Source of the DNA: Isoetes taiwanensis
Lineage: Eukaryota; Streptophyta; Lycopodiopsida; Isoetales; Isoetaceae
Length of the DNA: 64,000 nt
NCBI GenBank assembly: GCA_021234155.1
Contig: JAJEKV010000097.1
Coordinates: 2,519,477-2,583,476, forward strand
Direction of reading: 5' to 3'
Positions within the stretch are counted from its first letter, which is position 1. Each line of letters opens with the position of its first letter. The position numbers and the translations under genes are program-made. Below, in pieces: positions 1 through 64,000 of the stretch. The notes under the pieces were generated by a model that saw nothing but the letters and a program-made list of their open reading frames with translations, was not told the origin of the DNA and searched no databases.

Positions 1-748
1 ACTCATCATAATATAATTTTTACCATTAAGTGGGCGCTTTATGGGCACCCTCCCCTAGAAAAAAGTGCTGCACGGGAGGGTTGCCCTCCATTGAGTTCGC
101 ATGTTTTTATTTTGTTATTTGGTATCAAAGATGTCAACATGCAATGCGCTTGTTGATATGCCAGGAAAGGCATGTAGATTGTCGTCCTTGTAACATGAAT
201 GCGCTTGTTGATATACCAGGGTAGATTGTCGTTCTTGTAACAAAATGTATGGGCTTACTTAATTACTATGAAGTTATTAGTACTTTCTGTTTTCTTCTTA
301 GTTATATTAATTAGCCTCCACAACTTGTGAAATTTGAGCGCTTCTAGATTATGGAAACGAATCCTTTATGTCTATACCATTTAAGAAGGCCCGATATTAA
401 ACAAAGAAGATCCATCACATTAAAAAATATTCTGCCTTTTCATTCAATAGCAACATGCCACATGGCAACTTTCTAATCCAGGAATGTCTATGAACTTTCT
501 AACCGAGGAATGTCTATATGAAGTTCATTTGGTATGTGCGAGGAACTTCTCCGGTTGTTGTAACAGTTTACCTGCTATTCTGGAACTTTTATCTAGTATT
601 CCGAAGCTTTGCCCAAGATTTCAAGTATTTTTGAGCAATTCTACAGCAACAGAAATTTCCTAACTAACTATTCTATTCCATTCTATTCTATTATATTCTT
701 CTATTTGATGTCTAGATGTACATGGAAAAATACCCACATTTTGCCTAT
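1..748 (+). other. Flank of the large transposon; possible LTR-retrotransposon remnant
   Basis: No gene is recognised. TGGTATCAAAG at 120-130 resembles the initiator-Met tRNA primer-binding site that follows the 5' LTR in many plant Copia-type elements, so 1-119 could be an LTR end. A near-duplicate phrase (AATGCGCTTGTTGATAT) occurs at about 145 and 200. A short ATTCT-rich run lies at about 665-700. No gag or pol reading frame follows, so the LTR reading is weak. Confidence 0.3.
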
Positions 749-781
749 GGGTAAATTTATATTGGTGGTGTACAAAAAAGC
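749..781 (+). repeat. Left terminal inverted repeat, 33 bp
   Basis: Identical over 33 bases to the reverse complement of 11363-11395. Similarity stops abruptly after ...AAAAAAGC on both sides. It is preceded by CTAT. Confidence 0.93.
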
Positions 782-2496
782 AGTCCGGGACATCGGGTGC
801 TTGACGGGTGCTGGGGGACCTTCATCGTGACGTGCTGGCACCCGTCACTGTTTTTTTCACTCCCCGCCATTTTTTCCCAACCTCCGGAACGGTTGATCTC
901 GGATCAATTTTGGAGGATCGGCGGATTGTTTGTCCAAGTCAGCGATCCCTGGTATGTAGCAATTCGGATGGTGCTTGGAATTTGCAATTGGCGGGCAAAT
1001 TTTCCAAAGCCTCGTTTGTTTGGCAGAATGCAGCTGCTGCTTTTCTTTGCAGATGTTTTCCAATGCATGCGAATTGGGAAGGCGCATTCCTTCTGGCCAT
1101 TTCTAAGAATGGAACAAGATTTGATCCTGATAATTTACTGTCCAGTTTGCATAATCTTGTACAGCAATCCGAGCAATTTAAGCAGCTGTGTGGTCGGCTG
1201 GCCTCCAAAATTGCTGAGAATACGCCTTATACTGAGCCTTTTGCAAATGTTCCTGATGTTCCAGAACAATCTTTTGGCTATGAACACATTCCAGGTAATC
1301 AGTAGTTCAATAATCAGCAGTTCTTGGGCTATTGAATTTGGTTCTGTTATTGATTTGCTCTTAATTTGCAGAAGATGAGAAAGATACACAGTTTTCACCA
1401 TATGATGCTACAGGTCTTGAATCTGCAGAAGACATTCAAGAACAGCACATGGAGGACCAAGTTGAAGCAGGTCATTGCTTTCATTTGCAATAAAATTTAT
1501 TGCTTAATTTTCAGAAGTTTTATTAATTGCAGAATCTGGAAGAGAGGAAGAAGAGGATTTCTTTGTCCATGAAGACATCCAAGATTATGCAGAGGACATC
1601 CAAGATTATGCAGAGGACATCCAAGACCAGCACATGTGTGACAAAATTGAAGCAGGTTATTGGTGCTGTACTGACTTCCTTTTTGGTGCTCAAGTTATGT
1701 GCACTGTGCTTTATTTTCATAACTGTTGTTATTTGCAGAATCTGCAGCACAAGAAAATTTGTTAATCTATAGGAAAATCGATGCACAGAGAAAAAGGCTG
1801 CAGAGAGCAAGAAAAAGAGCAAGGGAGGCTGAATTGTTAGAAGATGACAGTGCTCTGGAAGATGTTTTGAGCAAGAGAAGGAAACAACAAATGTCCAAAT
1901 TGATTGCAGAACATGCTAATAAGGTATGTGGAAAACTGTCAAAAAAGGAGAGGAAAGAAGTTCTTCAAGGTGCTGCTAAGATGCTGCCAGAATTTGAAAT
2001 GTTGAAATTGAAAGAAGTAGGGACAATGACTAAGATTGTCAACAACTTGAGGAATTCTCTTGCAAAGCATAAGTATGCCAGGTCGACTGATGTGCTTACA
2101 GCAAGGACCTCAGCCATGGTATATGCTGTTGTACCTGGCACTAATATGTAGCATAATAACAGGGGGTTTTCTTTGTGTTTTTGTACGCTTTTTACAAAGG
2201 TTTTCCTAAGATTTCATGGCGTATTCGAATGGATGTACTAATGCGTACATCTAGAGTGCACCATTTCTTAGTCGTTGATTTAGCTCTTTTTTTCCAATGG
2301 TCCAACATCCAAGGGCTCACAACAAAAGCCCTCTTTTTATTTTAGGGGCTGAACATGCACAACAATGATTCTGGCCTCCATAGCCGGCTTTTGCATCAGG
2401 TTTTGCAAGTGAGCAGGCAATGCGAAGGACAATCACAATTCTCATTTCTTTTTCGGGCCCTAAAGCCGGCGCCAAAGGTCTCTTACCTAAATCGCC

Positions 2497-2878
2497 ATGG
2501 CGGCCATGAAGAGGCTCTTAGCGATCTAACTTTGGCCCTGTTGATGGATTTCGTAACAGCGGCAAAGAAACAGGACAAGAATCTGGAAGAAATTACTCAC
2601 AAGATTTATTTTGATGTGGAAATCAATGGGAAGGCAGCAGGTCGCGTGGTTATGGGGCTCTATGGTCGCAGGTCGAGACTGAAGCCACTTATTTACGTCT
2701 TTAGGGCAAAGATCTACGGGATTTATTTCAAATAAGGTTTCCGATTCCCCGTGAAGCTATTTTTGGATCAAATGTGTCGGATCCTGTACTTGCTATCATC
2801 TTCTTCCTCAACCCAACTCAGAGTGGAGCTCCCAAAAGTACTGTTAGAATTGCCGACAGTGGAGAGCTTCCCCTGTAA
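2497..2878 (+). pseudogene. Captured secretory-type cyclophilin (peptidyl-prolyl isomerase) fragment
   Basis: The segment joins the two ends of a plant cyclophilin. From ATG at 2497 there is a hydrophobic signal-peptide-like start, with a frameshift at ATC/TAA. This is followed by [20 protein letters not shown] and RVVMGLYG, the first strand of the cyclophilin fold. After about 150 unrelated bases, QSGAPKSTVRIADSGELPL and a stop at 2876-2878 match the cyclophilin C-terminus. The central barrel, including the catalytic Arg and the Phe/Trp ligand-pocket motifs, is missing. It resembles ER/secreted cyclophilins with a signal peptide (inference). Lying on the coding strand inside the transposase intron, it looks like host gene capture rather than a gene at home. 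It cannot encode an active isomerase. Confidence 0.85.
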
Positions 2879-2929
2879 ACATACTTTGTTCATTTGCTCA
2901 GAAATTATGTTGAGGCGGGTTTCTGCGAA

Positions 2930-4075
2930 TTGGCAACTGGCAGTTCTGAATCCCCTTAGCGGTTCGTCTATATTCTTACCCAAAGCTCCATCTTGCAGGC
3001 TTGATTTCAGTGCTTGTATAATTGCATTGCATGTAGATAAGAACCCTAAAGTTTCCTCCGACAGATCATGCAGCAAGAGTCTTAGGTATAAAGTAGTAGT
3101 GATTTCTTATTGGGAGCTTCCAAAGGAGCACTGTGAATGCAAGCCTCTGGATTGTGATCGCCGTGATACCACTTTTTTGTGGCACATGTGTATGATTCTG
3201 ATGTAGAAAGCTTGGTCCAGCGCAAGGCACAAACAACAAATGTAGTGATGGTGGGATGATCTGTGAAGGAAATTTGCGAAATGGTTATGGTACCAAAACA
3301 GTGCATGAACTATTACAATCAAATGCATGAACTTGGAGCAGATAGAGAAGGTGCTTTGATATTAATACATGGGCAGTTTGCAGGTAAAAATCTCTGATGT
3401 ATCTTCTTCTAAAGGAGACGGGCTTGACTTGTGGCAACTGGCAGTTCTGAATCCCCTTACCGGTTTGTCTATATTCTTACCCAAAACTCCATCTTGCAGG
3501 CTTGATTTCAGTGCTTGTATAGTTGCATTGCATGTAGATAAGAACCCTAAAAGTTCCTCCCAAGCGGATCATGCAAAGAAGAGGCTTAGGTATAAAGTAG
3601 TAGTGATTTCTTATTGGAAGCTTCCAAAGGAGCACTATGAATGCAAGCCTACGATTGTGACCGCCTGTGATACCACTTTTTGTGGCACATGTGCATGATT
3701 CTCGATGTAGAAAGTCGCCCAGCGCGCACAAACAAAGAAATGTAGTGATGGTGGGATGATCCGTGAAGGAAATTTGCGAATGGTTATGGTACCAAAACAA
3801 GACATGGGCGCTTTGCGTGCAAAAATCTCTGATGTATCTTCTTCTAAAGAAGACGGGCTTGACTTGTGGCAACCGGCGATTCTCAATCCCCTTACCTTAT
3901 GATCCCAGAAGGAAATTTGCGTAATGGTACCAAACAAAGGCATGAACTATTACAATCAAATGCATGAACTTGGAGCAGATAGAGAAGGTGCTTTGATATT
4001 AATACATGGGCAGTTTGCAGGCAAAAAATCTCTGATGTATCTTCTTCTAAAGGAGACGGGCTTGACAAGTCACTC
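2930..4075 (+). repeat. Three diverged tandem copies of a 0.2-0.5-kb unit
   Basis: A unit starting GGCAACTGGCAGTTCTGAA occurs at about 2934 and again at about 3434, with a shorter copy from about 3862. Copies share the end phrase GTATCTTCTTCTAAAGGAGA (about 3398, 3835 and 4037). Copy lengths are roughly 500, 430 and 205 bp. The last copy reads openly for about 60 codons but I recognise no protein family. It may be further captured host sequence. Confidence 0.75.
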
Positions 4076-4534
4076 ATGAATAATAGGGCAGAGGCATATT
4101 ATATTATAATCCAGCCACTATCACGCATGGAAATGTTGGATTAGAGGGTCTATTCTGTAATTGTATTATCTCATTTATGGTGATTACTTACAATTCTATT
4201 GCTTCTCTTTAGAGAAATTTTACTGTGAGTATTTGCAATATTTTTTTCCTACTACCTCCATATGGTTCTAGCTTTGCATATTCTGCCCGACCTAAATTTG
4301 AACAATGAGACTAGTGATGGCTTCTAGTAAGTTGCTATTTTCAATAACTCAATAAATTTCTAAATAAAATGCTTTTATAGCATATATAATTATATTACAT
4401 TATGCTTTGATATTATAGTTAGTCATGTTTCATTTCTCTATATTCCCTTTTTTTTTTTTCTTAATGTTTTTTATATTACATAACACATATTGCTACATGT
4501 TTTAGATGTCTTTTATATTCTCACGTCTGTTTTT

Positions 4535-4860
4535 TTTTTAATGGCCCGAAGGGCCAAAAAATTTTTTAGTATAATAACCAACACATAACTACCATTGACA
4601 TTAATAAATATAACCATTGGATCCAACACATTTAAATTAAAATCCCCCTTAAACCCCCTTTGGTTTGGGTGCATATTCACACGAGGGGTGACGTAGGGCA
4701 GCGAGAGCCCTCATAATTGTATTTTGCACGTACGAAATCAACACCATATAGTATTCCGGTTGAAATCTTATAGTATTTTGCGAATCTTGTTATACTGTAT
4801 AGCAAATCTTGTACTTGCATACCCCACAAACGAGGAACTTTACGTACGGTGTAGAAGATA
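4535..4860 (+). mobile_element. Broken copy of the foldback element seen at 59818-60300
   Basis: It starts with the small palindrome GGCCCGAAGGGCC and AAAAAATTTTTTAG. It then shares CCCCCTTAAACCCCCTTTGG, TTTGGGTGCATATTCACACG, GTAGGGCAGCGAGAGC and the downstream spacer (to GTACGGT) with the copy at 59822-60126. Only the left arm and spacer are present, the right arm being absent. It ends just before the transposase exon-5 acceptor. Confidence 0.8.
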
Positions 4861-7356
4861 TGTTACTACAGCAGTTCAGAGAAGGAAAACAGCAGAAATT
4901 GGTGATGGCCCATGGTCAATGTTTAAAAAGAAAACCAGATCTGATAAACTAAGCAGGAAACAACAGAAATTAGTAACTGACATTTGGACTTTTCAGACAC
5001 GAGTTTCACCATGCAAGAAACATGTTATTAAGATTAGGCTTGGTAAAGGAAACAAGATAATGCATGCTCTTCACTTTCTGGAGGAAACTGAGGTTATTTT
5101 ATTTTTGTTTGACATTTATCATTTCATTTCTTCACAATGCTAACTCTTTTTGTTGCTTATAATGCAGTGCACTTTTTATGCAAGATTTCGAAGAGAATAT
5201 CCAAAATTTGAAGTATCTTTCTCATCATTTCGTGCACTAAAACCTCCATTCGTTCGAAAAGTAAAGGATAGAGAAACTTGCTGTTGTGTGTACCACATGA
5301 GGCTTGACTATGTCAGACAAGCACTAAACAAAATTAGGCTGGATAGAAATATTCATGGTGCTGACTGCAGTTGTACTTGTTCTGTCTGTGGTGCTGGACC
5401 GAAATGTGAAGCAAATGCAATGACCTACAAATCATCAAGTGATTTGTGGAGGTCAATTGTATGTGCTAAGGATGTTGCAGATGAGTGGTATGCTCATGAC
5501 TGCATGTTGCTGAAATGCACAACCTGTGGCCCTTCTAAGTTACCTATGTGTCCTAAAGAATTGAGCAAGAGTTCAGGGCATTTGGTAGAATGGAAAACCT
5601 TTGACAGGGTATGTGAAGCATATTAAGTTTTTTCATGTGTGGTAGTCTTAAACTTATTTTGTGGTTGTACTTTTTTCTTCCCAGGTTTTTGAATCAGCAA
5701 AAGAGGTTGATGGCAAAGGTGGGACAAAATTGGTTCCAAAGCCAATTGTGAAGCTTGTATACAAGACCAGTTCAACAGCAGATGTGCTGTCTTATGCCAA
5801 AAACATTGTGACTGAATTCATTCCCCATAACTACGAGGCAAGGTGGCAAGCAAAGCAATTCAGAGAATGTCTAGGCACTTTCCCAGAAAACACTGTGGTA
5901 TCAGTCATAGATTTTGCTGAAAACTATACCTTCAAAATACAGCAGGAAATCCAAAGCTTGCATTGGAGAAATGATCAGTGCACAATACTTGTGCACATCA
6001 GTTACAGGCATGCAACAGAGAGAGAGGTTGAAGAGAAATCTTTCAGCAGTGGTGACAGGCATATCATCAAGGAGACTCATTTTTACATTTCGGATGATAG
6101 AGATCATGACACCTTATTTGTCCAGCACTGTCTAAACAAGCATGCTGATTACTTGGCCAGCAAGTTAGTCAGATACAACAACCATGTAATGTGGTCTGAT
6201 GGCTGCTCACACCAGTTCAAGGGTGCAAGAACATTCTACTTTCTTGGGAGATTCTATAAGAGCTCTGGCATTCCAATAAACTGGAACTACTTTGCTTCAT
6301 ATCATGGAAAAGGTAAATTCAGATCAGTTTTTGATTGGCCTACATTTTGTAAGACAATAGACACAATTGTTTGAATGGCAGGTGAGCATGATGGGGCAGG
6401 GGCTGTTCTCAAGAGAGCACTCACACACGAAATGTTAAAGAGGAATTCCAAGCCTTTACGGGATGCTCATGATGTTGTTCAATTCTGCAGGGAACACTTC
6501 AAGGATTCTGACAAACATAGGTACATTCTACTTCAAGGATTCATGACTGCTGTGACAGTGCTCAATGTTACTCATCAATGTTACTTATTAGACACTACTC
6601 AATGTTACTCATCAATGTTACTTATTAGACGCTACACAATGTTACTCAACAATCTGTGTTTGTAGGTATTTTTGGGAGATCAAGGTGGATGAAGTAAGCA
6701 GGGTTGAGCAGTTCGATTGTGCTACTTTAACAGGGTCCAGTAAATTTCATAGCATCAGGCCAGTGAACTCCAGGGATGCCACTCAAGTTGCACATATGAA
6801 TTACTCATGCTTTTGTCATAATTGTTGGGTGGGTAAATACAGTAAGTGCATACACAAAGATAGGATAGGTACCTGGACGTTTTCAGAATTAAGACCAGGG
6901 ATTGAGGATGATGCTGCACTTGTTGATGGGCCAGTCTATGAGGGAGATGCTGAGTGGAAATCAGATATTATAGATGTAGGAGAGAACTTTTGCGTGGGTT
7001 GCTCCAAAGAGTAATAAGGAGAAGGCTGATTTCTACATCTTAAAATGTACTTGTACCTAAGCATGTTGTAGAGAAAGCATACAAAGATCCTTGGGGACAA
7101 AAATTTGGGAGGAGGGAAGTGGTGGTCACAGCAAGTTTTATAAACCGTGGGAGACAAAGCAGTATGAACTACTTGAATATGAGCCGATCAGCAGTGTTTA
7201 CTGATCACTTAATTGTCTCCCCGCAATTTTGACATGAAGGATATAGGACATAATATGTTTGAATTGGAGGATGATGTCCATGAAAACATACTTGAAAGTT
7301 TGCAGACGATTCACATATACTAGCCCAATGTGATGTTGCCGGTAACAACAATCTAA

Positions 7357-8190
7357 ATGCGTGCAAGTCAACAGAGCAAGTCAACGATAAGACAACAGAG
7401 AAGACCGGCAGTAAGTCGCCAGAAGAAGGCTAGTAAGTCGGCGAACAAATCAGCGAGGCAAGTCAACAGAGAAGACAAAGATGCAAGTCAACAGACAAGT
7501 CACAGCCCCAAATCAACGAGGCAAGTCACAAACCAACTCAAGAGTCAAGTCAACAGCCAAGTCGTGAGAAAAGTCAGCAAAGAAAGTCACAGAAAAGTCG
7601 TGAGAGAAGTCCGCACCAACTCAACAGCCAAGTCAGCAGACCAAGCCATCGGCCAAGTCATCACCAAGTCATCACCAAGTCACAGGCAAGCCAGCAGCCC
7701 AAGTCATCACCAAGTCAAGAGTAAGCCAGCAGCCAAGTCGGCAGCCAACTCAATGTACCAACTCAATGGCCAACTCATGTCCATGTCGTGACCAACACAA
7801 CGACCAAGTCGTGACCAACTCAACTCAATGTCGGAACAAGTCAAGAAACAAGTCAAGTCAACCAACAATTGAACAATTGAATAATTGAATAATTGAATAA
7901 TTCATTCATTCATTCAATGTAACATTCAGTCATTGTAACATTCTTATTCAATGTAACATCCATTCATTGTAACATTCTTATTCAATGTAACATTCATTCA
8001 TTGTAAGATTCTTATTAGAATATGTTATTCACAATGTTATTTACTTCATTATGATATCTTACTAATGTTATTAACTTCATTATGATATCTTACTAATGTT
8101 ATTAACTTCATTATGATATCTTACTAATGTTATCTTACTTCATTCTTATTAGAATATGTTATTCACAATGTTATTTACTTCACTATGATA
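7357..8190 (+). repeat. Short-period satellite block inside the transposon
   Basis: 7357-7870 is a degenerate array built on AAGTCAACA / CAAGTCA units of about 7-10 bp. 7870-8030 has TTCATTCATTGTAACATTCTT-type repeats. About 8030-8190 has repeats of about 34 bp containing TTATGATATCTTACTAATG. The Lys/Ser/Gln-rich open frame across 7357-7791 is a by-product of the repeats rather than a likely gene. Confidence 0.85.
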
Positions 8191-8329
8191 TCTTACTAAA
8201 GTTATAAACATGGGGGTATACATTAAACCTTATACATACAGTATACTTGCTTTATTACTTTACCAAGCAATGTAGTGTGGTGTGTGGTCACATGTCCAGT
8301 TGGATGCTGCCTAATGGTGTGACGTTAAA

Positions 8330-8800
8330 ACTACTATCTATCTATCTATCTATCTATCTATACATACAGTATACTTGCTACATATCTTATACATATAGTA
8401 TACTTGCACATACAGTATCTTATACATACAGTATACATACAGTGTACATATAGTATACTTATACACATAGTATACATACAGTATCTTATACACACAGTAT
8501 ACATACAGTATCTTATACATATAGTATACATACAGTATCTTATACACATAGTATACATACAATATCTTATACATACAGTATCTTATACATACAGTATACA
8601 TATAGTATACATACAGTATCTTATACACATAGTATACATACAGTATCTTATACATATAATATACATACAGTACACATACAATATACATACAGTAGACATA
8701 AAGTATACATACATTATACATACAGTACACTTGCACATACAGTATCTTATACATACAGTATACATACAGTATATCTTATACCTTATACATACATTCATAG
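8330..8800 (+). repeat. (CTAT)n and TATACATACAGTATCTTA minisatellite
   Basis: A pure CTAT run at about 8334-8362 is followed by about 430 bp of variants of TATACATACAGTATCTTATA. The repeats keep long Tyr/Ile/Val/Cys-rich frames open on both strands. These frames have no independent coding evidence. Confidence 0.9.
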
Positions 8801-9051
8801 CTTAAGTAGCACATTACATTTCAAAATAAGTGTCATATACAAAAATTTTCTCAGCACATAAGTCTGTTCCAACTCACAGCACATAAGTGAGTCATATATC
8901 AGCACATGAGGGGGTCATACAAGTAAGTTCTATACAAAATTTATCTGGATGTCCTCATGGCATCCAAATATCAGTTAAAAAAAGTTTTTTAAACTATCGA
9001 TGTTCAAAGAATCATAGATTAAACTTTTTTCTCCGACTTCACCCTATTTTT

Positions 9052-11050
9052 TTAAGTAGGACTCACCCAATAGTCGTCATTCTCGGCTTCATCATCAGGA
9101 GACGATACAGGATCAGCAGCCTCTGCTTGTGGATTTGGGAGTGCTGTAAAAAGAAATGGGCACATAATTAAATTTGTGTCGAGAACATACTTCAAATAAA
9201 AATGTCAAGCAGATACTTACTAGGTGTTGGCAGTGTCTTCTCGGGAGAAGCTAATGTACTATCTGGCAAATCCAGCATCAAATTCTTAACTGCATTGCTT
9301 GGCCAAACATAGTGCTTGACACTTGTTTCTACAGTAAAAAAACATAAACAGTTGCATTAGAATTTGAATTAAAATACCACAACATAAGCACCTTATAGAT
9401 TTAACATCCACAATACCTTGACATTTGCTGCTCATTGGACTGCCAAAGCCTTCTTCATCAGCCTCCCCAATCAGTCCCTCAAGCACCAGGTCCTTGGCTA
9501 CATCATTCACGACTGCAAATTACACTATAAGAATTAAATACATGCATTAAATAAGAACATACAAATGCAAAGCAATACCTTTCATCACAGGTGACTTTGG
9601 ACTGCTCTTGTCTTCATCTTCATCTGCATCTAAACAAATAAAAAAGCAGCAATTAGAACTTAAGTGAAGCAAATAAAACATGAAGCAAATTCAACTTAAG
9701 TACAAGACTTACCCTCTGTTACCTCCTTTGCTTGCTGCTTTTTCTTGGCACTCCTTGTGACCCCTTTCTTGAATCTTCTTTCAGGGACAGGTGCTTCTTC
9801 AGATGCACTGCTGTCTGATGAGTCTACTACCACATGCTTCCTCTTGTAAGGAAGAACCTTTGGCTCCTCAACTTCTGTATCACCTCCTGATTCCTGTTCT
9901 TCTGATTCCTCGGGTACATCTAATTCAGTGACATGGCCGAGCTCAAGCAGCAGTGCATGTGGCACTGATTCATTGCATCCTGCAACCAGACAGTGCATGC
10001 CAACTAAAACAGCTCCAAAGCATGCCACTTATGGTTGCACTTGAGCTTCACAAGCATGCTGTAATCTTCAGAAAATTGCAGACCACAAAGTTCACATGCA
10101 TCAGAAGTAGCACAAAGGGGGAGGTTATAAATACCCATACTGATCCGCATCTCCTGTAATTTCTTGTTGGTCTTCAAAACATTGACTTGAGTGGCCCTCG
10201 AATGCCATGATTCAATGCTGTGCTCGTAAGACTTCACATCACGTTTCAGCTGTGAAATTTCTTCAAAGAGTCGAGAATACATCCCTACCCATGCCTCGAA
10301 GCGTGTCCTCCAGAAGCCCCCTCAGCAGGTCCTCTTCACACTTAAAACCTGCTGCTTGCTTTTCATAGTCTTCATCACCTTTAGCAATCCTTTGCAAGTC
10401 GCATCTAAGCTTGTACTTCTCTTCGATGGCATCTGCTAAACGGTCGCAGTATTGTTTAGAAATAGCCATGCTGCCTTCCATCCTTAGAGCTTCCTCTTCG
10501 ATCTTCACGAGTCTGCTCTCCCTCCGCTTTCATCTCCGGTTTCTAGTCCCGCTCATGAGGCTCGATATATTCACAAAAAGCATTCAAAGGGGTTTTCTTC
10601 GACTGTTTCTTCAACGAATCTTTGTAGGAGTCCGCTGCAAATGAAGCCCAATTCACTAAGTAATCCTTCTTGTTTGATAAAGCTTTGCTTGTATCCTGCC
10701 AAGCAAATGCCCTTCGAACAGAGTCCGAACCTCATTGTTTACGGTTTTTCCGGTACACCTTGTGGACAAGCTCTCCCAACTCCGACCTAAAAGCTGGCCT
10801 GACCAAACTGATCTTCATTTTGCCATTCTCTAATGGACTGCTCCAAACCTGCAGCCAATCAGACTCACTCACGTCCTCGGGCTTCAACTGTTTTGGCTTT
10901 TTCCCATCTCCACATAAGCCACGAAAAGTGGCGAACTCATACTCTGTTCTAGCCACCTAAGAAGTCAGTAATGTAAGACAAAACAAAGTTAGAATTCAAA
11001 GCTAACCCAAAAAAAATCGATTATTTACCTTCTTCAAAGATGTAATCCAT
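9052..11050 (-). pseudogene. Second transposon gene: coiled-coil / zinc-finger-like protein, damaged
   Basis: Read on the - strand, good GT/AG junctions give a multi-exon gene. A short first exon (11050-11029, or a frame reading WITSLKK) leads to 10956 onward (ARTEYEFATFRGLC). The frame is then interrupted by a TGA near 10732 and a TAG near 10548, with a frameshift near 10510. The protein continues through a Glu/Arg-rich coiled coil and a Cys/His cluster (CELCG... LKCNHKWHA) resembling a RING/ZZ-like finger. An acidic Ser-rich tail follows, with small exons near 9718-10010, 9585-9632, 9419-9513, 9222-9328 and 9052-9144, ending DDYWVSPT and a stop at 9052. Inferred phases match across the last four introns. 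It is divergent from and convergent with the transposase. A DNA-binding or regulatory partner is possible, but I do not recognise the family. Confidence 0.6.
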
Positions 11051-11362
11051 GGCTGTCACCGAAAAAGCAAGGCGCCCGATTGATTGAAGCACTAAGCGCT
11101 TGATCGGAATGAGAAAACTAAGCGCTTGGACGGAATGAACAAACCCAAAACTGAGATCTGCAATTAGGCTACGAAATTTCGTGATCATTGAGGATCATAG
11201 CCAAGGCAATTCGCGCGCATTCCGAGGCTCGTCGGAACCCTTTCGCGATGATTCAGTGGCAGACTTCATTCCTGCCCGTCGCCAGTCTTCAATGAACCGT
11301 ACGACCCGTCGAAGGCAAAAAAGCAGCGCTCGGACGAGGTGCTGACGCGCTGCTGGAATTTC

Positions 11363-11395
11363 GCTTTTTTGTACACCACCAATATAAATTTACCC
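11363..11395 (-). repeat. Right terminal inverted repeat, 33 bp
   Basis: Perfect inverted copy of 749-781, followed by the CTAT target duplication at 11396-11399. Confidence 0.93.
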
Positions 11396-11399
11396 CTAT

Positions 11400-13110
11400 T
11401 TATTCTTTGCATCAAGTATCTTCTTATCGCACACAAAAAAGGTCGCTTGCATTAAACTGGAAACTCACACCTACTACCCTCACCACGGATCCCATATCCC
11501 CCATGGTGATGACTTATGATCAAAGATCCCATCTATTGGATTGTATGTATGCTAGTACCTAGAGCAGAGATACGACATCCTTATGTCATATGGATTGACT
11601 TCAACATAGTAGCCCCTGCATTGCATGTTCTTGGATCTTAGTTTGATCCAAGCCACATCTTATCTTCCTTGCTCTCTTTCTTATCCTTCCATAAGTATCC
11701 TTGATCTCTTATATAGATCTTAACTCTAGTGCCACTATCACTTCATTCTAGCTCTACTAACAGTGACCTAAGTGTACTTAACGAGTTGTGCTATTAACAC
11801 TTAACCAATTGTGCTTTCTCTACCAATTGCGCTTTCTCTTCATAAGTACTTAACTAGTTATCTTAGATACTTGGCACTTATAACTTATATTATGCACTGA
11901 TGACATGTGCCCCTTAAACCTATAATCCTTAAGTTTAATGGTCCTATATGAACTAGGGACCAACAAATATACGTAATAGTCTTCTCCCCTTTTAGGACCT
12001 TGCCCTCAAGGTCATACTGGGGTCAACATAGTCATTTTATAATTTTCCCTTTTAGAACAGTTAAATTCTTAACTTAACTATCCACCACCAGTTGTTTCCT
12101 AATTGAATAAGTTCCCTTGCCAACTAGAATTGACGACTGCCTCCACTTCGTGGTGGCCTCCGTCCTGTAACATATCTTGTAAAATCTTTGATACAAAGAT
12201 CTTCTTCCTAGTAGATGATATTAGCTGGTCGTATTTCTCTGATCTACATGTGGCATCTAAGATCAGCTTGTTCCTTTGCCACTAAGCTAGGTACTTCCAC
12301 AATCCTTGATTGTAGCTTTTGATAGCAAGTGTCTAGACTCACTTCAGGTGTTATAAGGGGCAAGATGCTATTGGTATTGTAATGAGCCTAACCCTCGGTT
12401 AACTATTGCCAATACGCATTTTGGCTTACATAGAAAATGCTTGTGCATTATGTTTAGCTTATAAGCCATAATGTTCCCGTAAGTACTCTTTGGGAAATAG
12501 CATGAGGAACGCCAATTTCTTAACAAAAGGGTCTTCAAAGTCTAACTTTGATCACATGACTAAATCATTGTGTAGAAATAACAATTCACCTTCCTAGAAG
12601 GCGTTAACTAGTTACAACTTCATCTTCATCCGATCCTGGGTCCTTTTTTCCAGAATATATGCTACCCATATTTGGAGCATATATCATTTACCAATCTTGT
12701 ATAAGATCCAATTCAGGTCACTTGTCACCTATCATGACTCTCGTAACCTCAAAGTAAGTCCTCAATAGGAATTCAGGCCAACAAGTGCTTCTCAATTTCT
12801 TTACTGAGCGGCTGGAACTCTCATCCTCTATTGTTTAATGGCTTCATATTATCAATAACTAGTTATGGATGCCCGGCGTTGCCAGGCTTTAGCACCAACC
12901 TGAAAAGCATTTTGTAACTAAAATGGCCTCGGAGAGCAAGTGCAATTTGTGTCAAATATATGGTGATACAATGATCACTCTGACTTTAGCATGAAGATGA
13001 AGCATCTATTCTTATCAAAATAGGCATTAAAGGGAAAATGCAATTTGTGTCAAGTATAAGCTATCAGAGTTATAAGATATAAAACTATTATTCTCCATAA
13101 ATAGTGTGAT
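11400..13110 (-). other. Gene-free stretch, probable decayed LTR-retrotransposon 3' end
   Basis: No intact frame is present. On the - strand near 12000 the phrase CTTGAGGGCAAGGTCCTAAA matches the type of sequence at the end of Ty3/Gypsy polyproteins ahead of the 3' LTR, and a related phrase occurs at about 31770. The rest (11440-11950, 12100-13100) is AT-rich with nothing recognisable. Confidence 0.35.
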
Positions 13111-13288
13111 GAGCTCTTTTTTTTTTTTTTTTTTTTTTTTTTGAAGGACGACAAGCTTTATTCACCAACTAAAAACCAGAGCAACATAAAATGCAAAGAC
13201 AGGATTCTAACCCCAGTGGACAAACCGATCCAACTGAGCACAACCACCTGCCTATGCAAAAGAATGAATCTTCAGGAAGGTAAGTATG

Positions 13289-16200
13289 TCAGATCAATAC
13301 TTTCTTCTCTTGATCAAGAGAAGAACAATTGTAAGCCATAACAATTTTATTTTGCGCCCACTGAAGGACAATCTCATCTGCAGTATCTACGCCCTGAAAG
13401 ATAAACAACCTCCTTCTCTTCTAGATTGACCATAAAAGCCAGCCACATGCAAGATGAAAAGCCCGTTTCCGTAATTTGGGCCAAGCATCAGGATAGATAG
13501 CAAGCAAAATTTGCTGGCTAGATCTAAACGTGCCAAATAGGGTGAACAACCAAGACCATGTCTGCCGAAGCCGCTCACACAAGAAAAAACAATGCTCAAT
13601 ACTCTCAACCCTTTGTTGGCATAAAGGACAGAGCTCTGAAATCCGATTATCCATTTTATGGACTAACTTGTTGACTCTGAGGCATCTATGGATCACTTGC
13701 CACCACAGAACTACTACTTTGGGATGAAGTAGCTTATCCCATACCCATATCCAAACACTTTTCCATTGTGGCTGAGGGACCTGAAGATGCCACCTATTAG
13801 ATGGAGGCAGGATTTCAGAATGCAAAAGCAATTTATACACAGACAGAAGACACAAACCGCCCTGGCTGAATATCCTGATGGCAATCCCATACGACTACCT
13901 CAATCTGTGGATCAGAATCCTGTGGCAACACTGCAGCAATATGATTCCAGATTACTCTGTCCCATCTGTACAATAAGAACTTTGTTCTAAATGCTTCCCA
14001 TGACATGAGATGACCAGACTCATACCAAGCTGCAATAGTGCTGATACCAGCTGCTACCCATCGTCGTTGAGTCTTTGGATGAACAACCACACTTAGAGGC
14101 ACATTCTCTGGAGTGTCCTGCAACGGAATCCACCAGCATGGAGCGGACAACTGAAGACATGCCTCAGGATTAATATGGAAAAGAGACCTGACAGTGTCCC
14201 AAGCAACAAGCAACCCCTTCAGAAAGGGAGAAGCATTAGGATACGGATGCATGTGATAAAGCAAAGCCCAAGAAAGGAGGGGCTTAATGGTTGCCTTATG
14301 GAATGGGAGACAATGCTGAATCGACTGCACCAACAACCTCAGGCCAGGAGAATCATCCTTACCAATGAAAATCCTCCAAATGAACTTTGATATCATCACC
14401 TTGCTTTGGACATGAAAATCCAACATACCAAGACCACTAGCTGCCTTAGGTCTAATGCATTTCGCCCAAGCTACCTTGACCACCGCTCCTAACTCATTTC
14501 CACCCCAAATAAAATTTCTGATGATACGCACAATCTCCTCCATCTTACACTGCGGAGCTAATAGAGCAGACGCCATGTAGACATGAGTATTACTAAGAAC
14601 ACATTTAGCCACAGTGATTCTACCGGGCATGGACAATTTAGCTGTATTCCACCAAAACAAGTGCTTTTGCAACCCACTAATGATTTCATCCCAAGCATTT
14701 GAAGCAGAGACGTGAATTCCAACAAGGATACCAAGCAACTTTGTGGTATGGCCATGCAGAAGAATCTTCCATGGATAGTCCAAAATACAGGGAGGGATGG
14801 GACTGTTCAACGTCCACAAAGCTGTACATTTTTGCCACCCTACAAGAACTCCTGATGCTAAGGAGAATGTGTCTAATAATAGCTTAGCATTACGAAGATT
14901 CGCAGCCTCGGCAATTAGGAACAAAAAAGTATCATTGGCATATTGGTTACATACCTCTTGAGAACCATCGTCCATTGGGAGGCCTTGAATAATGCAATCT
15001 TGGGTAGCGACGGAGAAGAGCTGGGATAATACTTCTGCCACAATTGTGAAAAGCAAGGGTGCTAAGGGACAACCTTGGCGAATTCCTCTACCCACTACAA
15101 AAATATCCGATGGCTCGCCCTGGAAAAGGACAGTAGATCTGGCTGATGTATGGAGCTTCATAACATTCCTTGTGAATGACTCCCCAAACCCAAGTGCAAG
15201 AAGACACTTCTCCAAGAAACCCCAATCAACACTATCATAAGCTTTAGCAAAATCAAGCTTAAGATACACTGCTCTATGACCCTGCAACCGAGCCCAATAT
15301 ATTCCTACATATGCAGCAGCCACGTTGTTGAGAATACAACGACGAGGGAGAAAGCCAGATTGTGTTGACGAGATAACATCAGCCAAGATATCTCGGACTC
15401 TTTCTGCCAATGTCTTAGCAAAGATCTTGTACACAGAGGAAAGCAATGTAATAGGTCGCCAGTCAGAAATAGTCTTGGGTTCCTTGCTCTTTGGAATGAG
15501 AGAGATACAACCTGTATTCAAAATCTTATCAAGGCTCCTAAATCTCTGAAACTCACAAAAGGCATCATATATGTCATCCTCCAACCAGTCCCAACACTTC
15601 TGAAAGAATTCAATAGGAAAGCCATCAAGACCCGGGCATTTGTCCCTTTTCAAAAGCGCCACAGCTGCTTTTAAGTCCTCCTTCATGATATTAGACTCAA
15701 GAAGCAACCTCTGCTCTTCAGAAACAATGCGACGCACCTTAGTCAACACGGCCAATTGCATGTCCTTCTGAAAGGGCAATGGGTGTCGTGCAAAGAACGA
15801 AGAAAAGCGATGATGAAAATACTGCTTAAGATTCACCGGATCGGAGATAAGATCGCCATCTAGCAACACCAAAGAATGTATAGAAGTGGCGAGTTTCCTT
15901 CTTCTTGCAGTCGCAAAAAAGAACCGGGTACATCTATCTCCGTCCTTGAACCACTGCAACCCTGCCTTCACTTTGGCTTCAGTAACTTTTACAGTTTCCA
16001 TAGCCTTGATCTGAGATAATAACTCCTTTTCTCTGACTCCACTAGTATGGCCACGAGCGCGGAGTACTTCTAATTCCTAGTATAATGCAGTCAATAGTCC
16101 TCTAGCTTCAGCAGCTCTGACTCTCCCATATTCTTTTGCAAATGACTTCACTGCAGACAACGCTGCGACAACCCCAGACATGCCCCTACGAGGTGAGAAG

Positions 16201-17018
16201 GCCCGAGACCAAGTTTGACTATAGCCAAGTTTGAACTCATCATCCTCCAAATACTTGCAATTAAGCTTAAAGTAGGTCCTGATAGGTCGATGACAATTAG
16301 CCACATCATTAGTTAGAAGTTGTGGATTATGATCAGACACGGAGCTATCCAGAAGATTTGAGCGACGAAAATTCGCTAGCCGAGCAGCTGCACAAGTATT
16401 AAAGTATCCTCTATCATGCCTTGCATAAGCTCTGCCAGCTCCTGTCCAACCATTACACCACGTAAATGACTGATCACCATCAATCTCTATAAGCTGACCA
16501 TCATGTAAAAGGCGTAGCCATTGTTCTCGCTCGAATCCTTGCACCACTTCAGAGCCACGACCACTTCTATCTCTTTCCGACTCGACCATATTGAAGTCGC
16601 CAACGAGCAACCATGCAACGTTCTGCCCAAGCTGGAGAACTTTACTCCTCAAAGTTGCCCACAAAGCACCACGCTGACGAGGTCTATTATGAGCATATAC
16701 ATTTATCAAACCCCATTCTTGGCCCTTATCTTTCCATTTGATTATTATCCACCGCCAACCTATCTGCTTGAGTAAAAGTGACATCCACGATGACTTCCAT
16801 GCAAGAAGCACACCAGCCTTAGATGCATCAGCAGCCAGACACCAAGACATTATAGTCCCGGCCCAAATACATTAGCTACTTTATGTACATTACACAAGGC
16901 ATTTATGCTCTTGGAGGCAACAAAAGGTCGTAGAAAACTTAGACAGGTAAAGAGACAACCTGCTTCTTTTACTTGGGGAAGAAGCCACTCCCCTCACATT
17001 CCAAGACAACAGGTTCAT
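13289..17018 (-). pseudogene. L1 ORF2: endonuclease, reverse transcriptase, zf-RVT
   Basis: The start ATG at 17018-17016 gives MNLLSWNVRG, the typical first strand of the APE endonuclease, then CLQEHK, after which the frame is broken. The long frame from 16850 has VGDFN and SDHNP endonuclease motifs. A TAG near 16079 separates it from the RT frame (16001-13833). There, the RT palm motif reads YANDTFLF instead of YADD, a codon change of GAT to AAT. The C-terminus lies in another frame with [12 protein letters not shown] and CPLCQQRVESIEHCFF, the zf-RVT zinc cluster. A further TAG replaces Trp in WSIW near 13427, and the family end is near 13289. About 1,240 codons if repaired, normal for plant L1. 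Confidence 0.88.
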
Positions 17019-18698
17019 GTGGCCAAAATATTATGTTCCACCTCCATACCAATAGAGCCAGCCTCAACCATGTCCATCTTGCATGGTTCTGAAGGGAGGT
17101 CAGCCCACCTCGTCCTGGAAATTGGCAAGGGGGAGCCTCCTCTCTGTTCCACCCTTCCATTGTTTTGTTCAGCACTTGGTGAGGGAGAGCCTCCTCTCTG
17201 CTCTACCCCCCCTTTATTTTGTTGGGTAACTGGCAAGGGAGAGCCTCCTCTCTGCTCCACCCTTCCAAGCAAATTATCAGAATCGCTCATGGCATGAGAC
17301 ACATGTTGACTAGCCTTATTGCACGCAGCTCTTTTCCAATTAACATTTGTCCATCCCTCTTGGGCATTTTCATGATGCGCTTGAACATTTTCATGCCGCT
17401 CTTGCAATTCCTGGATCTTCTGTAACTTAGCCCTAGCATCCTCTTCAAAAGCGGGAGTATGCGATAGTGGTTTTAGCAGCAGATGGAGTAGCAACAACAG
17501 AGGTAGCAGTAGCATTGGCAGAAGGGATAACAGAGGGTAAAGGGGACACAACAGAGGTAGGCGGCATAAGGGAAGAAGGGACCATTGCAGGGCGATCTCT
17601 CTTAGCACAAAAATTTGCAAATAAAGCAAGTTGAGGAAATAAATCAGCAAGCTGAGGGCCATTGAGCAACTGCAAAGCATACTTCAGAAAGATAGGGCCA
17701 CTTTTCACAACCACACAGTCAGGAAGACCGCGAAGAGAAACACAAATTTTAGCACCATCAACAATAGAATGGGCCAGATGAGTACCCAGACCATTAGCAA
17801 TACTGATAAGAAACTCCGGCACCAAGAGATCAGGAGGAAGATTAGGAATAGAAAACCAACATGGCATCCTAAGAGCAGGAGTCGTACCAGGAGAAAATCC
17901 AGGCGAGTAAGGCTGGTACAAAATATAATCACTCCACATTGGGTCCACACCACGTGCCACCAGTTGCTCCACCGCTACAGCATCATCAAAAACGATCAAA
18001 AAGAACTTCTTATCCAACATCTTTAAAGTACGATAAGGTGGCAACCCTAATCTCCGAAGATGACCAGTCAACCAATAGCCAAGCTTCCTACTGTCAAGAA
18101 ATGCTCCATTATATTGACCAACCACACTAAACGACAACAAGTTACTAATACACTTCTTGTGTAAGTCATGATCAATCTCGACCACATTGTACCCAGACGC
18201 TTGAAGAGTATTCTTACACATTTCAGGCTGATAGAAAACTTCAACAGAAGGTAACTGAAGCTCCAACTGAGTCTCCTTTGCTCGCAACTCACCCAAAAGA
18301 TTACTGAGATCTCTTTTATTATCCTGAATCATCACATCAGTAGCTGTAGCAATACGCGCAGCAGACGTAGTTGATGACAAGTCCTTCTTGATCCAATCAC
18401 TAAAGCGCTCCCTGCTAGCATTTACTCCAGAAGTTGAGGACCTCCAAGGAAGTGAAGGGGACTGATCTTTGTTAGAATTGGCACCAGTTGGCGCCGAGGC
18501 ACCATCCACAGAAGCATTACCGCTATTCAAAGCACTTGTACTCTTCGGTGCACCAGCCGAGGGCGCCAAAGCAGGAAAATCACTGTCTTGAAAGACATTC
18601 TCACTATAAGCCAGAGGGTTAACATGCATCGCCAAATTTGCCCCCTGCACCTGCATGGATACAGGAGGTTTTGCAGGCAGCTTGGAAGTTGACGCCAT
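17015..18698 (-). pseudogene. L1 ORF1 (nucleic-acid-binding protein), one frameshift
   Basis: The first part (18698-17445, 417 codons, MASTSKLPAK...) includes the DUF4283-like region of plant L1 ORF1 proteins: KKFFLIVFDDAVAVEQLVARG, then MPCWFSIPNLPPDLL. Near 17450 the frame shifts. The continuing frame gives a helical Glu/His-rich stretch (LQELQERHENVQ-type) and three copies of GRVEQRGGSPLP. Its TGA at 17017-17015 overlaps the ORF2 start in the sequence ATGA. No CCHC knuckle is obvious. The protein would coat the LINE RNA in the known family. Confidence 0.8.
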
Positions 18699-19734
18699 AG
18701 AGCCGAAACTGTCAGGGCCAAAAAGACTATCATCCGGAACCTAAAACTTGCGATGCCACACACCGTTGGAAAGAGCTCTGAATTAGCTTTCCAACGATTC
18801 TATTCCATCAAACCAGATATAATCATACATCCAATTTTGATTTTTTCTTTTTCCCATAGCTAATTTTTCGGGGTTCTGCCTCATGCGGATATTTTGGTTT
18901 TCAATTTCTTTCAGATGTAAGCAAGTTCGATTTCTTCGGCTGTAAGCAAGCCCTGAATTATAACCAGAAGAATATATAATGACGCGATCAGATAAAGACA
19001 AAACTTGGACACACAGACAAGCACGATCATATGAATTTAGAGCGAAGGAGGTATGTGTCAAATTTAAGATTTTGTAGTTCATTCGTGCTAAGTATTCATA
19101 CAGGCTTTTCAAAAATCATTTCAATTTCATAATTCAGATTGAAGGCTTACTGTTCCTCTCAATTTCTATATCTAAGCGTATTCAAAAAACTATTTCTGAG
19201 ACTATTTCTATGCCTATTCTTCAGCACCTATTTGCTCTAGCTCCCTGTGCAAACAAAAAAAACACAGCTTATTTCGCCTCTGTATTGTGGTAAGGCTCAT
19301 GTGATTTGGCTCCCTGTGAAAAACTGCCTTTATCCATCCAGCTCCATCGCTGCTTCGCCAGTCTGCTTCGCCTTTCGTGAAGCCCCCATGCGTATCTTCC
19401 TGAAGACCTCCAAAGATCTCTTAGAATTACCTTGCCTTATGTAAACTTCTGATACCGAGGGATTTGTGCTATTGCTCCCTTGGATTCAGCAAATTTGTTT
19501 GATCTCCTGAGGGGCCAAGCCGCAATTCAGTCTGATCACATGATGCCGCCGATCACAAGTTCAAGTCCCAATTTTCGGCCTATGCAGCTCGATCCAGCAT
19601 GATCCGACCTCCGTGTTTGAGAAAAGCTCTCCGCTATCATCCGTCGTTTCATTCTAAAAAGAAATATTCCTTCCAAATAGCAGATCTATTAAACCTAGAT
19701 TATTTTACTCTCAATTATTTAATATAATATTTTT

Positions 19735-19812
19735 AGTTAGGAAAGTTGGTTAAGGGAGGTTTTTAGGGCTTGTGCTATCCTAAGTCTAGTGTTCAAGCCC
19801 AACTATACCCAG
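19735..19812 (+). mobile_element. Possible tRNA-derived SINE remnant
   Basis: An A-box-like TTGGTTAAGGGAG at about 19746 and a B-box-like GTGTTCAAGCCC at about 19789 stand roughly 45 bp apart, the spacing of an internal RNA polymerase III promoter. No acceptor-stem pairing or tail is evident. The match could be chance. Confidence 0.3.
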
Positions 19813-20954
19813 GATGGACTCGTACTCGTTTTGCCTCAAGCTTCTTGAATGTGTATGAGCTTTGCCCCTCGTTTTGGCTCCTAATGCTCTAGAAAATCTG
19901 CCCCAAAACAATGCGCCAGGCTAAATATGTCATGCCCACAGTACGCAGAACAAGCAACTAAAGAAACATTCTTCCCTGCCTTATATTCTTGAGAATCAGT
20001 CAATAAATTTACCCCTTGATAATAAACAAGCAACAATTAATTAAGTAGATGTATTTTCTATTTCTCTTTGCTAGCATATGTACCACAATAGACCCATGAC
20101 CATTCATTCTTCCTGATGCCTCCATATATGGTACAAACAAACAAAATAATTAAGAGATCTCTTTCCTTAAAGCGCTTGTGTGTTTACATTTGGCCCACCC
20201 CCATTTGAGTTGACTTAACTTCGCTTTGTTCCCATTTGTTTACATTTCGCTTCGCCCCCATTTGGCCTTCGCCCCCATCTTGGCAATGTGATTTGTTTAC
20301 ATTTCGCTTCGCCACCATCTTGGCAATGTGAGTTAACTTAGCAAAAGACACGTTGGCATGTTAAATGTCTATGTTAAATAAGTCCAAGTTGGTAACATAA
20401 AAACGTGCTTGTGGTTCATATAAAAAAAATTCAAATTAAATATACATGCATGTTAAAAATAAATAAAATAGAATGCACACATTAGTTCTAGGTTGCACTC
20501 ACTAGATATGCATGTAGAATGGTGCATTACAAATGTTTGTAAAAGTAAAATAGAAGGCGCACATTAGTTCTACCTTGAACTCACTGTGGTGTCGAAGAGG
20601 TTTAGGTTTAAGTGCAGAATAGTTTTACATATTACTTCAAAGATGAATAGACTCCCTAAAGAACTCGCCTTTAATACTTTGTAATTCCACTCTGAGACTC
20701 TCATGGTAATTTGCCCTTTTTTCATATTGTCTGTGCAATGTGTTTCTATTCTCGATGTTAAAGACAACTACCCGTTTATCCAGTTTAATAACCTCAACCA
20801 GTTTAATAACCTCAACTTGGCTAAGCCCCATATGAGTCTTTAATAATTTATATTCGCAACAACTAAATATGAAAGGTGACCTCGAACCTGGAGGATCCTT
20901 ATAGAAATTTAGAGATAGAGTTAACTCAATTTTCGCATGTCCAGATGACAACAA

Positions 20955-20978
20955 GGCCGCCGCGATAAATTTCTTGTT
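20955..20978 (+). repeat. Short LINE 3'-tail motif GGCCGCCGCGATAAATTTCT
   Basis: A 23-bp sequence shared with 36219-36241 and, with one change, 44513-44535. Here it is followed by TTCTATTCTATT, like the (TTCTA)n tail of the LINE at 51948. It is interpreted as an extremely 5'-truncated retroposed end (inference). Confidence 0.55.
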
Positions 20979-23703
20979 CTATTCTATTTTGTAGCTTTAA
21001 GGATTTTTCAACTGAAAAAAAATAGCACTCTATTCATATATTTGTGTTGTAATAAAGCACATCTTGTTGGCAGAGTGAGTGGTTGCATCCAATTCACCGA
21101 AAGGTCTTTTATGCTACCTGCTCCTATAAATATGTATTCTTTGATTCTATATAAGACAGACAAGCTGCCCATGTACTTGTATGTGTAAATCAGTGAAGCA
21201 AATAATTGATGCACCCATACTTTGATCGCAGTGTTTAAAGTGACCACTGGTTCTCCCCTCGGATAACATTATCCAGTTACATAAGCATTAACGTGCAAGA
21301 TCTAACTCAAAGCGTTATCTGAAATTGCAGAAAAGGATGGGGTTGCTTGTGTGGAACTTCTTCCTGCATACTGTTCTTGGTATAATGTATATCCATATGT
21401 ACTTTGTGAGCATCCAGCTCAAGTAAGTGAAGAATTGTTCCTGCACGGTCATTCAGGCATTTATCTAGCCAGACTGTCCATCAGACTGATGATGAATAGG
21501 TTGTATACGTGAGAATGTTTTTCAGTATATCTATGTGTATAAATTCTGGAACTTTGAGCTTGATGTTGAACAAACTATCTATTCTTTTTCTTCCCCTGTT
21601 TGAAGCTTCTGTCTTCCTTAGTTTAACATCCATTTCTTGCAGTTCAAGACAACTACCAATTTCAATGTAAATTCATTGTTATGGACACATCTTAGTGGTG
21701 GACTTAATCATCAGGTAAGGTTTAAGGTTTTTTCGGTTAAAGCTCTCTATTGTATAGGGGTCATCATGCTTTTATTGATTTCATTTTTTCAGATTGAACA
21801 TCATTGTTTCTAGCTATATGCCATCTTCACTATACAAAAATTCAACCAATCATTGAAGCAACATCTAATGAATTTGGTATTAAAGCACATTTTGCATACT
21901 CGAGAAAGTTGGTGTTGGGAATGTAGACATCAGATTTATTGGCTAGAAGGCAGTTCTTCTTTTTTGTCAGAAGATAAACTAGAAATGCACTAATTTATGA
22001 TTTGGCATAACATTTGCGTCAAACAATGGGAACAATATTGGGAATTATTCATCTCATATTATTGCCATGTAAAATTGTCATGTGAGGTAATGCACGTAAC
22101 GCCATACTGTACAGCCTTCTGTTCTAGTCTTCTGAACTGTTGAAGGTATTATGACGTTGCTTTTTCTCCTTTTCTGAACCATTAGTCCTCAATATTTGGT
22201 TTGGTAGTTTTAAGGAATTGGGAGATTCTTTTATTGCTACATAATCGATTTTCTTAATTGAAAAAAATGTTTGATCCACTTGTCGATCATGCTTCCTCTG
22301 TGTGTGCACATGCGTGATCTTTTATGAATAGTTCATTAATGAATAGTAACGGTGCCTATCATTGTCGGCCTTTATTAAAAACATGGTATGTAGAGGAGGA
22401 CCTATAAATAGCAAATGTTTGCCCCCTTCACAAAGGTGGGCATCATTTGCTCTCAAATTACCTTCTCCCATTCCATTTTTGCATATTTCATGTGTTTCTA
22501 GAGAAAAGCATTTGTTGTGGATCTTCTTTCTCACTTTTACTTATACTATTAAGCAATTGTCATGAGGAAATATGCACTAGGGTAAACAGTTGAACATGCA
22601 ATAGGGCAAATTCTAAATAAAATTATGGAGCTATAAGCATGTGTTGCCGAGGATAGAATCATGTTGCAGAACAATGTAGTGTTCTCATGATCCATTTACC
22701 CTGCTTTTCCTATGCGTTTATCACCTACTTGTTAAGTTTCCAGCCTCATTTTTAGTTTTTGTTTGATGTTGGCTGTTATTTCGTCGAGTGCAAAGGCAAC
22801 ATAATAATGGTCATGAGAAGCGCGTTCACACTAGGTCTATTGTACATAATGATATCATGAATAAAGGGCAGGAAATAATTGTCTGTTGTATCGCCAATCA
22901 TGACAATAGTCTTTCATCCAAATAAAAACATTGTTAGTGTAGCAAAAATTGCACACGAGGTAAGCGCCATAACCTTGTAGTTCAGTGTACTCGTAGTTTG
23001 TGATAATTTTTGGTAACATCAAGTAATTCAAGAATTGCACACTCTTTCCCTATCACACAATTATATGTGCAGTTTGCACTAATTCTAAGCGCTAATAACC
23101 TTTCAGTTCGTGTCTTAACGGTTGTATCAAAGTCACCAAGACACTACTAATGTAGCAACAACTAGACACGAGGTAAGCATTAAATGCTCTTTGCACAAAC
23201 ACAACAATACGAAATCCATCCAACAACTAGTAAAACTACATATACATACAGAATCATTAGCAAAAATGCCATAATCACTACTAATACCAAGTAACTAAGT
23301 TAAACGTAAGCTTCATACCTTTAAACATACATTCATTATGCTTTCTCTCACGTCCAAATAACGCTTGCATAAAGCCCACATAACTAATATTTCATCATAT
23401 AGCACCAACAAGAGCAGAAACACACCATCAAACTCCACTGGACAATCATGTCAAAATAATCTTTGTGGATGTAACTTCTCTATTCCCACTCTAACCTTCA
23501 CCCCAAGCCTGCATTTCTGCTAGTTTCTTTTTGAGGACCGAAAGTTAATTTGGTTGTTCAAGATCAATGAACTATGTGGAAGCAAAATTAGTACCTATAA
23601 GTTTAAGGATTTCCAGCAATTTGGAGATGACTTTTTTGTAATTTATTGCATTTTAGTCTCTTTCTTGTATTGAAGCTATAAAAATAGTGTAAAATTATCC
23701 GGA

Positions 23704-26700
23704 TTATCGGGCCATAATAATTGGTACAGAAAGGAGAGTGTTGCTTGCGTTGGCACTAGTAGACTTTTCCAACAACCATATCTCATCTTGTAAGTGCTCA
23801 TAGGTGTCCTCATACGTAAAATCTTGTGCCATAGCACCAATATTCTCAAGCTGCAACACCACTGATGTAATGGAAGGTCTCTTCTCTGCTGTATCATCAC
23901 AACAATTTAGAGCTAATGCCAACATTTTCTCAAGTACCTTAGGTTCATAAGAACCCATCCTCGCATCCACCATAGAATGTACAGACCCGGCCTCGTACGC
24001 AAATTTCACCTGTTGAAATCTTGTGTCATGCAAAATGAAGGAAAATACATTTTTTGCATGAAGAATGAAGAAAAATGCATTTTGTGACGTGAAGAATGGA
24101 GAGAAATGCCTTTTGTATGTAAGTATTTCTGTCATACCTCCCTCACAATGTTTTTGGTGCCATAGATTGCCTCCAAGCCTGTCAAAAGCTCTAAAAGAAC
24201 AACACCAAAGCTGTATAGATCACTTTTGTCGGTATATTTTTGTGTCAACATGTACTCTGGATCTAAATAGCCCTGCACAACATAAAACCATTACATCATT
24301 GAAGAACTAATCTGCTGCTTGATTGTTCTCCCAGAGAAATATGTTTGCTGGCATCCAATAGTTTTTTTTTATTCAAATTTAGGATCTAAGGCATTAGAAC
24401 AAAGAAACAAGCAAGATAATTTCTATAGTGTGAATTCAACTTTCAATTGCGCTGACATGGTATGTCGAAATTGTGAGGTATTTGCCTAGATGAATACCTT
24501 GCCTATGAACAAGGCAGGCAAAATGCATCTTGCAAATGGGAATCATTAATTCGTTCACGCAATGATTTTGTTTCACGAAAGTCATAAATTGTCTAAGGAA
24601 GCTAGCCTAACAGCATTAAGAGTATATAACTTATAGATATAAAGTCATATCATGCTAAAGTCGATTTGGTTTGTTCTACCTTTTCTCCCAAAACATGTGA
24701 GAATCAAGGTGGCAAGGACTTACTGGGGTGCCTTTTAGCACGGTTGAGATAGAAGAGATTGTCCTTATTATTTCCAATTCAGATTCAGGAATATTCTTAG
24801 ATAAACCAAAATCTGAAACCTTCGGATTGTTCTTGTCATCAAGCAAAATATTAGTTGACTTAATATCCCGATGAAAAATAGGAGGATTAGCTTCTGTATG
24901 AAGATACATGATTCCCTTTGCTGTCCCTAAGGCAATTGAGACGCGTTCTCTGAAGTTCAAAATACTCTTGCTTCTTGCTGTTTACACATAGCAAACGAAT
25001 TAGCGTCCAGAGAAATTTTCTATTGGTTATAAGATGCTATGAATTAAACTAAGTGATTAGCATGTAGTGAATCAAATGTTTTCTGGGAAGGGCCAAATAA
25101 GGTACGCTGCAAATGATCACGCAACGTTCCCCCTGTCATGAACTCATACACCAGCATCTACAAGCAAATGACTTTAAGTTAATATAAGGTTTCTGGAAAC
25201 TAAAATTTATTGATTACCATACTTGTTCACCTCCCTCCATGCAGAATCCCACCAAAGAAACAAGATTAACATGATGTACTCGAGATAACAATTCTATTTC
25301 TCTAAAAAATTGAGTTTTCCCTTGTTGGGAGTCCATTCTTGCCCGTTTTATTGCTACCACTTGTCCATTAGTTAAAACGCCTTTGTAAACACTTCCATAG
25401 CCACCTTCTCCAACTTGGCTTGAGTGACAAAAAGAATTTGTGGCTGATTTTAGTTCTGTCAATGAAAATTGCTTTATGTTTCTCATGTTAATACTATTGT
25501 AGTTGCCTCCTGCAATCATACATTCCAGTTTTAGTATAATACCACATTCTTGAAATAGTTATACACCTCCACAGAGGAATAAAGCCAATATAATGAAAAT
25601 GCTAAATGATTTCTGCCATCCTTATTGGCTTTAATAGCCTCTAAAACTACAAGAAATGAAACTTACTTGATACTTGAACAAGAGAGCTTGATGGAGCATA
25701 GAACTTGTATATAACAAAGAACATTGAAGATACCAAAAGTATAGTTGAAATCATTGCTCCAAACAAAATGGCAACAACTGTTTTGGTACCTAAGACTCTC
25801 TTGTTTTGTCTTGTACTCTGAAAAATCTTTGCTACAACCCAAAGATGATTGAGATAGTTAGCTTGTTTATATTTCCACATTAAATCTACTAGAGATTAGA
25901 AGACAATTGATATGTGGCTCAGCCTTCTAGTAAGTGCACTTTAGAAGTGAGCTCTTACACGAAAAACAAACTCCTAAGACCCTAAAGCAAAAGAGATATT
26001 TATAAAATAACTTGGATAACCAGCATATGCTATCCTGTATAAGAATGTGTAGAGCACATAGGGACGGTGAACCTTTGCTATCAGTTAAAATTCTTACAAG
26101 GCAGCTCGATTTTAGATTATCTTCTTCATATCTTGAGGCTTAGGACTAGATAATTGATTCTAGATAGCAACACAAAGATCATTATGAAGAGCATGGAATG
26201 GATCAGCATTTGATCAGTCTTCGGAGATAGAAGTTTTGAAATGAGCAAGGGATTTCTGCTACAAATAATATGTTCACTTTTCAGTTTATATTAATGCCCA
26301 AGGGCAAAGCTACGTAGCTTACGAGTTTTTGAGAGAGTGATTGAAGGTACACTCTTTGCTTTCTCTAAGGCTGAATTCTAAACATTGGCAACATTTATGA
26401 CTTGATGATGGCAGGACGCTTCATACCTATAACGTGTCTAGATGGTTTAAAGCGATACTCTTCGACACAAGCTTAGGTTCCAAAATAAGTTCTAACACAA
26501 GCACAATCGTATGACCAAGGTGTTGCATTACTAGGATTTTTGGGTGGTAAATCATTTGATGCTATTCGACAAGTTCTTTTAGATTTTAAAGCACATGCTA
26601 CTTGGCCTTAGGGGGAAACCATGAAAATTTCAAAGTGCAATCTTATGCACAGGATGCGAGGATTTCTGGAGCTTATGGGGCTAACTCATTTGAGGGTATT

Positions 26701-29700
26701 TTACAGGTTCTTTAAAGAATTGAGAGCATATGTTACTTGTCTTCAATTGGTTTAGGTGGAACAATGAAAGACAAATTTTACTTTGGTTCTTTAAAAAATT
26801 TTAGGGAGTGCAAAACTACCCGAAAAGTTCTCAATAAATTGTCTTCAATTGGTTTAGGTGGAACAATGAAAGTTTCAAATGGTATTGTTATTCTTTGATG
26901 CTATAGATTGACATGTTATTGACCTTCATTTCAAATTTTTTTAATTGATTTTAGTGGAAAGAAAACTATGAAAGTACCATTTTTCATATACTTTTGAGGG
27001 TTCCAAAAGTGGTACAAGTAGACAACTTTCATTTTTTCATCTTGTTTCATGTGAACTAATTACATTTGCAGCCAACATTGCGTTATCTATTGTGAAAGAA
27101 GCGACGTTTGAGAGTTGAATTCCTTACAAATAAGAAGGCTGTTGGGATTTGAATGAAAGCACGTTCACAAGCATATTCCACATAAACCTGGATGGATGGA
27201 TGGATGGATGGATGGATGGATGGATGGATGGATGGATGGATGGATGGATGGATGGGTCTCTTTTCTACTCTCTACTCAATTACACAACTGACCGCTCCTC
27301 AAGAACAGGTCTCCGATACAAAGATAAGACAGGGGATATTGAAATCACTTCCAAACCACAGACTAGTGGGTTCAAAATAATATAACAAATAGAAAATATG
27401 CAAATGAAGCATACCTATTCCATAAGGTGGTTCCAAATTAATGAATTCACGAGGTCCAAATAGTAGATTGTCACGAATTTTCCAATTTGCAAATGCAAGA
27501 AAAATCCGTAATACCTCTGTCTGGTTAAAGCCACTAGTAGTGATATTTGATGGAAAAATCTTTAGTATTAGCCGAAGCCTAGGACCAGATTCCCATGTGT
27601 AATTATCTACATATAGTTGCTTTGACAAATTGAGTCCCAAGTTCATGAAATTTTCATAATAAGTCTTATTGAAGTTAGTGAATGAAGGACTTTTTAGTCG
27701 GCAAGTAATTTTTATTGGAGAAGCACATCTGCATTCACCAGGCACCAACTCACTAGTAACTTGATTACAAGTATCTTTGGAGCATTCTTGGGTTAGATTT
27801 TGGACACTGTTTACTTTGTTTGCCTCTTTGGTTGTATTCACTAGAGAACAGAACTTTGTAACATTTGTATCTGTTGTGTTGCAAAGTGGATTGCCATATA
27901 ACCTGAGATATAAGAAAATTCAAAGTACGTTCTTAAATAGCAAGAATAAAGTGGCCAAATATATAATTGTGCAAGCTTTATGTTTACCAAAGAGATGTAG
28001 AGTTCGGAAGTTGAAAGGATGCATCCAAAATTACAGCAGATAACAAATTGTTCCTAAAGTCTCTGTTTTAAACATAAAGATTTTAAGAATGTTATTAAGG
28101 ATATGCAATGAAATAGGCGGATAGAATACGCATAAATAGTACCGTTTGTGCTTGCACACAAAATGACATCACTATAATCAATGGGATTGATCATTTTTTA
28201 TTATATAACTTCTTCCAGCTTTTAAATTAATTGAAAGGATAGTGAACAAACTGTAACAATCAGCCACTTTCCTTGCTAAAGAACTGGCAATTCATCATGT
28301 CTAAAACATGTGGCCAAGCCTACGTTGATTAAATATCTCTGCTAGGGAATGCATAAGGGTAAAGTTACATATGGCTTTCTGCCTTGAGGTGGTTACTGCA
28401 ATGAGTAGAACCCCATAAGAGCATTCATGACAATGTTGTTATGAGTGCAATTGCCACATTGAAATTGATGCTCCATGTAGGATAGCTCGTGTAAACATCT
28501 TATAGATTGCAAAGTTGTGCTTGAGCTAAGGCAATAGCTAGACCTTGCAAGACTATATATTGAAACATACATTATACCACATTGAATGAGAAATGAGCAT
28601 GATAGCTTAACACATCTAAATAATAAATGCAAGATTCTTACAACAACTGCTCGTTATCATCATGTTTGTTCCCGATTATCTGGCTTGGTATAATTGAACC
28701 TCTAAATCTATTGTTCTCTAATTCTCTGCAAATGATAAACATGTATTAGATAAAGCTCATATAGGCATAACTATAATGGCTATGGAAAGAAAAGGGGAGA
28801 GAAGGAAAACAAATCATTCAATGTCTACACTTCTCTTATAGCATTTTCTTATAACAAAGAAGTTAGATTATTATGTTAACAACAATGTCATGCATTATCA
28901 CAGCTAACTATACCAAGATATGAATCTTAGGATACCTCCAGTTCTTGTTAGTTTTTAATGTTCTTATAGTATCTCGTTCTATAAAAAACAACCTTACTTT
29001 ATTATCTTCTGTGCTTTAGATTCTCGTTCTTAGTTTAATATGCCACTACACATATAAGCGTTGTATGCTTGGATATCATTCATTAATGTTCCTCTTGCTT
29101 ATAAGGGAACATATCATTTTCAATTTTTGGTATGTTGGCATTGATTATGATCCATGTATTCTATGCATGGAAAACCTAAAGAGAAACGTGAAAATATTTG
29201 CTTCATCTTCTTTGTTCTTTATTTTGCTCATCCTTTTCTCCAGTTGCATTGGAACAAGTGAATAAACTTCCATACATCAAACATAATGCCAAAAACTTAC
29301 AAAGTCTGTAACTTTGTCATCTCTGTGAAGGCTCCATTGATTTTCCCAGTTAAGAAATTGTGAGACAATTTTCTGTTTCTCAAATGGAAAAAGCAAGTTT
29401 AGATAGAAGAATACACAATCACATGTGAAAAAGGAAAAAAAAAAGGGAAAGGATATAAGAAAGTTTTATGTTGATTTTCCTGCAAATAATGACATGCTTG
29501 TATGGTAATTAAGCTTTTTACTGATGTCTGAATTAAAGATAATACATAAATGGACCTCACATTGTGGTAAGGTTGTTCGGCATATGACCCCTTGGTACAT
29601 GTCCAGCCAATCTATTGTTGCTCAAATCACTAAAAACAACATACATTAGTTTCCTTGAAAGTTTCCTAAATGCTAGGAAGTTTTGCGAAACAAGGTTATG

Positions 29701-32700
29701 CCACGTTTTTTCTGGTTTACTTCAGTTCCATGAATCATTATAAATAAACATAGAAGGACAACTACTTAGTAATAGTAGGAACGGACTTGAAAAGTGCAAG
29801 CAGAATTAGCAGAGTTTTACACTTTGTTTTAGATGTTTTCCCATACATGTATTCCAAGCTAGATGCTCTAGTGAAGTTCAAAATAGATCCTGTCAAGTTG
29901 CAGTGGCGTAGACTCCTGCACGAGAGGAATAGAAATCAATCGAACTTATCTTGAATACATAGAAGATTGCTAATGAAAATAGAAAACATTTACATTTTCG
30001 TCATGTTGTGCAATTCACTGTAAGATGGTGGAATTTGTGAACCTTCAAAGAAGTTGTTGTCCAGCTGCCTAAAAAAATGGGGTCATGATGCTTCTGTTTG
30101 CAAACTCAAAACAAACAACCATTGGACTCAAGCAAAAAACCAAAACAACAGAAATAATCCCATGATGCGTTACAGAGTTAGAAATGTGAGGCTTCAAAAG
30201 CATTGGATGGAAACGAACCATCGTTCATGGAGCAAGTGCGTCAAAAACTTGTTCATGGAGCAAGTGCCCAAAAACTTGTAAAACTTGGAATTGAAGGCAA
30301 AGAAGAGATCAAATGAAGATTAAAAGAAGTGAGAAAAGGACAACATAATTGCAAAACTCTTTGCATCAGTATCGAGGAATCAACCTTCCAGCCAAATTAA
30401 AAATTTCTACTAGTGGCACACAATCCTGACTGCAGTAGAGCATAGATTTCAATTGTTGGTGATATGCCCAAAGATAAAGAGGAGTAACAAGCATTTTACA
30501 AGGTCCATTTGAATTATTGGCATGCTAAAGATTGAAGATATACTAGCCATTACGGCAGAAAGAGCCTAAATTCTGTTTTTTTTTTCTTAAAATCACCCAT
30601 TGAATGGTTTTAAAGATAGAGTCTATGGTTTTTGGTATTGCCATTTATACCTCCAAATCAAATCCCCTTGGAACTTATTATTCTAGAAAATTGATTTTAT
30701 TCTCGAGCCCTAACTAAAACGGCGTCTGCCTGTTTGTAAAAGTTTCCTCCCCCAAGGGTTCTGCAAGGGTTGAATGGCCTCCAAGGGTTCTGCTTTACAT
30801 GAGATGCTACTGAACATACCCTTTCAACTCTAGTTGGTGTCTAAGATCTGTTGGCCCTGCCATAGAATATTTACTCCATAATATCTCTATTACACAACCT
30901 CTGAATGCGGGTATCTAGACGTATCAACATGATTTTAGAAGATATATTGAGTAGCTTTGTGTTTGAGAACAATTTAATTGGAAAGCTTACCTATAATAGT
31001 GCTTATTATATTGGTATTAAGATGAGACCGTTTATGGCAATGCTGATTGTATCATGAACTATGAGTGGCCATCACATATTGGAAGATATGGAGAGCATGT
31101 TGCAATGATGTAAAGTTCAGGGAATTCACCTATACTTGATATGTATATAGCCTATACTTGATATGTATATAGCATCTGTGTTTCTAGAGTAGCCCAAAAA
31201 CCTTTTCCATATGCACAAAAGTGCCTTGCCATACCCTTACTTTATCCTTATCTTATACAATAAGAGGTAGATACCCTTATTCTATGTACAAAATAGGTAA
31301 CAAAAAACCCCTTCACATTCACTTTGATGGTTCTTACCACTAAAACTATTAGAATTCCCTTGGGTTCATGATCGAGCTCGAACAAGAGCCAAACAACATC
31401 ATCCGCATGTAACCTTTGAATAAGAAGATCAAGTATTCTTACTTATAATTTATCCCTCCTCACTCAAAGTTGCAACTCCGAGGCCATCTATGAGGGAAAA
31501 TATACCCAAGTAACACATCACTATGCTTGGGCCTTTGTAGTACTTAAATGGGTATGGAATATGGCCTATGAGATAAACTACCTAAGGAGGTAAGGGAGCG
31601 TTATACATTAACCCAACACACTACAAGGATGGATTCTTGGGCCCTAGCCTCTCCCCTTAGTGCTAACACAAACACACCACAACTGTGGATTCTTACGGGC
31701 CCTATAATCCCTCCACAGTTTTATCCCACATCCACAGGCACTCCATACCATTCCTCCCCTCCACAAGATGCTTGCCCTCAAGCATGTAGATAATGCATGT
31801 AGATAATGTTTTCACTAGGAATCTGATGTCATATGTCTTCAGTGTTAACAACACACCATAAGGGCATGAGATCTTTATGGTCCTTAACCTCTCCAAAGTT
31901 TTATTTCACACCCACAAGCATCTTGTATATGGATAATGTGGTTACTTTTCCTCCATTCAGAGGCCGTGTAATAAGAACATCTGGGAATGCTCTATTGCAA
32001 GCCCAACTGATTTAGATGCCACCTAGGAGTTGGAAGAGTACATCCATCAATATCCTCGTTTAAAGTAGAACACTTGGAGGCCAAGCTCCTTAAAGGGGAG
32101 GCAACTATTATAGACTAAGGCCTAAGGGTCAAGCATATGTCATTCTAGTCATGACTTGGGAATAAGGTCAATATCCATGAGGTATAGTTGATCAAACAAT
32201 TAAATTGTTAATGGTTTAATAATAGAATAGACCGATGCAAAGTTAAATTGAAGGGGCTTAGGAAAGGCATGTTATGGCCACGTTGCACAGGGTTTTGGCA
32301 GCTCGAGAGGATTCACACCGATACCGCAACAATTTAATGCAGCGCATCAAGGAAAATTTAGGGTTAATAAGAAATGTTTTAAGAAGTAACTAGGTTGTCT
32401 TGAGCAAGAACAACATTGTGAAGGAAATCGAAGCCCTTATGGTGTTTTTTGTTTCTAGCTTAATCAAAGTTCAATTTAAGCATTCTGATATAATCTTCGC
32501 TCTTCATAGGCTAATTGATAGATCATATATAGTAGTCCAGAATTACTAGCAATTCGAGATTATTAATTATACTATGGGGGATTGGGGTGACTATCCTTGT
32601 GCTTTTCAAGGTTTTGTGGCGTGGTATGCCTGAACAGCCCCTCGCTTTTCAAGGTTTTTTTTTATTATCATTTTTGTTTTAGTGTGGTGATGTGCAAGTG

Positions 32701-35700
32701 CAAGGGTGATACGCGACTCCAATTTATCCATGAAGCGTGGAATTTTGATAGGAGTGTTTTAGCAACCTTGCATTTGTCCAAGCCCTTTGCGGAGAGCTTA
32801 TCATTAGGGTTTTTCCTCGAAAACCCAAAAAGGCTTCAAAAAAGTCTTGTCAAAGGGCACCCTTCTCTTCATCATCAATTACCTTTCTCTGCCTTTGTGG
32901 ATACCAACCCTGTGCCAATACATTCCCCCTCATGAGAAATCTTACCTCAGTCTGCATGGAATAATGTCTCCAAATCTTTCAATTATAATAATATTGATAT
33001 GTGGCATCATGACACCTCTATCTTCTAGAATCCTAAGCTTGCTATCTCCAATGACTCCCCCCTGGCTTTAAGGCATCCTAAAATCTACTCAAAATGGCTA
33101 CACCATAATGTTACCACTTTGGGGGATTTATGGCATAACAATAGATGGACAACTTGGACTGCTTTCAAAAGCAAAGTTGGTGGTACCTCCTCTGATAGAT
33201 CTCTTTTCAAACACATTATGAATTCTGTGAAGTCTATTGGTCTTAATCTGAGAGTCAACAAACCTGACTAGTCCCTAAATAGTAAACCTATGTATAAAGT
33301 GTCTACCATCTATAAAACTCTTACTGATAATCAGATCCCTTGTAAAGCTCAACTCTTTTGGAATATTTCTGTTGAGGTGAGTGAAAAGCTTTTTAAAAAT
33401 GTATGGCTCTCATACTCTCCCCCAAAGATCAACTATTTTATCTGTTTGCTTGCAAATAAAAGTATTCCCAATCTTGAATTGATTCATAAGTGCCAGTTAA
33501 ATAATCCTAATACTGTATCTGCTATCTCTCTCTCCTGAGTGCCCACTTGGTTGCCACCAGATTGAGAACACTTAATATATCTTTTTGTGTCCTAAGTTGG
33601 AGGACTTTTGACTATTTTTTTTTTTTTTTTTTTTTTGATGAACTTGGACCTTTATTACTCAAAAGAATACAAAGAGTACATGTTCACTAGAGCAACACTA
33701 TCCACCACATACATGGCATAGAAAAGCAGAGAGTACATATCACCACGAGCACAACTGTTTGCTATGAATAGGTCTGAATCTGAAGATATTGCTCCCAAAT
33801 GACACTTTTGACGTCATCCTTTAAGGAAGAACACTTGTACGCCTTCACAATGCGACTATGAGCGTCGCTAAGCACTTGCGTATCTGAAAAGACCTGTCCC
33901 TTGAAGATGATGAGATTTCGTCTCTTCCAGATGGATCAGATGATCCAAATAGATGCTAAGTGGAAAGCCCTCTTTGCCAACCTGTCCCAAGAACTAGGAT
34001 AGACTGACAATAAGACCTGCTGACTATTCAAATCACAATAGAAAAGACTCAATAGCCACTGCCAAGCAAGTCGAACGTGGTGACATAAGAAAAAGCAGTG
34101 CTCAATTGTCTCATCCCTCTGCATGCAAAGAGGGCAGATCACAGAGACTTCTGGACGAAATCGATGAACAACAGTGTTTACCCGCATGCATCTATGAGTG
34201 ATCTGCCACTATAAAATAGATAGCTTAGGATAGAGCAATTTATCCCATACCCATCGCCAGACTGCTTTACGATGAGGCTCAGGGAGAACTAAAGGCCACT
34301 TTGGCGATGGAGGCAACACTTCAGAAGCAGGACCACATACATCGAGTGCACCAGGTGCTCCTCCTTAACACTACCATGAATCACCCCCCAGAGCTGGGGA
34401 GCCATGTCTTGTGGGTGTGGAGGAAGTGTAGCAGCGACTTTTTCCCAAATGCCGCGGTCCCAACGAAGGAGGAGGAACTTCAATTTGAACTCATTCCATG
34501 TCAACAATCTTGTCTCATTATACCATGCAGATACCGTGAGCACACCTGCTGCTCGCCATCGACGTTGCGTCAATGGATGGACAGAAGAGACCAGGGGACA
34601 GTCTGCCTGGCCGTCACCCAAAGGGATCCACCAGCAACTGGCTGTAGGATCTATGTGGGCCATTGGATGGAACTGAAACAAAGTGCGCACAGTCTCCCAA
34701 GCAGCTAGCAACCCCTTGAGGAAAGGAGATGCATTAGGATATGGAGAAAGTGGATAGAATAATGCCCATGGGAGGAGTGGCTTAATAGATGGAGAGCCAA
34801 AGGAAATGCACATCTGTAAAGACTGGTGAATGAGACGCATGCCTGGAGAATTATCAGCATTATTTAGAATCCGCCATGTGAACTTAGAAATCAACACCTT
34901 GCTCTGGAGAAGAAAGTGAATCATCCCCAGCCCCCCACAAAGTTTAGGCATAATGCACTTCGCCCAACTAATTTTAACAGCTCCTTGTTCAGTGCCACCC
35001 CAGATGAAGTTCCTGACAGTATGAACAATGAGCTGCATCTTTGTCTGTGGTGCCAGCAAGATCGATGCCATATAGACATGTGTACCACTCATAACTGACT
35101 TTGCCACAGTTCAACGACCAGCCATGGATAACTTAGCTGTGGACCACCAGAACAAATGCCTTTCCAACCCCTTAATAATGACATCCCACGCGTCTCCAGA
35201 TGAGAGGTGTATACCAACTGGAATGCCCAGAAGCTTAGTTGCCTTCCCATGAGGAAGAACCTTCCATGGAAATGCAATCACAGAAGACGGCACTGGAGAG
35301 TCTAGGGCCCACAAGGCAGTACACTTTTGCCATTAGCAGGAATTTTAACATAAATAGACCTCTCAACTTAGTGAACTTCCTTTCCAATAATCCTAATAGC
35401 GAAAATACCATTTGTTTCACTGCTCTTTGGAACATATAGAAGCATAGAAACAAGTGTTTGTTTGGGGGTCATAAGGTTTTTCTTATCTGGTTAAAATTAA
35501 ATACTATGTTTGACTTGGAGCTAGCTGCAACTGCTCATAAGCACAATTGCTCTCAAACAAACCTTGATACAAAATGGAATGATATTAGAACTTTCTCTGG
35601 AATTTATGTTTTTTTTTTAAATTGAATTGCCATGAGCAAGTTACTAATACACATGTCTTACTTAATAGATTATCTTAGAACCTGTGGTCGAGAGCTTGAT

Positions 35701-38700
35701 GTAACCTTTGACATGCAAGAAGCAATCACATACCAAGGGAGACCATTATTTGCAATGGATCAGGTGCAAGATGATAACAATTATTGGACTGGGAAGGTTA
35801 GAGGTAAACTATTTGAAAGGTTACAGGAAGTGCCACAAAAGGAAGCTCTTTTGGCAACAGAGTCGTGTAAGGGCACACACAGAATGGTTACTCTATTTTG
35901 GTTTCTAGAACCCAATGGCATGAATATGATACAAGAGCAAGTCTGAATTCTATAGAGAAGCATACTACTACTACTACAGAGGTTTAACAAATACTTATGG
36001 GACTCTGATGCATTTGATGGCAACTTGCAATGCTAATAGGTCGATTGAGCTTCTGAATTGGGGACTAGACTCTTCTCACTACTTCACCCCTGAATTTACT
36101 GAGCGCTTCCCCTTCCTAGACACCTACTCTTTCTATTTTACTGAGCGTAGGCGTTGCTTTAGATTTCACATGTCCAGAATTAATATGTTTGGTAAAGAGA
36201 AATGTTCACGGCGGCCTTGGCCGCCGCGATAAATTTCTTGTATTAGTATTGCTTGTTTTCGATGGATTATGAAGAGGAATTACAATTGCTAAATGGTGGA
36301 TGTACATTTATAGAAGAAATATATTCGTTGCCCTTACAACATGAGAGGGATAACATCATGGAACGAGGGTGTTATGCCCGATTATAACAAACGAGGGCCA
36401 GAGGCCCGAGTTTGTTATAGTAGGGCATAACACCCAAGTTCTAGGGTGTTTTATCCGCCTTAACAACCTGGGCTCGAGAGTTACGGTGGTTTTCATAACA
36501 AGCTAGGTGTTTATAGCCATTTGACATAACCGCACTCTTCCACGTGTTACTGGTGAGTAACACTCTTGCAACCAACGGCTGAGATTTGACCTTAGCCTTA
36601 AAACTTGAGGGCCAGGTTGTTAAGGAAACTTTACACATTGGATATAGGTTTGTGCCTCCTATTTTGATAGCTTTTTATGGATGCCCCTTATTTCTCTAGT
36701 ACTTTCCTTCTCATTATCTATTGCATATCTCGTCCTTACCCTTGTCTTGTTAGACCTAGACCTTATCTAAGGCCTCTTGTGGTGGATTTATTTTTGCTCC
36801 ATTTTGATTCTATCACCATTGCAGTTTTGTTTTTAGCTCCATGTTGCTCTAGTAAGACGTTGAGTCCTTTTATTTTGCCTCATAGATTGGCATGGTTATT
36901 ATATGGGTGTGATGTTTTCTAAATGTGTTCGTTCATGGTTTTGGAATGCTTCAAAAGGTAATGATTCAATTGCTCAAGCTGAAGAGATATTATTAACGAT
37001 TTTGATGCTATCTTGATGTCATGCTATGTTGAGGAGGATTTCAAGCTTTGGGCCTATATATACCCTACCTTGCCTTCTCCACCCTGGTTCGAGGTCCACA
37101 GCTCTACCTGCGTTCTCAGTTGCCCATGAAGAAGCGCAGGATCATCGCGTTCATTCGAACAGGGGCCCACCATCTTCGGCTTGAGACGGGTCGGTGGATT
37201 GGAGAGCCGCGCCAGGACAGGCTTTGTCAGTGTTGCCCGCTGAGGGTTGTTGAGGATGAAAGCCATGCCTTCCAGAGCTGTCCAGCCTATAGTCAGATTC
37301 GGGCTCGCTACATTCTCTTGGTGCGACCTGGTCTGCCCCTGCACGAGCTACTCAGTACGCCGTCAGTTCGATCCCTTGGCTCCTACCTCCAGGAGGTTTT
37401 GGATCTGCGAACTCACCTCTGCCCCCGGGCACCTACCTGAGGTGCCGGGAATTCATGTGTATATGTATATTTGTACAGCTGCCAGCAGGCTTGTTGCTGC
37501 GACGGTTTTTCCCTCCTAAGGGGGGGTTTTTAATCCGGGTAGCAACGGGCTTGCTGCACCCGTGTAATTTGGGTCCCATAGGCCGATTGGCCTCCGCGGA
37601 CGATAAAAGAACCTTCCTTCCTTCCTTCCTTCCTTCTGGTTTCTTTTCATCCATTGGCCCTTGTCATCATCACCATTGTTTCCTTTGCCTTTTCAAAGCC
37701 CATTCTTGCATTTTAGTCCACAAGCTCTAACTTTCGTTCTAGATATGTTGTTGCCTCTATTTGGCCTTGTTCGAGATGTGGCTAGGAGATTGTCCACCCC
37801 TTTGCTTGGAAAGAAACAACCCATCATTTTCTCATATGGTTCGCAAGCTTTTTGATCAATTTGCTTCTCCTGCAACTTCTCTTTTGGACATTATGAGATG
37901 TACAACTATTGTTATTGCCTTTGTCACCTTGCTATGCAGTAAGGAGCTGTTATATTTGCTTTGGAATAAGATTTTGATTTTGGATACCCACCTAGCCTTT
38001 TCCCTTGGGTGATTGGTGCTTGGGTCTCTATTGCCCGCCTCTCTGGTTCATATTGCTCTGTCGGCTTTTAAAGAGTGTTGAATTTGAAAATTTATGTTGA
38101 AGTGGATGGTGCGACTATTGGCCTTTGGATTAGAGGCATCCATGTGATGCATCATGGTTTTTTTTTGAGGAGAACTTGTCTCAAGCCTTTCCTTTCTGCC
38201 ATGGATTAGAGGCATCATGGATTAGAGGCATCCATTCTAGGAACTTGTCTCAAGCCTTTCCTTTCTGCCATTGGTAAAGACGCAAGTGTCTTTGGTACCC
38301 ATTCAGCAAGAAGAGAAGGAGCTACTTTAACAGCTGCTTTGAATATCCCAGATAGAACCTTCAAGGCACGTGGTCATTGGCGCTCTGATTCAGCTAAAGA
38401 TGGTTATGTTTGCCCTTCTATCCAGAAAAAACTACTTGTCTCCGTTCCTTGGGCTTAGGTCCTACCGATCCTAGTGCTTTGGCTCTCTTGTTAGCTTCCT
38501 CTGCTCCGACTAGTTCTTAACTCTGCTGCCTCTGTTTTTTCATCATTGCGACTCATGTTGTGTTTTTAGTGGAGATGCCTAGATGTGGCTTTCTTTCAGT
38601 TGTGGTCTCTCTCTTCTCTTTTCCTCTCTTAGTCAGCTTATTGGTTTTGACAATTTAATTTATCTTCATATAATGATAAGAAGATAAATGTAACTGTCAA

Positions 38701-41700
38701 AACCATTGCCACATTTCTAGTTAGTTTTGACAGTTACAATTTTCCACGTTATTTTATACCCCTTCTTTCCGTTTTTGAAGGACGAAAGCCAAGAAGTTTA
38801 TTAATCAGATAAAAAGTACAAAATTTACATGTCTCATCTAATTGTGTAAGCACAAAAATATGCCATAGGAGCACGAGCCTGGAGCACAATGTACTTACTC
38901 CAGAATAGGAGACTAATGATAAGAATCAATTCGAAGATACTGAATCTAGATGCGTTCCAACATTTCTGACTCAAGGGAGGAACACTCGTAGGCTGTCAAT
39001 ATCTTTTTTTGGGCCACCGTAATAACATCGCGTGCAGAAGAATTAATGCCCTGAAAGATGTAGTGTCTGCGACGCTCCCATATCGACCATAGGAGCCAAC
39101 CGGAACCAAGATGGAATGCCCTTTGTTTAGCTGGAGGCCATGCATTGGGATAGAACGCCAAGAGGATGCATCGGCAGTCCAATGTACTGTTAAACAAACC
39201 CTGTAGCCAGGACCATGCTGGTTGAACCTCAGGACAATCAAAGAGACAATGTTCAAGAGTCTCAACATCCAAAAGACAGAGTGGGCATACTGCAGATATG
39301 CGAGGATCATAGCGATGTCGGAAGGCATTAACCCACAGGCACCTGTGGATAACTTGCCACCCATCTGGCAACTCATCCTTCTTTCCTTTCCCTTCTCATC
39401 ACCTCATCTGCATCTCCATTTTGCTTTGCCATAGCCCATCCGTTCCCACCCACCCTCGACTAGTCTTTGACTTCGCTGCCTCTATTTTTTTAGCATTGTA
39501 ACTCATGTTGTGCTTTTAGTGAAAATGCCCAGATGTGGCTTTCTTTCAATTGTGGTCTCTCTCTTCTCTGTGCCTCTCTTAGTTAGCTTGTTGATTTGGA
39601 CAATTTAATTTATCTTCGGATAATGATAACAAGATAAATGTAATTGTCAAAACCATTGCCACATTTCTAATTAGTTTAAACAGTTATATCTTTCCACGTT
39701 ATTTTATACCCCTTCTTCCCTTTATTTTATACCCCTTCTTCCTTTCCCTTCTCATAAGCTCATCTGCGTCTCCATTTTGCTTTGACGTAGCCCCTCAACC
39801 CCTTCCCCCACCCCATGTGAGTCTGTCTCAGTGTTGGGTAGACTTTTGGACCTATTTCCTCGATGAGACCTTTGCATCCTCTGACCCATTACTTTAGTTG
39901 GATTTTTCTATTGTGCTAGATGTTAGCGGAACATTGTGGCTCAAGCAGCATTACCATTGTGGCTCCTGTTGTGTTTTAAGTGGAGCATTGTGGCTCGAGA
40001 AGCATTAGTGCTATGGATATCGTGTGGCTCATGTTATGTTTTAGTGGAGCATTGTGTAAGCAGCATTAGCATTGTGGCTAAATGTGTGGCTCTCCAATTG
40101 TATAGCATTATGACTCATGGTGGTTTTTAGTGGAGATGCCCACATCTGCAACTCCTTGTCCATCTGCTTGCGAGCCTTGATTTTCTCACCCAACCCCAGT
40201 AGTAGCTCGTATGCTTATTGTGAAAGACCCTTGTGTCCTTTGTGTTGAGTTTTGATTTATGAGCTTATGACCCTCTTGATATATGTATTGTGTATGGCGA
40301 CCCTTGTGCCAGTGGATAGTTGTATGATTGGGGGCCCATATGCCTAGCATGGTTGGCTGTAAGAGGCCCTCGTACCTAGTATAGTTGGTTGTGAGATTGT
40401 GGCCCGCAATACAATGGACAATTGGAGATTGTCAGCCATGTGCCAGGCATTTGGTTGTGTACTCGTTAGATCAACCTTATGTAATGGCATGCTGCCAATA
40501 GAATTAGAGCTCAAGCTTTAATCTAGAATTGGATAGAAAGTGGAAGGTAGCAGCACTAACAGAATTACTAACAGAATGAGTTACTGGAACTTGAAACTAG
40601 ATTAGGAAACAAAACGAAATCTTGAACTGGATATGAAGATATGGAGCTGATAACTAGCCAACCAATTGTGTTTGCCATTGTCCATCATCAAGTTGTTCAT
40701 CATTCCTCTTCAAATGATGATGGAGTAAAGCACAATACCTTGATCTGCTTTATCTCCTACGCCATGTTCTCCAATATTTTCTCTCTTTATAAGATATTTC
40801 ATGATCAAGAAACGTGTAGAATGAAGAAAAACTTAAACTCAAAAAGGCTAAGGGATTCTCGTTTGAACCCTCATGAACCTATAGGAAAACAATAGAGATA
40901 GACGAGAATTATGCAAACGAAAGTGATGATGATATAGAGCAGAGCACAAGGACCACAAGAACATGAGCTAGAAGACTCGAGACTGCATTAAAGCGGATCA
41001 ATTCTCATGCCTCGGGCCCCTTTACGTACTAAAAAGAAAATCTCATTTCTGCACCATGCGAGTTTCTAAACTTATAGTCCGAAATTTCATATGGGCTGGT
41101 ACGGAGGAGGGTGCTGTGATTAAGGTGGCATGGTCTAAATGTCTATCTCCTCTTCCAAATTAGGCTAGACAGTTAAGACGTATTGTCCAGATCAATCTTT
41201 ATATAGAAACCTCAAATCAGCCTTGGCCATAGGATCTAACTAATCGATATCTATACACACCACCATAGGTAGGGAACAACCATGAGAACAGCATTGTAGA
41301 AGGACAAGAGCGTGTAACTTTTTGGAGTTACAGTTTATCAGCAAGTCTATTACTGCTATGGTTTTTCTCTCAAAAAACCTTTCGGGGTAGGGTTCTTTTA
41401 ATCATGGACGATGATAATAGGTCTGTTGTGTTCTTGTCCCCATCGAAGAAAATTCAAAAATTCTGATTCAATTCTTTACCCATTTCTATCGATAAACTTA
41501 GGGTTATGAGTCTTTTAGTTAATAATCTGATGCAAACTTAGGGACCAACAATTGCCTTTTAGAAACCTATATTTTTAGGGTGTTAAAATAACAACTAGTA
41601 GTCTTTTTCTCCAATGATCCAGTTGGTCTTGTGAATATCAAATATCCGCATGAATGTTAAATGTTTCTCAACTAGTTCCTTCGAACTCTCTCAAATTTCT

Positions 41701-44700
41701 TTGGCTCAAAATGGAATTACTACTTTAATAAGATTAGAGAGCTTGTGTTTGCATCTACAAAGTACACTATAAAAGTAAATCCATATCCACATTTAGGTAG
41801 GGTTTCCTTGCTTAATAAGACACCTACAAATATGTAATGTTCGGGCAGAGGATATTCCAATTATAGGTTCCCCTTCTTGAGCTCTTCAAAATATGAAGAG
41901 TTTGCTTGAAATTGTTGTTTGCTACTACTGCATCAAACTAAACAGCCACTGCTCTAAACCATTACATTAGAAAATGTGCCAACGCAACCAATTTCACTTT
42001 GCTTGCTCGAACGAGGTCACCAAGCCCTTACTAGCAAGCCCTTACCAGGCAAAATTGCCTGCCTTAGCACATTATCGACCACACTCTATAACATAGTGTG
42101 ATGTAAGACTTGTATAAATACCTGAGATGATATTTGATAGTGCTATGGAATGTGAAAATCTAGGTATTGACTTCTGTTGGGGGTAGGGGGGCAGGTGCAA
42201 CGAATGACAATGATAGTATGGCTAATATCGCTATTGGTTCTAGGCATAGACCCTTATGGGTGCAACAAATGAAATGCTATTTAGAATTCCTATAATTAAT
42301 ATTGTTTTTTGTTATAGGTCATTATAATGTATTTGTTTGCCATGATATAATGCTCTCCGCTCCCTTGGAATGATGTCCGTGCTTATCGAAATGCTAAGTG
42401 CCATGACCTCCAAGATGAATTGTAAGTGGATTTGTCCATCGAAGGGCTTGGAAATGAACTTCTCAATATGGCTATAAAATGAACTGTAAGTGGATTTGTC
42501 CATTGAAGGGCTTAAAAATGAACTATATACGGCTATAAAATGAACTATAAGTGCATCTGTCCATCGAAGGGCTTCAAATGGAACTTTTCAATAAGGCTAT
42601 ATCTTGCACGATGTAGCGATTCATAAAATGAAACAGTCATCTAAGTGGCTTTAAACACAGTTTTGCATTTTAGGGACTCAAGTCACTCTAATTTATGTGG
42701 CACGTGTCATAAACCCAACGGTTGACGCCAAGCATGTTCGCAAAAAAATAGAATGTTAGTAAATGGAGTTCTTTAAGTAGAAACGAAACATTTCCATGTG
42801 GTGACATATCATTGAAACATAAAGTAGAACACATATCATTGGAAATATTATTCGCTCATTATGTGGCACGTGGCATAAACCCAAGGGTTGAAGCCAAAAA
42901 TGTTCTCAAGAAAACACAATGTTAGCAAATGGAGTTCTTTGAAAATTCCTAGAAATGAAACATTGCCATGTGGCAACATATTATTGGAAAATAAGGTAGA
43001 ACGGAGACTAAATGATTTTTGACATAGCTGAGGTTTCATTTACCTACTTAGGTAGATGTTGCAACCATAGATACACAATCTAGTCTTACATTCTTATCTA
43101 GGCAATTCTAAGATGTCCTACAGCTAGATTGGCTATGCCATATAATCAGCAGAGCAATAGGGGCAAGATAAGCCATGGTTTCCAGCGCCTCTGTTGGTTA
43201 TAGTGAAAAATGAAAGAAAGGGCCTTTGACGGCCGTGTTCTGCGCCCTGTTCTGAGCATTGGCTATGGCGGCTAGTGGGCTTACTCTGTGGTCTGGCGTT
43301 TGGGCGATGGCGGGATTAACAAGCATAAAGAGTTCGAGCTTATTTCTGGGGCGCCAAAGAAAAACTTCCCATCCGAAGAAAAATCATGGTATATTCTATT
43401 CCCTCTTTCCACTTTTGGTAATGATTTCTAGCATTTTTACCTTTGATTCTTCCTCTGCAACCTGTATCAAATCGATTTTTGCATTTTTTTTGCATGATTT
43501 TGTTGATTCTTGCATCCTTTTTCTTCTATCTGAAACCTGTAGTACCATGATTCTAGCATCTAATTGGCAATGCATACCAGAAATTGCCAATGCCAATGCC
43601 AATGCAAATGCGGAGCATAAGCCTCCGGCAGCAGAATTGGGCGCAAAGGGGGCATTTGGAAACAGGGGCAACCACCAGCAACACAGAGGGCATTCTCATC
43701 GCTTCCGACCCTCCGCCATCTGCTCTGCGCCTTACCCGCCAGCTGCTCTGCGCCTTGGCCGACCCTGCCGCGGCCAAGCGCAAATGGGTCTACTTTTTCG
43801 AGGTCCAGTTCATCCCCGAATCTGATCTCAAGGCCATCGATGCTCTTTGGCGTTCCTGTAGCGGTGATAAATTTGGTTACAGTATCCAGAGACGGATTTG
43901 GAAGAGCTGTAACAGAGATTGGGACCTTTTCTTCAGAAAAGTCAGGTGGACGCGAGCCCTTGATGAGCGTAATGACGCCTACAAGATATTCCCCACGGAA
44001 TTTTGCTGGGATGCTTCGGATTCTACGCCAGGTCACCTCCCTCTTACCAATGCTCTCAGAGGTATCCAGCTCCAGTATAATTATCGTATAAATAGTATGG
44101 CGCAAATATTGAATCTCATTGGGTACCATGATCTTAATTTGTCGGTATAAGTGGTCATGTACAAACAAAATCTCGGCACTATAGTTGTATATGAGAATGT
44201 ACGCAAACTGTAACTAACTTTGAAATCTACTTACTATTTGTCTCATCACATATAGGCAGTTTGTAATATTCCATTATTTTTAGGGTGTATTATTATTTCG
44301 CGTGTTCTAAATTTATTCGAGACCATTAGATTGCAGTAGTTTATGGGGAATATTCTATGTTGGGCACTCTAGACCATTCCTGCAAAGAATATGGGGTCGA
44401 ACAGGCATGTCTTGACTTGCCTCACAGTATGTGAACTGCAATCAACATACATCTCTATAGTCGCATCTCAAGGATGTCCAGAATTGAGGTATATTCGACT
44501 TAGCACAATTGCGGCCGCCGCGATAAACTTCTTGTAAACATAATTGCCATTCCCAATGTGAATATAGTTATTAATATATACCTAATGTGTATGTTGAAGT
44601 GCAATATGTCTATAGCGACTCCTAAGGTACCTATCTCATGCTTCTTGCAGAAGTTTTAATGATAGTTCCAACATCATAACAAATATTGATCACATTGAGA

Positions 44701-47528
44701 CAACATGGAAAATATAGAGAAAGGGATCATGCAAAAACTGGAATTAGGTCGTCCAGATTAACTACGATTTTTGGCCGGCCTTCTTTTCCAGGTTATTAAG
44801 TAGTAAAATGGCTACATTAATCATAACAAATATTGATCACATTGAGACGACGTGGAAAATATAAAGAAAGGGGTCATGCAAAAATATAAAGAAAGGGTTC
44901 ATGCAAAATTTGGAACTAGATCGACCATCATGGAATTTATGGATGCAAGGTACTCTCTCCCTCTCTCTCTCCCTCTCCCTCTCTCTCTCTCTCTCATATT
45001 TATCAAGAAACAGTTGCTTGCCATATTCCCATAAAGATGCATGGCTAGTGTTGCATATATCTTTGTCGTGGTCGTGTTAGGAGTTAGGATGTGCGAACCT
45101 TGCCGCTTGGAGCAAGACTTCATTACAATATACCCTATATTCAACCCTACTACAGATTCAAATAATGGATGATGAAGGTAGAACCCTACCATACAAGAGT
45201 GAAAATAAAAAAGCAATTCAAATCATGTGAAACCTATCAGTAGCTAAGTTGCGCTAGCCTTCAATGGAATCTAATCATAGGGATTGACTGACTATCCGTT
45301 AGATTTAAAAAAAGAGCATATTTAACGTCCATTAGAGACCATTAGTCTACATTGCTCTATGGATCCAGCACCCAGAGCGCCCAAAAGAAGTAGCTAAAAC
45401 AATGTTTGTTCTATCTGAAGGACCTAAATAGAGACCATACCCATTGTGATGGGAATATGAGTTCACAAATAACTTGAATTTTAATTGAAAAAGAAAGTCC
45501 ATTCAGAAGGATTGGAAAGGAAATAATGCTATTCAATTTCTTACCATTTAGTTAATTTCACTAATAAGGAAATCAATGCCAAAGAGGATACTTACAAAAT
45601 TTGGAGAGATTTGCTAATTGATATCTCCTCTGGTAATTTTCCGGTCAATTTGTTATTGTCTATTAGCCTGCAGTAAATAAATTTCATGCAATAAATGCCT
45701 TCTCTTAGGTGAGGGTTCCGAGCAAAATAATTGGTAACCTTACATGTGCAACAATTTCGGAAGCCGACCAAGTTCTGGTGGAATATCTCCACTTAACGAG
45801 TTATTGTTCATATGCCTAATGAATGGTAATCTGACTGTTCAAACCCTTTATAACGATGTTCTAATATATTTTACTTACAAGTGCTTCATACTGGTCATAT
45901 TTCCAAAAGATGGTGGGATAACTCCCCCAATGTTGTTTTCATCAATCTGCAATCTGTTCAAATTTTTAAGGTTTCCAAGCTCTGGAGGCAATGGACCAGT
46001 CAAGTTGTTTCCATTTAGCAACCTGAACACACAGGAAAATAAATTCTCCTCGGCCTCAACATGAACACGTACAAAATACTTACAACAGGGTTAAATTTTG
46101 TAGATTGCCGAGACTGGCTGGAATTGTTCCACTTATATTATTCCACATAAGATCCCTATACCAAACAGCATTGAGCCTTATTATTTTACCAACACCACAA
46201 TCAAATATTATGCTTTCAGCCAGGTTGGTAGAGTACTAGAGTTAATGCAACTAGCTGTCATCTACTGTGTATCTCCAGCTTGCCCTGAATCTATTCAGTG
46301 CTTTCCTGATTAAATATTCATCTCCTTATTTCCTCATACTATCTAATCGCCTACTTAGGTCCTTTTTTCTGTCAACATTTCTAGGCCAAAAGGAGGTTTA
46401 TGTTAACCAAGTACCATACCATCATGTAGTTCTTCACTAAAGTGGTCTCTCTCGGTGCTCTCAGCTAAATAAATGGCTCCTAACTTCGGAGCTGGCAATG
46501 ATATTATGGCAAACAAGAGAGGATCTAAGCTATGAACAGTAGAGAATGAGAAAATACAGAGATGATTAAAAACACATACTAAAAACAAGAGCTGTGATGA
46601 GACAATTAACTTCATTCATGATATTCTTTATCGTTTACAACTTAATGCCAAAGCAAAGCAGTGGAGTGAGTGAGATTAGTGGTCATTTTTTATAAGTTTC
46701 CAGCTGCGCATGCTTTAGTATTCAACACACTTTTCATCAAAGTGATTGCCTCCTTATTTACTCATCCTCTTCGGTCTTTTCTTCTTCTATCTAATATAAA
46801 CTTTATCTTAAATGAAAATGACGTAAACTTCATTAGTGATTGTTTCATGATTTCATAAATTGCTAGTTGTATACTCACAGAACTTGAAGATTCGATAGAT
46901 CACCAATTTCTGGCGCCAAAGTTCCCGTGAAATTCTTCTGTAATAGATGTCTGAAAGCACCTGAAACATCATGAGGCAGAAGAACATGGCCGCCTACAAC
47001 AAAAATTATATTCTTTCATGCATGACACTTTATTCTATTATTAAAATAAAGTTGCAAGCTAGTAAGTGTACCACAAAGATGATTAATTCAATTATGTACA
47101 CTCCTGCAATACAATTGCAAATACACTGCAGCTGTTTAATTCTATTATCTGGACTTTTAGAGGCTACCTAGGACTTCACTCTTTACGAAATAATACTTAG
47201 CTCTGTATGTTTAATTATAAGAAGTTTAAATGATGAACTTACATTTCTGTCACATGCAACTTAGAATCATCGCAAATTATACCCTCCCAATTCCCGGTGC
47301 ATGGGTCATTACCCTTCCAGGATTTCAAAACAGAAGAAGGCTCAAGTTTTCTTTTCATAGCCTGCAATGCAGAAACTGTGCGAAACCTAGAGTTATTTCT
47401 GCTGCATAACGAATCCTTATAGAAATTCAGAATGAAAGTTTACCATGAGAACGATTCACAGCTGCAGTCGCAAAGCGAAACAGGGCAAGCAAGAAAAGCG
47501 CTAATGCAGCTCGAAAATCCATAGCCAT
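23704..47528 (-). CDS. LRR receptor-like kinase, subfamily VIII-1 type (20 exons, 926 aa)
   Basis: Exons (5' to 3' on the - strand): 47528-47444, 47375-47243, 46950-46879, 46155-46084, 46022-45879, 45815-45744, 45667-45596, 30068-29994, 29915-29847, 29629-29561, 29372-29301, 28725-28642, 28062-27988, 27902-27415, 25831-25667, 25509-25223, 25157-25106, 24977-24724, 24272-24138 and 24009-23704. All junctions are GT/AG and in phase, totalling 2,781 nt. The protein has a signal peptide ([17 protein letters not shown]), an LRR cap (WKGNDPC), LRRs on phase-2 exons mostly 69-75 nt long, and the Cys-rich juxtamembrane region of this subfamily ([13 protein letters not shown]... FGPREFI). A membrane segment lies at about 540-566. 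The kinase has GEGGYG (616-621), Lys637, HRD (731-733) and DFG (751-753), so it is predicted active (RD type). The family acts as plasma-membrane receptors; the ligand cannot be inferred here. Intron 7 is about 15.5 kb and filled with repeats. Confidence 0.93.
27191..27255 (+). repeat. (GGAT)n microsatellite in a receptor-kinase intron
   Basis: About sixteen uninterrupted GATG units lie in the intron between exons 14 and 15. The open Met-Asp-Gly-Trp frame across it is an artefact. Confidence 0.97.
31440..31920 (-). mobile_element. Decayed Ty3/Gypsy-like 3' end
   Basis: On the - strand the frame [19 protein letters not shown] ends in a stop near 31702 and resembles the C-terminal tail of Gypsy polyproteins just ahead of the LTR. 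ACTGTGGA and GGGCCC phrases recur at about 31625, 31690 and 31860. Only short fragments remain. Confidence 0.35.
32870..33612 (+). mobile_element. L1 ORF2 relic on the + strand, 5' segment
   Basis: Broken frames carry L1 ORF2 patterns found between RT and the C-terminal zinc region: [33 protein letters not shown], then [19 protein letters not shown]. The sequence is interrupted at about 33612 by a - strand L1 and resumes at about 35333. Confidence 0.7.
33615..35332 (-). mobile_element. 5'-truncated L1 (copy 2) nested in the + strand L1 relic
   Basis: The T run at 33615-33636 is the poly(A) tail. - strand frames at 35314-35111, 35107-34289 and 34187-33936 align throughout with L1 copy 1: [54 protein letters not shown] and [18 protein letters not shown]. 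It is cut off within the [13 protein letters not shown] region, so endonuclease and most of RT are missing. ACTTTTG occurs at 33604-33610 and 35323-35329, a possible target duplication, but the family sequence has a similar string there. Confidence 0.88.
35333..35630 (+). mobile_element. L1 ORF2 relic on the + strand, 3' segment
   Basis: [19 protein letters not shown] and [15 protein letters not shown] match the L1 ORF2 C-terminus (LWxIWKxRNxxIF). They continue the relic interrupted at 33612. The two halves and the intervening reverse L1 form a simple nested insertion. Confidence 0.65.
36210..36242 (+). repeat. LINE 3'-end stem-loop motif with complete hairpin
   Basis: GGCGGCC (36210-36216), TT, GGCCGCC (36219-36225) form a perfect 7-bp stem with a 2-base loop, followed by GCGATAAATTTCTTGTA. 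The structure parallels GGCCGATTGGCC plus GACGATAAAAG at the end of the LINE at 37030-37640. Confidence 0.6.
36900..38470 (+). pseudogene. Tyrosine-recombinase relic (DIRS/Crypton-like), split by a LINE
   Basis: Near 38294 the + strand reads [20 protein letters not shown] then [14 protein letters not shown]. This is the conserved box of tyrosine recombinases with catalytic Arg in HSxRR, a His/Trp pair and a candidate Tyr. Upstream (37840-37985) [19 protein letters not shown] and [11 protein letters not shown] resemble the helical part with the family's R-x-E-L-L-x-L-x-W pattern, where the Arg is changed to Lys. Possible further remnants lie near 36930 ([16 protein letters not shown]). A different LINE (37030-37640) interrupts it. 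Stops and shifts make it non-functional. Which class (DIRS retrotransposon, Crypton or a captured recombinase) is undecided. Confidence 0.55.
37030..37640 (+). mobile_element. 5'-truncated LINE of the stem-loop family with (CCTT)n tail
   Basis: The frame to 37440 encodes a LINE C-terminus: [20 protein letters not shown], then a Cys/His cluster ([21 protein letters not shown]) and [20 protein letters not shown]. The last motif matches LGSYLREVMDARTRLCPRG in the LINE at 51948-55145. The 3' end reads TTTGGGTCCCATAGG, stem-loop GGCCGATTGGCC (37581-37592), CTCCGCGGACGATAAAAG, then (CCTT)n at about 37612-37636. Similar wording ends the other LINE, so both are one family. Confidence 0.75.
38500..39770 (+). 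repeat. Dispersed-duplicate pair of about 250 bp with internal hairpin
   Basis: About 38520-38768 and 39470-39717 are diverged direct copies (shared phrases ATGTGGCTTTCTTTCA, TGGTCTCTCTCTTCTC, CCACGTTATTTTATACCCCT). Each contains a hairpin-capable pair, GACAATTTAATTTATCTT ... AAGATAAATGTAACTGTC. Copy one is followed by the L1 insertion at 38771-39376. The ends read TACCCCTTCTTTCC. Confidence 0.8.
38771..39376 (-). mobile_element. 5'-truncated L1 (copy 3) with 10-bp target duplication
   Basis: The - strand frame 39371-38946 encodes only the L1 ORF2 C-terminus: [63 protein letters not shown]. The element starts with a very short T run and GAAGGACG, as in copy 1. CCTTCTTTCC flanks both ends (38761-38770 and 39377-39386), a clean target site duplication. 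Confidence 0.92.
41049..41165 (+). mobile_element. Small L1 ORF2 fragment
   Basis: It encodes [20 protein letters not shown] then [12 protein letters not shown], aligning with RNFIWGGNELGAVVKVAWAK of L1 copy 1. It is truncated at both ends. Confidence 0.7.
42417..43012 (+). repeat. Two tandem arrays: 62-bp x3 and about 155-bp x2
   Basis: 42417-42603 holds three copies of a unit with GTGGATTTGTCCATCGAAGG and GGCTATAAAATGAACT. About 42692-42840 and 42855-43012 are two copies sharing ATGTGGCACGTG, ATAAACCCAA and AAATGGAGTTCTTT. CACGTG is a G-box-like core, but nothing shows a regulatory role inside an intron. Confidence 0.8.
43265..44150 (+). CDS. GUN4: GUN4-domain (tetrapyrrole-binding) protein, possibly truncated copy
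   Basis: GUN4 binds protoporphyrin/Mg-protoporphyrin and stimulates plastid Mg-chelatase (family knowledge). The frame 43584-44150 carries the GUN4 core: [66 protein letters not shown] and [15 protein letters not shown] separate upstream ATG at 43265 opens an exon (to 43388, donor CATG/GTATAT) rich in Ser, Arg and Lys like a transit peptide. However, joining it to an acceptor at 43556 puts the reading out of the GUN4 frame, so there may be a frameshift, another start, or a different splice. The C-terminus stops soon after RGIQLQYNY, lacking the usual tail. It sits antisense within intron 7 of the receptor kinase. A GCCAAT microrepeat at about 43585-43605 makes frame slippage plausible. Confidence 0.72.
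44160..45590. other. Gene-free intron sequence with a small duplication and (CT)n
   Basis: Two diverged copies of AAATATTGATCACATTGAGA-containing sequence lie at about 44687-44760 and 44829-44930, the second with an internal doublet TATAAAGAAAGGG. A CTCTCTCCCTCTCTCT-type run covers about 44953-44996. Nothing else is recognised. Confidence 0.75.
44513..44535 (+). repeat. Short LINE 3'-tail motif with imperfect target duplication
   Basis: GGCCGCCGCGATAAACTTCT plus TGT is flanked by CACAATTGC (44504-44512) and CATAATTGC (44539-44547), matching 8 of 9. This is what a retroposed fragment of only about 25 bp would leave behind (inference). Confidence 0.5.
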
Positions 47529-48172
47529 GTTTGCGGAATGGCGCCAACTAACCATATGAACCATTTATTTACTGCTGGAATGGGGCCCGTTATAACACAG
47601 ACCAAGTTCATTATACTTGACCAGCTGGAATGGGGCCCGTTATCATACAGACCAAGTTCATTATACTTGACCAATTTCTTTGGCCTACTTGACACCTCTG
47701 CCATAGAAAATGTGCTCTCTCACCAAATCCAGCTATTTCTCCATGAGATAACTCAAAGATTTTCCAAGGGATGAGTGCACCTAACCAGTTGGAGACAAAA
47801 TAATTAAGAACATTGTCCTAGTAAAGTGAATGAAAGCTCAATAGTGAAATTCGATTTTGAATTCAAATTGAAGGTAGGAGTTAAACGCCTCCCAAGTTGC
47901 CCCTTATTTCGGATTCTAGTGGAACAATCACCACTTTAAAGTTGGACCCATCTCATAAGTGAATGAATGAAAGCTTAGCCACTTCTCAATTAAAGATATA
48001 AGACATGACCTTCAATGCTTGGTCCAACCATAGGACCTTAAGGCTACGTTCGAGGTCGCTGGTTCATATATCAACATCAATGGGGATTCTAAATTCTATT
48101 ATGCCCTAAGGTTACAAGTTCAAGATTGGCTAATATCGATCATGTCGTAATGGCCTTTTCTACTATACTAGA
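47529..48172 (-). promoter_or_regulatory. Upstream region of the receptor kinase with a 50-bp tandem doublet
   Basis: 47574-47623 and 47624-47673 are two copies of a 50-bp unit (GCTGGAATGGGGCCCGTTAT...), differing at about two positions. It lies within 150 bp of the start codon, in the promoter or 5' UTR. Each unit has GGGCCC, a TCP-factor-like core. No clear TATA box was identified. Beyond about 47680 nothing distinctive is seen up to the TIR element. Confidence 0.45.
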
Positions 48173-50546
48173 GGGGTGAAAATATTCTTACCCTGGTTTT
48201 GGTGATTCCATCGCGGTGAATACTTTCCCGCGGAATCCTGAACCCTCGAGCGGGGATCCGTTCAGGAGGCCCGTTATCCGTGCGACAATACGGCCGTCAT
48301 TTAATACTTCCCAGCGGAATCACAGCGGTAGAATCTGGCCGGACGGAATCACCCGCGTAATTATTCCGCGCGATGGAATCCTGGCGGTAGAATCTGCGGA
48401 TGGAATCACATCCAGCGATTCCACGACGCGGAATCACTGGATGATATCCCGTCTGGCTGAATCACAACACGAAGAATTCCGCGAGCGAGAATCACCAACT
48501 TGTAATTGGCCGGGCGGAGAATCACCAACTTGTAATTAGCGCCCGGCCGGAATCAGCGACTTGTTATTTCGTCGGACGGAATCACTCCCTTCCACTTTCG
48601 CGGGGCAGAATCACCATATTCTGATTCCGTCCGATGGAATCACCCCAGATGGGATTCCTCCCGACGGAATCACCGCATACCATAATATTCTCCCCCGTGG
48701 AATCACCGCGTAAATATTCTCCCCCGTGGAATCACTGCGATAATATTCTCCCCGTAGAATCACCGCGTACTATTCTTCGGGAAGGAATCACCTGGAGAAG
48801 CCCAATGCTTGCCATTTTCAATGTTTGCCATTTTCGATTTCTGCAGATGAACGGCAGATTCTCAAAGTATAACTTACATTTGTTTGCTACATTTGCTTGC
48901 AAAAGCAAGCAGGGTGGATTGAATTGGAAGAAAATATAAACTTGTGCTACTCCATTTTTTGTGTGCCTGTCCATTGTTATTCTATGCACTGCCCAGAATT
49001 TTTATGGATGGGGATTTCAACCCCTTGCCAACATTGGCAATGCCATGGCCGCTTTAAAGCAAGAACAAAAAACAAGGAACATGGTATTTTCAAGCAAGAA
49101 CAAGATAAAACCGGGACTCGGGGAGCAAAAAAAAAAAAAGGATCTGTTTAACTAGTAAAAACATGATAAACATGATGATTTATCCTGTCATTTTTGCTTA
49201 CATCCTTTGCAGATTCGTCTACATTTTGAGCATATTGATCCACATTTTTCTACTTCAAGACGACCTGTTTTCTGACAGTCTGGTTATCTATGCTAGCAAT
49301 AGTACTCCAGGTGCTCTGTTTCTCCCAAGAACAAGCCTGAGAGGTCATGCTTACAGCCGGAACAACTGTGGAGCTGCTTCCAGAGAATCGAAGCTTGCAA
49401 TCTTCTCTTAGATCATTAGTAGAGTCTAAAAATCGGCAAGGATCACAGCCCATAGAACAGAAAAGAAATTTCTTTATTCTGTCTTGAGGATGATGGGGCA
49501 CAACAGAGTGGAATAGGTATCTGGGCCGGATTATCAAGGTCTGCTTCGGATTCTCAAGGTCAGCAGTACCATAGGCCAGGCATTTACTGCCGGACTTGCT
49601 CCATTTTATACCTGCAAGCATTTAACGAAGAAATGGTAAGAAGAAAACATGCAAGAACTGGATTCAAGGTTTAGGAAACGGCCAGAGAAAGCAGCTATGG
49701 GGCTATGGCGATGGCAGGTAACTACCGGACTGAAAAAAGGAATAAAAAGGCGACCAGTTCCAGCGACCCCCTGTTTTCTGCCATAGCCTAGCCATGCGGC
49801 CGGATCTATAAAAGAAAATAAAAAGATTAGTAAGAAAAGAAGGAAGAATATAAGGTGAAGCAACCCCGGATCCCTTACCCTATGCCGGACGGAACCATGA
49901 AAACCCTGGTCATGAAAACCCTGGTCGGCAAAAGCCATGAAAACCCTTGTCAAGGATGCAAGAGAGAATGGATCAGCATGGTTTCAACATTCTATCACCT
50001 GCATAAACCCTGCTGAAACCATGCCGGATTTGCAGAACCCATGCCCTTTTTGACGGATTTGCTGAAACCATGCTGAAACCCTGCTGAACCCATGCCCTTT
50101 TTGCTGGATTTGCTACCCATTGAGTTTTTCTTCGTCAACAAGAACAAGAAAAGAAGGAAGATAGCCTGTTCAATCGCCATCGCCGGAGAAAGCGGCCATA
50201 GCCGGCACTACCTCAAACACCTCCCACAAGAATAAAGAATAGGACGTCAAAAATTTGAATTTTTACTGGAATATTCTGGATGGTGATTCCTTTGCATGGA
50301 ATAACAGAGCGGTGATTCCGTCCGGCAGTATTTGGCAGATGCGATTCCGCCGGAAGGTATAAAACGGACGGCCAGGATGGACCCTAAGACGGATGGCTGG
50401 GATCCATCAGAAGGTACACCTGACGTTGTCAGGTATGAATAACGGGGCCTCCGGAACGGATCCCATTCCCTGAGGGTCTGTGATTCTGCGGGAGAGTATT
50501 CACCGCGATGGAATCACCAAAACCAGGGTAAGAATATTTTCACCCC
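48173..50546 (+). mobile_element. 2.4-kb non-autonomous TIR element with GGAATCAC subterminal array
   Basis: 48173-48224 (starting GGGGTGAAAATATTCTTACC) is identical over 52 bases to the reverse complement of 50495-50546. Similarity continues with gaps and mismatches through GGGATCCGTTC and GGAGGCCC to about 120 bp. 48216-48800 holds some twenty GGAATCAC(C) or GAATC(A/T) units about 15-35 bp apart, with reversed copies near the right end. Subterminal arrays like this are usually transposase-binding sites. No transposase motif is seen. Open frames such as 49250-49621 (-) are unrecognised and may be captured sequence, and about 49995-50100 repeats GCTGAAACC/CCATGCC phrases. Target duplication is not clear, so the superfamily is unassigned. 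Confidence 0.85.
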
Positions 50547-51945
50547 ACTCTGGTGTGATTAATAAATGACTCAAGTACGGTGTGAATGTTTTCAAAATAA
50601 TATTATGATCAGGAAAAATCACCAAGTGATGGCCCATTTGTCATCGCTTCATGCTGTTATTTTGTTGAAAAAACCTAAATGGATGCTACGTCAAAATACA
50701 TAAAATAAATCGATTGTCTAGAATAAATACACCATTGTGCTGTAAAATTTGTATTCTCATATTTTTTCCTTGATTTTTTTTTCCTATTTGTACTATTCAT
50801 ATATCTAGCTTTGATGCATACCACAGACTGATTTAATAGTATTTTTAATTAGCATACTATGATTGAATTAAAAAAACATGACTGATCAAAAAACATGGTC
50901 ATGGCATGAGTTTCTTACCTTTTGCTTAGTTATGCTTTTGCTCTCTTGTAGTGGATAAGGACGTTTGTCTTCTTCCTCCATATTCTAGCAAGGAATGGAA
51001 AATGACATATAACGAAATGAAATAAAACGAAATGAAATGGTAATTTGCATCCATGGACCATCTTAAAAAAACTAACAGATGATATAGGTCATCTGAGATA
51101 AGAGAGATCTCCAACACCAAGTACGGATTTATAATTATAAGAGCAAAATTTGTCCCAGGCAAACAAAGATTTCAAATGATTCAGAAGCTTACATGAAGCC
51201 AGCGAGCAATCAGACCATCATTGTTCGTTATAGTGGTTCTTGCCGTGCAAAACTTAGCCTGTCACATTTTCCTAGAACCTTTTCAGATAATTGGGCAAGT
51301 ATCTGCCGGATTTGACATGGCCAAGGCAGTCGGATTTGGCATCCATGCCGCCATAGTGGTCGCTTCATAATTTGAAGCTGTGGGATTTGTTGTTACGTGC
51401 AAAAAATACAGCTCCAAAATTCCATGTGGTTCTTGCCTTGTCTAAACATATATAAATATTATACAATGATTCTTCGGCATATTCGTGTATCGGGGCACTT
51501 ATCCGGACCGTCCCCTTCTTCATCGGCTGTTGGTTGCGATTCAATTGGCAGTCGAAATTCTTCCAGCTTGCGTAGAATGGGTATGAAAGCGACCTCGTTT
51601 GCATCGAGAAATCTTGAAAACGACAGAGGTAAACATTGGAAAAGGTGTTGGCATGACCTGTAGGGGAAAATGTTTAGGAACTTATCACCGGCACCAAATC
51701 GAAATGGCCATAAGCAACTCAGGGAAAAATGTTTAAGAACTTACCATCGACACCAAATCGAGAAAGGACAGGCATCACCATAGCTCCGGTGGTTGTTGCA
51801 ATGCAATGGCTATTACAAAGTGCACGCAAAACAAAACCGCTAAATCTACAGATCAAAATAGATTAAAAACAGTCAACGACCTAGATGCTGCACAGACTAT
51901 CCTAAAATGGATTTAGTATTAGATACTAGAAATTGTACTTATTGT
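50547..51945. other. Gene-free stretch
   Basis: AT-rich sequence. Short frames at 51365-51663 have no recognised domain. A doublet with TTTAGGAACTTA/TTTAAGAACTTACC, CACCAAATCG is visible at about 51670-51770. I see nothing else. Confidence 0.6.
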
Positions 51946-51947
51946 TA

Positions 51948-52143
51948 ATAGAATAGAATAGAATAGAATAGAATAGAATAGAATAGAATAGAATAGAATA
52001 GAATAGAATAGAATAGAATAGAATAGAATAGAATAGGTTTTAATAGAATCCACGGAATAGAATAGAATAGAATAGAATAGAATAGAATAGAATAGAATAG
52101 ACCCAAACAAAAATAGAATAGAATAAGTTTTAGCGTCCACGAG
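51948..52143 (-). repeat. (TTCTA)n LINE tail with a second embedded tail fragment
   Basis: Read on the - strand the LINE ends ...GTGGACGCTAAAACTTATTC and then runs into pure TTCTA units. A second, diverged terminal fragment, CGTGGATTCTATTAAAACC (about 52035-52056), and a TTTTTGTTTGGGT piece (about 52100-52113) are buried in the pentanucleotide run. Confidence 0.85.
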
Positions 52144-55100
52144 GAGACCAATTAGCCTATGGGACCCAAACAAAAGAGAGCAAAGCGTTTATTACCGACG
52201 TGATTAAAAACCCCGCCCATACGAAGGGGTTTTCGAGGGAAAAACCTTAGCAATAATAAGCATCTTTGGCACACCGCACAATTGCATAGGACAGTTCAAG
52301 ACCGTCCCCTAGGACACAAACGAGTCCGTGCATCCATAACTTCACGGAGGTATGACCCCAACAAACCCACCGACGTAGTCAATAATCGATGCAACGGCCG
52401 CCGGGGACTAGTAGTCGAACATACCTCTCTGGATATGGGCAAATGCCGGGCGGATCTGGAGGGTATGACATTCATCCTCAATCCATACCGGTGGCAACAC
52501 CGGCAAAGCCTTTGCTCGTGCTTCCCGAGCCCAACGCCTGTTTCAATGGAGGCGATGTGCACCCGTCTTGGATGGAAGCTATAAGTCTGCGCTTCTTCAT
52601 GGGCGGTTTGGGTGTACAAGTATCTTGGTGTGGGCCTCTTGTGAGCCTAGGATTGACTTGCTTGCGATAGTGTGCCCGGCTTAACGTCGCGTCGAGCCTC
52701 GCATCCCGAGCTTGCGAAGGAAAGTAGCATCTAGGTACGGTTTAAGTGCCTCGCGATCTTTCTTTGTCCCGACACGGACACATCTGTTTTGCTCCTGCGC
52801 CCGGCGTGAGAACCACCGAGCTTGCTTGTCTTTCCAGCCAGGATTTCAGGCGTTGGGGACCCATCAACGTGGCCAAAGCAAGATGGGGCAAAGCGTGTAT
52901 CAGCCATAGCGACCACCTTTTGAGGTAAACGATATGGCGTTCCAATGCGGCCCGAAGGGGTAGAAAGCCCGTCTCTCGGGTGATCAGTGCGGGCTGTGGA
53001 CTTCACCCCGGGCCCGTGCCAAGAAGGCCTTCTGCACCTGCTCGAGGTCATTCCAGGTGCTGAGGGATATCACCGGACCCCACAAGGACCGGCTCAACCA
53101 AGGCCCGAAACAAATGTGACTGGTGGCCCCAGGCGTACAACTCTGCCTTGTGGCTGTTGTTCTGCATGGCATATAGTGCTTTCCAACCCGCCGTGTCCCG
53201 CAATCTAATAGCCGCATCCCAATGGGTGGTAGTTGAGAACTCAATCCCCAAGTACTTGTAGGTCGGAGCCACCTCTACCTCTTGCCCCTGGTAAGTGAAG
53301 GTGGGAAGCCCCAGGTCGACGGACGATGCAACTAGCGAAGACCCTAGTTTTGGCCAAGTTAACTCGCATGCCAGTGAATTGGCAAAACGTGTCAAGAGCA
53401 TCCAGGTGACGCTGCATGTCCTCTGGAGTATAGGCCATGAGGTTGACATCGTCAGCATATATGAGTTGCCGGATTGTGTGATGCATGAGATGTGTGCCCG
53501 CGCCTCCATGCTCAGAGAGCCAATCTTCCAACTGATCAATGTATAGGCCAAAGAGTGTGGGGGAGAGGGGGCAACCCTGACGCACTCCAATGCTACTGAT
53601 TACCGGCTGTGCTGCTGATGTGATACGGCCTGAGCATGCCTCGTACAGCCTATATACTGCATTCTGCAAGTCCAGGGGGGTCCCCAGCTGCACAATCCCC
53701 GAGCTTGTTGCGGGTATCGTGTCGAACGCTTTTGCAAAATCGACGAAACAACGATCGATGTGTTCTCTTCGCGGCGATTCTGCTATCCTCAATCAATGTG
53801 CGCAGAGTGAAGATATGATCAATGGTGGAATGTCTGGGCCGAAAACCTGCCTGTGTAAGAGCTCGCACCTCCGTTTCCTCTGCCCATATTGTCAGCCGCT
53901 GCTCAAGGATGCCAGCTAACAGTTTTGCAAAGAGAGAGCTGACCATAATAGTACGGTAGTTGGCCGGGCATTGAGGGTCCCCTGCTTTGTATATGGGCAC
54001 CACTCTGCTAGTGGTCCATTGGCGTGGGGAAGCCTTCGCAATGCTTTATTGAACAATGCCGCGAGGACAGGCCCAGCACGAGGCCCAGCCCATTTCGAAG
54101 TTACGCTGCATGCCATCTAAATCTGTTTGCCTTCCCATTAGCTAGACACCGTGTAGGCCCATGATAACATCCCCTACGTGATAACCATGCCTATCGTGGA
54201 GGGATTGGTGCCGACCTCGAAAGGGTCGCATAACAAGCTGTTGCAATCTACCGTACCCATTGCTCGAGGTGATATTCCCCGTGGGTCGTGCGGGCTTGCT
54301 CAAGACCCTTCTCCGAGAATGTCCCGGGTGCCGGGTTGGTCGAGACCAAACATCATTCTTCGATGCTCATGCGAGGTATCCGCCTTCTTATTCTTGAGAA
54401 AGGAGCGGTATTGGATGATGGCCTTGTGGGCGGGAGATGGGATCAATGACTTGCCGGAGTGTGCGTTGAGCTCGACACTCATCATCAAACCATTTGTTGC
54501 GGCGAAAGGTGGTAGTGCACGTGGTTCGCCGTGGCGGCCTCTCCCAAAGCATCTTTCGGCTGTACCGCCGGCGGTAGGTGAGTCACCTCCAGATTGCTCT
54601 TGAAGTGTGGGGAGTTGCGGCAGTCCCGCCAGATCATGCTCAAGCGGTGGGCATAGGTCCCCGCTGCGGTCGTAGTCCAGTAGCAAATGGGCACCCGGTG
54701 TGTTGAAGCAAAGCGGCAGTGCAGGGGAGCCTCCCAATGGAGATGCATGAACGAGGGGCGGTGGTCCGATCTACTTCCTCGTCCCAAGTGTCTGCGTCCC
54801 GATGGAAAAATGAGTAACCAAGTGCATCCCGTTCCTCAACCCGGCAGATAATCCACCACACCGAGCCGCCCCCTTGGTTCTCCCCGCCTACAAGTGTAGC
54901 AACCGGAAGACGGAAGGCGGCCATTGTGCCAACCCATTACAAATAACCGTGTTAAAGATACTACCCGGCAACAACAAGCGCACGCCATAGCACGAAATAT
55001 GGTCGTCATCCGATATCCTTGACCAAGCCACCTCTGCGGGGTTCAACTGCAAGACGCCCTCCGCGGGGGGTCAAATTTTGGAACCCGCTTTCGGCTCCCC

Positions 55101-55145
55101 GTGCGTGCATTAAAGTCGCCAAGCAACATAACAACATCTGTGATC
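51948..55145 (-). mobile_element. GC-rich LINE of the stem-loop family, 5'-truncated and decayed
   Basis: From 5' to 3' on the - strand it shows LLGDFNARTG (about 55130, endonuclease), SDHRPSFMHLHW (about 54765, endonuclease SDH), PIYKAGDPQCPANYRTI (about 53990, RT), FVDFAKAFDTIP, GVRQGCPLSPTLFGLYID, and an intact YADDVNLM palm. The C-terminus has RLCRCC and LGSYLREVMDARTRLCPRG near 52310. Frames are broken by many shifts. The 3' end carries TTTGGGTCCCATAGG and GTGGACGCTAAAAC before the (TTCTA)n tail. It is not L1: the tail is a microsatellite and the C-terminal zinc region differs. The clade is not assigned. Confidence 0.85.
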
Positions 55146-56778
55146 ACCTACTAATGAAATAAAGTAATAATCTATGGAAGTTAGTAAATACCCCCCACAA
55201 CCCCACCCCCAAAAAAAGTAAAGATCTTGTTACGATCATGAAAATTCTATAATCTAAAATAATAAACTTCTATCATCCAAAATAATAAACTGATGGCGTT
55301 TAGCAGAGATCTTGTTTCTCCAACCACCTAGATTTATAATATATAGTAGCAAGGCAAATATCAATTTGGTTGTTTGAGTCGAAACTTGTAACAGTAATAT
55401 AATGATACGAAATCAAGCAAAGCATATCTAGTAAGAACCTAACAAAAGTGGCCATATCAAATATCAAGCCTTCTAGTTGCATTTTCTTCTGTAGAAAGAG
55501 AGCCTCCACACCAAAGCCAAGATGGCCATATGCAAGTATCATGGCATTCTACAATCACATCATATCTTTTATATGTCCAGTTTATTGAAGAACGTCCCTT
55601 GATCCAACAATTCACATTTTGCGTATACCTTGGCCATCAACAACTATATGAAAATGAACATTTTACTCAACAAAGCTTTTGTTGAACATAAAACTACTTT
55701 GTTTGGGTTCTCCCCATGCACATACATTTGTTTACTCAACAAAGCTTTTGTTGAACATAAAACTACTTTGTTTGGGTTCCCCCCATGCACATACATTTGT
55801 TGGAAATAATGCAATCCTTTATTTTTACGTTTTACCTGTGAACACCTGTATTTTACCTATGAACATCCTGTAGTTTGCTCATTTGATTTGTGACTTCCTT
55901 ATCTATACTATATTGATCTAAAATACTTTCTTGGTGGCTTCAAAGTTATAGATCCATATATTTGTAAAATGGTTTGCATGCAAATCACTAAATCAATAAT
56001 TCAGTCACAATAAAACAAGATTCATAGGTAAGTTATTACAGACTGGAGAACCACAACATAGAGGAAATTTGAGATCTCATGTCATCCCCATAAGAATCCT
56101 CCAATAGAATGGCTACCCTCTATAAACTGCAATTAATGCAGCACCAACAACCTCATTGCTTTTATTTTTCTCCAATAACTTTTGATCCACTCGTCAATAT
56201 GCTGCGGCGTTTGTTGCGTAGATGCGGAATGAAAAGATCTTTCTAATGATATATGGTGATGATGTATTTCAATATGGTCATATGCGTTAATCTTAAAAAA
56301 AATATGATTTTTTGATTATTTCTTGTACATTTATATCAGGAAAGGTATATGAATGGTTATCATTAGATAGATCTTGAGAAGACGAACCCATTGCTACAAA
56401 AAGTGTTTGAATCAGAGTTATAGATGAAAAGTTATAATGAAAAAATGATACTACGGAAGTTAGTTGCAACTGCATTAATTACAGGCTGCCACATAATACT
56501 GGAATGAGATACACTGAAACTCTTCTCTTATTGGACAGTTTAAAAAGCTGACGTGGCATTTTAAGCATCCCTTAAATGGGACAAAATGTGATCTCATATT
56601 TCCTCTAATAGAAGGTATTATGGTAAAAATTCTAAAAGATTTGAGGATTGGTTCAAACAATCGAAACGATGGAAGGTAAGGAAAAAAAATGCACTCTAAA
56701 CTGTATGGATTTCTAATGGACTGTCACTTCTGGGCAATGGGCAAAGCAGAGCAAGTACATTATAAGGTAGAGCCAAAA
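55146..56778. other. Gene-free stretch with a 69-bp tandem doublet
   Basis: 55662-55801 holds two nearly identical 69-bp units starting TTTACTCAACAAAGCTTTTG. The rest is AT-rich with nothing recognisable; one CCCCCCACAACCCCACCCCC patch lies near 55190. Confidence 0.75.
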
Positions 56779-57822
56779 CTAAATACAATAAAACTTCCCT
56801 AAACAACTACTCCAACATCCTTTCCAGCTGCTGGCTTCATAAGGAATTCTCTTCCTCTTGTCTTCCTCCTTAGGCTGAAGAATGGTCACATTGTCGGGCA
56901 ATGGAGTCATTGGACCCTGCTTGCCTTTAGGATCCCAGTCCAACATAATCTTAACTTTGATCCCCAAGATGCCCTGCAGAATTCAATCAAGATGTATAGC
57001 TCCAATTCCAAAAAATCACAAAATGCCAGAAAAAGATGTCCATACCTGACGCAAGAAAACATGTCTTACAACACTGTCAATATACTCATTCACAGGACTT
57101 CCTGATGATATCATGTATCCATCCTTGAATTTCATAGACTTTGCTTGCTGTGCCCTAAGTTTACCACTAACAATAACCTACAAAAGTAATAGAATAGAAT
57201 AGAATAGAATAGAATAGAATAGAATACATTATTGTCCCTTGTGCCCTGAGGCCCCTGGACTTGTGTAGCATGGGCGAGCTCCCTAATGGGGGCTACTAGC
57301 TCATCACGCTGTTTTATTGTAGCCTTTTCTGAAGGCTCACTTTTTTCTATTAATGCCGGCACCCTACTTTGTTCCGGCGTCTAGGCCGTGCAGGTGTGCG
57401 TCTATATCAAACAGCTTTAAGCTGTATATTTGGTGGGCATCTATGATTTGCCTCTTGAGCAACTCATATCGTAAGCCCTTTTTGTTCATGTGCTTCTCGG
57501 TGTCTGTTCAGCATCTCTCGTATTGCATCTGCCAGATCTCTCATTGTTTCTGTCCTTGTAGCTTGTCATTCATAATGCCAGCATGCAATTATAAACAATT
57601 GGGCCAACAAAACTGAAAAACTCAAGCGCACCTCACAACTCTTGGCACCGCTTTCCATGATGAACCTAAGAACACGATACCACGCTCTGAAACAGAATAC
57701 ATAAGTGTCATTAGCATTACAGATAAGAATGTGTTTTAATAGAAAATTAAAAAAAAAAATCTAGTATAATCTCTTGCCTTTTTCTCAGGTGAAAAGGGCC
57801 GTAGAATCAGGAAACTGACAAG
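56779..57822 (-). pseudogene. RPS3: Rearranged ribosomal protein S3 (uS3) copy
   Basis: Three - strand exons in phase: 57686-57632 (AWYRVLRFIMESGAKSCE), 57177-57046 ([20 protein letters not shown] ... [14 protein letters not shown]) and 56973-56779 ([35 protein letters not shown]). These are the C-terminal half of cytosolic uS3. The end ([19 protein letters not shown]) diverges from the usual tail. The upstream KH-domain exon containing GEKGRRIRKLT is present at 57789-57822 but on the + strand, with its own AG/GT borders. Other 5' exons are missing. A retroposed segment with a TAGAA run interrupts the intron. uS3 is normally a 40S subunit protein near the mRNA entry channel; this copy cannot make a full one. 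Exons and introns are retained, so it is a genomic rather than processed duplicate. Confidence 0.85.
57183..57620 (-). mobile_element. Retroposed fragment with (TTCTA)n tail inside the RPS3 intron
   Basis: On the - strand a frame with EPSEKATIKQRDELVAPIRE then LAHATQVQGPQGTRDNN runs directly into repeated TTCTA units (about 57187-57226), like the tail of the LINE at 51948. The encoded protein is not recognised. It ends just 10 bp from an RPS3 splice acceptor. Confidence 0.45.
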
Positions 57823-59550
57823 GTATTTAAGATGTTAATAAGTTGACTGCAAAAATTGGGGATTTAAAGCATGAACTTCAGGATAATCCACATGGTTTTC
57901 TGCTCATATGAGAGTGAGGAACAGAATATATCATAATAGCAAATGAGATGACATTTCTTTCAGGCAGTTTGCTAATAGCTTGATTCACCTGCTAAATGTA
58001 GTATTAAGGCCCCATAATCTGGAAAACTAAACTATCGTTCCACAACATGCTAATTAGTCCTTGAACAGTATCGTTCTGCAGTGACTCCAATAACCAGTAA
58101 CTAATTAATGAAGACACGTGATGACAGACAATGAAAGTACTATTAACTCCTGCATATCCACACTGATGGGAAAACACGCCATTTTATACTGATGCACTTA
58201 TTTAATGTATAGATAGAACATGTATTGGTGTAAAAGAACTCAGCAAAAGTTCATGCATGAAGCTGAGAAACACCATACCAGAGAAGGCAAAGCCATACCA
58301 GACAGGGTTCCCTTTAAGAAATCTGGAAACGTTTGTGCTGACTTCATTATTTGTGCCAAATATGGCAGATGAGAATCGTCACAGGACAAAAACCATCATT
58401 CATTTAAATTGGATTTATGTCAGGATTTTGGACCATTTTGGCACTGCAACTTTTTCCCGGGTTAGTAAATTTGCATCGAGAATGTGACTTTTTTTTATAA
58501 CAGCACAACATGATTGCATTAAAAATTAAAAATATTTCACATATGCATGCCTGAGCATGTTTATGATATCAAATATTTTGCTCTCGTTGCTAGATCTGAG
58601 TAAACGAGAGGGCTACCAAAAGTAAACGATTTGTGGAAATGGAGGATAAACATTGAAGCTGGCTGCATGAATAGGATGTTCACAGAATGATGTTCACGGT
58701 TCATGTGTTCATGTGATTTTGCACTTGAAGCTTTATCAGAAGTGCTTGCAGGGAATAATGATGAAGTAGAACAGGAAGACAGATTGCACAAGTTTCTAAG
58801 ACATAACATCTTGCATGTGGAGGATAACTTTGGCCCTTCATCCAATAAAGCATGCCATTGTAAACCCTCCGAATGTAAAGCATGCCATTGTTTGGGTCGA
58901 AAGAAGAAGGGTTGAAGACTTGATAATCTCCATGGAAAATCAGGTCTGTAGAACAGAAATTAACTAGGGCAGTGTCTCGGACCTTTTGCAGAAGAATTTT
59001 CCATTTTGAGGATTCATCAAGTAGTTGGGCACAAGATGCAGATTCTTACAGAGTTATAATCTGCAGACGACATTAGTTTTGTGGCTTGAGAATGAAGCCA
59101 AACTCACTGAAGAATCACCATTACTAGGACCCAATATTGTCCCTCCAACACAGTAATTTGTTGCAGATCCGGATATTGTCCCTCCAACACAGGAATCCGG
59201 CCCTGCATATCCGGCTGCAGATGCTCAGATCGGCCCTGCTCTTTTGCCCTATTTTTGATCGACTGGTGATTTGGCCCTATTTTCCTTCAAGTCTTATCTT
59301 CTATTTTGATCCTCCTGCATTTTATCCATAGATTCGGGCCACTATGCGACATGGTTTATCTGCAAGAGTTGATCTGATGGGCTCCAACACAGGTCGCTGC
59401 TGCAACCAAGCAGCAAACCCCTTTTAGGATCAGGCTCGTTGGTGAACCCCTTATTTGTGGGTGTTTAGCGAATTTTTTTAACTCTTCTACTAGCATAAAT
59501 TGGGAGTTCACTTTTAAATTTAGTCATTCTCAAAAAAACCAGTATAGAAG
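57823..59550. other. Largely gene-free; one small Cys-rich frame
   Basis: A 70-codon + strand frame at 58703-58915 ends with KACHCKPSECKACHCLGRKK, a duplicated Cys-His-Cys unit. It is faintly like CXC motifs but too short to assign. GATATTGTCCCTCCAACACA repeats at about 59138 and 59172. Nothing else is recognised. Confidence 0.4.
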
Positions 59551-59554
59551 ATGC

Positions 59555-59725
59555 GGCATGATAATGTAGGGGATACCATTTGCATGTGTTCAAGACGATA
59601 AGAATATGAGTCTAGGGGGAATCAAGACATTAAGAATGCATGATAATGTAGGGGATACCATTTGCATGTGTTCAAGACGATAAGAATATGAGTCTAGGGG
59701 GAATCAAGACATTAAGAATGTTAGG
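59555..59725 (+). repeat. 83-bp tandem duplication with partial third copy
   Basis: Units starting GCATGATAATGTAGGGGATA begin at 59555 and 59638 and are practically identical. A diverged part-copy (GGGGGTAGCAACTGCATGTGG) follows at about 59730. Confidence 0.9.
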
Positions 59726-59817
59726 CTAGGGGGTAGCAACTGCATGTGGTTAAGACAGAATGTAGGTGTGTTTGTGTTGGTCTGTATATTGACTCTTGAC
59801 CCCTACACCATCCTGAA

Positions 59818-60300
59818 GGCCCCGAAGGGGCCAAAAAATTTTTTAGTTAACACAAACCATTAACACACAACTAACATTATTAACACAAACCATTGCATTT
59901 GACACATTTAAAATAAAATCCCCCTTAAACCCCCTTTGGTTTGGGTGCATATTCACACGGGGGGTTACGTAGGGCAGCGAGAGCCTCAAAAAATTTACAA
60001 CACATGTATAAAATTAACACCATTAAGTACATTCTCTCAAACCTTATAGTATTTTGCAAACCTTAATATACAGTATACAAAAACTTGTACATGCATATCC
60101 CATAAACGAGGATCGCTATGTACGGTCCAGATCTTGGAATAAAGGGCAAATATGCCCATCCGACAGCTCTCGTTGCCCGGAGTAACCCCCCGTGTGAATA
60201 TGCACCCAAACCAAAGGTGGTTTAAGGGGGATTTTATTTTAAATGTGTCAAATGCAATGGTTTGTGTTAATAATGTTAGTTGTGTGTTAATGGTTTGTGA
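59818..60300 (+). mobile_element. Foldback element: 118-bp arms, one mismatch
   Basis: 59851-59968 and 60182-60299 are inverted copies differing at a single position (CCCCCTTTGG versus CCACCTTTGG). The spacer of 213 bp continues to pair imperfectly near its ends (GGGCAGCGAGAGC / GCTCTCGTTGCCC). The left side is preceded by the palindrome GGCCCCGAAGGGGCC and AAAAAATTTTTTAG, which are absent on the right. A transcript would form a long, almost perfect hairpin. The related copy at 4535-4860 has only the left arm and spacer. No protein is encoded. Confidence 0.92.
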
Positions 60301-62040
60301 ATATGTAGATTCTGCACACTTTCATGCTTTTAAAGCTGCATAAAGCTAGGAATAAGCTGCTGGAAGTTTTGAATATGGCTTCAGGGCTAACTGTATGGCA
60401 ACGCCTCAGGTTTTTAAGGGGTATATGGGTTGATTTCTAATCTCTGCTGATAGAAAACCAGGCTGATATAACAGTTTGACCACGGGCCTTTCTTTTGTTT
60501 TAAAATGCCTTGTTATTTATGAAGGACTGCAGGATCTAGTGTTTAAAAGTTTCTGCTATCCAATTATGAATTTGACATTACCCAATGTAGTGTTTGTATT
60601 AAACAAGCAGGGTGAAGGGTGATAAACTTATAGGATCTTATGACACCTGCTACCCTTAACAGTGCAACCATTTTGATGCTTGTGTTTGTTTTTTGGGTGC
60701 AGGTAACAGGATTCTATACTCCATGCTATGTTTTTTTCATAAATTGAAGTATTGTCAAAGATCAAGAACTTATGGTGGACAAGTGGATCTAGGACAAATT
60801 TAAATTGGGACGTTCTCTGGGGTATTCTGACCCTAGTTGTATTGTTAAAACACATTTATTGACAAGGTAAATTGTATTATTGTAGCTATTTGACTTTAAG
60901 GTAAAGAATATATGAATTTCAATCATTTTGAGATTATGTAACCAGATCTAGGCTTTGTATTGAAGCCACCTTTTCAATAGAAGGACTGCTTATTGAATCC
61001 TTGTTATCTTGTAAAGGTCTTAAGGATTAAGGTCTGTTTTTCAGACTTAAAGGTTTTTTGTTTTAATCCCAGTATTTTGGTTTTACCAAAGTCCTTGATC
61101 TGGTTAATCAAATTTAGGTGGTATGACTTACGTCCTGATGATGTACTAACATATGTTGGCTATGTGTATTAGGAATATGCAAATGTACAAGTGGTTGACA
61201 AAGGCAATGGCTGGATAATGGCTGGAAGACATCATTTGAATCTTGAAAATTAGTATTTGATGACCTTTGTTCTCATATGAAGGTAAACTCATGTACATGT
61301 CTAAGAAGGATTGACATTAAGGTAAAGATTTTTCTAGGAGTTTTGCACTATGTGACTGTTGTACATATTATTTCAAATATATAAAAGTAACCAGATTTTG
61401 GCCTTTTATTGAAATCACCTATTCAATAAAGGGACTGCCTATTGAATCCTTTATTTTCTTGAAAAGGTCTTAAAGGATTGAAGTCTGTTTGTACAGATTT
61501 GAAGGTTTTTTGTTTTAATCCCAGTATATTGGTTATACCAATGTCCTTAATCTAGGTTACTATATTTGAGGTGAACTGATATATGTTGACATGATGAACT
61601 AACTCATAATGGTTGTGTCTATTAGGAATATGCAAATGAAAATGAACTGGACAAGAACAACTATTGGATCGAAGAGTTGATTACACTCAACTATCATATC
61701 TGCAACATTGACAACCCGATTATTGCTGTGCAAATTACTTTCGAGTGTATCAAAGGCAAGGATTTTCATTCTTTTATCATATTCAATCAATGAAATCTTT
61801 ATGACAAGGGGATGTCCCCTGTTGCATTTACATTGACGAGAGTTATGATCCGTAAGAGATGCCCGAGTGAAGGACACGGAGTTGTCATTCGGCCCACGCC
61901 TTCAGTGGGACTCCTAAGTCGCGGAAGCGTGAATACATGTTAGCACACAGCACAAATATATATAAACAAGAAATTTAATGCGTCCTACGGTGCATGTTCG
62001 AGTTTTAGCACGTTTCTATGCTGCAAGTTCTTATCGTGCC
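60301..62040 (+). repeat. About 445-bp tandem duplication in otherwise gene-free DNA
   Basis: About 60948-61230 and 61390-61680 are diverged copies sharing TTTTTTGTTTTAATCCCAGT, TTATTGAATCCTT and TATTAGGAATATGCAAATG. The latter follows a TTAG acceptor-like site in both, so decayed exons are possible. No protein is recognised. Confidence 0.7.
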
Positions 62041-63110
62041 CTACATTCTAAAAGAATCTCTTGAGAATACTCTAAACTCATAGATTCTAGATTCTACCAA
62101 GGTTCTCTTGGAGGTTTCGTGAGTATTCCTTTAAATTTTATAAGATTCCCTCTAGATTCCATTAGATTTCCCTAGATTCTCCAAGATTCTATGAAGATCC
62201 CCTTAGATTTTATGAGATTGCCCTAGGTTCCCTTACATTACATGAGATTCAAAGAGATTCTATAAAGATTCCTTTAGATACTCTAAGATTTCATCAACAT
62301 TTTCTTAGATTCTCTTAGATTTTATGAAGATTCCTTTAGATCCCCCAGATTTTAAGAGATTCCCTTAGGCTTGTAAATATTTTCCTAGATTCTCTTACAT
62401 TTTATAAGATTTTCTTACATTCTATTAGATTCCTCTGGATTCCTACATTCTAGAACTTTTTAGAACATTGTAAGACTTTCTGAAACATTCTAAGACTTTC
62501 AAAATATTCTAGATTCCTCTGGATTCTCTTACATTTTATAAGATTTTCTTACATTCTATTAGATTCCTCTGGATTTCTTTATATTCTAGAACTTTTTAGA
62601 ACATTGTAAGACTTTCTGAAACATGCTAAGACTTTCAAAATATTCTAGAACTTTCTGTTACATTCACATAGATTCCCCTACATTCTAGAACATTCTAAAA
62701 CTTATTAGAACAATTTGGAACTTTCTGGAAGAATTTTCCTAGACCCCCCCTAGATTCTCTTACATTTCATAAGATTTTCTTACATTCTATTAGATTCTTC
62801 TGGATTCCTTTACATTCTAGAACTTTTTAGAACATTGTAAGACTTTCTGAAACATTCTAAGATTTTCAAAATATTCTAGAACTTTCTGGAAGTATTTCCC
62901 TCGATTTCCTTATATTCCCATAGATTCCCCTACATTCTAGAACATTCTAAAACTTATTGAAACAATTTGGAACTTTCTGGAAGAATTTTTTTAGATCCCC
63001 CCTAGATTCTCTTATGTTCTAGAACTTTCTAGAAGACTCTAGAACTTTCTAGAGCCTTCCAGAACATTCTAGAACTTTCTTGAACTAGTTAGAATGTTAT
63101 AGTCTATTTT
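62040..63110 (+). repeat. Degenerate satellite rich in TTCTAGAA / AGATTCC units
   Basis: About 1.07 kb of short imperfect repeats. The first half is built on AGATTCC(C/T)TTAGATT, the second on ACATTCTAGAACTTT. A higher-order unit of roughly 135-240 bp (TTCTTACATTCTATTAGATT ... AACATTGTAAGACTTTCTGA) recurs at about 62410, 62545 and 62780. Around ten TTCTAGAA sites occur between 62447 and 63080. Confidence 0.9.
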
Positions 63111-63167
63111 ATCCTATGGAAACATTACCCTTAAGTATATTTGAAACATAAATTATTCATGGAATTA

Positions 63168-63255
63168 ATGCTTGGTCTAGTGGTTAGAGTGGGGGGTTTG
63201 GGGGATTGAGGACCAGGGTTCGAATCCCCCCAACAACATAAAAAATTTTAAAAGC
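63168..63255 (+). mobile_element. tRNA-related SINE head
   Basis: A-box-like TGGTCTAGTGGTTAGAGTG (about 63174) and B-box GGTTCGAATCC (about 63217) are correctly spaced for an RNA polymerase III internal promoter. They are followed by an A-rich AAAAAATTTTAAAA stretch. Arms do not pair as a full cloverleaf, so a SINE or tRNA pseudogene is likelier than a working tRNA. Confidence 0.6.
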
Positions 63256-64000
63256 CTTTCCTTAAGGGACGAGCATTCATGAGCATTCAACATGAGCCTT
63301 AGGATCTTAGACTCGATCAACGATCAAGATCTCACCATATAAAAGCAATATGAGCTGTAGGATCTATTACAAAAGGCTATATAGAATTTATATAGAATCA
63401 AATCAACCTGGACCGTAGGATCGTCTATATAGAATATATATAGGGACTCCTAGCCCATCTGGACCACAGGATACTTCGCAAAGCCACGAGAGTCGTCGGA
63501 TCTCAGATCAACGGTCGGATAAGCGCGACAAACATAAGAACATATATATGATTGATATCCACCACGAAGGGTGGAACATCCATCCAAATACCAACGACAA
63601 AGAATATGCAACTAATCCTAAGGAAAACACCCCAAACCCCAGGTTCTACCCCGGTTCAGACTCCTGTGAGGATAGACTGACGGCTCGGTCTCAGGAGATC
63701 AGCAGACAGAGGTATAACCTGGCGTTGGCTGGCATAGAACATCGGCTAAAGTTGTCCACTCCATCTGCCCCTCCTGTGCACACTTTGTAGATGGGTCGAT
63801 TCACGCTATGGCTTCGCTATAGCCTTCCGGAGACGCAGACTCAAGGTATCACCCTACGAGCCTACTCCAGGGTTCATGATGCCCCGGTCCGACGAGGCAG
63901 GTCAGGGAAGCGTCCCCTTCCAGGATCACAGTGGTTCCATGGGTGAGCTAGAGAATACGTGCCGCATCAGCGACCCCCGCATCCATACCCGACTTACTCA
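63256..64000 (+). other. Unassigned end region, possible start of another element
   Basis: GGACC(G/A)(T/C)AGGAT phrases and TATATAGAAT units repeat at about 63270-63475. From about 63548 GC content rises and a frame to 63790 (MIDIHHEGWNIHPNTNDK...) is open. Further open frames run to the window edge. I recognise no domain. Confidence 0.35.

Follow-up and report, generated by a model that had tools for sequence, protein, structure and literature searches.

The question raised by this locus is what kind of mobile element, if any, lies between two long inverted repeats in the genome of the quillwort Isoetes taiwanensis, and whether that element belongs to a named group. The window, that is, the whole stretch of 64,000 nucleotides that was analysed, had been described beforehand as carrying a two-gene DNA transposon bounded by perfect 33-bp terminal inverted repeats (TIRs) 10.6 kb apart with CTAT on either flank. 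Direct reading bore this out, since the repeat GGGTAAATTTATATTGGTGGTGTACAAAAAAGC is perfect at both ends and CTAT lies directly outside each of them (Table 1). Scans of the window with Rfam and for tRNAs gave no matches.

Table 1. Positions in the window of the features of the element
Feature	Position	Strand	Basis
Left target-site duplication CTAT	745..748	.	direct reading
Left TIR, 33 bp	749..781	+	same end found in other copies
Transposase exon 1, putative start	1063..1294	+	GT border, open frame
Transposase exon 2	1372..1470	+	
Transposase exon 3	1533..1655	+	
Transposase exon 4, first part, cut by nested insertion	1739..2145	+	
Nested insertion, composed of other repeats	2146..4851	.	
Transposase exon 4, second part	4852..5092	+	
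Transposase exon, Cys-rich motifs	5168..5608	+	
Transposase exon, IDFAENY (first acidic residue) and WSDGC (second)	5685..6312	+	
Transposase exon, HGKGEHDGAG (third acidic residue, E or D)	6382..6520	+	
Last transposase exon, Cys/His-rich	6666..7014	+	
Tandem and low-complexity repeats separating both genes	7350..8800	.	
Second gene, about six exons (borders by eye), frame broken as written	9052..11050	-	
Right TIR, 33 bp	11363..11395	-	direct reading and other copies
Right target-site duplication CTAT	11396..11399	.	direct reading

When the genome assembly (1,658,258,908 bases in 1,110 contigs) was searched with the first 352 bases of the element, 40 matches were obtained (the best 40 of 225 candidates were scored), and the last 352 bases gave 41 (the best 40 of 104 candidates scored). 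When up to 3 mismatches were allowed, a pattern of 30 TIR bases was found 79 times in the 1.66 Gb, as against 0 times for the reversed control. The left and right ends differ from each other in some copies, and among the copies examined the termini are the same except for a few damaged ends. The 38 TIR sites with 0-1 mismatch gave 14 pairings within 60 kb, in two of which the right end is also used by another pairing; the remaining sites were partnerless in that set. Since paired sites are at least 7,518 bp apart, no miniature elements occurred among these 38 sites, and in the material examined the TIR was not seen apart from the internal genes.

Both ends were compared in 20 two-ended copies, which are the window copy and 19 others, and in 15 of them the 4-bp duplication is exact, with a sequence that varies from copy to copy. 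These are CTAT (window copy and L009), TATA (L010, L013 and, after a one-base shift of the end, L020), AGAT (L011), TATG (L012), TACT (L014), TAAT (L015), CTAA (L016), GGTG (L021/L022), TTAA (L023/L024), GTCA (L025/L026), CCTA (L027/L028), and CATG (L033/L034). The duplication is inexact, with 3 of 4 bases, in L017, L029/L030, and L031/L032 (in the last two after a one-base shift of the left end), and with 2 of 4 bases in L018. L019 has AGAT on both sides and a damaged right end, and its host site is that of L011, so it is not independent. When the flanks of L011 were joined with a single AGAT, they aligned across the junction with no extra bases in all 40 repeat copies scored (the best 40 of 2,475 candidates), and the alignments cover 196-200 of the 200 bases with an identity of 95-98%. 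Thus, uninterrupted sites exist for this one insertion, as judged from the extent of the alignments and not from the letters at AGAT. A genome search with the joined flanks of the window copy found no empty site; it gave the flanks of this copy themselves, a duplicate of the left one, and short matches to parts of the query, two of which cover query positions 45-123 at 78%, and none ran convincingly through the junction. The window element is therefore a damaged member of a cut-and-paste DNA transposon family with many copies, and cut-and-paste movement of the family is well supported by the copies at many sites, their varied duplications, and the empty site.

It had also been claimed that the element is far larger than ordinary ones, and this was not supported. 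Nine further full copies are 7,518-7,912 bp long, which is within the range of 2-9 kb given for the majority of Sola elements, and the window copy is large because it carries a nested insertion of about 2.7 kb inside a transposase coding exon, which inflates it to 10.6 kb. In 17 of 26 loci, those that align on both sides, the insertion is absent and the alignment jumps from window positions 2042-2145 to 4852 or 4913. Between the points that flank the insertion, 5 of 8 displayed full copies have 32 nt that are apparently coding, 2 of 8 have 25 nt up to window position 4913, and L017 has 54 nt. By eye, the sequence across the insertion point stays in frame in the uninterrupted copies, and the diverged relative L069 aligns across it as one stretch. 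From the jump in the alignments, the short stretch that stays in frame, and the L069 alignment we conclude that 2146-4851 is a nested insertion. In a first model positions 2119-4834 had been taken as a long fourth transposase intron, and this was dropped because other full copies hold a short, apparently coding stretch there. Shorter copies also exist, namely L018, L020, and the rearranged L013 with 7,022 bp, as do several longer pairs.

The spliced protein with a DFAENY motif that the preliminary description reported proved to be real, and its introns are of the GT-AG type. Its presumed transposase motifs follow the order IDFAENY, WSDGC, HGKGEHDG, and residues D76, D172, E211, and D213 are invariant in the 11 family proteins that were aligned out of 21 extracted. 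As E211 and D213 both lie in GKGEHDG, the third catalytic residue is ambiguous between E and D. Animal proteins may share a GKGxxDG motif, which would favour the DDD reading. IDFAEN, WSDGC, and HGKGEHDG are retained in the loci L070 and L071, which are 52-56% identical to a distant member. A genome search with a single exon gave at least 150 transposase matches, scored as the best of 8,313 first-look candidates, and a query with a distant member gave 182 (the best 150 of 9,332 candidates scored). Among 231 pairs of exon 7 from 22 sequences, the 6 usable ones, with a synonymous divergence of 0.1-1.2, had dN/dS values of 0.05-0.14, which indicates on the basis of these 6 pairs that the transposase is under purifying selection. 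When Pfam, PHROGs, and PDB sequences were searched with the exons, the spliced protein, and the alignment, none gave a significant match in support of a transposase fold, and a single-sequence AlphaFold model had a mean pLDDT of 36 and was unusable. Scans of viral and prokaryote contigs yielded no confirmed relative, with peptide patterns that are family-specific and could miss distant kin.

The opposed second spliced gene is also real, although in the window copy its frame is broken by a stop and by shifts, with 8 TGA and 2 TAA codons within its match. The features of this gene are a coiled coil, a RING-like zinc site, and an acidic C-terminus. Longer frames are found elsewhere (297 aa in L014, 310 aa in L015, and 327 aa in L011), and the pattern CxxC...CxHxxHxxC is visible by eye in L015 and L069. 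Pfam cut-offs for RING domains were not reached (the best was zf-RING_2 at 14.9 bits against a cut-off of 27.3), the coiled coil gave a sub-threshold match to Rootletin, and Pfam, PHROGs, and PDB sequence searches with pieces of the gene yielded no convincing match and none that passed a curated cut-off. Genome-wide there are 154 matches (the best 150 of 1,930 candidates scored), with 32-100% identity in the rows listed, and many of them are without an internal stop. When the best 150 matches of each gene were compared, a second-gene match was found within 15 kb of 38 transposase places, and in 37 of these 38 linked pairs the genes are convergent, the exception being C191. A transposase lies within 15 kb of 41 of the 150 second-gene matches, as against 0.003 expected per match; both lists hold best matches, and the remaining 112 transposase and 109 second-gene places are not evidence of unlinked genes.

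How much of the frame damage is genuine was assessed by counting substitutions against the column majority in nine close copies, over the region of the second gene. Substitutions amounted to 13.8% at CAG/CTG compared to 4.0% elsewhere, CCG/CGG was also raised (9.5%), and deletions were 2.0% at CAG/CTG compared to 1.2% elsewhere, while L012 and L015 had little or no CAG/CTG excess. The middle A was read as G in 74 of 450 CAG cells and in 3 of 486 CAA cells. Changes of the deamination type were found in 44 of 333 cells for C to T in CTG and 41 of 450 for G to A in CAG, compared to 12 of 486 for C to T in CAA. A near-duplicate of the left end of the window copy on the same contig differs from it at 56 of 117 CAG/CTG positions and at 94 of 735 others, with 17 differences in the 400 flanking positions 323-722. 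Deamination at methylated sites can explain part of the CAG/CTG excess but not the middle-base changes. Basecalling errors occur at methylated CHG sites in Nanopore R9.4.1 data, and the middle-base changes fit errors of this kind. Nanopore R9.4.1 is the method given for the Isoetes assembly in the genome paper (PMC8566536). Some of the frame damage in the second gene of the window copy may thus be assembly error, and its breakage may be partly an artefact, which is not so for the nested insertion. Dating of copies by their divergence was rejected because the differences concentrate at CAG/CTG, and neither age nor intactness should be read from single copies when frame damage may be partly artefactual.

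The same plan is found in a diverged relative, L069, which occupies 230-7897 (7,668 bp), begins and ends with GGGTGCTTTTTTTTT, and is flanked on both sides by ACCA. Its transposase exon is 68% identical and its second gene about 31%. With GGGT ends, a 4-bp duplication, and both genes in L069, the one diverged relative with the full plan that was examined, GGGT ends, 4-bp duplication, and two convergent genes extend beyond the subfamily of the window copy.

The length of the duplication narrows the choice among named groups. MuDR, Harbinger, and En/Spm elements likewise carry a transposase and an accessory protein, and in MuDR the two genes are also convergent, but their target duplications are of other lengths. 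Kolobok duplicates TTAA, hAT elements 8 bp, and PIF/Harbinger elements 3 bp. According to the excerpts covered, piggyBac duplicates TTAA (PMC7351741), MULEs 7-12 bp, and Tc1/mariner the 2-bp TA (PMC10741241). As the duplications here vary and TTAA occurs once among the copies, piggyBac and Kolobok were ruled out, and the 4-bp length rules out MULE, hAT, Tc1/mariner, and PIF/Harbinger. Sola elements (Sola1, Sola2, and Sola3) are characterized in an excerpt of PMC10741241 by a DDD enzyme, a 4-bp duplication, a size of mostly 2-9 kb, and a TIR of 11-1124 bp. The quillwort family matches this in its 4-bp duplication (exact in 15 of 20 copies, ACCA in L069, and the joined flanks of L011 in 40 of 40 scored places) and in its 33-bp TIR and the size of the nine full copies; its acidic residues are compatible with the DDD reading, with E211 or D213 as the third. 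By duplication length, size, TIR, and acidic residues, Sola is the best-fitting named group. The 4-bp insertion mark and the enzyme motifs place the family near, not provably inside, the Sola group, and it most probably belongs to Sola or to a group closely related to it. What differs is the conserved, convergent second gene with a coiled coil and a RING-like site, which goes unmentioned in the portions of the Sola literature covered. In the chimeric Sola2-Fanzor elements of social amoebae, as given in an excerpt of PMC3627910, a 4-bp AT-rich duplication and a putative Sola2-type transposase of 888 aa also go together with a second protein, but that protein is Fanzor1, a passenger, and the parts that encode it vary between families, whereas the quillwort protein is RING-like and kept across lineages. 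Sola has been reported from Physcomitrella, Azolla, and Ceratopteris in excerpts among PMC10741241, PMC6786969, PMC6890710, and PMC9033089. Among the papers listed on Sola in ferns, mosses, lycophytes, or Selaginella, or with a RING or second ORF, no title or abstract opening describes the element, and the Isoetes genome paper (PMC8566536) has no word in its main text that begins with 'transposon' or 'Sola'.

The reading that we consider very probable is that the window holds a broken copy of a two-gene cut-and-paste transposon, with a DDE/D transposase and an accessory second protein, that belongs to Sola or a close sister. A separate, undescribed superfamily outside Sola, with a duplication of 4 bp, ends in GGGT, and a pair of genes that are both obligate, is possible but doubtful. 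The failure to find significant Pfam, PHROGs, or PDB sequence matches or a confirmed relative in viral and prokaryote contigs would be expected of it, as would a conserved second gene that has no described link to Sola in the portions of the literature covered. However, a missing library match weighs little, as Pfam, PHROGs, and PDB may contain no Sola model, and the duplication length, size, and acidic motifs fit Sola as excerpted from PMC10741241. We are equally tentative about a large unnamed two-component lycophyte lineage that has GGGT ends and duplicates 4 bp, and whose coiled-coil/RING-like partner would have accompanied an unclassified DDE/D transposase since a deep divergence and would be obligate for transposition.

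An origin of the second gene by capture from the host, as a passenger dispensable for movement, seems to us unlikely. Host proteins often contain RING-like zinc sites, and the matches of the second gene here were below threshold. Passenger genes do occur in eukaryotic transposons, as with Fanzor1 in Sola2 elements (PMC3627910, in excerpt). Against a passenger stand the company that the gene keeps with the transposase, in the same orientation, in lineages down to 32% identity, with 37 of 38 linked pairs convergent, and the many matches free of internal stops. An inverted repeat arising by chance or made by the assembly, for which one could cite the small errors and the near-duplicated stretch in this assembly, has next to no probability, as it is refuted by the 79 TIR matches against none in the control, the target-site duplications, and the empty site.

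In the preferred reading, the first protein would be a DDE/D transposase with an RNase H-like fold; it would bind the 33-bp ends, excise the element, and cut weakly specific targets with a stagger of 4 bp. The product of the second gene would be an accessory factor, for example in complex assembly, in ubiquitin-related functions, or in end binding. The nested insertion interrupts the transposase frame of the window copy, which would be mobile only with proteins supplied by other copies. Sola is described as present in a moss and not common in flowering plants in an excerpt of PMC10741241, and the family described here is in Isoetes taiwanensis. With at least 150 transposase matches and a linked partner gene, this family would be a good system for the role of an accessory protein in Sola-like transposition.

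When the element's second gene (9052-11050, minus strand), which encodes a coiled coil and a RING-like zinc site, was compared across loci L009-L017 elsewhere in the assembly, the differences between copies were seen to cluster at CAG/CTG sites, and the changes at these sites were of both the middle-base and the deamination type. This pattern suggests that basecalling errors at methylated CHG sites of the assembly contribute to the differences. Locus L072 (contig C1108), which lies upstream of the element at a distance of 25.9 kb, nearly duplicates both the left flank in the window and the start of the element; in it the 100 bp adjoining the element are identical to those of the window whereas the element part is about 16-18% different. 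This locus is possibly an unpolished assembly duplicate.

The nested insertion in exon 4 of the transposase (2146-4851) is composite, as 4545-4850 is similar to 47821-48126 and parts of the insertion are found again at locus L045. A short cyclophilin-like stretch at about 2590-2670 was seen by eye only, and the Pfam search gave no match for it. The GUN4-like gene listed below is an ordinary plant gene.

Other features of the window
Feature	Position	Strand	Evidence
LINE-like element	13836-18740	minus	reverse transcriptase match, weak endonuclease match, DUF4283 match
Second RT	53244-53792		
GUN4-like gene	43557-44147		Pfam E 9.1e-37
Foldback element	59851-60299		134-bp arms, 96% complementary; sequence in common with 4591-4753

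Two copies, L011 and L019, lie at an identical position with the same AGAT, within a repeat that had 2,475 first-look candidates, and they are probably a composite that was duplicated. At L048 (165-301) the right end is present twice, 136 bp apart, with the identical 22 bases after each, as if a terminal stretch had been duplicated together with its flank. Finally, in L012, L013, L015, and L027/L028 (two ends of one copy) the left terminal sequence, GGGTCTTTTTTT or GGGTGTTTTTTT, is unlike the right, AAATTTACCC, and these unlike termini suggest that ends have been exchanged between subfamilies.
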